From: Rhodocollybia butyracea | Lineage: Eukaryota > Basidiomycota > Agaricomycetes > Agaricales > Omphalotaceae | Assembly: GCA_015501585.1 (NCBI GenBank) | Contig: JADNRY010000004.1 | Location: 806,001-870,000, forward strand | DNA length: 64,000 nucleotides | Reading direction: 5' to 3' | Shown: piece after piece, positions 1 to 64,000 of the stretch | Layout of the letters: each line of letters starts with the position of its first letter | Numbering within the stretch: position 1 is the stretch's first letter | Made by a program: the position numbers and the translations under genes | Notes under the pieces: generated by a model | What the model saw: only the letters and a program-made list of their open reading frames with translations | What the model was told of the DNA's origin: nothing | Databases searched by the model: none

Positions 1-149
1 GAGTTGCATGGTGGCGCGAAACAAGGGTGAGCAAATAGCGGATAGATAGGAATCTAATAGTAAGGAAAATTTTTTAAAAAATACGGATTTGACGGCCCGG
101 TAGCCAGCCGGTCATAGATATTATTGCCCCACCGTATCTTTCCTTACGC

Positions 150-710
150 GCAAAGCTCGATGGAGACGGAGGCGGCAGAAACCGGCCCTGGAATATGAAA
201 AGCAAGTTTTCGAGGGCTTGGTGGAGGTGGGTTTTTGTTTTATTACAGTACGTAGTCTGCCAGCAAGGTTGCCTAGATTCGTTTCGCGAATGACGGCGCC
301 TCAGGTTTCAGCCATCGAGGGATACAGCTGAGACTTGCCAGTTTGTCCAGCCTCTGGTGTAGGTTCTGGAACGTCTTTGTCAAGAACCGAACCTCAAGGA
401 ACGATATCCAGATTTTTTTGTCCTACATTTACTCCAGCGATGTTGCGGTCGTGCTGTAGAGAGGCCTGCTTGATATGTCGCACGACGACGTTAGTAGGAA
501 TGAGCTAATCCGCGGAGGCATGGCAGTCACCTTGAGTTTGTTTGGCACGATAAGACAGGTGCTGTTTACTGAGTCTTTCCAAACCGGGTAAGCTGTGTAG
601 ATGAGGGGTGGAAGAGTAGTGAGAGATGATTGTGATTGGTGTAGGCATGTTGCGTGGTCCTATGTTGTGCTGAGTGAAGCGAGAGGTCTCGTTCGTTGGT
701 GTGCGGATAT
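150..710 (-). pseudogene. Relic of 5'-nucleotidase-like metallophosphatase gene
   Basis: The stretch matches, in pieces, the middle of the better preserved metallophosphatase copy at 17205-19290. Shared pieces include the region reading ETNLGNF (here around 265-290), the antisense of the LQALENS stretch near 205-225, and a GAGAGGTCTCGTTC block near 680-695. No reading frame survives. It is the leftmost and most decayed of about six copies in the window. The call rests on nucleotide similarity read by eye. Confidence 0.5.
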
Positions 711-844
711 GAGCTGGGAAAGGTAAAGGTCGTTGAAACGACTAACGACGTGGCTGAGTTTTTGATTACAAGTTCAAGTTACTTTCAGATACCAGTGCTA
801 AAACCAAACGATAATCACTAGAAAAGTAGCGTCCCCTGTGGGGA

Positions 845-1546
845 TCAAGCAAGGACGGCAGAGACATCACCATAATGCTTGCTTAAACACCAATTCGGGT
901 TTTGACGTACGACGGGCTCGTATATCATCGTAGGGGTCTCTGGAGTTTCCTGTATACCTCTCCACCCATACTTTCCCCTTTGAGCCAATAGTTCCGCAAC
1001 AAAAGGCTCCTCCTTGTACATGTGCCTCATGTTGTCTAGCGTCGTCTCTAGAAGCCATTCTGGGGGCATCAAGCATCCGTCCCTACAAGCGTGATACAAA
1101 GGGCCTTTCGCGTTGATCCCAAGCCGTGGGGTTTCCATCTCTGTCAACTTGAAGTGCGCCTTCGTTGGGGTTGCGTCTTCTGGAGAATAGACAACCTTTG
1201 TCTCGATGCGGCAGCCGCATTCTTGGGGATTAACGGTGTGTAGTTTCGAGGAGCAGGGATCGCAGGGTGTTTGTACAAGAATGGGGATACCGTCGTTGGC
1301 AAGTGAAACGCCATATTTGCCTGAAGCGACGATTAGTGCATAGAGCTTGCTTTCGAAAGACCAATCGCGAAAGAGTCGATAGAAGCATGGCTGTTCGAGC
1401 TTGGATACAGCTTCTTCGAAATTAGACATGGAGATGAGCACTTGGTTTACTAGTAAAATGAAGTGAATACAAACCCACATAGTCAATTTTTTTACAAGTT
1501 TCTCTCGAAATGGCAGGGTTTTTTTTCGTACGGGCAGAGTATTCAT
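845..1546 (-). CDS. Hypothetical protein, 233 codons
   Basis: This is an open frame of 233 codons on the minus strand with an ATG at 1546 and a second in-frame ATG at 1429 (starting MSNFEEAV). The first 39 residues are basic then hydrophobic (a WVCIHFILLVNQVL stretch), which could be a membrane anchor or signal, or may be untranslated if the second ATG is used. The rest is mixed polar/hydrophobic with a cysteine cluster (CDPCSS, then ECGC about 20 residues on), suggesting a folded domain. I recognise no family. There is no intron signal that would be needed to keep it open. It sits between two metallophosphatase relics but shows no similarity to them. Composition looks protein-like, so I favour a real gene, but expression is unproven. 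Confidence 0.5.
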   Translation of the reverse strand: MNTLPVRKKTLPFREKLVKKLTMWVCIHFILLVNQVLISMSNFEEAVSKLEQPCFYRLFRDWSFESKLYALIVASGKYGVSLANDGIPILVQTPCDPCSSKLHTVNPQECGCRIETKVVYSPEDATPTKAHFKLTEMETPRLGINAKGPLYHACRDGCLMPPEWLLETTLDNMRHMYKEEPFVAELLAQRGKYGWRGIQETPETPTMIYEPVVRQNPNWCLSKHYGDVSAVLA

Positions 1547-1804
1547 GGCTTAGATAACTGTGAGAACGGATGATAATGTCCGATCCAACGACGTTTTTAG
1601 GCCAAGGAGGGACCATGGTATAGCCGACAAACAGTGAGACAACGAGAGTTGGAAACAAGGAAGTATTTGAAATGTTATTACAGCGTTGATAGCTAGCGGA
1701 GACGGTCACCCTTCGTTTTATACGACTCTTACATCAAGCTACAAAGCTACAAACAAAAACACAAATCAGAATAATGTGAAATCGAAAAAAGCAGCACGCA
1801 ACGG

Positions 1805-3120
1805 AACTTACGATCCTTCCCTTCCTCCAAGCTTCAGCTTCAATCCTCGGCTTGACCGTTGACCCTTGGCAATTCCCTCTCCTCACCGTCCAACGTCCAA
1901 CACCAAAACGGCCGTCCTCGCCCTAGCGCAATATAGTCCAAATCCACTGCCTGACCGGTACCAGGAGGAGACTTCCCCCGAACCAGAGTCTAAGATTTCT
2001 AAGAAGATCTCCGTATCCGTCATCGCGCATTTGACACCTACGAGGGCCTTGACAGCTACTTCGCAGCAAGATTCGAGGAGTTAAAGCAGGCGTATCCGTC
2101 GAAACTGTCTGCGATGAAGGTGGAAATTGCGAGCATGAATTTGGAGGAGAGATGTAGGAGACGGTAGGGAAGACGGCAGGGTAGGAGGCAGCCCAAGTCG
2201 ATGTCAAAGCGGTGATGTTATTGCCAACTGCAACACGCCTTGCGCGGGAGACTTCCTTGCGCGCAAAATCCACCTCGATAGCGATGCTGACCGGCCGTAG
2301 ATTTATTTCACTTGTGCAGATGGCGGCGCCTGGGTCATCGAGTGATACAGCGAACAGCGGTTTGCTAGAGATGGCAACGATGTGGTTTTGGAGGGATGTG
2401 AGTAGCCGGGGAATTTCGGGTGGTGTGTTTGGGATGTTGTGGTATCGTTCGTGGTGCGCTATAATGTATGATTTTTCAGTGAGAGACAGAAGACGCGTAA
2501 GATGTACACACCGTGGATAGTCCCAAATCTAGTTTCCCATTTCCGTCTATCGGGACCCGCAAAACACAGTACAACCGAAAATCAGTTCTACTTCCAGATT
2601 TGACGATTGTTATGCGCCCAGTGCCATTGTTGACAAAAGAGATCTTGTCGCCGTGAACGACGATGTCATGATCATGGCCGTCAACGTAGTGCTCGTATAC
2701 ATACACAAAATAGAGCCGACAGCAACGACGAGATCGACGTGTTCTGTTTCTTTGAGGAAGAATGAGATTCTGGATGCTGTTTGTACGTGGGAGATGCTGG
2801 CAGTTGGATATCCTCGATGGCCAGTCACTGACGCGTTCGACAAAAGAAAAGCAAAATTCCAGAGTTCAGTTAGATGGTCTTCGCCGAAATCAACATCTTG
2901 AAAGAGTTAGTTGCAAAATTATTCAGGTTTAGTACTGTTGCATACCATGGTTCCCGACATAGCAAGCAAAGTTCAGTATCCTCTTTCACTCCAAGAATCT
3001 TCACAACTTGTACGCAAATTGAGAAAGAAAATATCGTTGATCGGAGATGCTATAAAAGGAATTAAAGATGTACTACAATTTCGGTCCGTGTTTTCCCGAT
3101 GTCCCTGTCAACATACTGCG
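1805..3120 (-). pseudogene. 5'-nucleotidase-like metallophosphatase, broken copy
   Basis: The gene family is a two-domain 5'-nucleotidase (UshA-like): an N-terminal metal-dependent phosphoesterase domain and a C-terminal substrate domain. Here the minus strand still reads DLVVAV, then DGHDHDIVVHGD (the GGHDH metal-binding motif with one glycine changed), then GRITIVKSG and TDFR. The stretch that should lie between DLVVAV and the GHDH motif (THMRLEEDLL in the 17-19 kb copy) is missing. The C-terminal exon (about 1805-2280) is frameshifted. The N-terminal part ends near 3120 in scrambled sequence. I therefore call it a pseudogene. It stands head-to-head with the small disordered-protein relic starting at 3267, the same arrangement as at 23.3-26.2 kb. 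Confidence 0.75.
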
Positions 3121-3266
3121 ACCTGTCTTACTGATTTTCGCAACCCCTCGCCGGATCCCCTCCCCAACTTAATCAGCTCACCGACGGCAGACGCAGTCCA
3201 TCGCAAAGGCAGCTTCCTCGACGTCCAGATGCATCACCACGACGAACTAGCTTTTTATGAACACTC

Positions 3267-4040
3267 ATGAGACCGCTTCAGATCCTCCAAGCTCGTAAAG
3301 CCATCGTGTTAATCAAACACTCACGTTCACATTAACACGCTCATCAAACCCGATGAGACTCTTGATTACGACGGGGCTTACGCCGCAGGCGTTGCCATTC
3401 GCAACAAATACTGCCAAAACATGATAAACTTGCTCAAGAACACGAGACGCTTGCCCCCGGCTTGTGGAACCCCTTACTTAAAACTTGATATGATAAAGAG
3501 GTAGTGCGCATGTTGAGTTCCTATCTTATGTAGGGCTGGGAAATCCCACCCGTTGCATCCTCCATCGCGTGTTCGGGATCATCTTGCCAAGCGTCAACAG
3601 AACAGGGGGAGATAAACTTTGGACTGGTAAGTCACACTCACATCTTTTACTACTACCAGGTGGAAATACAACACCCTGCGTAAAGTCCGCGCTTCAGCTA
3701 CAAGTATTGATGATCCCGGTATGGCTGGCTCTTCCGTGGCTGGCAGCAGCGTCACCGCCGCCGACTCCAACTGCCCACCCACGGGTGGACGAATGCACGA
3801 ACAAGATCTCGCTGACCGGCCCGTGTCTAATCAAGGTTTGCTCGTTGTCCTTGATCCAATCGTGTCATTTCCGAGGCTTTCTTTCATTCTTCCTTCCAGT
3901 ATGATGCTCATCTCAGTTCAAACACTCAACCCGACATGCCACACAGCAGGGGCATGGACAGGGGCAATATGGATGATGACTGTGGCCAGGGTATGCCTAG
4001 CAATCAAGGCAATACCCCTCCCTCTCAAAACACCAAGCAT
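3267..4040 (+). pseudogene. Small disordered protein gene, decayed copy A
   Basis: Three related plus-strand copies occur in the window (here, 25434-26225, 29100-29330). This one keeps a segment reading LDYDGAYAAGVAIRNKY near 3360-3410. It also keeps an exon with GSSVAGSSVTAADSN and HEQDLADRPVSNQ (about 3720-3833). A GT-AG intron of about 65 bases follows (about 3834-3899). A last exon reads YDAHLSSNTQPDMP to GQGMPSNQGNTPP and then stops. The predicted product is rich in S, N, G, P, Q and looks intrinsically disordered, with no recognised domain. The first exon is interrupted by stops compared with copy B, so I call it a relic. The last two exons are still open, so a shortened functional gene is not excluded. 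Confidence 0.5.
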
Positions 4041-4699
4041 TGAGTTAGTTGAGGCTGAGCAGTTGGAGAAGCTGCGTCTTGACTTGTGAGAGGGCAGTCG
4101 CTAATGGTGAGCTCATAAGTTGTGCGTCTAACGAAGCTGTTGTCTATCATTTAAGAATAGGATCTTAGCTGTGCTTTTGCTTGATAGGTTCCCATCTTCA
4201 TATTTGTTACCTCGATGGAACCGATGGAACCGATGGAACCCGGGGCGGAAGTGGTGGTATGTCGAATTAGGACCATGAAATCTTACAATACACAACTACG
4301 CAGCCCAACTTCGATCCTGGGTCCAACTATAATAGATGTGTAAGTATATTGACCTCTCGCACAATTTGAGTTGCACTTGCTCGACGTTCAACGAAAACCC
4401 TACTGATATGTCAAGGAGCCTTCCCACTTGGCTTTAGTTTGCTTGCTATCATTTTGGCTTGATGGATATTTGCTACCCGAGCTTGAAGGAAGTGTAGCAT
4501 TAGGTGGTAGACTGTGTCGCGCAAAGCTCGAATAGGTAAGTAGCTCGTCATGATGAAACCTTGGGATGTGGGAGACGGAAGAACAACTCCTTGACGGATT
4601 GCTCAAATGGATCGGAAATGAAGGTCTCGTTCTCTGCTCGCTTTGTTGTCCTCGATCCGAGGAACTTGGTATCTTCCTGGGACGCCGGGAGTTCCGAGG
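4041..4699. other. No gene seen; short tandem repeat
   Basis: I see no convincing gene. A 10-base unit CGATGGAACC is repeated about three times at 4213-4242. The stretch from about 4560 resembles DNA beside the 26.9-28.5 kb F-box gene and a similar piece at 22.4-22.8 kb (shared words CCTGGGACG, GAGTTCC and AAGTATGA), so it is probably the decayed 3' flank of the F-box copy that follows. Confidence 0.4.
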
Positions 4700-5170
4700 T
4701 CAAAGAAATGCACAAAGTAAAGTACCTAAGTATGAGCGAAAGGTGAATAATCGCAAAATATGATAAGAAGCATTAACAAGTGAAAGAAAAGGAGAGCCAG
4801 AGAGTATTTTGAAATATAGGTGCGCAAGAAAACAAGGTAGCAAGATCTGAGCAAAGTTGTTAATGCTCTGTACTACATACAAGGTCTACCTGCAACCCCG
4901 CTTTATGCAGTTGTAACGACTAGAGTGCCGGTCATGTTTGCCGGAAAACTGATCTCTAAAGGTTCGGTTTCTCCCGCATGGCCAAGACACCATTTCAACG
5001 GCACTTCAAGTCTCGTGAGATTGTCTAGGGTTCCTTCAGTGTCATCAGACAGAAAAGCATTAAGCCGGATTTTTCACCAAAGAGCCGTACAGGACAGCGC
5101 TATATTACACTAGCAACTACAGGCGACTACACACAGCCATGAGAGAGTTGACACGAGATGTAGAGAAAAT
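4700..5170 (-). pseudogene. F-box protein gene, short relic
   Basis: From 4870 to 4905 the sequence matches the 3' end of the intact F-box gene (26891-28546). From about 4925 to 5170 it matches that gene around codons 135-195, including the antisense of the CLDHAGG and LDNTR-type segments. The coding middle between these two parts has been deleted. No frame remains. It is a third copy of the F-box gene and keeps the same position relative to the small-protein relic as the intact gene does. Confidence 0.7.
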
Positions 5171-5454
5171 TGAGCTTTACCTGCAAGCAGCAAAACCTTT
5201 AATACACTTACATCAGTTACAACCCACTCACGGTCAGTACCGCCCCGTATAACGCATGGTGAGCAGCTACAATAGTTCCGCGATCTTGCAGGTCTTTGTA
5301 CTGCCATGTGATATTAGTAGGATACTTGCCGATCATCATACGGGCTTATGGACTTGTTGTAATCATACTTAGTCCATACATGAGCATAAGATTGAATGAC
5401 AAGAAAATCAGACATCAGACAATATATGAGCTTCTAAGGAAACCGCGGGGAAAC

Positions 5455-5900
5455 CGGTAATATGCAGATTTTGCGCTTAGGCTTGTAGCCATATATTTTG
5501 ACAATGTATATGCGCTACACATACAATAAGAGGGTTATACGGAGCCCGAACGTGATAACTGTAGCTAACGCTTAGTATCTCAGCGATAATACTCAGCTAG
5601 TCGTGATGATACGCCCACAAGCGTAGTCTGATACTAAACTAGCGAGGATACTCGAGGTGCCCAGAGACATCAACACTAGATAGTCAGTCTAGTTCTACCC
5701 ACCCCAATGCATACATGAATCCGCATACTTGGATGTCTCAAAGTGGGATGAGTACTGGCGGCGGCGTTACCCAGGGAAGGCATCAGAAGGGGAATGCAAT
5801 CCTCGTACTGTGCTAGTGGAAAGACGGACGCCGGAGGATAAGATCTACAATCGCCTTACGGACCGGAAGGAAGATCTTAACATGTTACAATGACAGGTTG
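5455..5900. repeat. Dispersed repeat, also at 45.5 kb
   Basis: About 440 bases here are similar, with many substitutions and small gaps, to 45530-45910. Shared words include GGAGCCCGA, GTGATA, AATACTCAGC, TACGCCCACAAGCGTAG, GAGATG/GACATC next to GTCA-TCTAGTT, AAGTGGGAT-AGTACT, and GGGAAGGCATC. There is no reading frame, terminal repeat or recognised family. It behaves like an old noncoding mobile element or untranslated part of one. Confidence 0.6.
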
Positions 5901-7494
5901 CGATGCGGCACAGCTGCTAGATGATTAAGCTAGGCAAATTTGATATTTGATTATCGGCCAACTATTGACTAGGAAAGTCCTACTGCAATAAACCCGATGA
6001 TCTTACGCTGGATAGGCTATCGCCAAGCCACAGCTCTGACAATCCACGAGCTCTGAGCATTGTGCTAGCACACATATCTCTGGGGTTCTTGGTATCTACT
6101 CAAAGCTAGCAAAGTGAACTATTGCTGGGAGATGTTATTATCTTAAAGGGATTGAGCTAGGCTTGCTCAAACCTACCAGACAACCTCAAGGATAAACATG
6201 CGGACACATACCTGTGTGGAGCCATGAAACATCCGATGGAAGGAACAGTTATTTGCGGTACGAGATTCCGCGAGGACCAGAATATGTTAACACATTTTAA
6301 TTTCTTTTACTTTGATACCCAAATCGGGACCGTACCTAAATTGGGACGGTTTTCTAGATAAATGTACAATATGTCTGGGCTAGAGTTTCCTTTCTTAGCT
6401 AAATTCCTCTCTTTCTCAAATTTCCATCTTACTCTGTTTCTCTCCGACTCTGTTTCATCTCTTTTCGTATCAAACTAGTAAAGACCCAGTATATAAGCAT
6501 GATGTATTTATCTCATAAATCAAGTTATCTTGCCACCTCTCATAACCACCCGTTGTGATGAAGTCAAAGGTCTCTTCACCGCCGGAGCCTGCTAGTCCTC
6601 TTAATTCCCCCTGGTTTAAAAGTACCGAGTCAATCAAACACCGTAACTGGGCGTTTGTTTAGGGCACGTACGGAGTCTAGCTTTCTCTTTGAAGTTAATA
6701 TTATATTCTATCTTATAAAGTTTGGATTGGTGTAATAGAAGCTTTGTAACAGCTTTTGTGCCTGCTTGAGATTGAGTTAGATCTTTTGCGTGAATCTAGT
6801 TGCTTCCTTAGAGGGGATGGCTTCTAGTAAGGAATTATTTGGCTCCAGAGTGAGGGTTCCTTGGCTAGCTCTTAATGAGTATTAGCGAGCCACTAAGATT
6901 GTGGTACAAGTTCCTAGTGATTAAGTTCACTCACAGTTTCGTAGCTTGATCCAGAGTTTGGTCAGGGATGTTACGGTGTTACACTAGCTGGAGCCAGAGT
7001 TTGCCCAGGAGTGTTTCACAACCTCGTTTCTATTGCGCTAGCTGGAGCCAGAGTTTGCCCAGGAGTGTCCTAGTCGTGTTGTATTGGTTTTGGTTTTGGT
7101 TATCGTTGGACACACACACACACACACACGGTTATTTGGTCATTTGGGTTTTCAGTCAGACATACGCGCACAACTTAGACAATAGTCTATGCTAGTTCAG
7201 TTCATAGAACTTACTAGACCTTGTCGCACTACGCTAGTTCAGTTGTTTCACTACACTGGCTGGTGTATCATCTTACATTTGATATCTTAACTTTCTTTGG
7301 GGAATCTTTGACAACCCAGCCTCGCTCCCTTTAAACAAATTGATAGTCTGGTTAGGCGCGGTCTTGTATTTGTTAGGTTGTTTTCTAGCGCCTTTCACAT
7401 ACCAGTACGAACCAAGCCAATTACCGGTAGGTAGAATTTGGAGTCAAAATTTGGAGTCAGGTGCATGTTGCGTCTTAACTCAAATTATTTGGAG
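5901..7494. other. Intergenic, no gene; microsatellite and short duplication
   Basis: No reading frame or RNA gene is convincing. A CA dinucleotide run lies at 7110-7129. A unit containing GCTGGAGCCAGAGTTTGCCC occurs twice about 55 bases apart (near 6986 and 7041). The rest is AT-leaning unique-looking DNA. Confidence 0.5.
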
Positions 7495-7703
7495 TTAGTG
7501 TGTGGCTCGGGTCGGGTCGGGTACCTAAAAAGCCAACCCGACCCGGACCCGGCACTATACGGGTTCCCGGGCGCTTACCTGCCGGGTGGGCGCTTCCCCA
7601 GGTGCTGGTAACATTGGTCACACTCTGGCTTGAACCCAAGACCTCTTGGTCAATTTTATGGGTTTTCTGATGAATGATAACCATTATGCCACAATGACAA
7701 GTG
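7495..7703 (-). mobile_element. tRNA-derived SINE, minus copy
   Basis: Read on the minus strand, the element begins with a tRNA-like head. The A box TGGCATAATGG lies at 7691-7681 and the B box GGGTTCAAGCC at 7638-7628. The head is followed by a body of CCCGACCC/CCGGGT words and ends in CCGAGCCACACACTA at 7509-7495. The second copy at 8061-8320 has the same order and the same end. A pol III promoter in a tRNA-like head plus an unrelated body is the defining layout of SINEs. A plain tRNA gene is unlikely because the head does not fold into a clean cloverleaf by eye. Confidence 0.7.
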
Positions 7704-8060
7704 TTATTGTGGTACCTAGGGATGTTTTAACACCCAATTCCTAGCTACTACTTAGCTAAAACTCAAGGCTCACACAAATTGCTCCCTCGGGCCTCCCCTT
7801 GCTTCTTGCATTGGTAGTACTGTAATCTGCCATAATTAATGTTACAGCTGAGTAAAGCATTCTGAAAAAATCCTCAGTGTCAGTAAATCTAACCTTCTTC
7901 TTCACCTTATCATACCAATGGATAGCTCAGAAAATCTGTCTGCATTTATTCACAGTAGCATATGTACATTCTGTAAGTACTTTCTCAAGTGGTTATAACA
8001 GGTATTTATGGCTTACAGTTACACCATATAATTTTTCTGAAGCCAGGAAATATTAATGTC
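7704..8060. other. Spacer between two SINEs, no gene
   Basis: AT-leaning DNA between the two oppositely oriented SINE copies, with no reading frame or repeat that I recognise. Confidence 0.5.
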
Positions 8061-8320
8061 ATGTTGGCATAGTGGTAGACTGTGCTGGGGAAAGCTTTGA
8101 AGCTTAGCTCAAGACTGCAGGTTCAAATCCTGCTGTGACAATGAATTAAATAATGGCAAAATCTTCATTGCATTTGGGCATTGTAAGTAAAATTTTGAGT
8201 GCGCCGGGTGGTCTCGGGTTCACTCCGGGTGCCGGGTAGTCAGATCTGGACCCGACCCGGACCCGACAGAGCACCCGACCCGAAAACCAGGCATACCCGG
8301 CGTACCCGAGCCACACACTA
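8061..8320 (+). mobile_element. tRNA-derived SINE, plus copy
   Basis: A tRNA-like head carries the A box TGGCATAGTGG at 8064-8074 and the B box GGTTCAAATCC at 8120-8130. A body rich in CCCGACCCGG and CGGGTGCCGGG words follows, and the element ends in CCGAGCCACACACTA near 8306-8320. The head-body order matches the minus copy at 7495-7703. TTTGGAGT/TTTGGAGTCA words lie just outside the end in both copies and may be a 3' tail or an insertion preference. Confidence 0.75.
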
Positions 8321-8417
8321 TTTGGAGTCAGTGATGGAGTCAGTGCTTGAGTATTCAATTATTTCCATACAATGTAAATAGAGCTATCTATAGGCTCGTT
8401 CAGCGCCTTTCAGTGCT

Positions 8418-8582
8418 CGTTCCCACCGCTTCCAGATGTTGATGCGATCAACGGTCAGCCGGCTATATGCGAGGCTTCCCTGGAAGCGGTCACCGGCTGT
8501 GATCGCATCAGAGATGCGGGTGACTCTCCCAAGGATCGGAGCACATTTTGGCAGGTCACCCAATCTGTGGCTTTGACTTGAA
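8418..8582. repeat. Long inverted repeat, left arm (outside Harbinger)
   Basis: 8418-8475 is nearly the exact reverse complement of 12238-12294 (word CGTTCCCACCGCTTCC ... GCCGGCT ... GCGAGGCT). Weaker matching continues inwards to about 8582, for example TTTTGGCAGGTCAC. The two arms enclose the Harbinger element, so that transposon probably landed in the loop of an older foldback element or MITE. Confidence 0.75.
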
Positions 8583-8837
8583 AAAATCGCAGGTTTACTC
8601 AAGAAAAGCTCTCTACAAGTCTATTTAGCTAGTACTATTTTCTAAAAACAAGACAAATGGAATAGGTCAAAAAAAATCAAATCTCTATAGGGTGTATTAG
8701 CCGCGTGTCCCAAAATTTTTCGTCCCGCAAAACATAAGCTTTTTGTCCCAAAACTGAGCGCCGGATAAATACGTCATTACCGGACTTGCGCGATAACGTG
8801 AGCCGTACTAGCTGAACTATAACTTAGACTGCGAGCT

Positions 8838-10044
8838 ATGCAGCCTGCAACGCGCAATGTGCTTCTTAACTATATCGGACCTGAGCTTATCAATAGCTCT
8901 AACACAACCAGCATTCTCGATATCGACCAGCCAGCCTTTTCTCCTTCAGAACTTGCAGCTCTTATCTCAACCAAGTCCTCGAAAAGAGCACGCCCTGAGC
9001 AGGGAGGAGAGCGCATCACATGGGAGTTTCTAGATAACATGCCACGCCGAGAGTGTCTGTACTGGTTCAGGTACGTTTCAACCTCCTATTGCATTGTTTT
9101 TTCTAACATACTCTTGCAGATTCTATCCAGAGGAAATTGCTGAACTTGCAACAGCTCTTCATATACCAGATCCGTTCATCACTAGGACGCGTTCTAGCTT
9201 CCCCAGCATCGAAGCGTTAAGTCTACTTTTGGCTCGTTTTCGGTCAGCAGGAGACATGTATGATTTAACCTCGCGCTATGATCGTTCCCAGTCTGCAATA
9301 TCAGAGATCATCAATGAGCTAACAGAGTATTTGGATGAAACGTGGAAACACCTACTCGAACTTAGTCCCAGGAACCATACAATCTCCTCAGCACGCATGG
9401 CAGTATATGCTAATGCTCTTCATCGACATGGTGCTCCTCTCCCGAATATCTGGTGTTTCATTGACTGTACCATCCGTGCAATGTGTCGTCCTTCACAGTT
9501 CCAGCGACAGGCATATAACGGGTACAAGGGTCATCATGCGCTGAAGTTTCAGGCACTCAAGACTCCTGATGGCCTAATATGTCAGTTGCATGGGCCAGTT
9601 GAAGGTCATCGAAATGATAATCACTTGCTTGCTGACTCTGGAGTGCTCGAATGGTGCCGTGCAAATGCTTTCCGTCCTGGTGCTGACGGTAATACACCAA
9701 TCCAGCAACGCTACTTCCAAATCTTTGGTGATCCTGCATATGGGATCAGTCCTGTTCTCATGAGTCCGTTTGCTGGGGCTGGACAGCGTACAAGAGATGA
9801 GAAGGACTGGAATGAAGCTATGGCAAAGGTACGAATTGAGGTAGAGCATGGGTTTGCGGATGTTGTTCAGAGTTGGCCATTCCTAAATGCTTGGTGGAAG
9901 CTCAAGGTATACTGCTCTCCCATAGGACGATACTACCGGGTTGGTGTTTTACTCTCCAACTGTTATAACTGTATACGGCCAAACCAAACTGCACAGACTT
10001 TGGACTGTTATCCTCCCTCCCTCAATGAATACTTACAACTTTGA
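8838..10044 (+). CDS. Harbinger-type DDE transposase (DDE_Tnp_4 family)
   Basis: Two exons, 8838-9070 and 9120-10044, join across a 49-base GT-AG intron (donor GTACGT, acceptor TTGCAG) to give 385 residues with no internal stop. The N-terminal half (about residues 95-150) has the helix-turn-helix look of Harbinger transposases (LLLARFRSAGDMYDLTSRY, then SQSAISEIINEL). The DDE catalytic acids are visible: D in FIDCTIRAMCRP, D in FGDPAYGISP, and E in RIEVEHGFADVVQ. Spacing and length fit the family. It cuts and pastes the element at short AT-rich targets, in the nucleus with its Myb partner. The start ATG lies 149 bases inside the left terminal repeat. The 316-codon frame that begins at 9094 is only exon 2 read into the intron. 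Confidence 0.93.
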
Positions 10045-10124
10045 TAACTCGTAAAATACATAATATTTTGAATTTAAAGTTACAGTAACAATTGAGCAAT
10101 GTATCGTACACTGGGCAAACAGTA

Positions 10125-11549
10125 CTAAGTAGACTTAGCCTGCTCAGCCTTGAAACGAGCTTTCTCGATATCCAGGAAACCTGCCATAATCCCCGCCATC
10201 TCCTGTCCTCGCTTATCTGAGTTCTCCAAGAGCTTCGTCATCTGCTCTTGATGGGCCTTCTGATCTTGCTGACCCTTCTCAATGAGACTAATGAGGACCT
10301 TGCCTGTAGAGTCCTCACGATGAACACGTCTCGACTTGTTGGAGGATCGCTTCGGAGTTTCTGGTTCCATATCATTGTCCTGTTAGATAAAATCAGACAA
10401 CGAAGAGATCGCAATGATAGGCACATACAGAATCATTCCTTTGCTTGCGCTTCTTGACAAAGGTCCTCATAGAGGCCTCCCGAATCATAGCCCCTCCCTC
10501 GTTATCTTCATCTTGTTTCTGAAAAACAATGTTTAGGATTAGGCAAACAACAACAAAACGTGGACATACCTGTTTTAACGCAGCTTTCTGCTCCTCTGAC
10601 TTATGTTCCGCATCATCATTTTGCGTCTCGAGACGCTCAAGAAGGGCCGCGATAGTGATCTTGTATGATTCGTTCTTGTCAAGAATGTTGGCGATGGCAC
10701 GCACCTCACGGGTGGTACTGGCGGGATTCTAGATGGAAATAAATAGTTCGTAAGACAATAGATAGAAGATACAACGAAGGAGCGTACCTCCTTATAAGCT
10801 ACCAGACCCATAACCTTGCTTCGAATGGAGGACGACTCAATATTCTTCAGCCGAAACGCTGGGTTTGCCACCAAACGGTCAGTCAATTCCTGCCACACTT
10901 TGCCTTTCTGACCATGCGGAGCGAGGAACGGGTTTGTTTCCACAGCTTGTCGAGCTGTTTCCACTAAGTCCGCTCCACTAAAGCGACGCTCACCCACCTG
11001 AGCAGTGGGTTTCAACGGTTTGGCAGCAGCAGCGCTGTTACCAATTTGGCAGCGAGCCTGTTCGATATCGACATTCCACTTGCGTGAAGGACTGGATACA
11101 AGAGGAGTCCGAGTGACACTACCTCCAGCCATGGTCACAGGAGTCATTGAACGGGAGATAGGAGGGAGAAAGCGGTCCTGAAAGCCACCCAGAGGTGGCA
11201 TAGATGTGGAATGGTCCTTGTACGTGGAAACCATTGGTAGAGGTTGGGCGAAATGAAAGGATGGAAAGCCTGGTTGAGATACTGACGTGTTTGCGGCAGG
11301 ACAGGCCACAACATGATTGTCCGGAGATGAGGACTGGGAGTGCCAAGGATTATCGTCGACTTGATCATCGATGTCAGATTCCAAAGAGTATGGAAGCTCT
11401 CGAAGCTCTGCTTCAGAGACTTCAAAGCAATGCCCATACTCCTTTGCTATGCGAGAAGAAACCGGAGGACGGCAGATGTTGTCGAAGTGCGCATCGAAGA
11501 AGCGATCAAGTTCGCGGCGTTTCTGTGTGTTTTCTTTATCGTTATACAT
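10125..11549 (-). CDS. Harbinger-associated Myb/SANT-like protein
   Basis: Four exons on the minus strand (11549-10788, 10728-10570, 10518-10429, 10379-10125) are separated by three short introns, all phase 0. They join to 421 residues without a stop. The central part (about residues 170-250) reads FSGADLVETARQAVETNPFL then GKVWQELTDRL and SSSIRSKV, the tryptophan/leucine pattern of the Myb/SANT-like DNA-binding domain carried by PIF/Harbinger second ORFs. The C-terminal half is charged and helical (coiled coil likely: QKAHQEQMTKLLENSDKRGQ). In this family the protein binds the element ends and brings in the transposase. I chose the ATG at 11549. The frame is open further upstream but only with a GTG. 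Confidence 0.85.
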
Positions 11550-11971
11550 GAAGTTCAAGCTGGGAGGAGAAAACACGTACCAGACACCCTTTATACCCTT
11601 TTCCCTGCTCTATCCCTGCTCAACATATCCGTGACCGCGTTTGAGAGACGTCATCGAGTGGGGCAAAAGTGCCACTAAAGCATTGGCTCCAGTGGCTTGA
11701 AGGTTTTAGCAAGAGACTAGCCAAACGGGGTCAGCTTGTGGAGGTGGCAATGTGAAATAGGTCTCAGAGGACTTGGATAACAGTGGATAACTTGCTTGCC
11801 CAGCTACGATGGTAAGAGCGGAAGGTAGCAGCGGCGAGCATTGAAAAGTGCAACATGTCATCCGGCACGGCAATTCGGATCAGATACAGTATCAGTATGT
11901 CCGACAAGTAAACGTAAGGCTCTGTGTCTCAAAAAAAATCGATTTGAGACGTGCGGCTAATACACCCTTAT

Positions 11972-12189
11972 GTAAAGTTTGTATATCTAAGTTGACCTGA
12001 TCAGTATTGCGCGAAGGCGTTTCAGGGTGAGATACACACTGATGACTTTCACCCAATCACATTTTTGCGTTTAAAAAAGTTTTTTTATGAGTCATATCAT
12101 TCAAATGCATTTGTTAAAATATGTCGAATGAGATTGGTCTCTCAGACACTTTTTTTTCAACTGAAAGAGTCAAAAAATTTCAAGTGTAA
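11972..12189. other. Spacer right of Harbinger, no gene
   Basis: AT-rich DNA between the Harbinger right end and the outer inverted-repeat arm. It has no counterpart on the left side, so the outer palindrome has a long asymmetric loop. Confidence 0.4.
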
Positions 12190-12294
12190 AGTCACAAAAC
12201 TGTGACCTGCCAAAAGGGCCTCTGATGGTACCAGCCGAGCCTCGCATAGCCGGCTGACCGTTGATCGCATCAACATCTGGAAGCGGTGGGAACG
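12190..12294. repeat. Long inverted repeat, right arm
   Basis: This is the partner of 8418-8582 in inverted orientation. The part 12238-12294 is nearly identical to 8418-8475 and the inner part is weaker. See the left arm. Confidence 0.75.
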
Positions 12295-12309
12295 AAGAGA
12301 GTGGACCAA

Positions 12310-12475
12310 AGGTAATGATTTTGATGCCACCTCAATTGATACTCAAATCAAATAAACTCATACTCAAATTGTATTGACTCAATTGACTCAAACTCCATAA
12401 ACGCATACTCAAGACTCACCATTATGACCCCAAACTCAACACCATGACTCCAAATTATACAGGCCGGCTCATGAT
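12310..12475. repeat. ACTCAAA-type low-complexity stretch
   Basis: The words ACTCAAA, GACTCAA and ACTCCA recur about a dozen times. Similar GGAGTCA words flank the SINE ends, and TTGACTCCAAATTGACTCC occurs near 22355. This looks like a simple repeat or a worn SINE tail. Confidence 0.4.
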
Positions 12476-12548
12476 GAAATTCTGTTGTAACTATTCTCAG
12501 TAATGCCGGAGCGAAGCGAGGCACTGATCTTGTTATAATCATACTACT

Positions 12549-13500
12549 GGCTTTGCATAATTCGGTGAACATTTGGATTTTTTCGGTCCGCCCGGAAATT
12601 AATTTCCGTATCCGCATTTGGGATGTGACAATCTATACAAGCTCTACTTACAGCAGATTACGATATTGTAGCATATTTCTTGAAAAACGCGCCTCACTCT
12701 TTTTGTTTACAATCAAATAAAGTGACGCCATTCACTCCACAGCTCCGTACCCAAGTCCAGCCCAAGTCGGTGTATCGACAACTCACTGCACCTTGGTGGA
12801 CGCACCTGCAAGTCTCTGCAAGCAAGTATGCTCTATTTATCCTCATCGCGTCATGATCTTGGGCCTTCAAGGAGACTTGAGGTGACCGCTAGCACGGCTA
12901 TGGGGCTCGGAGCATGCGGCATTTTGTTTGGTTGTAAACAAAAACTCTAATGAGTGTTTTTTGAAAAGTATGCTACAATATTGTAATCTGCTGTACTTGT
13001 CGAGGCTTCGCACGATGACCTCAAAGAATATATGTACTCCAATGATCATCTCACCATCTGAGAGTGCGCTTACCGAGCTGATTGCTCTGTTGGCTCAGTT
13101 GCAAGAGTTCCTGAAGAGTTCTAAAGAATGTGGCAGAATTTGGGCCAGTTAACAACCCGTTTAAAAAATGGCAGCCTGGAGAAGCAGATGGTATGGATAT
13201 GGTATTTGAATGGTTATTGTAGAGACTACTGATGACCACTTGGCTCTGAGTTGAACTAAAGGTATCTCAAGATATCAATGGCAGAACCTGCTAAGAGGGT
13301 GGAAAGCATGCTTTCAAGATATTCAATGATAAGTAGTAGATATGTGCAGAGTGTACGTGTGCGACATTTGTAGCTAGTAGGTATGTACAAACGGGCGATA
13401 CTGGTGTCACATCTCACCTCGAATGCGGACACGGAAATCATTTCCGGGCGGACCGAGAAAATAAAAAAATCCGAATGTTCACTGAATTATGCAAAGCAAA
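12549..13500. mobile_element. Palindromic foldback element with an insertion
   Basis: 12549-12629 is the inverted copy of 13406-13500 (shared GGTCCGCCCGGAAAT and CCGAATGTTCAC-type words). 12649-12717 is the inverted copy of 12925-12995 (GCAGATTACRATATTGTAGCAT). The order outer arm, inner arm, loop, inner arm, outer arm shows one palindrome whose right side was split by about 400 unrelated bases (roughly 13000-13405). There is no transposase, so it is a non-autonomous foldback element. The superfamily is unknown. Confidence 0.7.
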
Positions 13501-13793
13501 GCCCAGTAAGTTCAGAATTCCTTTAGGCAAGCAATTTATGAATTCGGCTGGGTACGGACCGCCGGACTCTCCAACGTTTCCCCACAACTTGGCGGTCCTC
13601 GCGCCGAAAGTGACGAGTCCTTCGCATTCGCATATATCAAGCTCAGCTCGGAGCACAACGGCCTAGGTGATCAGTGCCCAATCGACAGATCTTGAAAATT
13701 TTGTTATTTTGTAGGAAGCTTCGGGCTTTCGGTGCAGGTTTTGGACTATGAGTACTTCCTCTCACCAGTATAGTATATTATCCTGATCCTTGA

Positions 13794-14405
13794 ATGAACA
13801 CTTTCTCCAAACACGATGCCGCTTCCTGTTTCCGCTCCGACAGGCCGATCTCGTATAAAAGTGCTACCAAGTTGGGCTTCCCAAACTATTCTTCCTTTTA
13901 CTTCAACCTCCCATACACGTTTTTTATCACTCGGTCCTTTGACTTTTTTCTACGTCGCTGTGATACTTTTGCAACCTTTCACCAACCATACACGCATTCT
14001 ACTATTCTTTCTGAAATCGACACACGAACTTTTATGCTGCACATCCAGAAACCCCCTCGGAACGGTGACTCGCAGGTTTGGTATTCAGAGTATAAGGGTT
14101 TCTCTCTTACTGAGTATCTTTCAGTGATCAAAAATGCATGTCATGCTTCGTTCCCCAGACTTGGGCTCAACCCTACAGTGACTCTGAGCAACTTTTCCGC
14201 CAGCGGCTCAGGGCTGTCCATGTGTAAGTACGGTCTCAATTCTTCATGCCATTCCCTTGATCATCGAGAGCTAGTTCCGTCTTATACACGTCATTGCCTG
14301 ACCATCATTCGTTACTTATCTTCTTCGAGGACCAAGGCTCCAGCTCAGCAGAGATTTGGCAAGTCACCCGCGTTCTTTCTGTTTTTTCTCTGGCAGATTA
14401 ACTGA
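13794..14405 (+). CDS. Uncertain ORF, 203 codons, with nearby TATA motif
   Basis: An open frame of 203 codons starts at 13794, but a TATAAAA motif at 13854-13860 and a CT-rich tract downstream (13890-14020) look like a fungal promoter and transcription start. If that is right, translation would begin at the in-frame ATG at 14034 (MLHIQKPPRNG). The first half of the long frame is phenylalanine-rich because it reads the CT-rich tract, which argues against it being coding. I recognise no domain. Confidence is low. Confidence 0.25.
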   Translation: MNTFSKHDAASCFRSDRPISYKSATKLGFPNYSSFYFNLPYTFFITRSFDFFLRRCDTFATFHQPYTHSTILSEIDTRTFMLHIQKPPRNGDSQVWYSEYKGFSLTEYLSVIKNACHASFPRLGLNPTVTLSNFSASGSGLSMCKYGLNSSCHSLDHRELVPSYTRHCLTIIRYLSSSRTKAPAQQRFGKSPAFFLFFLWQIN

Positions 14406-15081
14406 CTCTCCATAAACTACAGTATTTGTTTGTATGTAAAATACACGATGTAACACGAAGCTTCTGGTTCTCATGAGTAACTCAGTGTCTCACCGCCCAT
14501 TGAGAATTTTCGCCGACCTGATGAAACGCTGCACGCAGATAATGAAATAAACAAGAAGCGTAGAATATTCTCGACCGTAAGATACAAAGGTCCAAGGGTA
14601 AGATCCGTATCTCTTGCCTACGGCAAGTTTACGAAGCGAGAAGTTTACGAAGAAGCGAGTTCAGTACTTGGTCCAGTAGGGCCACAGGGATTTCTATGTG
14701 TTCTACTAAGAGACAGCACTTGACCTTGAACTTAAACGCACTGGTTTACAGGAATGAATGAGGGATGTTTACGATTTGATGCCAGCTCCGGCCCTCGCGT
14801 GCACACCAGAAACTTGAAAGGGGAAAATTTTGTTCGAGAGGGGATTGTGAGATGATTAATAGTGACTCACAATTCAACTGGAATTTCAGTGATTATCGAG
14901 CAGTATTTCTCCCTTTCCAGTGTGTACCAGAGGCTGAGGTATGTTCTTTTGTCGGGGGGCGCCTTTTTGGGATCCACTCCTTATGTAGAATTACTGTACC
15001 ATTTCGAGCACTTTGTAAGGCCTGTGACCCCTCCTTAGAAAATTTATTTTCATAAAATCATATGTGCGACTACTACAAAAT
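14406..15081. other. Intergenic, no gene seen
   Basis: No convincing frame, repeat or RNA gene in this stretch. Confidence 0.5.
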
Positions 15082-16418
15082 TTAGTAGTGCGCCGGCAAA
15101 AATTTGGTGCACCATCTCCTTTGTAGCGTTGGTGACGCGAAAATATTGTCATACGATTCCCTCACCAGGTGTGACCTGTGACTTACGAACTGCTTGAAAT
15201 CAGGACAAAAGGCTAAAGCTCTGGAAAGCTCACAAGCAGTGTCTCGAAAATGTAGTTCCAGAGTTTTAATCTGGCCCCACAGGAATATCTCGTTCCTTTC
15301 CACAGTTGGCAAGGTTCCGAGTGTAAATTCAGTGAGCTGATTGCAAAATATATTAACTTTGGTATAGCCTTGGCCATTGTAAAATTTCAAGGATTTCAGT
15401 GACGTCGAAGCACCATTTCCAAAGCGGCAAAGCTCAAAAAATTTTCCAAGTTAGTGGAGTCAAGGATCAGATAGAGACGTCTCCGTCTTGCAGAGTGAGC
15501 GCATAAAATACGCATGAACTCGGGCTCAGTGACTGTTGACTGGTATAGCCTCCTCGTCTATGTGTGCGTCTGATTCGATCTCTAAAGGTTGAGTTTGTCC
15601 CGCATGATCAAGACACCATTTCAAAGGCGCACGCCGCAGCGAGCCTGTTCAGGCTAGGCGAATAGATCCCATTAACCAAGTTATACCATTACATGCCTTG
15701 ACTTTTCTCTAATACAATGGCCCTCATGCTTCCTCTCGATGTACTCCAACAGCTTATAGACGTCCTAATTCCAGGACGTCAAAGTAAAACTCGTCCAAGC
15801 ATTCCACCTGCAGCGAAGCCCTTGAAGTTTTGGAGACACAGCTCGTAGCACCGAGATTGAACCACTTTCACCACCGACATGTTGACGAATTTACAAGACA
15901 CCACTTCAGCGGTGCTGCAACGCTCGCAAGACCGGCCCATGGTATCGTAAGGGTCGTCAGAAAGAAGAGCAACTAAGGCCGGATTTTTCGCCAGAGAGCC
16001 GTACAGGACAGCGCTATGTTACGCCGGTCACTACACGCAGCCATGAGACTATAGCCGGGGGAGAATGACGCCATCACTGTCATCGGTGACGTTGTTTTGC
16101 CTCTCCGGATCGCATGAAAAAAAGAGTGAAGATGAGATTGAGAACCTCGCGAGGCATGCACCTGATTGGAGCAAGTAACGACTTGTACTTTGCTTGCTGG
16201 ATCTCCAGTCGCTTGAGCTTGTTGGTGAGCGATATGAGCTCCCATCTAATTCGATGTGTATCAACGTCCAAGCCATCAATTATTTCTCGAATTTTGGAAG
16301 TGTCGGATGGAGTTAGAGAATTCTGAGTGCGTAGCAAGCTCTGGAGGGAGGAGGAGACATCAGGGGAAGAGTTCGAAGGAGCATCCGGGACACTGGCGTT
16401 GCACTTTTCACAGAGCAT
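15082..16418 (-). pseudogene. F-box protein gene, broken copy
   Basis: The 5' part (16418-16080) reads almost the same first 105 residues as the intact gene at 26891-28546: MLCEKCNASVPDAPS, then IIDGLDVDTHRI, then the F-box region with MPREVLNLIFTLF. It then shifts frame near 16120-16080. The matching sequence resumes in fragments (about 16080-15960, 15620-15540 and 15480-15085, the last with LGTLPTVERNEIF and WGQIKTLELHF). About 300 bases of other DNA (roughly 15625-15925) lie inside it. That insert contains the plus-strand start of a different F-box-like frame (MALMLPLDVLQQLIDVL at 15718) and resembles 26600-26740. The copy cannot make the full protein. Confidence 0.85.
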
Positions 16419-17204
16419 TTTTCGCGTTATTTGCGCGTCAAGATAGGCCTGGTCCTGTCAATATGTCGGTGGAGAGATAAACGGGTCACAATGAGACCAG
16501 AGTTGAGATATATAATAGCGAATCATTAACCAAGTTTTACCTGCAAGCAGCAAAAACTTTTGTGTTTTGAATCTTGCGTATAGTGCAAGTATTAAGTAGT
16601 TCGTCACTAGTCACTTCTTGATGCGCTCGATTCCAACCGACGTCCGAGCTCGTATGTTCACTTGGCACTACACTTGAAATCCTATTGCCAGGTTTGTGCA
16701 AGAAAATGGGTGTGATCTTGCTCCCTTGCCACAAAGTGCACAAGCGCTTGAAGCGCTTATCGATATCAGTGGGCGTTTAAGACACGAAACTTAGGGAGCC
16801 AGCTACAGCAGACAGCTTGCGTCAATAAGCCTTCTTGCTGTGGTTCAGCCATACTTTTATTGTTATTTCTTGACTAGCTTCAGAAACGCAGAATGCCCGA
16901 CGAAAAGTGCAATAACAATCCTCCTCCGTGCTCACATGCACGCTTCGGAAATTTCAAGTATTCACTGTATTGATTAGCTTGGACGATGATACACTTGTAC
17001 TGCTAGCGCGTAGGTTTTAAGCGACATGGAGATTCCGCGATCGCGTCGATAAAACATCGCTGCGCGCGCGCCAGAAACAGAAACTGCGGGGCTCTAGATA
17101 GCTAGAGAGCAGGAGGTGATTGGAGAGTTCAACAGTATATCCGTACCATTGCGGTATATCTATTCCGTCCATCCGATATGTCTTTACCCTCTTACAATCA
17201 AACT
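16419..17204. other. Conserved flank shared by duplicated blocks
   Basis: 16490-16770 matches 28630-28930 (shared GTTTTACCTGCAAGCAGCAA, TGATGCGCTCGATTC, AAAGTGCACAAGCGCTT). 17090-17204 resembles 23030-23250, 30060-30180 and 37190-37300, the 3' flanks of other metallophosphatase copies (AGGAGGTGRTTG, TTACAATCAAA). There is no gene here. The shared flanks show the duplications included noncoding DNA. Confidence 0.65.
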
Positions 17205-19290
17205 TCAATCTGTTAAAACAAACTCATTAGAATAAATCGAAAAATCGAAAAACCAGCCGCTTACAATCCTCCCTTCAATCCTCGGTCTAACCATCGGCAA
17301 ATCCCTCTCCCTCTCTCCATGTGCACCATCCAATACGAAAACCTTTTTCCTCGCCCTCGCAATACGGTCAAAATCCGCTTCTTCTTCGGAAAGTTCCGCA
17401 GGAGGAAACTCTCCCGAATCCAATAGCTCCAATATCTCCAATAAGATCCCTGTATCCGTCATTGCGCCTTCGGCACCCACGAGTGTCTCCACTTCCGTAT
17501 CGGAAGAATCGAAGCAGGTGTATCCGTCGAAACAGTCTGCGATGAAGGTGGACATTGCGACTGTGAATGTGGTGGGTAGGGGAGCCTGAGAGGACAGGGG
17601 AGAGACAGTTGAAGTAGAGGTCAAAGAGGGTGATAGGATTATTACTTTCTCGCTAACGGTAACACGCCTTACGCGGGATCCTTGCGGCCGCGCAAAATCT
17701 ACCTCGATGGCGATGCCAGAGAGCTGCAAAAACCGGCCGTCGGTTCTGGAATCGGAGACGGAGTTTTCGAGGGCCTGGAGGAGGGTGCGAGTGGTGATCT
17801 GTTTTACGATGAAGGGGTTGCCGAAGGGGAGGATGTCTGCAGATTATGTTAATCAAATTTCTAGTTCAAGTTGAACGTATACTGAACACTCAGGTACTCA
17901 CCAACGACATCTCGCACAGTCAACACACCTGGAGGAACCACCCTATCACATCGAATAAAGCCGGAATTGACGAACGCAATATCGGTGTTGTAGTACGCCC
18001 TGACGACATCCGCCAGAAAGTTGCCTAGATTTGTTTCGGTTGTGCGGATGATGGTACCTCGACCGTCGAGGGATACAGCGGTGTAGAACAGCGGTTTGCT
18101 GGAGATGGCAGCGATGCGGTTTTGGAGGGATGCGAGCAGCCGGGGGATTTCGGGGTCCTCGGGATGTGCGTGGAGTGAGAGGTCTCGTTCATGGTGTGCT
18201 ATATGTAGTTTACCAACTTTTTAGCAAGAAACAGAACTAGATGTGTAAAGCACGTACCATGAATAGACCCTAGATCCGGTTTTCCGTCTTCATCTATTGG
18301 GACACTCAGAACACACTACGAACGAAAATCAGTTCCTGATTTGACGATCCTTATGCGCCCAGTAGCATCGTCGTTGCAATGAGTGAGCTGGTCGCCGTGA
18401 ACGACGATATCATGGTCATGGCCACCAAGAATCAGGTCAACGTGTGGACAGTGCTCAGACACAAGTAAATCTTCTTCGAGTCGCATATGGGTGACAGCTA
18501 CAACGAGATCGACACGTTCATTTTGTTTGAGGAAGACTGAGATCTTGGAAGCCGTTTGTACGGGGTTGCTGATGATATTGCCGTGTGGGAGATGTTGGCA
18601 GTTGGATGGCCAGTCGCTGAGGAATGTATATCTGCACACACGTTTATGATAATAGTAAAATCGACTCACGTCCCAGCCAAACCAAAGAAGCCAATTCGGA
18701 ATCCCAAGTAATCGTGAATAACATACTCTTTTGCCGCAGTCAACAGCTTTCCGGAAGGATGAAACGCATTCGACAAAAGGAAAGGAAAATTGCAAGTTGC
18801 AGAGAGTTCTGTTAGACGATCTTCGCCGAAATCAAAGTCTTGATATTAGAATTAGTTGTTGAATTATTCAGGATTAGTACTGTTGCATACCATGGTTCCC
18901 GTAGCAAGCGATATCAATATCCAGATAGTTCAATATCGGCACAATATGTTCGCCTTTGCTTCAAAAGTTGAACAAGTTGAACTCTTTCTGCAAAAAACCT
19001 GACAACACTCACCTTTAAGAATACTACTCTCCGGTGAAGGACCAAACGCATCTCCAGAAAAAACAGTTATCGCATTTCCTTTTTCTTTCAACTTGTGCGC
19101 GAATCGAGAGAGAACTGTTGGTTGATTGACGTGATACTAGAAAGAGTTACAAAATGCCATAAAAGGAAATAAATTCTTACGACGTCGTTGAAATGGTACA
19201 ACACTGTTTCCCCGGCGTTCTTCCACAGTCAAGATACTGCGGTAGTCTGGCACAAACTCTCAGCTGACGCTCACTGATTCCCGCAGCGGA
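17205..19290 (-). pseudogene. 5'-nucleotidase-like metallophosphatase, best-preserved copy
   Basis: Nearly all family motifs are present in order. TVLYHFNDV|YHV spans an intron; FSGDAFGPSPESS is in exon 19013-19136; CYGNH|DFDFG spans an intron ending near 18838. VAVTHMRLEEDLL and LILGGHDHD follow, giving the metal-binding H, D and N residues, then GRIRIVKSGTDFR. The C-terminal domain reads ETNLGNFLADVVRAYYNTDIA, FVNSGFIRCD and NPFIVKQITTRTLLQALEN, ending in PMVRPRIEGRIV. Such enzymes hydrolyse nucleotide monophosphates or related phosphoesters with two metals. Introns are short GT-AG. An in-frame TAG at 18314-18316, where other copies have a Tyr codon (TAC/TAT), stops translation between the two domains. 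Without that stop the gene looks almost complete, so inactivation is recent, or the base could be a sequencing error. Confidence 0.8.
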
Positions 19291-19992
19291 TCCATCCTGC
19301 CAATATATTCCAATCAACCCACGAACCTATCCAGGTCTTTTGCAAGAAATTATATACCAACAGAAGGGCGAGGGACCCCGTGCTCTGGAGGTAGATGAAA
19401 TCAAAGCACCGGTACAGTTGCATATATGCTAAATGCTGTAGCTAATGCTGGGTTGGATGGAGGTACGCCTCCACGTCATTCTTATTCAGATATCTAAGAG
19501 TCAAGTCCTGATTTGCTTTTTTTCCTTTTCTTTTTTCCGATTGCAGTCTAAATCCATCTTGCCAACGGCTACCTTATCAATTTATCAGCTAGTTCCTCAA
19601 AGATGTATGTACAGACGCGTACGGAGGCAGCATCGAAAACCGTGACACGTGTACGGTTTGGAACAGATATAGATGCCATTGTAACAGAGGTAGACTAGGT
19701 AAAGTCAGAGCAAGATTCAGTCCATGGACTCGGAGTCCTTTCTTTGATTTGCCTCTCCTTTCTTTCCCTATATCTATCCATACCCTCCCATCCTCAAAAC
19801 TAACGACCAATCCAGACATACGCAAGAAATCCCCAATCCGCACCTACGAGTCGCCTCTACTCCGACTTCGCCTGCACCTCCCTCTGTCGCGCTCTGCAAG
19901 CCCCGCGTCGCTGGCGGCACCATAATAGCATTCATTATCTCCATTTAATTCAACGACTATATCTGCACCATCTCCGTGATATTCATTCATCA
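19291..19992. other. Intergenic, no gene seen
   Basis: This lies between the 5' end of the metallophosphatase copy and the 3' end of the membrane-protein gene. It probably holds promoter and untranslated sequence. I see no clear motif beyond T-rich tracts. Confidence 0.4.
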
Positions 19993-21139
19993 TCAAGATG
20001 CATATGTGGGTGGAGGTGCATCTGAGAATCCATCCCCAGCAAGCTGAGATTCAAGATGATGTATATGCTCTACCATCCTCCCAATTATAGTTGTTTCTAT
20101 TGTTACTCGCCTAGCTGAATCCACCTCTCCCTGTGGGACCGAGGCAAGAGAGTGCAACAATAGCTGGTCTAGGCCTGGAATAAAGCTTGACTGGCGGATA
20201 TGAGACAAGTCGGGTTCGATATGAGACATGGAGATGCGATTGGTATGATCAGGCTGGATAGATCGGCTCTTTTCTTGTGGGGATAGTCCCATGCCGTTGG
20301 GAATGGTGTTGTCATGTCCTAGCTTGTGCACTGTATCTACCAATAAAGGAGAGACACGTCCCAGGTTTGCCATGACTGCTTGATGCCGACGTCGACGCAC
20401 AAGAATGAAAATACCTATGCTGCAAGCAAGGACAAAGAGCGATCCAATCACAGTTCCCACAATGGCACCCACGGAAAGAATAGGTTTTCCAGGGGATATA
20501 GTAGCCATAGCACTAGTCAAAGAAGATTAGCTTTCTTTGGAAGAATCAAAATCGAGAATGGATAAAACAAACATTGTTGTTGAAGTCATTGTCGATGAAG
20601 CGGTAGTAATAGTGCGGCTTCCCACAGAGATTGAGCTGGGTGAGCTGGTAGAAACAGTCTTTCCCGCAGAGATTGAGCTGGGCGAGCTGGTAGAAACAGT
20701 CTTTCCCGAGCTTGTTCCCGAGGCAACAATATCCGGAACACTAATTAAAATTTAAAGGTTAGCATAGAAATTCAGGAGCGAGCTTTGAAACTAACGTTGT
20801 GGTCAAAGTCATTGTGGATGAAGAAGAAGTAACAGTCTGGATCTCTGTCAAGATTGGACTGTGTATATCAGAATTTCGATGAGCACTTGAAAGCTAGACA
20901 AGTGAATAGTTCACAAACTTTTTGATTGGAGCCGTTGCTACGTTTGGATCTCGTGAGCTTGAACTACTTGTATGAGTGGAAGTTGAAGTACTGGTAGAGC
21001 TGGCAATACTGCTGATAGAGCTGCTAGTGCTACTCGTGAGCGTCTGCAAATCACCCCCGGAGTTGACTTGCGCTGGCAGGTCGGTAGGTGGCAATCGAAA
21101 GGACAATAAGTAAACTTTCGCGCTCGTGAGTGTTTCCAT
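19993..21139 (-). CDS. Single-pass membrane protein with Ser/Thr-rich ectodomain and PPxY tail
   Basis: Four exons (21139-20919, 20858-20796, 20740-20573, 20512-19993) with 55-60-base GT-AG introns join in frame to 323 residues. Residues about 30-150 are Ser/Thr-rich and probably O-glycosylated outside the cell. They include two near-identical TVSTSSPSSIS-type units from a short internal duplication at 20630-20710. One membrane helix follows (VGAIVGTVIGSLFVLACSIG), then RRRRH as a stop-transfer signal, then a cytosolic tail of about 130 residues. The tail ends DAPPPTYAS, in which PPTY is a PPxY motif that recruits WW-domain (Rsp5-type) ubiquitin ligases. Proteins of this layout are common in Agaricomycetes and resemble wall-stress sensors in topology only. 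No clear signal peptide follows the chosen ATG, so a 5' exon may be missing from this model. Confidence 0.75.
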
Positions 21140-22380
21140 GTAGAATCGACGCTATCAGTTTCTAGTATCCTTGAATTAGCTACCTAAAACGAGATGGGCA
21201 AGAGCTGCAAACTACCTTGTTTGGGGGTGTCGTTTTTATTCATCTTATAGCCAGCTATCTATGTATCATCAACCAACACCCACACGGATAGTGTTCAACT
21301 ATCAGTTCTCCTCCATCTTCCGAGTCGATGCCTCTATTGCTAGCTAGATGGAGGTTATTATATACAAATCTTCGTGATGAACATTGAACTTGAACTGTAT
21401 CAGATGGATCGATTCAAGATTAAATGGTTAAGTACTAGAAATAGACACAAGCATTGCTGCAACTTGGTCTTCCAACAAAGCCAGTGCTGATCTTAGTAAT
21501 TGTAAATGAATCTCTCTACTTGCTCTCTGTTCAAATCAGCAAAACGTAGGTGAGCCAACGCCAGAAGGCGGCTTTCTGCACCCACATTTTGCTGATGCAG
21601 CCCCTTGTAATCAAAGCACCCATATTCAGGTATTATGGCCTCCAAAATTGCACTAAGTAGTCTCCGTGCCGTGCTCTCTTTGTATCTGTTAGAAAAAAAA
21701 AGAAATGTCTTATTCCTACAAGAGCAAGGCATACAAGTGTTTATGCTGCCTAATTGGCCACCTCCCAATGATGTTCACATTTCTGTGTATGCAACTAGGA
21801 GTCAATCACTTTAGAACCCATAGTGTGAACTGCAGTTTAGCAGGTTTCCATTTTACAGAGGTGTAGTAGTCTGCTGGGGTTCAAACTTCAAACAAATTAA
21901 AAAGAAATCGTAAATTGACCGTGGATTCTACTGATATCAGAAGCCTGCTGATCACAAATAATTAGTAGCAGTCATGCACATGGAAGATTATCGAGCAGCG
22001 AGCTGGCACCAAATGAGACAACAGCTAGCAAGGAGGGGCAAGAGGGGTTCAAGGAGGTAGACAAGCCGGGGAAGCCGAAGTGAGCCCTATCAATTTGACC
22101 ATACATTCTACTTCAATGCGGATCACAAAGCCAAGCAGTCATGATGAGCAACACGGAAGATCGTCGAACTGGTAACAGCCCGTGGATTAGATCGTGATTC
22201 CGCAATTAAAAGAGTGAATTCAACAGGAGACTTGATTTCATTTGGACGAGAGTATATTCTCAATGTGTGCGCCATTTATCTGAGCTGCTACAAATCGATT
22301 AATGAATCACATAGCCTAATCTTCGCAGAAGGCTATTACAAAACTTCCCATTGACTCCAAATTGACTCCATATGACTGCT
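21140..22380. other. Intergenic; diverged direct repeat
   Basis: No convincing gene. 21908-22020 and 22088-22190 share an ordered set of words (TTGACCRT, ATTCTACT, GATCACAAA, GCAGTCATG, GGAAGATYRTCGA), so they are an old duplication of about 110 bases. A 91-codon minus-strand frame at 21493-21768 has no recognisable features. Confidence 0.4.
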
Positions 22381-23250
22381 CGACATTTTATGGGGCAGGG
22401 GACAGTAGTGGAGAAGGATACAGTGACTATGAGCTGTTTTTGTGTAGTAAAGTATCTGCATGGGTAGCCACCATCTAGAAAAGTATTAGATTAGAGCATT
22501 CAGACTAATAATACCCACACAATAACCCCCTCGCCCCTCCTTCCCCCTCGCTCTCTGCATTCCTGCACAAAATCGGTCTTGCCCAAAAACTTGCCAAAAA
22601 CAGGCTCCCAAAATTTCTCCGCGTGTCTCCATTCCGCAGAGCCACGCGCAACAGTAGACAAGTCAACTCAACGAAAGAGCAATCAAAGGCTTGCAGACAG
22701 AGCTCTAACAAATTTTTGGCAGCTTGTTTTCAATCTACGAAGTGTGATACTTATCCTCCTGGGACGGAGTTCCTAGGTTTGTATAAATAATTGTGCGAAA
22801 CAAGTACGCAAGTATGACCGAAGATATCTGAGTAAATCCTATCAATCATCTCATATTATTACACACCTTGATTCTTCCGCCACAGCGGTGTAAGTGTCTA
22901 CACTCTTGGATATCGAGCACACCCTCATGCGGAGCACTCTCTCTAATCTTTCATCCCACACACCTTCAAATCTCACTGATTACTGCATGTCCAGGATTAT
23001 GTCCAAGCTGTATTATGTTATAACTCACCAGTGGCGACCAATCTAGCTCGAAAGCTTGAAAGCTTGGGCTCGAGATTTGCAGGAGGTGGTCAAAGAGTGA
23101 AGAGTTTCCTCGATTCGATACGCTGTTACAATCAACCAAGTACAATCTGCAAAACACGATTCAGAATAAGTACATTAGTACATAAATACATGAGTCGAAA
23201 AAAGCAAGAAACCAAGCTCCGTTTTCTCCGGCAGGTACAATTCTTACAAT
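22381..23250. other. Relics of F-box and metallophosphatase flanking DNA
   Basis: 22425-22800 resembles 26420-26530 and 4670-4735, the DNA downstream of F-box copies (ATGAGC, GTAACTGCAT/GTATCTGCAT, CTGGGACG-GAGTTCC). 23035-23250 matches the 3' flank of the metallophosphatase copies. An F-box coding part is not seen here, so this is the edge of a block whose gene was lost. Confidence 0.45.
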
Positions 23251-23289
23251 AAAGTTCAAACTACAATCCGCAAAAAACGCAATTCAGAA

Positions 23290-25020
23290 TAACGTAAATC
23301 GAAAAAGCAAGAAGCTCGCTTACAGCCCTTCCTTCGGTTCTCGGTCTAACCATCGGCAGATTCCTCTTCTCGCCATCCAACACGAAAACGGCCTTGCCCT
23401 CACGATATGGTCCAAATCCGCTTCCTGACCGGCATCCTGCCGGAGGCTCCTCCAAATCCAAACCGAATCCGAAGAGATTTCCTTGTTGGAAATCCCTGTA
23501 TCTGCCATCGCGCCTTCGAAGCCAACTAGTGTCTTTACATCTACTTGCGCATCTGTATTCGAGAGCTGAAGCGGTGAAGCAGGTGTATCCGTCAAAGACC
23601 ATTGCGACTGTGAAGGAGGGCATGAGAGTCGAAGTCGGCGCTGGTTCGGAAGATGACATGGAGGTCGAAATTGGAGACACCGATAGTATCGTCTTTACAC
23701 AGGAACTTTCCGGCTGTGCAAAGTCCACCTCGATAGTGCTAGTGATGCCTGAGAGCCACAGAAACTGGCCGTCAGTTCTGGAAACGGAGACGGAGTTTTC
23801 GAGGGCTTGGAGGAGGGCGCAAGTCGGTATCTGTTTGACGAGTTTTACGAGTCACGACAAAGGGGTTGCCGAAGGAGAGAATGTCTGCAGATCTCTAATA
23901 CGTTGGAATATGTACTAAACTAAGCAGCAGTGCACTCACCGGCACCCACGACATCTTGTATAGTCAATACATCCGGCCGCGGCGGAATCACCCTATCGCA
24001 TCGGATACTCTAGAGCCAGAACTAACGAACGTGAAATTGGTGTTGTAGTATGCCCTAGAACCGCCAGTAAATTGCCTAGATTCGTTTCCCTCGCGCGGAT
24101 GACGGCGCCTCGGCAAGGGATACAGTGTGTAGATGGCAGCGATGTGGTTTTGAAGGGATGGGAGTAGCCTGGGGATTTCGGGATCCTCGGGATGTTATCG
24201 GGATGTCGTGAATGAAGCCGAGTCTCATTCGTGTTGTGCGCGCGCGTGAATATTGAATACTGGCTATAGAATCCTATCGGGACCCCAGAACCCGATTTGA
24301 CGAGCCTGATGGGTCCAATGTTGATATATGATAAAAGAGATCTTGTCGGCGTTCACGACGATGTGATCATGGCCACGATGAGGTCGACACGTATGGGCAC
24401 TGCTCAGAAATTCGAGTCGCAAATGGGTGACAGCTACAACGAGATCGATCGACGTGTCCTGTTTCGTTGAGAAAGACGGATTTCTGGATGATGTTGGCAC
24501 GAGGTTGCATGGTGCCGTGTGGAAGATAAATCGAGGTCTTGATAGAGTTGTCGAAATTATTTGGAATTACTAGCGTTGCATACCAATATGGTTCCCGTAG
24601 CAAGAGATATCTTCGAAATAGTTCTTCTTTACGTCTAATACTTAGTTAACTAGTTTCTTGTCACTGCAAAAAAATTTACAATGCTCACCTTTATAATATG
24701 AAGGATATCACTTTCCAACAAAGGTCCAAATGCATCTCATGATTATAACTGTTCTCTCATTTCCTTCTCTTTCAACTTGTGCGCGGATCCAGAGAAAATC
24801 GTTGATTGCCTGACATGGTACTAGAAAGAGTTAGAAATTGCTATAAAAGGAAATAAATTCCTACGACACAGTTTCGGTCATTCCTTGGTTGCCCGGCATT
24901 CAGAATTCTTCTACTCTCTGATACTCTGATCATGACCTGCTGCTGGTACTGGTGAATATTGAATAATGAACGTATGAAACTCTGAGATCCTGCCAATAAA
25001 TCTCCCTTCCAAAGTTTCTT
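23290..25020 (-). pseudogene. 5'-nucleotidase-like metallophosphatase, decayed copy
   Basis: Family pieces remain in order: HVDLVVAVTHLRLE and a shifted RGHDHIVV near 24340-24450, the SGDAF-coding region (now damaged) near 24720-24760, and the C-terminal SVSPISTSM / GYTCF / PMVRPRTEGRAV part at 23728-23310. At least three frameshifts separate them and the ETNLGN region (24060-24110) has lost bases. It is more decayed than the 17-19 kb copy. It faces the small disordered-protein copy B across about 400 bases. Confidence 0.8.
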
Positions 25021-25433
25021 CCTCACTCCTCCCACCGATCAAGCCATACTCTTATCCTTGCTCTTATCAGCAATAACTATTCTACCTTGACCCGTACGTC
25101 CGGTTGGCGGTGCACAATCATGGCCTTGTGCCCTGCCTGCCACTCTCAGCTCATACGCATCTTACTTTTAGATTACCGACGCTGTCCAGAAAAAACGCAG
25201 CTACATCTTCGTTCAATGTTCAGCAATGAACAGCCGGAAGGAATAGATTGATAACTCCCCCCGCGACCGCGCTGGAGACGGATGAAATCAAATGCTGGTG
25301 CAGTCGTATCAGTATGCGAGGGATAAACAAGCCGGGTTTGACGGGGCTTCAAGTTATTCGCCCATAGCTAAAGTACTAACTCGCATTCCTTGAAATCTGT
25401 TCAAATCTTCGAGTAGAACACTCATGAGCTACC
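25021..25433. other. Spacer between divergent relics
   Basis: This lies between the 5' end of the metallophosphatase relic (minus) and the start of the small-protein relic (plus), a position where a shared divergent promoter would be expected. No clear motif was recognised. Confidence 0.35.
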
Positions 25434-26225
25434 ATGAGACCGCTTCGAATCGCCAATGCTCTTCCATTGACCAAATGTTTACGAGCACATTACGCTCTCA
25501 CCAAACTCGATGGGACTTCTGATTACGACATTGCTTGCGCCAAAGGCGTCGCAGTCCACAACAAGTATCGCCATAAATATGATAGCCTTGCTCAAGAACA
25601 CTGATCTCTTGCCTCAGGTTAGGTTTGGGGAACTTCTTTACTCAAGCACTCAGACTTGACAAGATAAACAAGGAGTCGTGCTCATGTCAAGTTTGTATGT
25701 AACGCTGGAAAATCACACTCGTTGCATCCCTTCCTCCAAGCGTACGGGACCGTCTTGCCAAGCGTCGAGCTCCCGAGGCTTTAACAGAACAATGGAGATG
25801 AACGTTGGGCTGGTAAGTACTCATCTTTTACTACCTGTCGGAAACACAACACCTGCGTAAAGACCACGCTTCAACTACAGGTACTGGTGCTCCTGGTATG
25901 ACTAGCCCTTCCATAGTCGGCACCAGCGTCCCAGCCACCGACTCTAACTATCCCCTCTGGGCGGACGAACGCGCGAACAAGATCTCACCGACCCGCCCGT
26001 GTCTGATTTAAATGAGATTCGCTTGTTGTCGTTGATCGAATCGTGTCATTACTGAGATTTGTGAGCTTTAATTCTTCATTCCAGTACAATGCTAATCCCG
26101 GTATCGACTCTCAATCCGGCATGCCACAACATGGGCATGGAGGTATGGCCAGGGTATGCCTAGCAATCAAGGCACCTCTTCCATGAACGTAAACGCTCCC
26201 GGTGAGCAGCAGGCGCACTCTTGAG
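25434..26225 (+). pseudogene. Small disordered protein gene, copy B
   Basis: ATG at 25434 opens a frame reading MRPLRIANALPLTK, then YALTKLDGTSDYDIA and VHNKYRHKYDSLAQEH, then a TGA. Downstream exons match copy A: TSPSIVGTSVPATDSN near 25900-25950, an intron with acceptor TTCCAG near 26085, then YNANPGIDSQSGMPQHG. One base is lost relative to copy A near 26150, so the final GQGMPSNQGTSSMNV tail is in another frame. The product would be polar and disordered, function unknown. I call it a pseudogene because of the stop and the frameshift. Confidence 0.5.
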
Positions 26226-26890
26226 GGTATGCAAGTTCAACTTGCATCTCTCCTTCGACTTCTTAGTACTGCTGTTGCATTAGGCTTCATTTCCTCATTA
26301 ATGTTTGGTTGGTTGATTCATCAGGGAAGCTAACGCTCTCGAGAGGCAAAGTTCCACAGCCCGACCTTCCCTGAAGACTATTAGAAAACCTCCCGCTGAT
26401 TATGAGAAAAGGGATAGTGGCAAAAGATATAAATGATTATGAGCCACTTTTCAATTGTGCATAGTAACTGCATTGGCGCATAGGTAGTCCCTGGAAAAAG
26501 TAGGAGTAATAAACTTACTCACCTCAAAGAGAGCAATCGGAACGTAAGAGCTACTATAACGAATTCTCGGCAGGTGTGTAGGAAGGCAAGGCAGATATCC
26601 AATAGTCGAAATCCGTCATTAGTAAACTCCTCCAGGCATTCCACCTGCAGGGAAGCCCCTCTGGAAACCCAGCTCGTTAGTCCACTGACTCGATGAAACC
26701 ATTTCCGCGGTTTACACATTGACGAATATATTTTGTGGCTGACTTGGACACGAACATACTAGGAATCCAAAATTTTGAGAAAAGTATTAACAAGTAGAAG
26801 AAAGGGAGAGCGAGAAAGTACTTGGAAATATATAAGTACAAAGGGGAAGGTGCATTTGAGAGGAAACGATGTAACAAGGTCTGAATACTG
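26226..26890. other. 3' flank of F-box gene, no gene
   Basis: 26600-26740 (CTCCAGGCATTCCACCTGCAG and on) resembles the foreign segment inside the F-box relic at 15770-15900. The remainder is AT-rich with no gene. 26640-26900 likely holds the 3' untranslated end of the F-box gene. Confidence 0.4.
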
Positions 26891-28546
26891 TTAATGCGCT
26901 GTACCTTCAAGCTCTACCTGCAACCCAGCTTTACGCAGTAGTATCAATGGTTTGTAGACTTCTTCATTCAGTTCTCGACCCATGACCGTCAACTTCACTG
27001 ACTTCAAGCAGTCTATACCAGTCATCGCCACTACACTCAGCTCTGGGGACCAACGCGAGCAAATAACATCAATGAACACCTGGTCCACGTTGAACCAGTC
27101 AGCAAGCACACGGAGAGAAAGGTGCTCCAGTTTTGGAACAAGTGGGTTTGCGAAACCATGATAGTCTATGTCTTCAATGTCTCTGTAGGCATGCAAACGA
27201 GCGATAAACGACATGGTAATAAGTTGGTGGTGAGATGCAGGTCCCTTGGGGCCCTCATGAAAATTGAAACGACGCAGTTCTGGCGTGTTCCCAAGCAATG
27301 CGGCCAGGTCCTCGTTACTGATAATTACGTTCCCGATTTCCAGAGTTGTCAAAGAACAGCCGGATCGCAACAGGAAGGAAATAACTTTAGCCTGCGGCCA
27401 GAGTGTTTCGCTGTAAAGCTCTTCGTAGTTGATCGACATTTCCTGCAGAGCCGGGAAACATGCAGCGTCCATGAGTACGCTTAATGTTTCAGGGATATAA
27501 TGAATTTCCATAAACGAGACTGAGAGTGAACAGATTGTTTCTGAGAACTGTGGTGGTATTTCGAATGAATCGTCCTCGTAATATGAAAACACGTAAGAAA
27601 GTGTCTCCAGACTAGGACAAAAGGCTAAAGCTTCAAAAAGCTCATAGTCAGGGTCGACGAATGATAGTTCTAGAGTTTTGATCTGGCCCCATGGGAACAT
27701 CACATTCCTTTCCACAGCCGGCAAGGTGGAGAGTGTAAGCTGGGTGAGCTGAGGTGCAGCGCGAAATATATCAAATTTGGTAAGCCCTTCGTGCTTAACG
27801 CAGAATTGCAGTGATTTTAGCGAGGGAAAAGCACAGTTTTTCAAAGCGGCGAAGCTCGGAAACATTTCCAAGTTAGTGAAGTCGAGGGAAAGATTGAGAT
27901 ATCTCCATCTCGCAGACTGAGCGAACAAACTACGCATGAACTCGGGCTCAGGGGCTGGAGCATCATCGTTGCTGCCCATGACTGCCCGAAAGCTAATCTC
28001 TAAAGATTCAGTTCCTCCCGCATGGTCAAGACACCATTTCAACGGCGCCGCAAGGCTTGCGAGATTGTCCTGGTTTTCTCTAGTGTTGTCGGACAGAAGA
28101 GCAGTAAGCCGGAGTTTTTGCCAAAGAGCTGGACAGGACAGGGCTATATTACGCCAGCGACTACACACAGCCATGAGAGTATAGCCGGGAAGACTGACGT
28201 GGTTGCTATCGGCCATGATATTTTGCATGTCTGGGTCGCATGAAAACAGAGTGAAGATAAGATGGAGAATCTCGGAAGGTAAGCGCCTGATTGGAGCAAG
28301 TAAAGACTTATACTTTACTTGCTGAATCTCCAGTCGCTTGAGCTTGTTGGTCAGCGATATGAGCTCCCAACTAATTCGATGTGTATCAACGTCCAAGCCA
28401 TCAATTATGTCTCGAATTTCTGAGATGTCGGATGGAGTTAGAGAATTCTGAGCGCGTAGCAAGTTCTGGAGGGAGGAGGAGGAGACATCAGGGGAAGAGT
28501 TCGAAGGAGCATCCGGGACACTGGCATTACACTTTTCGCAGAGCAT
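26891..28546 (-). CDS. F-box protein with leucine-rich C-terminal region
   Basis: A single uninterrupted exon of 551 codons starts at ATG 28546. Residues 1-20 contain CEKC. Residues 45-85 form a coiled coil (IIDGLDVDTHRI, LTNKLKRLEIQQ). Residues about 87-140 are the F-box (IRRLPSEILHLIFTLF ... YTLMAVCSRWRNIALSCPALW). The rest has repeated L-rich segments (FPSLKSLQF, LTQLTLSTLPAVE, IKTLELSF, LETLSY, LTTLEIGN, LEHLSLRV) like a worn leucine-rich repeat. Length and layout fit the large F-box family of Agaricales. The F-box binds Skp1 in an SCF ubiquitin ligase and the C-terminus would choose the substrate. It is the only open copy of three in the window, which suggests it is under constraint or is the youngest. 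Confidence 0.92.
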   Translation of the reverse strand: MLCEKCNASVPDAPSNSSPDVSSSSLQNLLRAQNSLTPSDISEIRDIIDGLDVDTHRISWELISLTNKLKRLEIQQVKYKSLLAPIRRLPSEILHLIFTLFSCDPDMQNIMADSNHVSLPGYTLMAVCSRWRNIALSCPALWQKLRLTALLSDNTRENQDNLASLAAPLKWCLDHAGGTESLEISFRAVMGSNDDAPAPEPEFMRSLFAQSARWRYLNLSLDFTNLEMFPSFAALKNCAFPSLKSLQFCVKHEGLTKFDIFRAAPQLTQLTLSTLPAVERNVMFPWGQIKTLELSFVDPDYELFEALAFCPSLETLSYVFSYYEDDSFEIPPQFSETICSLSVSFMEIHYIPETLSVLMDAACFPALQEMSINYEELYSETLWPQAKVISFLLRSGCSLTTLEIGNVIISNEDLAALLGNTPELRRFNFHEGPKGPASHHQLITMSFIARLHAYRDIEDIDYHGFANPLVPKLEHLSLRVLADWFNVDQVFIDVICSRWSPELSVVAMTGIDCLKSVKLTVMGRELNEEVYKPLILLRKAGLQVELEGTAH

Positions 28547-29099
28547 TTTCGCTTTATTTGCGTGTCAGATAGGCCTAGTCCTGTCAATGTGTTAGTGGAG
28601 AGATAAACAAGTCACGATGAGGCCAGAGTTGACACAAAATATAGAGAATAGTACAAGAACAGTAGTGAATCGTTAACCAAGTTTTACCTGCAAGCAGCAA
28701 TATTTAACGAGTCCTGCGTATAAGTAGTCCCACTAGTCACTTCTAGTCACTTCTCGATGCGCTCGATTCTTGATTCCAACCAAAGTCCGAGCTTGAAGCT
28801 TGAATGTTCACTTGCTATTAGCACTACTCGAGATCCTTTTGGGTTTTCGGAAGAAAATGTTCCCTTGCCGAGATCGAGTTTGCCGGAGACAAAAGTGCAC
28901 AAGCGCTTATTATATATAGATATCAGTGAAGACACATGCAGCAGACATGACTCTTTCCTGTATCTATATAGAGACCTCTCACCGCTTATCTCCGGCCCAT
29001 AAAAGTCCTCCAAATACACTTGCCCTCCGTTCACAACTCTCCTGAGGTTTTCATTCCAGTACGATGCCAATCCGAAAGATGAGCGCACATCAACCAAAC
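28547..29099. other. Upstream region of F-box gene, shared with 16.5 kb
   Basis: 28550-28930 matches 16420-16770, so the duplicated block carries the F-box promoter region. No gene is seen. T/C-rich patches at 28690-28720 precede nothing recognisable. Confidence 0.5.
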
Positions 29100-29330
29100 T
29101 TCAACTACAGGTGCTCCTTGTATGACTGGATCTTCCATGGCCAGGAACGGTGTCACAACTGCCGACTCCAACTATGCACCCACGCGTGGACAAAATGAAC
29201 AAGATTCTGCTAACCAATCCCGTTGAAGCCGTTTCATTCAAGCTGAGGTTTTTCATTCCAGTACGACGCTAATCCAGATTCCTGGAATGGACACTCAAGC
29301 CGGCAGCAGCATGCCATGTGGAATGTGCAG
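29100..29330 (+). pseudogene. Small disordered protein gene, truncated copy C
   Basis: The short match to copies A and B covers SSMARNGVTTADSN at 29120-29165, the intron acceptor TTCCAG near 29255, and a start of the last exon (YDANPDSWNGHSSR-like). The 5' exon and the end are missing, so it is a fragment. Confidence 0.5.
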
Positions 29331-30199
29331 CGAAGATGGTCAAAATAGCCATTGGCTCAGCCGCGGTTGGTAGTAGTAATGCTTTGAAAGCCAACCATGT
29401 GCAGAAGGTGATTAGAGTAGTACATATTGATGTCATACTTCTTCAATTTCCTCATTAATGTTTTCGGGCTGAAAACTAATACTTTCAAGACAAAGTACCA
29501 AGTTAGCTCAGGCTGAGCGCTGAACGGTTGGAGAAGGAAGCTACGATGCATTGTGAGTGCGCAATTGCTAATGATGAGCTCATTTTATGCATCTATTACT
29601 ACTGTTCTCGGTGGAACTGGCGGTTGAGGTGGTATTTAAACTAGCACCAATATATTACACAACTTCGAACTGCCCACTGTATTAGATGTATAGTAAGTAT
29701 TCTGATATAACCTGTTGCACAACGTTCACTCCGTTCTCCTGAAAAACAGAATCTTGAGTAGGAAGCTGTTCTCCAGCATCGCTGCGCTCTGGATAGACTT
29801 TAAGAAATAGCCAAGGCGCGGGATACTCCTAGTGAACAGGGATCTCACTATGCCGTCTCGCACCCCGCAATATGCAGTACGAAGTTCCCTGCAACTCGCA
29901 TTATTACGCTTCCATAACTACTGAGTTTTCGCAGTTCAAAAAATCTTAACGCTTCGCATTAACAATTCTGAAAGTGGCTGTCACGAATCACACACCGTGA
30001 AGGTTAACAAGTGGTCGAAACTATACAGTATCCCGTTTCTCCTGGTTTATCGGTATAGCTCAAGCGCTCACCACCAGCGACCAATCTAGCTCAAAAGCTT
30101 GGCTTGATATTCACAGGAGGTGGTTGAACAGTTGAACAGTATATCTGTTTCCTCGACGTCTTACAATCAAAGTACAATCTCAAAGAAAAACAATTCAGA
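29331..30199. other. Intergenic; start of metallophosphatase 3' flank
   Basis: 29331-30050 shows no gene. 30055-30199 is the conserved 3' flank of the next metallophosphatase relic (ACCAATCTAGCTC, AGGAGGTGGTTGA). Confidence 0.4.
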
Positions 30200-31540
30200 T
30201 CGAATCGAAAAGGCAACTGACAATGAAACCCACAATCTGCCCTTCAATTCTCGGCCTAACCAACGACAAATCCCTCTCCTCGTCATCCAATACCAAAACC
30301 GCTGATCCGAATCTGCATTGAAGATCTCCTAAGATCCACGTATCCGTCATCGCTCCTTCGACGCCAACGAGAGTCTCCATGTCTGAGTCGCCGAAGCAGG
30401 TGTACCTGTTGAAACCGTCTGCAATGAATGTGGACATAGCAAGCGTGAATTTGGAGGAAGGCTCCGAGGGAGAGAGAGGAGAGGAAGTTAAAGCCAGGGT
30501 CAAAGTCGATGATGACTCGGACAGGCTTAGAATCTCGCCAACGGTAACGCTCCTTACCCGGGACCCTTCCTTACACATAAAGTCGACCTCGATGGCAATA
30601 CCTGAGGGCTGCAGAAACCTGCCGTCGGTTCTAGAATCGGAGACGGAGTTTTTCGAGTGCTTGGAGGGTGGTGACCTATTTTACGACGAAGGGGTTGCCG
30701 AAGGGGAGGATATCTGCGCATCAATCGTTAGTAAGTTGGAATATGACCTATAGTAAGCAGTTTCGTTCGTGTACTCACCCAGGACATCACACATCGTCAA
30801 CACACCCAGAGGAATGACCCTATCGCATCGAATAGAGCCAGAGTAAACAAACGCGATATTCCGCTGTAGTACGCCCTGACGGTATTCGTCAGCAAGTTTC
30901 CTAGAATTCGTTTCGCTTGTGCGGATGACAGCACCTCGGTACCGCTGTGTAGAACAGTGGTTTGCTGGAGATAGCAGCGATGTGGTTTTGGAGGGATGTG
31001 AGTAGCCGGGTTCCTCGGGATGCCGGTGGACGCTGCGGTGTGCGCGTGCGTGAATACTGCCCTAAATTTGGTTTCCCATCTAGCTACCGGGACCCTCAGA
31101 ACATAATACGACCGAAAATCAGTCCCGGATTTGACGAGCCCTATGCGCTGGTAGCATCGTCGTTAATATAAAAGCGATCTTGTCGCCGTGAACGACGATG
31201 TCGTGATGGTCGCCGAGGATGAGGTCGACATGTGGATATTGCTCAGATACAAGTAAACTGAGAAATGCACGCGTTTATGATAGCAGTAGATCGACTCGAG
31301 TCACGTTCTCAGCCAAACGGCCCAAACCAAAGATCAAACCAATATACTCTTCTGCTGCAGCCAACAGTTTTCCGGAAGGGTGAGACACGTTCGGGAAAAT
31401 TGCAGGTTGCTGAGAGTTCAGTTGATGTTAAATTAAAGTCTTGATAGATCTACATTTTATTCAAGATTAAGTGCTATGGTTTTCATACCAAACGATATCA
31501 ATCTTCTTGAACGTCAACGTCAACGTTCGACGTTCGACGT
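30200..31540 (-). pseudogene. 5'-nucleotidase-like metallophosphatase, decayed copy
   Basis: The C-terminal exon survives in pieces (30578-30195: SRVRSVTVGEI, NRYTCFGDSDMETLVG, LSLVRPRIEGQIV). The ETNLG-type region near 30880-30920 is shortened. The metal motif region near 31175-31240 still reads the antisense of GDHHDIVVHGD. Deletions have removed about a quarter of the gene and the 5' motifs beyond 31450 are lost. Confidence 0.75.
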
Positions 31541-31984
31541 AACGTTCAGTATTCTTAGTATTATATATATAATACTAGAAAGCAGTAAATTTTTACCACA
31601 AGTTCTGAATCAGCATATTCGATCCTGATTCAATCATCTCATGAGCTTGAGCTCTAACAAAACGTTCCTAAACTTTCTTGCGTACCTCTGAAGGGATTGG
31701 ACCTGGGACCAGGAAGTAGCGAGCGCAGTGTCTCGTGTTACTGAGTTAGCGATGAGAAAGTTGGATGACGATTGAATTGATGAGACGGCCGGAATGATTG
31801 AGCAGTTAATCTCTTTGTCTTCCTAACAGTGGGCTTGATGGTTAAAGGACACGAAAAATGCGGACGCGAAAAATGCAGACTTCATGTCCGCCGATCAAGT
31901 AAGGCGTTGACAGCCCGCTCGGAGCGTGGCCTCACTTAAGAGCCTGAGCATCCGATCGAAACACTCTTGCAACCTACCACCACC
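31541..31984. promoter_or_regulatory. Upstream region of the membrane/HEAT gene
   Basis: This region holds no frame. The gene's ATG at 31985 sits in CACCACCATGTC, a good fungal start context. A CT-poor leader precedes it and I see no clear TATA box. CGTCAACGTCAACGTTCGACGTTCGACGT-like near-repeats occur at 31510-31545. Confidence 0.35.
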
Positions 31985-34900
31985 ATGTCAAGTCCCCTTT
32001 GTTCCATACCTGCCAACCCAGACATTGCTGGAATCGGCGTACGAACCGCGATCTATGCACAAGCTCTACTGAGCTTTATCCCAGCGTTCTGGGCAATCTG
32101 GGATAACAAAGTGGAGGAATTCGAATTGGAATCCATTGAAACGCAGTCGACTACAATCCTCATTACCGCATTTGCCATCCTTGTTTCGGCGTTTGTTCAA
32201 GCCACCACTCAGAGTATAGGGCTGACGAGCTTTTATGGGACAATCATCCTTAATCTCAGCTGGATGAACAATACCAATACATTCATCTGGTTCCTTCTTT
32301 TTGTCCACCATGAACGGGTTAAAAAACGGTCATGGTCGCAGCTCTTTCAGTCTTTGGTACGCTCTGTTCGTTTCAGCCACCAACATCGAGAGAAGACAAA
32401 TGGGGACCTGGAACCACAGAAAGAAATTTTAACTTACAGTTCTGAGGAAATAACACTGATTAAAGTCATCAGTTCTCCTGTTATTATCATTGGATCTGTT
32501 CACCTCTCATTCATGGCCGCTCTTGGAATTTGGCTTTGGAGTAATCCCCAGGAATTCTCCGGTGGTTCCAATCAAGAACTCTGCACAGCTACCTCTATTC
32601 TAGGAATTAGCGTCCCTCTTGCTTCAGTACACTTGCGTGACTGGTCTATACTCATCTATAGTATGGTTCTAGCACCTGGGTTCAACCTTGTCTTCCCAGT
32701 CCTTTTCATTGTTCCATTTCATATCATTTGTCATTATTTCAAGCCATTGGCCACTTCTCCAAATCTTCTCCCAACTGTCGCTGGATTGATTCTACTGGCT
32801 GTCATTAATGTCATCTTTATTATTGACACGGAGGTTATGCTCCATGTCAATGAGCCATTTTTGGATCCAGGAAATTCTCAGTGGACATTTGGTCAAACAC
32901 TTGCCCTATTGCTTCTTCTTGTTCCTCTTCGTGACCTGGCAGAAACAATGTCAAAGCGGCGCGAAAACAAGCGTATTGGGCAGGTTACAGATTCCCTTCG
33001 AACTGCTATCAAAAATGAGGCTCCTTCTGGGGTCCTGATAGAATTAATTGGTAAGGGAGCTGAGATTGATGCTCAACCTGAGAGTAAGTTATAATTTAAT
33101 GAAATGTATATTGATCATGATACTGAACTAATTACAACATAAAGATATTATCGAGGCCAAGTTTGGTTCAGCATTACACATTGCATCATATAGGGGGGAC
33201 TTGAAAGAGGTAAAATTATTAGTGGAGGCATACAAGGCCAATGTCAACTTGAGAGGTTAGTTGTATACATCATCTGTGGTTACATAAACTGAATTAATTA
33301 TGCATGGTGCCAAGAGTGGTTTAGAAGGTTCTTTTAAATCCAATGCATATAAAGATTCTGATTATCCAACTGAAAGTAGGTGAAAAAGGAAAAAAGACAG
33401 CTACTGTGGCTCTCTGGGAACAGAACAATTGGGATGTTGCATGGGGCTTGTTACTTTTTCTTCCAAATTGGAACCAAGGTAAGCTACTCATCATCTCTAT
33501 AAAAGTACATAATCATGAGGTATTTGGGGCTGGTAGTAGATACACCACCAAAAGCAGTCAATGAAGAACTGTATAAAAAAGCGGCGGCCCAATATCTAGA
33601 GGCCCTGGACAGTACAAAAGAAGGTGAGAGAATTGAACATCTGCAGTGTAAAGTACATAAGGTTAATATGTGGATTCTACATTATGCATCAGAACACGGA
33701 GATGAAGATCTAGTTAGAGCTGGTATGCCTGAGCTCATAGCAAACTTGAACATTGCGGAAGAAGACATGCAACAGAGAGTGTTAAAAGAGTTTATTAACC
33801 TAATAGCAACAGGTAAGCTTTTTCAGCTGCTGCAGCAATACACAGTGGTTATTCTGTATATTAACTGGTGTCCAGGAAGATTTGAGGATGAGATCTTGGC
33901 TGTTCTTCTTCAGTTTCAAAGTTTCCTGAAAAATATCAAGAGCAGTGTCTTTGACACAATATGCAATCTGTTTTATGAAATGTCAAAGAATGGTAGGAGA
34001 TTGCATTTATATTGAATACTTCCACTAATATTAATTGATCTTTCAGGAAAAATGTGGGAAGGGACCCTGGCTACTCTTCCTCAGTTGCAAAGTTACCTGG
34101 AGGATCCAAAAAGCAATGTGCGGCATGCAACAGTGGATCTACTTTATAACCTGGCTATGAATCGTAAGAGACTGTACTCAGAATCATAGTGATTCCTCTG
34201 TATATTAACTGGTGTTTAGCAAATTTTGACAATGCAATTTTGAATGCTTTTCCTCAGTTGCAAAGTCTTCTGCAAGATCCAGAGCAGGATGTTCGAGGAA
34301 ACACAGTCAATCTATTTTCTGAACTCTCAAAGAATGGTAAGATCCAGGACTTATAGGGATTACTCTATATTAACTAGTGTTTAGCAAATTTTAAGGATGG
34401 AATTTTGGCTGCTTTTCCTCAGTTGCAAAGTCTTCTGCAAGATCCAGTATGGCGTGTCAGATTATTTACATTTAATCTATTTTCGGAACTATCAAAGAAT
34501 GGTAAGATACAGTGTTTATAGGGATTACTCTGCATATTGACTCAGGGTGGTGTTTAGGAAATTTTGAGGATGCAATTTTGGCTGCTCTTCCTCAGTTCCA
34601 AAGTCTTCTGCAAGATCCAAATAAGGATGTCAGAGAACCTGCATTCCATCTATTTTCTGAACTGTCAGAGAATGGTAAGGTCCAAGATCTATAGGGATTA
34701 CTCCGCATATTGACTGGCATTTAGTAAATTTTGAGAATGCAATTTTGGCTGCTCTTCCACAGTTGCAAAGTCTTCTGCAAGATTCAGAGCAAGATGTTAG
34801 AGGAAACACAGTCAGTATATTTTCTGGACTATCAAAGAAGGGTAAGATACAGCATTTAAGGGGATTAGTCAGCTGTCTATTAACTGGTGTTTAGCAAATT

Positions 34901-36021
34901 TCAAGGATGGAGTTTTGGCTGCTCTTCCTCAGTTACAAAGTCTTCTGCAAGATCCAGAGCAGGATGTTCGAGGAAACACAGTCAATCTATTTTCTGAACT
35001 GTCAAAGAATGGTAAGATACAGCATTTATAGGGGTTATTTTGTATATTGACTAGTGCTTAGCAAATTTCAAGGATCGAATTTTGGATGCTCTTCCTCAGT
35101 TGCAAATTTTTCTGCAAGATCCAGTATGGTACATCAGATCATCCACATTTCATCTATTTTCTGAACTGTCAAAGAATGGTAAGATACAGGATGTATAGTG
35201 ATTACTTTCCATATTGATTGGTGTTTAGCAAATTTTGAGGATGCCATTTTGGCTGCTCTTCCTCAGTTGCAAAATCTTCTGCAAGATCAAGATCATCATG
35301 TCAGAGAATCCACAGTCAATTTATTTTCTGAACTGCCAATGAATGGTAAGATAGATTTATAGGGATTACTCTATATTGACTAGTGTTTAGCAAATTTTAA
35401 GGATGGAATTTTGGCTGCTCTTCCTCAGTTGCAAAGTCTTCTGCAAGATCAAGAAGAGTTTGTCAGGGTAAACACAGTCAATTTATTTTCTGAACTGTCA
35501 AAGAATGGTAAGATACAGGATTTGTAGGGATTTCTCTGTATATTGACTGGTGTTCAGGAAATTTTGAGGATGCAATTTTGTCTGCTCTTCCTCAGTTGCA
35601 AAATCTTCTGCAAGATCCTGAGCAGGATGTTCGAGGAAACACAGTCAATCTATTTTCTGAACTCTCGAAGAATGGTAAGATACAGCATTTACAGGGGTTA
35701 TTTTGTATATTGACTAGTGCTTAGCAAATTTTAAGGATGGAATTTTGGCTGCTCTTCCTCAGTTGCAAACTCTCCTGGAAGATCCAGATGAGGATGTCAG
35801 AGCATCCACAGTTAATGTATTTTCTGAACTGTCAAGGACTGGTAAGATACAGCATTTATAGGTATTACTCTGTATAGTATATTGACGGATCATCAGGGAA
35901 ATTTGAGAACAAGATCTTGGTTGCTGTTCCTCAGTTGCAAAATCTTCTGGAAGACAGCCTTATGAAAGAACATGGGGAGAGGGGAGAGGAAGTTGAACTT
36001 GTGGGAGAGAGTGAAGAGTAA
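31985..36021 (+). CDS. Multi-pass membrane protein with ankyrin and HEAT-like repeats
   Basis: Exon 1 (31985-33083) encodes about seven hydrophobic helices, e.g. AIYAQALLSFIPAFWAIW, ILITAFAILVSAFVQ, PVIIIGSVHLSFMAALGIWL, VAGLILLAVINVIFII, ALLLLLVPL. An ankyrin-like start follows (SGVLIELIGKGAEIDAQ). Exon 33145-33255 continues it (FGSALHIASYRGDLKEVKLLV). The middle (33300-33812) has several exons I cannot fix exactly, because the 33325-33480 exon fits only if its acceptor differs from TTTAG at 33324. From 33876 there are twelve 117-base exons plus a terminal one, each a HEAT-like repeat, with a stop TAA at 36019. All repeat exons are open. The product would be a membrane-anchored solenoid receptor or scaffold. 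The ligand is unknown. The family of the membrane part was not recognised. Confidence 0.75.
33876..36021 (+). repeat. Tandem exon-intron array, 12 full plus 1 partial HEAT unit
   Basis: Exons are 33876-33992, 34047-34163, 34220-34336, 34385-34501, 34558-34674, 34725-34841, 34895-35011, 35062-35178, 35229-35345, 35391-35507, 35558-35674, 35725-35841 and 35897-36021. Each of the first twelve is exactly 117 bases (39 residues), phase 1 at both ends. Introns of 45-56 bases keep a shared sequence (GTAAGATACAG ... TTGACTRGTGTTTAG). The consensus begins NFEDAILAALPQLQSLLQD and ends FSELSKN. The introns after units 7 and 11 are near-identical and units 3, 7 and 11 encode the same DPEQDVRGNTVNLF segment, pointing to a higher-order duplication of about four units (roughly 663-675 bases). 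Confidence 0.93.
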
Positions 36022-36244
36022 GAGGACAAAGCTGGTGATGACTCAGATAGCATTTAATCACTAACTGTATATTTGACTCTGTTCTCAAACTCTGGAAACC
36101 CTACATGTTCAAGACAATGTGAGCCAAAAACAAGGATACCAAAGATATCCTTCTTCATGCAAGCTAGGCGGTCGTGCTGCTCTAATCATTAACTAGCGTC
36201 ATATAATCTATAAAGAAAAATTTTCTCTGGACTCTGGAGCAGAT

Positions 36245-36801
36245 CAGTGTTGTGGCTAAGGCCTTAATTAACCCCTCCAAATGAAGTTAGGTCTTAATAG
36301 GTTAATTTGAGGGGTTAATTAATTACAAATTAATGGCAATCTAAGTGCAAATTAAGGCCTAGGTAAAAACAATTAATTTCCAGTGTACTTGTCTCCAGAG
36401 CCACCCAAAGCATCATCATCAAGTGTCTCATTGTCCTTTCCTTGTGCTCACAATTCCATTATTAACTAAATACTGCACATGGAATATGTCACAGCTGGTG
36501 TTCTGGCACCCATTCTTCTGCTCTGCAAATTGGTATCAGTAGTTGTTGAGTGGTTAATTAACTGAAAAGGATGTTAGATGACCCGGGTAGCTTGGCATGC
36601 TCATGAGCTCCCCTAAGGAAGTGGAGTTGGGGGGAGGGGTTAAATATTCTCGAGACTTGTTTGGGCGCAAGCCACTTGATCACATGTCTTATTAAGACCT
36701 AACTAACCCTTAACTAAAAATTCCAGCGAAGTTAGGTCTTAATTAAGAAGTAAATTAAGGCCTTAATCTTAATTAAGTCTTAGGTCTTAACCACAACACT
36801 G
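36245..36801. mobile_element. hAT-type MITE
   Basis: The 557-bp AT-rich element has terminal inverted repeat CAGTGTTGTGG at 36245-36255 and its complement CCACAACACTG at 36791-36801. It is flanked by the 8-bp direct repeat GAGCAGAT (36237-36244 and 36802-36809). The CAGTG start and 8-bp duplication are the hallmarks of hAT elements. Inside, CTTAATTAA-type and GAAGTTAGGTCTTAAT words are repeated in both directions. There is no transposase, so it is non-autonomous. Confidence 0.9.
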
Positions 36802-36809
36802 GAGCAGAT

Positions 36810-37259
36810 CCAGCTGCCTTAATGTGTCTTGGGCCCTCAGTGGCCAATCCCATTGTGCAAGATTTCCCCCTATGTCCTTTCTTGTAAGCAATGAAATGAC
36901 TGTAATCTACTGTGCTTGTGGCCAATCCTGGTGATACCAGGGTGAGTGCGCCAATGATTTTGAACTGGGTGAGAGAAATCACAATCATTTAATCAAGACA
37001 TCCAGTTTGCATCACATTGCACTTTTTCTGCGAGGCATGAGGGACCAACAAAGAGCTTCAAGCTGTTGGAACGCAGCTACTCAACAGAGCTGTACTAGCT
37101 CAAATATAGATAATGAGGTTACATCAGGCCTGTTCAGCCAGAGCAAAGAACCCAGTTATCTGTTATCCCATGTCCAGGGCCATGTCCTAGCTCACCACCA
37201 GCTCAAAAGCTTGACTTGATATTCACAGTAGGTGAACAGTTCAACAAGCTCTTTTTCCT
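36810..37259. other. Intergenic, metallophosphatase 3' flank at right end
   Basis: No gene is seen up to about 37185. 37186-37259 is the conserved flank seen at the 3' ends of other metallophosphatase copies (CACCAGCTCAAAAGCTTGACTTGATATTCACAG-type sequence, also near 30070). Confidence 0.4.
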
Positions 37260-37299
37260 CAATTCGATGCATTCTTACAATCAGACTACAAAACTACTC

Positions 37300-37488
37300 A
37301 GATTAGGATAGATTGGAAATCGAAAAGGCAATGTCGAACCAACTTACAATGCTTCCTTCAATCCTTGGTCTAACCACTGGCAACCCCCTCTCTCCACCAT
37401 CCAATACCAAAACCGCTTCCTCCTTCATAACATGGTCATGATCAAAAGAGTCCACTTCCTGACCGGTACCAGCAGGACACTCCTCCAA
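37300..37488 (-). pseudogene. 5'-nucleotidase-like copy, 3' part, cut by LTR element
   Basis: The minus strand reads VLDGGERGLPVVRPRIEGSIVS, the last residues of the metallophosphatase, then EEC before the homology stops at 37488, where the LTR retrotransposon begins. The rest of the same copy resumes at 45207. TCCAA is present on both sides, so the element split this copy. Confidence 0.85.
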
Positions 37489-37744
37489 TGTAACGCCTCC
37501 TCCCCATCTTGCCTGATTCCCTTCCGGCCGCACCTTATGGCGCGGCCTTAACTTTTGTCGCATCGCGACTCTTATCTTATCTTATCTTACGATTAGATAT
37601 CATTTCTATTCTATTCATTTCGATTACTATAACTAGTCGAATTACATAAATTACTGTAGTTCTTCTACACTAGGAGTACACAATCGCATAGCCTTTGTCG
37701 TGCTCTTTCGTGTGAACGTAAGACTCTCGCCTAAGGGCGTTATA
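37489..37744 (+). repeat. 5' LTR of element 1
   Basis: Direct repeat partner of 44951-45206. The sequence after it (37745 onward, CTTTTTTGAGCATCAAAAA) is shared with element 2 and does not begin with the usual TGG of a tRNA 3'-end primer site. Confidence 0.93.
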
Positions 37745-37901
37745 CTTTTTTGAGCATCAAAAATCTTTATTAAAAGATTGTGTGCACAAAACTACGAGAA
37801 GTAATAACTACTCGACTAGAATTATAAAGTAATCTAAACAATTATCACCACTCTTACTCTGCATCAAAAGCGCCAAGCAAAATCAACAAAAGTTCAATCA
37901 C

Positions 37902-40900
37902 ATGGACCAAAACAGGAACTCAGAGAAGTCCCAACGAGATGCGAGCAATCGCCACTCACAACATGGTGATGCCACGTCACCAATAAATTCACACGACAGT
38001 AGTCATAGTTCACGACTACCACCGTATGCAGGACAAAGTCCTGAAATTGAGCTGTCTAACAACAGGCAGAATGTAAGTGATGTCGAAGACATCCGTGAGC
38101 GTGCATCGAATACGACGCACGATAAACTATCTGAGTCTAATGAGTCTCAGGGAGCCTTTAGCAATAAAGGCTTCGCAGACATGAATGACCTCAAGGAGGC
38201 CATGCAAGAACTATCGCAGTTCTATGGACAAGGTGCGCAAGCACTAAACCGTATAGCTACCGCGGTAGAACGTTGGTCCGGACCATCCGGAATGAGTAAG
38301 TCCAGACCGTTACCAGATACTGGTAACCTTACGAGCATAGCAATGCCCGTAGCCCGACCGCCAGCAGTAACGCCAGCGGTATTACAGGCGGCATTACCGC
38401 CTGACAACGAACAAGCAAGTCGTTGGGAAGGCATAAAGCCTACCACACATCTGTTCCGTCAAACGATGGGAATATACAAACCACCAGGTGCCCGAGATCG
38501 GAGACCTAAAGAATCTTTCAAGCCAATACATAACGTATGGCATATGGATTCATTCGATCCGATAGACCCACCTGAAGGTGAAGGTCTATTTGACAACCTT
38601 GAAACCGAGGTTGTAGAAGAAGGTGATCGCCAAAGCGATCCCTATAATAACTTTGGCAACTTTGTAACGATAAGGAAGAATCAAACTTCCCAAACGAACA
38701 AAATGCCAAATAAAGGAGTTCATGCAAATGAAAGCCCAGTCATTGACTTATCAAACTCGACAATGGGTAAATCAAATGAACCCCAGATGCTTCGTTACTC
38801 TCCAGTAATAAGGCAAAACATCTTCACAGGAAGAATGTCTCCGGCCCCAAGAGGACCGAGATCGTTACCTACTCCGCCTACAATTAGTATACGGAAGAAT
38901 GACCCCATCCAACGGACAGAGTCAACAATAGTGGGACCATTGAGAAATGAGTCCCTTATCAAAGCTCACGAAGCATTCATTCAAGAATTGAATGAACATT
39001 ATCGTAAAAACCAACCATTGGTTGATGTTAGTATTCCTACACAAGGAATACAAACGAAAACGATAGCGCAGTCAGCACCGATAACGGTACGTATGGCGCA
39101 AACACAGACAACGACACAAGCCGTTCATCAACAAAACACGCAAGGACCTGGTCCGAGCACAATGGTACTACATACAGTAGTACCACCCGCACAACAACAG
39201 TTACCTCCGGTAACTCTTACACAGCAAGTACAAACAGTACCTGCTAAAATGAAGGCTTCTGTAAAGAAAGAGCCAATTACTACGGTGATCCCACCAGTAA
39301 CAATACAACAAGCAGTACCACAAACAGTAGTACTACCAACACTGCCAGCTACAATAGTACAGGCATCGCCAATAGTAGTACCAACACTGGTACCACTGAT
39401 AAATGAAGTACAGAATAATACTGCACTGACGGCGATAAGATCGCCTAGTATGCCGCTCCCGAACGGGATAACGAGCGATTGGGAAAGTCGCGTAGCAATT
39501 CAGAGACAACACAACTATAGTCTCAGAACATCGGGTATGATACCGGATGCATTCCCTGACCAGATGGTAGGATTCAATGACGACGGCATCCCCATCGACA
39601 AACTAACTACTCCACGAGAAGTTTGGGATCGGGAGTATAATAATACCTCCTCAAAGCAAGCTCAATCGTCGCAACCCTACAAGGGTGGCAGAGTTAGGTA
39701 TGCCTCCGGCACACCTGGAGATCCTGATGATAACTCCGACAGCTCTGACTCTAGCGATAGAGACAAGAAGCGTAAAGGTACACCTTGGTCTGATGAATCA
39801 TCAGACGATAACAAAAAGGAGTCCGATTCTGACTCCTCATCTAACGATTCCTGGGTGAATTATATAATTCAACCACAGGCAAATCTTAGTAAATTGCAAC
39901 AGCGTAAGCTGCAACGAAAACTTGCAGCTAAACTGCGAGAGAAAACAGGGGATGACGAATGTTGTGCCTGATGAAAACACCAGGTACACAGAGTGTATCG
40001 ACGTATGGTACGTCATGCAGTGGGGAAACCCGTCACAAATACAGACGGAGCTAAGAATATCAAGCTCCCAACGCCTGAGGCATACGATGGTACGCCAGAC
40101 GTAGAAATTTTCGAGAGATGGTTAGCCATCCTTCTCAGATGGATGGCTGTAAATCGCTATTGTGGTAAAGACCACGATAAAACACGCCTCCAGGTATTGG
40201 GGTTATTCCTCAAGGACAAAGCCCTTGATTGGTACAACGACGAAGTCGATGGACCTCATAGGATCACAATATCCTGGAAATTCGAAGACGCCATAATAGG
40301 AATCTTCGATAGATGCGTACAAGCATCTACAATACATCAAGCTGCTCAGCAGTTTGAACAAGTAATATACTCACCCGCTAAAGGCGTACGAGATTATCAC
40401 GCCACCCTATTAAGATGGGCGGCAAGGATGCAGCAGCCGCCTAATTTGGCTGCGATGCGCAATTGATTCATTAATGGGTTACCCATTACGATACTGAAAC
40501 ATCTAGCGAACCAAGGCATCGTTCCAGAGTATGCTAAACTCAGAACGATGGTCAAAGCGGTTACTAGACTCGAGGACAATCGTCATCTCGAAGATTACTA
40601 CATGACTTCACGTAAGAAACCGAGCTCTGAAGACTCGAAATATATCACTAAGCGAATACGCCGTGAAGCAAAAGTACAACCAAGTGGTAGTACAGGACCA
40701 TATAAATATGGTCCAGTGCTCATCAAAGGACAACCATTTCAACTGGTGAAGCATCGCTTCTCCAATAATAAATCGAAGCCCGTACGCACTGAGAATACAC
40801 TCAGAAGCACGGGACAGGTAACAAACTCTAAGAGTTCAAGACCTAAACCGTCTAGTGACACAAGCACTAGAAAACTCTGCTACGGATGTGGCAAACCGGG

Positions 40901-41525
40901 ACATTTTGCAAATGACCCTACTTGTGAACGATACGGGCAACCCCGCATGTATGTCATCCAAGAAGAGGATGAACAAGAGGAGATAGAATCTCCTCCGATA
41001 GTCGAAGAAGAGATTCAAAATGATGAATCTCCGAACATAACTGATCCTAATGACGAGGAATCGTCCGAAGGAGAATACACCCTCGAACCATACGAGGATG
41101 AATATGTCGGTCGACTATATGACGATGACGATGACTTTAGCGACAACTATGGTCGCATAATGGAACCGGTTCAGACCGATTCTGAGGATTTTGAAAATCC
41201 ATTAGATGATTGTGGACCACCGGTCTGCATAGAAGAGGATATGGATGATGATTTATTCTTATCCATAGATCCTCACTATCATTCATTCATAATGAATGAA
41301 GATCGGTTGACTGCTATCAGTCACCATGAAGACGAAGAACCAAAACCTGAAAAAGGTAAAGGTTCTCGAACTTCAAGTAAACAAATGCCCAATGATGGAA
41401 TTCGCATTGAATTCCAGCGTAAACGAGAGCACAGGGTATGCTCCCTTCGAGGTAGATGGAGGGTACATGCCATTCATGGTTCGCAAATACCCGAGCGATG
41501 CAAAAGTCTCGCCGGGTGTACGTGA
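37902..41525 (+). pseudogene. gag of LTR element 1, interrupted by TGA codons
   Basis: One frame runs from ATG 37902 to 41525, broken only by a TGA TGA pair (39969-39974) and a TGA at 40464-40466. Residues 1-680 are polar, proline/glutamine/threonine-rich and disordered (the matrix-like N-terminal part). Residues about 700-890 are the retrotransposon gag domain (YDGTPDVEIFERWL, KDKALDWYNDEV, GVRDYHATLLRWA). About residue 990 there is a CCHC zinc knuckle (CYGCGKPGHFANDPTC) for RNA binding, followed by an acidic tail. Element 2 has sense codons at all three positions (CAA, TGG, and CGG in place of the third TGA), so these are acquired nonsense changes. The junction to the integrase remnant lies near 41400. 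Confidence 0.88.
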
Positions 41526-42105
41526 ATTCGCAGATTGTGCCCTGCAGCACCTCTCTGATGCCCACGATAGTCTTATCGAGGCAAGGGTAAAACAAACCTT
41601 CCATGCTAATAAGCACAGAAGGGATGAACCCGAAATTAAACTAAATGATTTAGTTTACCTATCGACAAAAAACTTAAATTTGCCGAGGGGGAGGGCTACC
41701 AAGCTCTTACCAAAATTCTTAGGACCGTACCCCGTCGTCAAGGTACATCCAGATTCGTCTAACTACCGAATCGGATTGCCAACAGAGTTGGCAAAGCGTG
41801 GAATACACAATAACTTCCACGCGTCGCTAATACGCAAGCATCATCCTAACGATGATGCATTATTCCCTATGCGCTCTGTAGCAGAGCCATACAATTTCGG
41901 CGAACCATCCACAGTGGAATGGTTAGTCGATGAAATAATCGGACATCATTGGGATGGCCGAAAAATACTATTCCATATTAAATGGAATCTTGGTGATACC
42001 ACCACAGAACCGTACACAATGTGTAAGGAACTAGTCGCTCTAGATAGATATCTAGAACTTCAAGGCGTCGACGACTGGCGACGACTTCCACGGACGACCG
42101 GTTAG
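41326..42105 (+). pseudogene. Integrase C-terminus with GPY/F module and chromodomain
   Basis: This frame is +1 relative to gag. It begins in gag sequence and, from about 41400, reads FALNSSVNESTGYAPFEV, the end of the integrase catalytic core. The GPY/F module follows (KFLGPYPVVKVHPDSSNYRI). A chromodomain follows (STVEWLVDEIIGHHWDG, FHIKWNLGDTTTEPY). Chromodomains direct chromovirus insertion to marked chromatin. All upstream pol domains are absent, so this is a remnant made by one internal deletion. Confidence 0.9.
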
Positions 42106-42559
42106 GTCTCCATTCCAATCAAAATATTCTATATAATAGAATCACACAGAAGCAACAGCATCTGCTTCTTTTAGTAAAAGATTGCCCCGACAATCACATT
42201 TGGTGGCTGTACCTTATGTACAACTGTAACAGCTACGGAATTGGCGCCGCTTTGGTTATTATCAATAGCGCTTATTATGTAATCTTTAGTTCCTTTCCTT
42301 CCTGCCACTTTGTGTGTACTCTCAATAGAATTGGGTTGTGTGCACTTGGTGGGATTTAAGGACTCTTTTAGCTGCTATCAGCTAAGCTTTCAGCCTTACC
42401 CGCTCTTATCTTGCTATATCAGCTAGCCTGCTCTCAGCCCAGGGGCTTTACAACAACCACGATCGGGCAACGCCTCATGTCGTGCCTATAAAAAGGGAAA
42501 GAAAAATTTATCTTTCCCAACTTACTCTTTCACCATCATGGAGAAAGACATGCTGTCGA

Positions 42560-44866
42560 ATGACAACGAAAACAGCGTCGCTGCCTCGGCAGCAACAACG
42601 ACAAAACGATGGCGCTGGGCAACCAGCGCTATCTCCATCCTCTATACCGGCTCAACTGAGCAATCAGTTGATACCTAATCAACGAACGGTTGGCGCGTCG
42701 ACGAACCCGCCAGCACAACTTGTGTTCGGCACAGCAAACGCATATCCTGCTGAACCAGCGGGATTACAACAAGCCAGTAACATGGCAGGTACGGGGTCAT
42801 CATCGATGGCCTTCAACCAGGTATCCAACAACGTTGGACACCAATTATCGTGGACATTCCACCCTAATATAGGGTGTCGTCTTCACGAGATTTCGAACAT
42901 GGGGATTTGTCCTCATTGCCAAAACTTCCTCCAGCATTCGACGGAGGCATTCGTTATGGCGGACCCTAGTTGGACCGCCGCTGGTAACGCTCAAGAGGAG
43001 TACTACTGGCAACACCATCGACACAACATGTCGAACAACGAAAACGAATCAGCGGTGCAGCTGGCTATCCAGCTTGGCACCACTAGCCGTGACTTATTGT
43101 CTCTTACGAGACAGTATACTGATCTACAGTGCGACTACGATGACACAGCACGCGAAATTCGCAGCCTCCAAGAGAGGTGCGACAGATACTCAGATGAATT
43201 GGAAGGATACCGACGGTATTCATCCACCAGACATGGTCATGGCTCTCCTCGTTATGAGGAGGAAAGCCAGTCTGGGAAACGACAAAGGGTAGAAGCTCCG
43301 GCTTCAACCGTATTCTTGTCTAACAACGACTCAGTGTCATTTGACATTGATAGTAGCGCAGGTCCAATGGACCTGGATCCATCAACGACAGGAGCACCTG
43401 CTCCGTTGTCTTCCTACGCAGGAGCGGTACTTAGTACCAATCCTGCTTTGTCTTCTACCATTCCTCCTGAAACTCAGGAGGACGCTCCGGCAGTACTGCC
43501 AGAACTCCCTCATCGAAGGAGTGATGGTGGCTACTTTGCCACCGATGGCTGGATTTGCTACGGCGAAGATGCCAATCTCATCGAAGTCAATGACAATTGA
43601 CGACTTCCCATTTCTTATGGGATTCACACCGCTCGCGAGGCTACCCTTGCTAGAGCAGAAAATCTTATATTCCTGGCTAACAGCCGAGAAGTCATCTGGT
43701 ATCTTAGAATACTTCGCAAACCCACGTTTGCGAGTAGACATGGCTACAACACCTCACGGCGTTGGACAGTATACCGGGTCTTAGACCAGGAAGTCCGATC
43801 CCTCCGAAGAGGAGATCTAACTCACATAAGTGAGTTACAACGAACTCTGCTCGTCAACTGGTTTGAACCAGTTTTCATATCGATTGCCCGAACTGCCAAG
43901 CAGGACAAGGCTGCTGGCATCACTGCTGGCACTCTGGATGGAGAAAACTCCGTCCAAAAGAAGAAAAAAGGGAAAGGCCGTATGAAGCCCGCCCCTGTAG
44001 GCTGGTCCAGCAGTACTGCTGCCGGACCCTCATCCATTCGAATGGCTCCTGCAGGCACTGCACTGCGAGCCGAACTCTCACTGCCGTCCCGACATGGTAC
44101 GGCTGATGCCTGGGCGGCATATCTTGTCACCCCACAAGGGTTGACCGTGCGCCCTTCGGGCATTGTGTACCGTAAAGACGGTGCAGTAAGCGAGCGCTCC
44201 ATTCGTGGACGCCAGCTGATCAATCCCAGGCGGCCTGATCCGCCTTCTGGAACCCCTCTGGACGTATCGTCCAGATATTTGCTGTTGGCGTCGGAGGTTA
44301 TCCTCCGTCACCATTATTATCGCCTTTTAGTGGCTACAGGGCGAATTACAATCGCCTCGCCTCCTCCGCCGCGAACATCGTTTACTAATTACCTCAATGG
44401 CACCATTGAGGATGTTGCCCGATTCTTTGCTGAGCAAGGAATCTCTGTTGCGGATCTCGAAGATTCCGCTTTGTATGCAGCCACCTGGCTGCAAACATTC
44501 AATCCGCGTAATGCGGAAGCAGCATTAGCTGCTTCAATACTCAGGGGACGTATGCCCCCTCATCTTCGTCTCCCTGCTGGGATCAACGATCACTATCGTA
44601 CCCTTACGGGTACAATAGACAATTGTCTGCCGGCCATCACTGATGTCCAGCTTACTCCAACGGTGGTGCCTACGGCACCGCAAGTATTCAACCCGCCGCC
44701 TGTGCCTGTGCCACAGGCTTCATCTATTGCATCAACTTCGTCAATGACAAACAACACCGCTGCTGGAGCCACTGCTCCAGCTCATTCTTCATCTGGACCT
44801 GCTCCCGCAGGACCGTCTTCATCATCTGGAGATACGTCTCCCCAGATGGATGAATCTGATGGATAA
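42560..44866 (+). pseudogene. Extra 3' ORF of LTR element 1, about 769 codons, one TGA
   Basis: The frame is open from ATG 42560 to the stop at 44864-44866 except for one TGA at 43598-43600 (followed by CGA). Residues about 1-110 are disordered. About 125-145 hold GCRLHEI, then GICPHCQNFL (possible metal-binding C/H pairs). About 180-230 form a coiled coil (LLSLTRQYTDLQCDYDDTAREI, LQERCDRYSDELEGYRRY). After the TGA come an alpha-helical part (ATLARAENLIFLANSREVIW, LQRTLLVNWFEPVFISIA), a KKKKGKGR nuclear-localisation-like patch, and a Pro/Ser/Thr-rich tail. It has no similarity that I recognise to pol or env. It lies between integrase and the polypurine tract, the place of env-like or accessory ORFs in other LTR elements. 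Confidence 0.75.
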
Positions 44867-44950
44867 TCCCCCCAGTAATACGTCTTATTGGGGATTTATC
44901 CCATCATATCGTTTGATTAGTACCCTAGGTACTAATCTAGTGGGGGAGGG

Positions 44951-45206
44951 TGTAACGCCTCCTCCCCATCTTGCCTGATTCCCTTCTGGCCGCGCCTTAT
45001 GGCGCGGCCTTAACTTTTGTCGCATCGCGACTCTTATCTTATCTTATCTTACGATTAGATATCATTTCTATTCTATTCATTTCGATTACTATAACTAGTC
45101 GAATTACATAAATTACTGTAGTTCTTCTACACTACGAGTACACAATCGCATAGCCTTTGTCGTGCTCTTTTGTGTGAACGTAAGACTCTCGCCTAAGGGC
45201 GTTATA
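44951..45206 (+). repeat. 3' LTR of element 1
   Basis: Partner of 37489-37744. It contains a perfect 9-bp hairpin with a TTAT loop at 44988-45009, which is damaged by one base in the 5' LTR. Confidence 0.93.
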
Positions 45207-45510
45207 TCCAATATCTCCAACAGGATACCCATATCCGCCATCTCAGGTTTGGGAGTTGGGACCAATAAGTATCTCCACTCCCAAGTTGCTCAAGCATGTA
45301 TAGCCGTCAAAACCTTCTGCAATGAAGGTGGACATTGTGAGTGTGAATTTGGAGGGCGGCTCTGTGGGAGTGAAGGGAGAGGAAGTGGAAGCAGATGATT
45401 GGGAAAAGGAATCCGGTGCAGACTTGGATAGTACTGTTTTTATCCCAACTCTAACACACCTTATGTGGGAGCGTGCAAAAGCCACCTCAATAGCAATGCC
45501 CGATATTAGG
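45207..45510 (-). pseudogene. 5'-nucleotidase-like copy, interrupted part
   Basis: This continues the metallophosphatase copy of 37300-37488 on the other side of the LTR element. The minus strand reads IAIEVAFARSHIRCVRV, then SKFTLTMSTFIAEGFDGYTCL. Joined at the TCCAA duplication, the sequence lines up with the uninterrupted copy near 17420-17440 (CTCCAATATCTCCAA). Homology stops near 45510, so the 5' two thirds of the gene are absent. Confidence 0.85.
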
Positions 45511-45529
45511 CCTAAAATTGGCCTAAGGT

Positions 45530-45910
45530 GTGTAACCGTACATTTTGACATTTTGTACACATTATATAATGCAATAAGAGAGCTATATGGAGCCCGAGCG
45601 TGATAGCTGTTGCCGAGGCAAAGAACTTAACAATAATACTCAGCGAGCCATGAAGGTACGCCCACAAGCGTAGCCTAGAGCCAAGCTAGCAAGGATACCT
45701 GGGCTGCCCGGAGATGTTGACACTAGACTGTCAATCTAGTTATATCCAAGAGTGTATACTCTCTAAACTATAGGACATCTTGAAGTGGGATAAGTACTAA
45801 GCCAACGCATTACTTGAGGGAAGGAATTATGAGGGAAGGCATCCCTTGCACTAAGACCCCCAACAAGCTATGTTAAGATGAAGACTTTACAGTCTGTAAC
45901 AATGGACCAG
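45530..45910. repeat. Dispersed repeat, second copy
   Basis: Diverged partner of 5455-5900 (see there). It carries the same word order and lies directly beside the metallophosphatase fragment and the 844-bp repeat. Noncoding. Confidence 0.6.
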
Positions 45911-45997
45911 AACAATCTCAAGGAAACCATAGAGGTCTACTTGCCGTAACCGTGAAAACGGTAGAAACATGCTTAGCGATTCCATGGAAAGCTATGC

Positions 45998-46841
45998 TGT
46001 CATGCTCTAGGCATATACAGACTGCCAATGTTTCCCGCTTACCATTACATAACCCGCTTCCGCCGCATTTCCGGTTCCAATACACTTCCGCTTTGCTTCT
46101 GTTTTACTTTTTCCTTCACTGTACACTTTCTATAATCCCGTTGATCCATTCTCGATCATTCTTACAATCATACATATGCTTTATGCTCATCCCGCCGCTT
46201 CTGCTTATGTTTATTGTTGTCTTTCATCCCTTGTACTTCTTTTGGCTATTCTTGTCTTTTCTACTCTTGGATTATTACCTATCACTACTCCGGTCCTCGA
46301 GTACCCTTTATATAGTTCCGTAGCATGTCAAGTACAGTAGATTGGAAATGTTGCTTAACCTCTTGACTCATGTGCTCTTGTGTGTTCTGGTTTCTTGCTT
46401 TATCTGTTTCTTTAAATCTGTTTCTTCACTCCATTGTTTTCACAACCTCTGCAATTTACTATCATCTATTTGGTCCCGCTCTGTTTGCACCACATCAGGT
46501 CAGCTACCACTTGACCTTCCGCTTCCGCTCATATTGCTATCAAAGCCGCTTGCACTTAGTGGGTCCTACCCTTTGAGTTGGAAACTCATCTACTCTTAGG
46601 CTTACTTGTCAAGTTTATTCTATTGCCTGTACGGACCTGCAGTCCTTACATTAGTCCCTTGGACGATCCCGGCACAAGTCTTACATCCCATAGGCACTTC
46701 AGAACCATTCTACACTCACATCCTTTCACATCTCAAACCAACTTTCTCAGTTCGGCTGAACAATGGCAGTATGGAGTGTATCCACACTTTGGTTTCCAGG
46801 TTTGTAACCTGTGCTCAAAGGATTCCAACTAGATCCTTACA
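45998..46841. mobile_element. 844-bp LTR-like repeat, copy 1
   Basis: Begins TGTCATGCTCTAGGCATATA and ends CTAGATCCTTACA. The second copy at 55479-56322 has the same length and high similarity. TGT...ACA ends suggest a solo LTR. The flanks here (TATGC and TACAT) do not form a clear target duplication. The many open frames inside are shadows of its C/T-rich strand. Confidence 0.7.
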
Positions 46842-47575
46842 TACATGCCGGGATAGCCTTGGCAAATTGAAATATTTGATCTTAGAGATCATACATGCGA
46901 GGTCTTTATTGCGAGCAGGAGCAGTCAGCTTCAAAACATGATTGCCGAGGCTTAACTAGTGATGGACTTCTGCCACTGCATGACAAAATGACTTATAATC
47001 AGAAGTGCTGCTCCTACCTCCAGCTGCAAGTACTAAGTGGAACAGTTATACTACAGATACATTTCAAACAAGTGTGATAAATGCCAAGGATGCTCTTTCA
47101 TGTAATTTTCCTCTAAGATCTCTAGAATCGGCAATATCTACTGCAGATGAACTTGAGCAACAAATAGCTTAGATGAGAATACAGACAGTCTCAGGGGGGT
47201 CGAGTCCTAAACATTCAGCATGTTTCCAACACTCAATGAACCCATAACAAGGGCTAATGTGCATGGTACTGGCAGGGTACAGTGGTAACTTCATGGACAC
47301 CTATGACACTGGCAAAGGGAGCGAGAAGCTTGCTCCCAGTGGACTGAGCTTCCAAGGCTTCCAAAGCTCGATGTGGTTGACGCTTAATGTTCAGCTGTGG
47401 GTGGAGCCACAGGTATCTGCTAGAATTGCTAGCATTGGGGCAGGGCACTGGCAAAGGAGCGAGGAGCAAGTTTGCACCTAGCAGACTGAGCTGCTAGTAA
47501 AGCTCTATGTCGTTGAAAGCCTCGAGGCTTGATGTTCAAGACTGTGGGCAGAGCCACGGGTATCTGCTAGTCTAT
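46842..47575. other. No gene; internally repeated gene-like fragment
   Basis: 47268-47430 and 47435-47570 are an imperfect direct duplication (GGCACTGGCAAAGGRAGCGAG, GTGGGYRGAGCCACRGGTATCTGCTAG). The last word recurs near 49815, 52815 and 54945. No open frame was recognised. Confidence 0.45.
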
Positions 47576-49033
47576 CAGTTCAGTCACCCACATATTTGGT
47601 CTTATTAGTCTACACTTTTGTTACATTGACCTTACTAAAAAGACTCAAAAACCTAGGCAAAACCTGGGCAGCTAGGTCATGACCTTGGGATTTAGGTCAT
47701 GACCTAAAAAATTGGTCATGACCTAGGTCAGGTTGGTCTTTTCCTGGGGTTGGTAGGTCATGGCCTGGGGTGAAATAGGATATGGCCTAGGTGGGGCAGG
47801 GCATGGTCTAGGTGAGGGAGGATATGGTCTAGGAGTCTAAGAGGTGAAGGGTGAGAGTGGAGGATGGTGAGATAGAGAATATAAACAAGAATGAAATATC
47901 ATAGAATAATGACTTGAAATTTTTAGAAACATATTGGGATTTTTTACATATCTGTAGATTATGACAAGATTAAGCTAAGTCACAGTGCCCTGTTCTGGGT
48001 GGTCAGGGAAGCATGGGACTTACCTGACCTAGCTGATTTAGGTCATGACCTACTTTTTTTAGGTCATGACCTACCTGACCTACCTAGCCTAGGTCATGAC
48101 CTACCTAACCTAGGTCATGACCTGGGTGAACTAGGTCATGACCCAGGCCAATTTAAAAATTACTAAATTAGGAAATTTTTCAATTTTTGCAGTGGATGAG
48201 GTCAAAGCTGTTGTTATTACCAAATAAGGCAATTTTCAAACACCTTAACCGGTTTTATGTTTTTTTAATAGAGTTTGGATACTCATCCACTGCAAAAATT
48301 GAAAAATTTCCTAATTTAGTAATTTTTAAATTGGCCCGGGTCATGATCTAGTTCACCCAGGTCATGACCTAGGCTAGGTAGGTCATGACCTAGGTCAGGT
48401 AGGTCATGACCTAGGTTAGGTAGGTCATGACCTAGGTTAGGTAGGTCATGACCTAGTTCACCCAGGTCATGACCTAAATCAGCTAGGTCAGATAAGTCCC
48501 ATGCTTCCCTGACCACCCAGAACAGGGCACTGTGACTTAGCTTAATCTTGTCATAATCTACAGATATGTAAAAAATCCCAATATGTTTCTAAAAATTTCA
48601 AGTCATTATTCTATGATATTTCATTCTTGTTTATATTCTCTATCTCACCATCCTCCACTCTCACCCTACACCTCTTAGACTATATCTCCCCCTCCTAGAC
48701 CATACCCTCCTCCTCCCAGACTATACCCTCCTCCTCCTAGACCATACCCTCCCTCACCTAGACCATGCCCTCCCTCACCTAGACCATGCCCTCCCTCACC
48801 TAGACCATGCCCTGCCCCACCTAGGCCATATCCTATCTCACCCCAGACCATGACCTACCAACCCCAGGAAAGACCAACCTGACCTAGGTCATGACCAATT
48901 TTTTAGGTCATGACCTAATTCCCAGGTCATGACCTAGCTGCCCGGGTTTTGCCTAGGTTTTTGGGTCTTTTTAGTAAGGTCAATGTAACAAAAGTGTAGA
49001 CTAATAAGACCAAATATGTGGTTGCCTGAAGTG
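47576..49033. mobile_element. Large foldback element A
   Basis: This 1458-bp element is almost one palindrome: 47576-48195 pairs with about 48285-49033. Ends are CAGTTCAG and CTGAAGTG, flanked by the 7-bp direct repeat AGTCTAT (47569-47575 and 49034-49040). Arms contain runs of GGTCATGACC joined by CTAGGTCAGGTA-type spacers (notably 48340-48480). The loop holds GCAGTGGATGAGGTCAAAGC, shared with elements B and C. There are no genes. Confidence 0.9.
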
Positions 49034-50311
49034 AGTCTATCTACAATTAAAATAGCCTGAAGGGCTAAATCAAGGCAACAATTGGATAAGATAAAGAAAG
49101 ATCTGTTGGAGAACTACTCTGTCACATGTACACAGTCTGGTACACGCCGCTTTGACATCGTTTGATAGGTATACACCATCAGCTTACAATATACTGTACA
49201 GTTGGTAGTATATTATCACACTACACGGCGGTGTCTTCTAGCTCCCTCAGTTGTTTCTTGTTCAACTGAGGTAAGCCTGTTCCTCCATTTTTTATCTTGT
49301 TTCTTACTTACCATATTTCCTTTCCTTTCCATACTTATAGTTACATTATAGTTTAAGTGACTTCTACAGGTACACAGAATTACAGTTGATTCCTGTTCAA
49401 CCAAGTTTCAGTGACTCCTACAAGATCAATGCAAGAAAATAGTAAGCTGGAATAAGATGAGTTCAAATGTATCTCTACTGGCTGGTTTGTCTGGGGCTTG
49501 GCACACATGAGAGTGGGCTCTCTTTGTTATTTGCCTGCTTTTTTAATCAGAAATCTAGGACAAATAAACATTGATACACATCTAAATGATGTTAGTGTTA
49601 TGTGCGCAAGGAGTGGGGACAAAAATTCCGAACTATTTTTTTTTTATCCAAGCCAAGTTGCAGTGATGATTGATGAGAGCTTGAATAGGCCAATAGGTAC
49701 CACCATCAATTACAAGATGGCATATTTAATAATTACTCTCAAGCGGCTTATCTCAGAAGACACTGAGCTTTTAAACCTCTATGTCCTCAAAGGCCTCAAC
49801 TGAGTCGATTGTGGACAGAGCCACAGGTATCTGTACGTGATATTCAACAATACTCATAGTACTCGTAGCCTTTGACTCACTGCAGGTGCGCGCCCTTGAT
49901 TGCACTTGATTGCATTGCAACAGTGAATCTGTAAGACTAGTTAATAATGTATCTAATAAACAAAGGATTAGTGAACTAGTACTACAAGTAAGTAAGATGA
50001 ATACACATTCCAGGACCATGTTGAGTGAACAACTGGGGTGCCAAACAGTAAGTACTCATTGCTATATACACCACCATGGTAGATAGATAGAACAAGGAAA
50101 AATAAAGGAATAAAGAAAACAAAAGGAAGAAAGAATACCCTATCCTTTGAGGTAGCGGGACTTCCATCTACAGCCTGGAAGGTCTCTGCTGCGACAGAAT
50201 CAACCGCATTTCCTACACTAGTAGTGCTACACTCAGACATCACATACCCAGAGATCTTATATATACCAAGTTGCATTGTGAAACTTGAGTGCTTTTTAGG
50301 GCAGGGGACAA
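49034..50311. other. Intergenic, no gene accepted
   Basis: AT-rich DNA with a 101-codon frame at 49498-49803 that has no recognisable features and a low-complexity centre. The word GAGCCACAGGTATCTG near 49815 links it to the repeated fragment at 47.3-47.6 kb. Confidence 0.4.
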
Positions 50312-50673
50312 CATCAGGAAAAGCCGTTTTTGCCTAGGTGACCCCAGAGTGGCCTAAAGCAAACTAGGTGACCTATGAATCCTATGGGATCCTAGGAATT
50401 TGGGCTTGTCCCTTGCCAGTCAAGGCTCTTGAGGATTTCCTAGGGTATCCTAGGCAAACCCAGGGCAAGCCTAGGTTTGCCCAGGTTTTCCCAGGTGTTC
50501 CCCAGGAGCACCTGGGCAAACCTGGGCAAACCTAGGCTTGCCTAGGGAATCCTCAAGAGCCTTGACTGGCAAGGGACGAGCCCAAATTCCTAGGATGCCA
50601 TAGGATTCATAGGTCACCTAGTTTGCTTTAGGCCACTCTGGGGTCACCTAGGCAAAAACGGCTTTTCCTGATG
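50312..50673. mobile_element. 362-bp near-perfect palindrome
   Basis: The sequence reads CATCAGGAAAAGCCGTTTTT inwards and ends with its reverse complement at 50673. The arms meet near 50500 around CCCCAGGAGCACCTGGG-type sequence. Pairing is interrupted at only a few positions. CCTAGG and CCCAGG words dominate. There is no gene and no clear target duplication. It is likely a foldback MITE of a different family from elements A-C. Confidence 0.85.
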
Positions 50674-50840
50674 AAGTTTGGAGTTCAGTGGGGGCTTCAA
50701 GTAGTCGATACCATGTAGATAACTCCCTTTTGAATATAGAATTGATGATTTAAAGTCACTTTAGTAAGATTTTGTGGTGACCAAGTGGTGACTGAACAGT
50801 AACTAGATTGCTCAACGAAATTTTACATAGACCGATCAAG

Positions 50841-53800
50841 CAGTTCAGTCACCCTCTTTTTTAGTCTAATTAGCTTACACTTTTGTTACATTGACCTGAC
50901 TAAAAAGACCCAGAATCCTGGGCTTATCCTTCGAGCCTAGGTCATGACCTGGAGATTAGGTCATGACCTAGGGTCCAGGTCAAGACCTAGGTCAGGCTGG
51001 TCTAGGACATGGCCAAGGGTAGGGTAGGGGATGGTGTAGCAGGGGTGGGGGAGTGTGAGGGGGGAATGGGAGACCTGATAGGAGGGGAGGAAGACCAAAG
51101 GCAGGTAGGCAGGTAGGTGACCTAGGGTTGAATAGGGTATGCTTTGGGATGGGTAGGGGATGGGTAGGGGAGTGTAGTAGAGTGTCTGGGAGGAGTAAGG
51201 GAGTGTCTGGAAGAGGTAGAGAAGTGTGTGTGAGTGTAGGAGGAGGGAGACCAAAGAACAGGACACCAGGAAAAGGGAGGACAGGTGCTTGGGATGATAA
51301 GGGATGCTGTGTTAATGGATACCTGGGAAGAGGGACAGTGGAATAATTGAGATGCTGTGGAAGAGATCAGAACAATTCTTAAAGGGATTGGGGAATTGTT
51401 TCTGAGGGTGGCCGCAACATGGAAGGGGTCTTACAGGGCACCCTTAGGGATGTGGAGTAGGCAGAGCAGGAGGGTAGAACCACTTGCTCTGGGCAACTTG
51501 GTTTTGACCTGGTCTTGACCAGGGGCAGGTTGGTCTTGATCTAGGTCAGGTTGGTCTTGACCTAGGTCAGGTTGGTCTTGACCTAGGTCAGGTTGGTCTT
51601 GACCTAGGTCAGGTTGGTCTTGACCTGGGTCAACTTGGTCTTGACCTAGGTCAACTTGGTCTTGACCTAGGTCAACTTGGTCTTGACCTAGGTCAACTTG
51701 GTCTTGACCTAGGTCAACTTGGCCTTGACCTAGTTCAACTTGGTCTTGACCTGGGTCAACTTGGTCAAGACCAAGGTTAAGTTGGTCTTGACCTGGGTGA
51801 ACTTGGTCTTGACCTGAGTCACTTTGGTCTTGACCTGGGGCAACTTGGTCTTGACCTGGGTGAACTTGGGCTGAACTTGGGCTTGACCTAGGTCACCTTG
51901 GTCTTGACCTGGGTGAACTTGGTCTTGACCTGGGTGAACTTGGTCTTGACCTGGGTGAACTTGGGCTTGACCTAGGTCACCTTGGTCTTGACCTGTCAGG
52001 TTGGTCTTGACCTAAAGCATTTTCAAAATGACTAATTAGGAAATTTTAATATTTTTGCAGTGGATGAGGTCAAAGCTGTTTTTATTACCAAATTAGGAAA
52101 TTTTCAAACACTTTAATTGGTTTTATGTTTTTCTACACTTTTGATAAATTACTATATTAGGCAATTTTATTTCAATAGGGTTTATTTTCTAATTAGGCAA
52201 TTTCAAAACTTTTGCAGTGGATGAGGTCAAAGCTGTTTCCATTGCATAATTGAAAAGTGACAAATCTTTTGCAGTGGATGAGGCCAAAGCTGTTTTCATT
52301 ACTTAATTGAGAAATCACAAATCTCTTGCAGTGGATGAGGTCAAAGCTGTTTTCACTACTTAATGGGGAAATTGTCAAACTTAACAAAAAAAACTGTTTA
52401 CACTCTTTCCCTGAGGACCACTGCTTGTAGTAGACATCCAGATCTCCTCTCTATATATGGAACAGGTTGCTCACCACAAATGAAGGTAGTCCTGTGGTGG
52501 GAAGGGGCTGGATTGCAAAATATTTTTTGGATAACCTTTGATTGTAGTGGATGAGGCCAAAGCTGTATGTCCATAAAAGGAAATCAATGAAAAGTGTTGA
52601 GTCTAAAGATTGCTTGATATAACATGCAGATTGGAGTGGATAAGGCTGATCCTTTTCATCCCCTGATGCCCTGATATGTTCTCTACCCTTTCTTGGTCTC
52701 TGATATATTTAGATGGCCCCTGGGAGATCAGTCTTTACTGATCTTTAAACTTTCCCATCAAAAACCCTCATTTTTTTCGAAATTTAAGGATAAGTATCAG
52801 AGTATCCAGGGCAGGTGGGGCCACAGGCATCTATGGCATTGTACTCTGGTATGATAGGTACATTTGGAGCACTCAGGAGTAGCCTATACTGTACTGGGAA
52901 AGTGGGTAATAATTGATCTCTGTATAAGTGTGCATAAATTTCGCTTTTTTACCTATTAAATCATTAATAGTGGCAGCTGTAGGGCAGAGAAGACTGTCTA
53001 TCTTGGCATATAGCATGCTAGTATTATACAGACTAATATGAGAATCTTTTCTTGACCTACCCCACCCTTGTCTTGATGTACCAGTAGTCCTGTGTTCTTA
53101 AGTGTTAGATACATGTGTCAAACTTATGGTCACATCTTGAACCTCAGATAGTGAGTATATTTTCTCATAAATGTGCTCTATCAGGCTCGAGTACACTATC
53201 CCTCGAGTTACTCCTCCATCCATTGACTACAGCTTCCTCTATTAATGATTTAATAGGTAAAAAAGCGAAATTTATGCACACTTATACAGAGATCAATTAT
53301 TACCCACTTTCCCAGTACAGTATAGGCTACTCCTGAGTGCTCCAAATGTACCTATCATACCAGAGTACAATGCCATAGATGCCTGTGGCCCCACCTGCCC
53401 TGGATACTCTGATACTTATCCTTAAATTTCGAAAAAATGAGGGTTTTTGATGGGAAAGTTTAAAGATCAGTAAAGACTGATCTCCCAGGGGCCATCTAAA
53501 TATATCAGAGACCAAGAAAGGGTAGAGAACATATCAGGGCATCAGGGGATGAAAAGGATCAGCCTTATCCACTCCAATCTGCATGTTATATCAAGCAATC
53601 TTTAGACTCAACACTTTTCATTGATTTCCTTTTATGGACATACAGCTTTGGCCTCATCCACTACAATCAAAGGTTATCCAAAAAATATTTTGCAATCCAG
53701 CCCCTTCCCACCACAGGACTACCTTCATTTGTGGTGAGCAACCTGTTCTATATATAGAGAGAGGATCTGGATGTCTACTATAAGCAGTTGTCCTCAGGGA

Positions 53801-54758
53801 AAGAGTGTAAACAGTTTTTTTGTTAAGTTTGACAATTTCCCAATTAAGTAGTGAAAACAGCTTTGACCTCATCCACTGCAAGAGATTTGTGATTTCATAA
53901 TTAAGTAATGAAAACAGCTTTGGCCTCATCCACTGCAAAAGCTTTGTCACTTCTCAATTAGGCAATGAAAACAGCTTTGACCTCATCCACTGCAAAAGTT
54001 TTGAAATTACCTAATTAGGAAAGAAACCCTATTGAGATAAAATTGCCTAATATAGTAATTTATAAAAAGTGTAGAAAAACATAAAACCAATTAAAGTGTT
54101 TGAAAATTTCCTAATTTGGTAATAAAAACAGCTTTGACCTCATCCACTGCAAAAATATTAAAATTTCCTAATTAGTCATTTTGAAAATGCTTTAGATCAA
54201 GACCAAGTCCACCCAGGTCAAGACCAGGTTGACCCAGGTCCAGACCAAGGTGACCTAGGTCAAGACCAACCTGGCCCTGGTCAAAACCAACCTAACCTAG
54301 GTCAAGACCAAGTTGACCAAGATGACCCAGGTCAAGACCAAGTTGCCCAGAGCAAGTGGTTCTACCCCTCCTGCTCTGTCTACTCCACATATCTAACACT
54401 GGCCTGTAAGACCCCCACCATGTTGTGGCCACCCTCAGAAATAATTCCCCAATTCCTCTATCAATTATTCTGATCTCTCCCACAGCATCTCAATCATTCC
54501 ACTGTCCCTCTCCCCAGGTATCCATTAACACAGCCTCCCTTATCATCCCTAGCACCTGTCCTCCCTTTTCCTGGTGATCCTGTTCTTTGGTCTCCCCCTC
54601 CTACACTCACACACACTTCTCTACCTCCTCCAGTGTTATGACTCGATCAATAGTCTTGTCCAAACCTTCACAGTACGTAACTCGGTGGTAACAATAATAA
54701 GAGAAATTAATGGAGATTATAGAGCAAGCCTTTACCTAAAAAGTGGTTGCCTAAAGTG
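50841..54758. mobile_element. Large foldback element B
   Basis: The 3918-bp element ends in CAGTTCAGTCACC (50841) and GGTTGCCTAAAGTG (54758). It is flanked by the perfect 7-bp direct repeat GATCAAG (50834-50840 and 54759-54765). About 52027-52975 is the inverted copy of 53235-54187, the loop being about 52975-53235. The outer parts are unequal because the left arm carries an expanded tandem array (51495-52015). The unit GCAGTGGATGAGGTCAAAGC recurs five or six times per arm at about 55-60-base spacing. There are no genes. Frames inside are shadows. Confidence 0.9.
51495..52015 (+). repeat. 21-base tandem array in element B
   Basis: About 24 head-to-tail copies of a 21-base unit close to AACTTGGTCTTGACCTAGGT+C. 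Blocks of variants (GGTCAGG, GGTCAAC, GGGTGAA) sit next to each other, as expected for local duplication. The right arm has only about five copies (54187-54345). Confidence 0.9.
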
Positions 54759-55478
54759 GATCAAGAGCCATTTAGATAAGTACCTACTTTAAAGTTTAAA
54801 TAAATACTACTCAGGACCAACTAGTGTACCAAATAATGTCAAGATATGCGCGTAGACTAGCGAGGAGCTTGACAGCATTACACGAGACAGGCTCTCAATG
54901 TTCAACATTTTTCGCTTTATACTATGCCTTCTGTCCGTCCAGCAATGGGTCAGAGCCATGGGTATCTGTAAGTTTATTAATATTGTACTACTGTCAGATA
55001 AGGTAAGTATATCACAAGAGCATGAAGTGGGGAATGTAGTTATGATAACTTAACATCTGAAGGTATATAAGTAAGAGAAAGGAGAGCCCTACCTATATTG
55101 TACAAATGATGATACAACTGAGGGATAGCACTGCTACAGGACTGATGGGAGCATTAAGCACAGAAGCGAGGATGTATTAGAATCATTGTTTAAGGAGGTG
55201 TTGTTTGAAGAGGCATTGTTTGAGAAAAGGCCAGGCTCAAACTGGTAGAAACGGTAGTGACAGCAGAAGGGGAAGCAATAGCAAAACCGGAACTCAAGCA
55301 GTGGTTGGGAAATGCATGATAGTTGTAACATTGTTATTGGCCTTGTCCTGTGTTTTCTCCTTCTCTTTATGCCTTATCTAGTAATGTGTCGAAATGTTGG
55401 TTCCATTCAGTAGCCTATTACTACATGCATATTAATTATATATAACTTGCAGCAAACGACGCAACATGATGGGATGTG
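54759..55478. other. Intergenic, no gene seen
   Basis: No convincing frame. GGTCAGAGCCATGGGTATCTG near 54947 is another copy of the short repeated word seen at 47.4-47.6 kb. Confidence 0.4.
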
Positions 55479-56322
55479 TGTCATGCCCTAGGCATATACA
55501 GACTGCCAATGTTTCCCGCTTACTGTTACATAACCCGCTTCCGCCGCATTTCCGGTTCCAATACACTTCCACTTTGCTTCCGTTTTACTTTTTCCTTCAC
55601 TGTACACTTTCTATGATCCTGTCAATCCATTCTCCATCATTCTTACAATCATACATATGCTTTATGCTCATCCCGCTGCTTCCGCTTATGTTCATCATTG
55701 TCTTTCATCCCTTGTACTTCTTTTGGCTATTCTTGTCTTTTCTACTCTCAGATTATTACCTATCGCTACTCCGGTCCTCAAGTACCCTTTATATAGTTCT
55801 GTACCATGTCAAGTACAGTAGATTGGAAATATTGCTTAACCCCTTGACTCGTGTGCTCTTGTGTGTTCTGGTTTCTCGCTTTATCTGTTTCTTTAACTCT
55901 GTTTCTTCACTCCATCGTTTTCACAACCTCTGCAATCTACTATCATCTATTTGGTTCCGCTCTGTTTGCGCCGCATCAGGTCAGCTACCGCTTGACCTTC
56001 CGCTTCCGCTCATATCGCTATCAAAGCTGCTTGTACTTAGTGGATCCTACCCTTCGAGTTGGAAACTCATCTACTCTTAGGCTTACTCGCCGAGTTCATT
56101 CTATTGCCAGTACGGACCTGCCGTCCCTACATTAGTCCCTTGGACAATCCCGACACGAGTCTTACATCCCATAGGCACTTCAGAACCGTTCTACACTCAC
56201 ATCCTTTCACATCTCAAACCAACTTTCCCAGTTCGGCTGAACGACAGAAGTATGGAGCGTATCTGCACTTTGGTTTCCAGGTTTGTAACCTGCGCTCAAA
56301 GGACTCCGCCTAGATCCTTACA
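55479..56322. mobile_element. 844-bp LTR-like repeat, copy 2
   Basis: Begins TGTCATGCCCTAGGCATATA and ends CTAGATCCTTACA, the same length as copy 1. Flanks ATGTG (left) and ACGTG (right) differ at one base and may be a worn 5-bp target duplication, which would fit a solo LTR. Confidence 0.75.
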
Positions 56323-56628
56323 ACGTGTCTGAGGCTAACAGTGCACTCACTGGGGCCCCGGGGCGCAGCCACTGCCTCTGAGTTTTGGCTGAGTTTGTAA
56401 TCCCAACCTGGGCCCAGATGGCAACCATACACATTGTATGGGTCTTTAAGCTCATACAGGCTTCACCACTTGACTCCCTCTTCGGAGTTTGCCTTGGGTT
56501 TTACACCAACGTATGGCAAAGACCAATGTCTGTGTCACAGGTCATGTGAAGGGTACTTGGGGTCTTGGGTCCGGCAGCCTTTGGATCAGGCCAAAATGTC
56601 GGCTAACAAAGCTGACCGTTCCTGCGCT
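56323..56628. other. Spacer, no gene
   Basis: About 300 bases of mixed sequence (CTGGGGCCCCGGGGCGC at 56349 onward). No feature was recognised. Confidence 0.35.
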
Positions 56629-56633
56629 TTACA

Positions 56634-56886
56634 TGTAACGCCTCCGCCTCTCCATAATCACCACTGACCATATCCGGTGATACAGTCATCCTAGACGCCG
56701 CCGATAGACCAAACGGTCTATTTTATCATTCTATTTATTATTAATTATATAATAAATCCGTTACTATAAGTATCGTACAATTACTTAAGAGTCTAGTTAG
56801 TCTTTTACACTGTTGTACACACAATAGTATCCTATTTGTTGTGTTCACCGGTGTTCTTAAGGACTTTGCCCATAGGGCGCGTTATA
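56634..56886 (+). repeat. 5' LTR of element 2
   Basis: Differs from the 3' LTR at about seven positions, all transitions as far as I can read. Two of them break the GACCGTAT/ATACGGTC hairpin that is perfect in the 3' LTR. Confidence 0.9.
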
Positions 56887-57056
56887 CTTTTTTGAACATC
56901 AAAAAATTACTATTGTGTGAATAACACAAAGCTATTAGTTAAAACAAGCTAAAAACAGTTATACTACCAAGTATAACAATCACTATTCCAACTCGCTTCA
57001 ACAAGCTATACAAATCCGCTCCATTTTTCCTTCTCGCTATATCATTTGCTGTCCCC

Positions 57057-59399
57057 ATGACCTCTCAAAATCAATCAGAGAAGTCATATCAGAGTGTGCG
57101 CGATTGCGCACCTTCCATTCGTGGTGACATGTCACCACACTCAATCTATTCAGTCGCATCAGCGACTCATTCCGTACATGCGTCTGAAGGACAGCACTAC
57201 AGGCAGGACAAGAGTCCACCTAATGAACAGTCTATGACTATTCGTAAGAAACGGCCAACCCGAGAGGGTTTAAGTGAGATTTCTTCTGCGCTACGAGATG
57301 TAGCGGCATCACTCGACAAGAGTACGCAAGTAATCAATCATATTCTCAATATAACTGAAAAATGGGATGCATCTAGCATCTGATCTGATGAAGAAAGATC
57401 TTCTTCATCAAGAAACAGCAATAGAATCACTATTGCTGCACCCACACCGAGACGGCCTACCGTCACACCACCGGTATTGCACAATGCAGCACCATCTGTT
57501 CCTACCGAGGCAAACAACTCGGTACGCCAATGGCGTGAGACTGTGCCCAAGGCACCGTCAGTCCAACAATCACTGTTGGACAAACAGTATTCACAAGGGA
57601 TGACCAAGTCACCCCGTCATGTTCCTGTATTCCAACAGGAATACGCACCAGTGTCAGTAACTATACCAACACCCATCTACACATCCCGCATGAGACAGAG
57701 TCCCAATGCGGAGGCAGCGTCTCTGACACTGCGAGGTCCCAGGCCATTACCGGTGACCAAATCTTGCTCACCACAAAGTGTGGTGAACATTAAAAGTGAA
57801 CCAAAGTTACCTCGTAACTTCAATCAGGTAGTAGTGATACCACCACAGGAAAGTACAATGTACTTCCCTACTGCAAGGGCGCCAATGGTACCCAATATTA
57901 TTACACCTCCAGTAGTTGTACCAAACACTACTGGAAATCATTCCAGTATGGGACCGCAACATGGTACCCTTCCGGTAGTTCCTACTACCATATCCATCGC
58001 CCTGGCAACACAAAGTGTTGCCCATCCGGTAGTACACACTACCGTAAGACTGCCCAAATTGCTGCCCAGCAATGTGCCAGAGCCAAGTTCAATGCCAGTA
58101 CCAACGGTATTGGCCAAGTTGCAACCACAGCCGCTTCCGTTGGGAGTAGCTAAAGATTGGGTGAGTCGCATAGCGATTCAACGCCAACATAATGCCAGTC
58201 TCCGAGATTTCGGATTTGCGCCATCTGGGCTTCCCGACCAAGTGGTGGGATATAATGTCGATGGAATACCCGTTGACTAATTGACTACTCCCAGAGAAAT
58301 CTGGGATCGATTTTACATCCCACCTGCCGAGTCCTTTCCAGGACCAAGCAACAATGCGAGAGCAAAAGCTCCTAGCAAAAAATCCCATGAAGGGGGGAGG
58401 AAGCACAAGAGTGCTAAATCCAAAGGCCGCAAACGCAGCCCATGGTCAGATGAATCATCGGACCCAAGTGACACTGAGTCAAATACTGACTCATCGTCTA
58501 ATGCCTCTTGGCTAGACAAATTTGCTACCCGCAAGGGTAAAATTACTAGAAATGAGCAGCGTAAATTACTGCGCTCACTTGCATCTAAGATGCGAGAAAC
58601 AACAGGTGACAATGAACGTCATTCCCAATGGAAACACAAGGTACACAAAGTGTACCGTAAACAAATTTGAGATAAGGTAGGGAATCCTATCCCTCCCATT
58701 GAGAGCCGTAAAGCTCTTAAAGTTCCATCTCCGGAGGTCTATGATGGATCTCCGGATGTTGATGTCTTCGAGCGGTGGCTAATGTCACTTCTCCAATGGA
58801 TGGTAGTCAACCGCATGTGCGGTGACAATTACGATGCTACATGGACTGCCGTGCTTGGCATGTTTCTACAGGGCAAAGCCCTTGACTGGTATAACGACGA
58901 AGTCGCTGGTATACACTGCACTGTCCTTAAGTGGACATTTGAAGGCGCCATTATTGGTGTCTTTGATCGTTGCATCCAAGCAACAACCATTCATCAAGCT
59001 GCACGGCAGTTTGACCTTATTGAGTATTCACCCGATACGGGTGTGAGGGATTATTATTCCTCACTTACACGATGGGCATCACGGATGCTCCAAACACCGG
59101 ATGATGCAACAATGCGGAAACGGTTCATTGAGGGATTACCCTTCAATATTATCAGGCAACTCACAAACGAGGGGATCATTCCGGAGTATGCCAAATTAGA
59201 AGTGATGGTCAGAGCCGTCACACGCATTGAGGACCACATGGCCCTCACTAAATATTATGTCTCTTCTAGGAATAGAGACGATGAGCTTGAATCATCAGAA
59301 CACCCCGATGAGTCGGACACCGAGAACATTAGAAATGTTCTTGAGCCAATCGAGGAGGACACCTCCTTAAGTATCGGAAAGGATAAACCTTCCGAATGA
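57057..59399 (+). pseudogene. gag of LTR element 2, three in-frame stops
   Basis: One frame runs from ATG 57057 to 59399 with stops at 57381 (TGA), 58278 (TAA) and 58668 (TGA). Order: disordered N-terminal part, LTTPREIWDRFY and RSPWSDESSD segments shared with element 1, then the gag domain (YDGSPDVDVFERWLM, GKALDWYNDEV, GVRDYYSSLTRWA), then an acidic tail. It lacks the CCHC zinc knuckle of element 1. At 58668 element 1 has a sense codon where this copy has TGA in an ATTTGAGAT context, as expected from CGA. Confidence 0.88.
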
Positions 59400-59730
59400 T
59401 TTATTGGTTTATTCCGACGCCCAGGTAATATGCCTTACCTGGGCATCACTACTTATCCTCAGCCCGGATTCTCACTGAGAATTCTCATTAAGCAATACTC
59501 GGAAACTTCCGAGTCTGCACGTTGAACATTCGGACATTTCCGAATCAAATCATGCTCTAGTGGTACGCCCCACTATTGTTTGATTCGGACAAGTCCGAAA
59601 ATCTGATGCGCCGCATCAATTAATCCCGTACTTGATACGGGATCATTCTATGTTAAACCAAATTAAAAATGGTTTGGATGGTGATGATGTCATTACCATT
59701 TTCGATTCACATCCCTGATGCTAATCTGGT
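59400..59730 (+). other. Noncoding 3' part of element 2
   Basis: No frame. It contains several short self-complementary words built on TTCGGA/TCCGAA (CGGAAACTTCCG near 59500, GGACATTTCC near 59532, GGACAAGTCC near 59588). Confidence 0.6.
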
Positions 59731-59739
59731 GGGGGAGGG

Positions 59740-59992
59740 TGTAACGCCTCCGCCTCTCCATAATCACCACTGACCGTATCCGGTGATACGGTCATCCTAG
59801 ACGCCGCCGATAGACCAAACGGTCTATTTTATCATTCTATTTATTATTAATTATATAATAAATCCGTTACTATAAGTATCGTACAATTACTTAAGAGTCT
59901 AGTTAGTCTTTTACACCGTCATACACACAATAGTATCCTATTTGTTGTGTTCACTGGTGTTCTTAAGGACTTTGCCCATAGGGCGCGTTATA
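59740..59992 (+). repeat. 3' LTR of element 2
   Basis: Direct partner of 56634-56886. It has a perfect 8-bp hairpin at 59772-59793 and TAGACC/GGTCTA at about 59811-59826. Confidence 0.92.
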
Positions 59993-60239
59993 TTACAGGT
60001 CTTATCCATTAAAGCCAACTATTGGGAATCACTTATACATATGCAGCACAGTTGCTCGAGGCTATCATAAGTGGTATCATTGGAAAGCTAGATAACAGGC
60101 CTTCTCAAGAGAATGTTAACTACACTGAGGATGGGCAGAACTATACAAGGAGTAGAAGGAAACTCACCCAAGGGAAACTGGGCGGCGAGTGATCATGAAG
60201 TGTAAAGGTACTCCTGACCCCAGAGAATTGTGGAGTAAT

Positions 60240-60855
60240 TGGAGAATAGAAATGTCCACAAATCCAAGTCACATACAGGTACTTGCAAGTTGACTCATGG
60301 GAATACTTGCAAGTCCAAGTACTTGTTTCCCATGAGTAGCAACAAGTCACAAGTATTGCCTTTTGGTCCACAAGTACTTGGACCACAAGTCAAGGACCAT
60401 TATTGTGTGCCCAGGTAATGTTATTAGGTGTCATTCTGGACACTAAATACCCCCGTGATGCTGCCTTGCATGAAATAAATGTTCTTTACATGGTATTATA
60501 ACAATAGAAAACTATGGAATAGCTGAATTATCTTTGTAAGTACCAACTACTTGCAGGTACTTGTGAGTATGAGTCATGGGAATACTTGCAAGTCCAAGTA
60601 CTTGTTTCCCACGAGTCACAACAGGTCACAAGTATTGCCTTTTGGTGCACAAGTACTTGGACCACAAGTCCAAGTATTACTTTACTTGGACTCGTGGACA
60701 TCTTTATTGATGGAGAAACCTCGCAAAGTACTTGTTTCCCACGAGTCACAACAGGTCACAAGTATTGCCTTTTGGTGCACAAGTACTTGGACCACAAGTC
60801 CAAGTATTACTTTACTTGGACTCGTGGACATCTTTATTGATGGAGAAACCTCGCA
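60240..60855. repeat. ACTTG-rich repeats with 130-bp tandem duplication
   Basis: 60596-60725 and 60726-60855 are near-identical head-to-tail copies (GTACTTGTTTCCCACGAG ... GGAGAAACCTCGCA). A third, older version lies at 60280-60390. Words ACTTGCAAGT and CAAGTACTTG are self-complementary and recur in both directions. No gene. Confidence 0.85.
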
Positions 60856-61603
60856 CTTTAGGCAACCACTTTTTAGGTCTTGTTAGCTTACACTTTTGTT
60901 ACATTGACCTGACTAAAAAGACCCAAAATCCTGGGCCTATCCTTTGGCCTCAGGTCATGACCTAGCTCAAGTTGGTCCTGACCCAGGAGCCCTAGGTCAT
61001 GCTTTGGGAAGAGTAGGGGATGGGTAGAGGAGTGTAGAAGAGTGTCTGGGAGGGGTAAGGGAGTGTCTGAAAGAGGCCTGAGAGAAGTGTGTGTGAGTGT
61101 AGGAGGGGGGAGACCAAAGAACAGGATCACCAGGAAAAGGGAGGACAGGTGCTAGGGATGATAAGGGAGGCTGTGTTAATGGATACCTGGGGAGAGGAAC
61201 AGTGGAATGATTGAGATGCTGTGGGAGAGATTAGAACAATTGTTAGAGGGATTGGGGAATTGTTTCTGAGGGTGGCCACAACATGGTGGGGGTCTTACAG
61301 GCCACTGTTAGGTATGTGGAGTAGGCAAAGCAGGAGGGGTAGAACCACTTGCTCTGGGCAACTTGGTCTTGACCTGAATGAACTTGGTCTTGACCTGGGT
61401 CACCTTGGTCTTGACCAGGGGCAGGTTGGTCTTGACCTGGGTCACCTTGGTCTTGACCAGGGGCAGGTTGGTCTTGACCTGGGTGGACTTGGTCTTGACC
61501 TAAAGCATTTTCAAAATGACTAATTAGGAAATTTTAATATTTTTGCAGTGGATGAGGTCAAAGCTGTTTTTATTATCAAATTAGGAAATTTTCAAACACT
61601 TTA
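60854..61603. mobile_element. Foldback element C, left arm only
   Basis: It begins CACTTTAGGCAACCAC, follows element B in order (GTTACATTGACCTGACTAAAAAG, the CTTGACC array at 61365-61500, then GCAGTGGATGAGGTCAAAGC). It stops at 61603, where the Tc1/mariner element begins, at a point matching 52115 of element B. The other arm is not present in the window. Confidence 0.85.
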
Positions 61604-62650
61604 CAGGCCTTCCAATAAATAATGACATTCGCGTGAAATTTTTTTTTTTGTGTGAATTTTTGAAAATCCTAAAAAGGCGCTTCAGCGCTTGGCGCTCTCA
61701 GACTATCTTTCTCTCCATGGGCAATCGTCATATTCCCTCTGAACTGAAGGATATCACACTCGAACTTTGGGAAATAGGCTGGGACCTCAGTGATATAACA
61801 TACATCTTCCATGTCTCTCGTCGCAGCCTGTATTGCTGGTGCAACCTTCTAGATGCCTTTGGCTCTACTAAGCCACAACCTACTGCACTTTGTGGACGTC
61901 CTCGGGCTGTTGGTCTTGCAATAATGGAAGTTATACACGAAGTATTCCAGCAGAGCCCTGATACCTATCTGGAAGAACTACAGTGATTTCTTGCAGCTCA
62001 ACATGACTTTTACATCTCAATTTCAACTCTACACCTTACACTGGAACGTGTTGGCCTCACAAGACGCATGCTGAAGAGGATAGCTATTGAACGGGATGAA
62101 AGATTGAGAGCCAAATGGAGAGTGGGCATTCAAAATCCTGAAAACTTTTCTGGTACTGGTACGTTGTCGCTAATGATTGCCACAGTTTTGTCCTCACTAA
62201 AATTCATAGGATGCAAATTTGTCACTATCGATGAATCTAGCAAGGATGAACGTACACTTTGATGATGGTATGGACGAGGATTCAAAGGCCAAGATATTAT
62301 CCATCCCGATGTATTTGTGCGTGGCGAAAGATATACACTCATTGCAGGAATTTCAATGAAAGGATACATGGCTACACGAGTTATTCCTGGATCCTGTGAT
62401 AGCTTTGAGTTTTTTGACTTCATCGTTGAGGATATTGTGAGTTGTATGGCGCATATCTTGCTGAGGAGTCATTCAGCACATGGAAGGCCTACTTGCGTTG
62501 CCATCAAGTTCTGCTGGACTCTTGTGGCTGTGTTACTGAAGAAATGGCACGCAGGTGGTTTGCACATGCGGGTTATCTGTTTTAGCTACATGATCGAGAA
62601 TCTGCACTATAACGACTGTAAAATAGTTGATAATGTATACAATGGGATTT
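61604..62650 (+). pseudogene. Tc1/mariner-like transposase, decayed
   Basis: ATG at 61717 (GNRHIPSELKDITLELWE) starts an N-terminal helix-turn-helix (DLSDITYIFHVSRRSLYCW). A TGA at 61984 interrupts it. The same protein resumes with STLHLTLERVGLTRRML, KFVTIDESSKDERTL (first catalytic D region), a second TGA, then YGRGFKGQ and RYTLIAGISMKGY. The fungal IS630/Tc1/mariner family has this order. The element starts right after a TA (61602-61603), the usual target. The third catalytic residue region and the right terminal repeat were not found, so the 3' end is lost or scrambled. Confidence 0.85.
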
Positions 62651-62785
62651 GAACGTGATGCAAAGCTGGACAAACAAATAGCAACAACAAGTTTTCAGAA
62701 AACATTGTGATAGCAATCTCACAAGATGAGATAAATGCAAAGAAGACACAGAAAAGGGATATAGCAATAGTAATGTAACAGGAAA

Positions 62786-64000
62786 TCAAGCCCACAAACC
62801 ATTCCTGACATCACGAAGGAACCGCGCATGAGTATCAAGTATTTCCATTGACCCAATAACCGAAAAATTAGCCCCTTCCCAGTGACATTCTTGAAGCTTC
62901 GTAACATGCGGCGAACCTGGTTTGTATCCCAAACGTTCGAGCTGAGATATCACAGTTGCAGACAGATTGTAATGAGCACCGAAATCATCAAGTGATACAG
63001 TGGGAATAGCAAGTTGTGCTGCAGGGGAAGAAGGAGCTGAATGCGGAATTGACACCGTTGGTGTGCACACCGCCACTGGCATAGGGAGAGGTGCAGTCGA
63101 AGGCAAAGCAAGTGCAGCTCCGCGCATTTGAGCTTGCATCATGAACTGCATCTGGTGCATTTGCATTTGTTGCATCTGCTGCTGACTCTGCATTGATTGA
63201 GCCATTATGAATTCCATGAAACCTGGTGTGGCTGATGGAATGGGAGCAACTGCAGGAACGGTAGCGGCTGAAGGAACAGGTATGGCTGATGTAACGTTCA
63301 AGGAATGGGAGACCAACGGTGGAAGTTTGCGTCAGTTGTAGTCGAAAAAAGCTGTGTTCAGAGGCTTGGTAATGCTTGCAAATCCTTGGCTCTGCATTTT
63401 CGAAGTCAATACAAGACAATGAAGTAAAAAAAAACGTACAATCTTCGATGCCCAATTCGCGATTGCAAGCGAATCAAGTTCCCAGTATCCACCACACGGC
63501 CCCTTGAACATACGCTTGTTGGGAAACAGATCCGGGTAATTGTCGATTTTGTACTTGTTTTCAAGTACCTCACAATGAGGACCTATAGTCACATCAAATT
63601 TCTAGTTCACCAAGAGTAAGCAAGGGCCGAAAAACTTTATTTGTATGCCACGTACCATCTTTTGAGCCGCAATTGAGGTTGATACTGCTTCTGGCACAAG
63701 TTCCTTGTAATCAAAGTCATTCTTTGAGCTGCTTGCATGTTTTCGGGTATCATCCTTTGTCTACAGTCAGTAAGGTATATGTGCATATAAGGTCAAAAAA
63801 CTTACATTTTCATCGGGATCCAGTTTTCTTGGCGGAAGAGAAATCAGGTAGACATCACGTTTAGCAGCGGTTTTGCTAATAACTTCATTGACAAGAGCTT
63901 CAAAGCAAATTTGAGTGCCCATGGCAAGGATTGGAGCCGCTTGGGGTGTTTTAAATTTATACTGCAGTTTCTTTTCCTGAAGAAGATCAACACTACATCC
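62786..64000 (-). pseudogene. Unrecognised gene, 5' end beyond window, one in-frame TGA
   Basis: Four minus-strand exons can be joined: before 63806 (open to the window edge), 63760-63656, 63601-63440 and 63391-62786. Introns are GT-AG of 38-55 bases. They read AAPILAMGTQICFEALVNEV, VYLISLPPRKLDPDEN, YKELVPEAVSTSIAA, KYKIDNYPDLFPN, GPCGGYWELDSLA. A methionine/glutamine-rich stretch (SQQQMQQMQMHQMQFMMQAQ) and a C-terminal helical part follow (LDDFGAHYNLSATVISQLERL ... RFLRDV), resembling SAM-like tails of many Agaricomycete proteins. A TGA after AFFDYN (about 63332-63334) interrupts the last exon. CGA would restore the frame. Function unknown. It may belong to a mobile element. Confidence 0.55.

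Follow-up and report, generated by a model that had tools for sequence, protein, structure and literature searches.

A clade of Ty3/Gypsy-type LTR retrotransposons in Rhodocollybia butyracea is tiled with short Watson-Crick hairpins

Introduction

Genome-scale ordered RNA structure (GORS) is a concept for RNA viruses and single-stranded RNA (ssRNA) phages. The mitochondrial coding palindromes of Nematomorpha reach up to 284 bp, show no excess of imperfect repeats and come and go between species, with repeat conversion proposed as their cause (PMC6649704). In rRNA genes, template switching is able to make and maintain hairpins, which in the portion of that work considered here show compensatory changes, a preference for four-base loops and rare loop inversions (PMC8794818). 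Here we analyze an LTR element (element 1) that lies in a 64,000-nucleotide stretch of the Rhodocollybia butyracea genome (the window) and that an initial annotation had described as packed with short perfect hairpins, together with its relatives in the same genome.

Results

Element 1 is a deleted member of a Ty3/Gypsy-type family

The features of element 1, and of a second element in the window, are collected in Table 1. The family of element 1 is a Ty3/Gypsy-type (Metaviridae) LTR retrotransposon: the full copy C659 (pieces L021/L022) carries RVP_2, RVT_1, RT_RNaseH, Integrase_H2C2, rve and SH3_Tf2-1 in this order, that is, protease (PR), reverse transcriptase (RT), RNase H and integrase, although its RVP_2 match is weak (E 0.0016, under cut-off). 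At the deletion junction, element 1 lacks about 3.4 kb of the full copies, comprising PR, RT, RNase H and the integrase core. Judged by their sequence, the 228-bp insertion is probably a nested solo LTR and the purine tract is likely the polypurine tract (PPT). Where a tRNA-complementary primer binding site would be expected, the sequence following the 5' LTR does not start with TGG.

Table 1. Features of elements 1 and 2, with positions in the window. Stem counts given as observed versus codon shuffles are for perfect stems of at least 6 bp.
Feature	Position	Strand	Remarks
Target site duplication, left, TCCAA, 5 bp	37484..37488	+	Sequence
5' LTR, 256 bp, TG...TA ends	37489..37744	+	4/256 positions differ from 3' LTR
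gag-like ORF, 689 aa, no Pfam match	37902..39971	+	Stems 25 vs 4.6
ORF, 157 aa, gag region	39993..40466	+	Region matches element 2 by tblastx
ORF, end of gag region, weak CCHC zinc knuckle under cut-off	40548..41525	+	Stems 11 vs 3.0
ORF with 3' pol remnant, Tf2-1-like SH3 domain	41326..42105	+	Stems 10 vs 2.8
Deletion junction, 13 bp common to both sides	41377..41389	+	Copy C659 (L021/L022) vs window
228-bp insertion, TG...CA ends, ACAAC flanks	42225..42452	+	Absent from 16 copy pieces spanning the place
3' ORF, no Pfam match	42482..43600	+	Stems 17 vs 2.7
3' ORF, no Pfam match	43982..44866	+	Stems 13 vs 2.1
Purine tract ahead of 3' LTR	44942..44950	+	Sequence
3' LTR, contains 9-bp stem 44988-45009	44951..45206	+	LTR comparison
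Target site duplication, right, TCCAA, 5 bp	45207..45211	+	Sequence
Element 2, relative without recognised pol, gag-like ORFs	56634..59992	+	LTRs 253 bp, 6 differences, TSD TTACA
Element 2, 3' non-coding stretch, nearly hairpin-tiled	59400..59739	+	9 stems in 340 bp

Perfect hairpins exceed dinucleotide and codon shuffles

Element 1 holds 96 perfect stems of at least 6 bp with loops of 1-10 nt, compared with a mean of 14.8 (sd 4.8, highest 27) in 20 dinucleotide shuffles of the whole of 37489-45206. Stems of at least 7, 8, 9 and 10 bp number 52, 33, 11 and 2, against shuffle means of 3.65, 0.95, 0.05 and 0, respectively. The initial impression of a hairpin-packed element is thus confirmed and was too modest, its "over 40" stems of at least 6 bp and "at least nine" of at least 8 bp being undercounts. 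Fifteen of the 16 hairpins that it listed are exact, while the one placed at 41398-41416 is off by one (the 7-bp stem with its 5-nt loop lies at 41397-41415).

The excess also holds when codons are preserved. For each of five ORFs (all those of element 1 in Table 1 except 39993-40466), none of 200 codon-preserving shuffles matched the observed number of stems of at least 6 bp. Across both kinds of shuffle, the excess is about 3.5- to 6.5-fold at stems of at least 6 bp and larger at those of at least 8 bp. Density in element 1 is 12.4 stems of at least 6 bp per kb, versus 2.4 in positions 1-36000 of the window, with 13.3 per kb in its coding and 8.6 in its non-coding parts; element 2 has 54 such stems, or 16.1 per kb. 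We compared six control ORFs outside the LTR elements, namely, an F-box ORF, a Harbinger transposase and four mechanically listed ORFs that are not shown genes. Five of them lie within their codon shuffles; the sixth, 10575-11576, is high at stems of at least 6 bp (6 versus 2.2, reached by 4 of 200 shuffles) and without excess at those of at least 7 bp. Within what was sampled, the density of element 1 lies outside the range of codon shuffles and of host genes.

Short loops alone carry the excess, with an optimum of 3-4 nt, which is likewise that of physical hairpins, and the baseline is regained by about 20 nt. Of 225 stems of at least 6 bp in four pieces (non-coding parts included), none is longer than 10 bp, although a stem of 12 bp occurs in one genomic copy. 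Imperfect stems with a single mismatch are likewise too numerous (93 versus 10.7 expected). The codon register that pairs third with third positions is found in 37 of 129 stems, without strong depletion. Rfam gave no match at gathering score within 36000-61000. That the excess is an artefact, whether of base composition, of amino-acid content or of tandem repeats, has a negligible probability: tandem arrays at 48 and 51 kb of the window do give high counts, but these are 21-bp arrays left out of the argument, whereas the excess survives the dinucleotide and codon shuffles, which rules out composition and amino-acid content, and is limited to short loops.

Hairpin tiling marks one clade among the rows sampled

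Stem density is 10.0-14.8 per kb in 32 of 37 pieces taken from 20 genomic copies and 3.1-8.4 in the other five, which are partial matches to the element. The pol of the element 1 family, four sister pol pieces and element 2 reach 15-18 stems per kb, compared with 1-5 for six other Ty3-like pols (three of them mildly raised), two LINEs, host DNA and the nearest sister family found (L059/L062, about 46% identical in the integrase part). L046-L048, which are DNA near single LTR matches, serve as low-density rows only (3.3, 1.5 and 1.7 per kb). In a tree of 13 rows, from which the LINE rows were left out and in which L060 and L061 cover only about 30% of the columns, the hairpin-rich rows form one clade with support 99/99. 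The RT places were picked by us, ten from about 150 listed and later four from a second list. The RT motif of the hairpin-rich clade is MMMGDCNAP, and its counterpart in the five other fetched pols showing it is MPFGLTNAP, MYFGFSNAP or MPQGLKNAP. No relatives were found in viral_contigs or genome_contigs. Hairpin tiling is thus a mark of one clade among the rows sampled, and this clade is tiled throughout (LTRs, gag, pol, 3' ORFs and non-coding parts) with short Watson-Crick hairpins, most of which have stems of 5-10 bp and loops of 3-5 nt.

Hairpins persist at homologous places while single hairpins turn over

Between families, pol hairpin centers coincide within 1 nt in 11 of 26 cases in a first comparison (0.85 in rotated controls, maximum 5 in 500), in 9 of 18 in a second (0.61, maximum 4) and in 5 of 12 in a third (0.38, maximum 3). 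At 74-77% identity, only 13 of 26, 11 of 18 and 5 of 12 centers have a partner within 3 nt, suggesting that single hairpins are dispensable. In gag of elements 1 and 2 (53% amino acid identity), 5 of 21 centers coincide for stems of at least 5 bp (rotated 0.84, maximum 4 in 500), but only 1 of 11 for stems of at least 6 bp and 0 of 2 in a second gag segment of 186 nt.

Compensatory changes were evident when relatives were compared. Among double changes in stem pairs, 25 gave Watson-Crick pairs and 12 did not (background pairs, 3.0% versus 4.9%), and among third-third pairs these numbers were 15 and 5; single changes went to G-T in 30 and to A-C in 39 cases (background, 9.2% versus 10.8%), all of these counts pooling both directions and hence not being independent. 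Hairpins are therefore retained at homologous positions even as their two arms change in concert, codon choice in the conserved pol is bent toward hairpin formation, and density is what is kept as single hairpins turn over. Non-CpG variants common to copies occur 0.42 times as often per site in stems (15/1760) as elsewhere (130/6425), with p 0.069 when tested against singletons, and the signal fades once four older copies are removed (8/1760 versus 56/6425, p 0.41). At CpG sites, variants common to copies are more frequent in stems than elsewhere (63/182 versus 262/958). This test omits 256 bases at both ends of each half, and in the copy comparisons only part of the reference halves is matched by C465, C441, C495, C532, C734 and the copy in the window.

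One of the causes initially proposed, namely that mini-hairpins of a mobile family spread through the element, found no support here and is very improbable. Although stem 6-mers are slightly more redundant than in random segments (75 versus 50.8), the commonest occurs in only 4 of 206 stems and nearly all stems differ; moreover, the codons that hold pol hairpins can be aligned from family to family, gap-free in nearly all cases, and pol codon positions 1 and 2 in lineage-specific stems are not more diverged than those elsewhere.

Predicted folding is strong, without a preference for G-U pairs

Five clade ORFs have a predicted plus-strand gain in minimum free energy (MFE) of 16-21 kcal per 200 nt, compared with 11-17 kcal in four ssRNA phage replicase genes and none in the F-box ORF. 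These clade ORFs are predicted to be far more stable than their codon shuffles (z -9 to -15, plus strand), and nine ORF pieces lie 7.8 to 13.5 kcal per 120 nt under shuffles, placing the modeled gain of the clade in or above the ssRNA phage range. The plus strand gains more than the minus strand in 8 of 9 retroelement pieces. The same holds, however, for 6 of the 7 phage pieces and for 4 of the 6 other Ty3 pols; we dropped this contrast as proof, since it is confounded by composition and saturation with perfect stems would give the same.

The type of pairing differs from that of our phage yardsticks (MS2, Qbeta, GA, PP7 and SP). Interior mismatches in the clade comprise 20 G-T and 32 A-C, matching composition (0.68), versus 20 and 9 in the five phages (composition 1.12); relaxing the criteria reduces the contrast (47 versus 61 in the clade, 45 versus 33 in the phages). 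RNA-type pairing, with G-U above A-C, is absent from both the mismatches and the single changes of the clade, which weakens simple plus-strand RNA selection. An alternative is that only DNA hairpins are subject to selection or drive, in minus-strand cDNA or in cruciforms of integrated copies, with RNA folding irrelevant. Relative to background, G-T (0.63) and A-C (0.69) are indeed about equally tolerated, both somewhat above other mismatches (0.49), although these are small numbers. Among 108 loops, however, GNRA outnumbers its reverse complement by 13 to 5, and A-rich loops also point to the plus strand. This lean is slight and both signs are weak: phages have known RNA structure and yet show 6 versus 9 of 72 loops, which weakens the tetraloop argument. 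As we also know of no need for tiled DNA hairpins, a DNA-only cause appears improbable.

Selection for structure and template switching as causes

Selection for structure, also among the causes initially proposed, is upheld in part: retention, paired changes and strong folding speak for it, whereas the expected preference of G-U over A-C is missing, single hairpins are dispensable and the non-coding parts of element 1 are no denser than its coding parts. In our judgment, the most likely cause is that base pairing within the single-stranded replication forms has been under selection over the long term, a reading with about an even chance of being right. Local hairpins would compact and shield the genomic RNA inside the particle, and the minus-strand cDNA would probably be compacted and shielded likewise; as hairpins would then act on the genomic RNA and probably on the minus-strand cDNA, structure on both strands would count.

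The main rival is template switching that perfects hairpins. RT, or a strand-transfer process, would often change templates at a folded stem, moving to the nascent strand and copying one arm onto the other. Hairpins would then be a by-product that recurrent correction upholds and protein function filters. Such a mutational drive, which we consider possible but doubtful, is consistent with Watson-Crick stems lacking a G-U preference, the small-loop optimum, the involvement of coding, non-coding and pol-less (element 2) sequence alike, confinement to the one RT clade with the motif MMMGDCNAP among the rows sampled, and third-third stem pairs that are jointly changed about as often as unchanged (15 versus 20). 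Candidate footprints of a switch of at least 14 nt are seen in 3 of 208 substitution clusters, compared with 0.81 in simulations, none of 100 being as high. Yet the 20 genomic copies and the window copy yield few multi-base footprints. The clearest, a loop inversion that is among these three and has at most 1 mismatch, lies in a single LTR of a single copy whose other LTR has the usual loop, suggesting that it arose after insertion and was not made by RT. The excess of one-mismatch stems is unlike pure correction, stems in the four pieces stop at 10 bp despite the 12-bp stem of one copy, and at lineage-specific stems the first two codon positions show no raised divergence. It is tempting to speculate that this RT lineage writes hairpins, its stem switching perfecting imperfect inverted repeats until the element and the pol-less elements it copies are saturated; protein function would then be the sole brake and the MMMGDCNAP motif the candidate cause, but this seems rather unlikely, and structural selection is our best reading.

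Discussion

In its LTRs, target site duplications, zinc-knuckle gag region, PR-RT-RH-IN order and SH3_Tf2-1 domain (a Tf2-like integrase C terminus), the family resembles Ty3/Gypsy elements, but hairpin tiling is absent from six other Ty3-like pols in this genome. Among the matches listed, no title or abstract in the literature describes such an element, subscription papers being mostly outside the scope of that search, nor was there a case pairing GORS with retroelements or retroviruses.

Comparison with the described systems shows partial likeness to each. Template-switch hairpins share compensatory changes, a short-loop preference and a rare loop inversion with the clade, whereas the part of that study considered here concerns rRNA genes and names neither a retroelement nor tiling of coding sequence (PMC8794818). 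Nematomorpha likewise have perfect inverted repeats inside functional protein-coding genes, but in the clade no stem of the four pieces exceeds 10 bp (12 in one copy) and one-mismatch stems are in excess. As in GORS, pervasive predicted structure extends across coding regions beyond codon shuffles; unlike GORS, it lacks a G-U preference and occurs in an LTR retrotransposon clade. Counted with loops of 3-10 nt, the clade has 13.8 perfect stems of at least 6 bp per kb versus 4.9 in the five ssRNA phages, making it nearly three times as dense. The clade thus represents an extreme, clade-limited overlay of nucleic-acid structure on a complete coding genome, and its hairpin-poor relatives in the same genome make it testable whether the overlay is selected or a mutational by-product and of what use it is to a reverse-transcribing element.

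Element 1 is packed with perfect hairpins

Counting perfect stems (loop 1 to 10) across the whole window, we found 96 stems of at least 6 in element 1, where dinucleotide shuffles average 14.8. At lengths of at least 8 and at least 9, the counts are 33 and 11, versus 0.95 and 0.05 in the shuffles. The dense packing of this LTR element with hairpins, proposed in the initial annotation, is thus borne out, and 15 of the 16 hairpins listed there are exact. The excess survives codon-preserving shuffling in all five element 1 ORFs tested, each of which exceeded every one of its 200 shuffles. That neighboring genes look different held for five of the six other window ORFs used as controls (F-box, Harbinger, and four unproven), the sixth being high at stems of 6 only. 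The Harbinger-like transposase ORF (DDE_Tnp_4; 9094-10044) is ordinary in hairpin density. Directly upstream of element 1, positions 36132-36941 hold 11 stems of at least 6, several overlapping, perhaps marking another decayed element or short repeat.

Element 2, a relative whose gag-like ORFs share ~53% identity with those of element 1 across a 924-nt stretch, is as rich as element 1 (16.1 hairpins per kb). Its ORF at 57477-58280 has 15 stems versus 3.2 in codon shuffles (0/200), and that at 58782-59399 has 7 versus 1.5 (0/200), the latter not being significant at stems of 7 (1 versus 0.4; 68/200). A further 9 stems lie in its 340-bp 3' noncoding stretch.

The length profile was drawn from four pieces, with loops of 3 to 10: L021 and L022 (the two halves of C659, a full genomic copy of the element 1 family), the sister pol piece L053, and element 2. 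The fold excess was 4.9 at stem length 6, 15.6 at 7, 28 at 8, 70 at 9, and 50 at 10, the longest classes having expectations below 1, and none of the 225 stems exceeded 10. In the same pieces, the excess peaked at loops of 3 to 4 nt and was back at baseline by ~20 nt.

Structure of the element 1 family

Features of the two elements in the window
Feature	Coordinates	Description
Element 1	37489-45206	LTR element
Element 1 LTRs		256 bp, 4 differences between them; 5-bp target duplication TCCAA
Pol loss, window copy of element 1	41377-41389	~3.4 kb, most of pol, gone; 13 bp common to both sides of junction
Extra 228 bp, window copy of element 1	42225-42452	TG...CA ends; 5-bp flanking duplication ACAAC
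Element 2	56634-59992	Has LTRs and a target duplication of its own; gag-like ORFs; without recognized pol

The first 24 bases of the element 1 LTR have 81 exact matches in the 95.6-Mb genome, and full copies are ~10.9 kb long overall, with ~10.65 kb separating the starts of their two LTRs. The pol of C659 carries a protease (weak match), reverse transcriptase (RT), RNase H, integrase, and a Tf2-1-like SH3 domain, which makes it a Ty3/Gypsy-type element; the 3' ORFs had no Pfam match. The 228-bp insertion is absent from all 16 copy pieces with a match spanning the place and is probably a nested solo LTR. Large internal losses also occur in two other copies (L041 and L043). The gag region is a single long frame in the window copy (37902-39971) and two overlapping frames in C659 (L021:514-1542 and 1542-3542). 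Elsewhere in the window, arrays of a 21-bp unit lie at 48293-48541, 51423-52039, and 61298-61567, and further repeats are common to 46-52 kb and 55-62 kb.

Hairpin tiling marks a clade of retroelements

In the full copy, pol has 39 stems versus 7.1 in codon shuffles (L022) and 17 versus 2.9 (L021). Sister pols are similar, with 33 versus 5.0 in L053, 34 versus 5.8 in L054, and ~15 stems per kb in L060 and L061. In contrast, counts range from 2 to 10 stems per 2 kb in six other Ty3-like pols from this genome; at stems of 6, three of these show a mild excess (L049, 10 versus 4.7, 0/100 shuffles; L050, 8 versus 4.4, 5/100; L051, 9 versus 5.3, 6/100), and they are ordinary at stems of 8. One of two LINEs is mildly raised (L056, 10 versus 3.8, 0/100) and the other is not (L055, 7 versus 4.1, 14/100). 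The nearest sister family found, with ~46% identity in the integrase part, has 9 stems versus 7.2 in piece L059 (34/100) and 10 versus 5.9 in L062 (6/100; stems of 8, 2 versus 0.4, 3/100). In a 13-row tree, a branch with 99/99 support separates the five hairpin-rich rows from the rest, although the long branch of L057 and the shortness of rows L060 and L061 call for caution. Hairpin tiling therefore marks a clade. Where RT motif B is visible, it reads MMMGDCNAP in L021, L053, and L054, versus MPFGLTNAP, MYFGFSNAP, or MPQGLKNAP in five other pols; this region contacts the incoming nucleotide in retroviral RTs.

Pairing is maintained between lineages

Element 1 and L053 pols share 75% nucleotide identity (53% at third positions), and 11 of 26 hairpin centers lie at most 1 nt apart, against 0.85 under rotation (maximum 5 of 500); two comparisons with L054 gave 9/18 and 5/12. 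Read side by side, some stems occupy the same place with both arms altered, and others are shifted or replaced by different overlapping stems in each lineage. Pooling both comparisons and both directions (stems of at least 6, loops 3 to 10), 364 of 518 stem pairs were unchanged (background, 53.3%), 117 had changed on one side, 25 had changed doubly to another Watson-Crick pair (background, 3.0%), and 12 doubly to a non-Watson-Crick combination (background, 4.9%). Of 66 third-third pairs (stems of at least 5), 20 had stayed the same, 26 had changed on one side, 15 had changed doubly to another Watson-Crick pair, and 5 doubly to some other combination. In gag (elements 1 and 2; 53% protein identity), 5 of 21 centers of stems of at least 5 coincide, compared with 0.84 after rotation (maximum 4 of 500); in one of the five, an A-T pair is replaced by T-A. 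At stems of at least 6, the figure drops to 1 of 11, and a second segment, of 186 nt, has no coinciding centers. Compensatory changes, which the initial annotation proposed looking for, are thus present, and pairing is maintained.

Among family copies, all double changes in stems are Watson-Crick (26 counts over copies, some being shared events), a pattern that CpG decay can mimic because a CpG in one arm of a stem pairs with a CpG in the other. Such decay is heavy in copy pieces L009 to L045, as expected of a methylated repeat: CpG sites make up ~12% of the counted sites and carry ~61% of the variants. Non-CpG shared variants are rarer in stems (15/1760 sites versus 130/6425 elsewhere), with singletons at 54 and 266 (shared versus singleton, Fisher P = 0.069). 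Since dropping the four older copies leaves 8 and 56 shared variants (P = 0.41) and CpG sites show the reverse (63/182 in stems versus 262/958), this deficit is only suggestive of maintained pairing.

Candidate causes and known systems

RT-driven correction, a process rooted in template switching, could also produce the density. Requiring a reverse-complement copy of at least 14 nt, we could explain 3 of 208 clusters of at least 2 substitutions among copies, versus 0.81 simulated (0/100 simulations as high). The first is a loop inversion (TTAT to ATAA) in an LTR hairpin, matching one genomic place at no more than 1 mismatch; the partner LTR retains the usual loop, so the inversion arose after insertion. 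The second, a 2-nt loop change, is also explained by two transitions, and the third, which gives copy C441 a perfect 12-bp stem, is ambiguous in direction. Template switching, one of the causes raised initially, thus occurs in the family, but these few clusters and the postinsertion inversion do not establish it as the driver of density.

In five ORFs from the hairpin-rich clade, plus-strand folding gained 16 to 21 kcal per 200 nt over codon shuffles, compared with 11 to 17 in single-stranded RNA (ssRNA) phage replicase genes (n = 4), 4.5 in the Ty3 pol L049, and none in the Ty3 pol L052 or the F-box ORF. Two features lean toward the plus strand: its gains slightly exceed minus-strand gains, a confounded contrast, and loops are A-rich, with 13 GNRA versus 5 for the reverse complement. 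If selection acted on plus-strand RNA alone, G-T should be better tolerated than A-C. Yet interior stem mismatches number 20 G-T versus 32 A-C (composition predicts 0.68), whereas five ssRNA phages have 20 versus 9 (composition, 1.12); relaxed criteria gave 47 versus 61 and 45 versus 33, respectively. Nor do single changes in stem pairs favor G-T (30 versus 39; background, 9.2 versus 10.8%). These data fit structure that matters in both strands, or else a process blind to strand, e.g., one arm copied onto the other. Selection for structure would have about an even chance of being the cause. RT-driven correction, the main rival, which the missing G-T preference fits through strand-blind arm copying, is less likely than selection to be the source.

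Among the titles and abstracts listed, we found no description of a hairpin-tiled LTR element. In rRNA genes, hairpins can arise and persist through template switching (PMC8794818), and a conversion process has been suggested for the long perfect coding palindromes of hairworm mitochondria (PMC6649704). Unlike the element 1 family, the systems treated in the consulted parts of these two papers are rRNA genes and mitochondria rather than retroelements.
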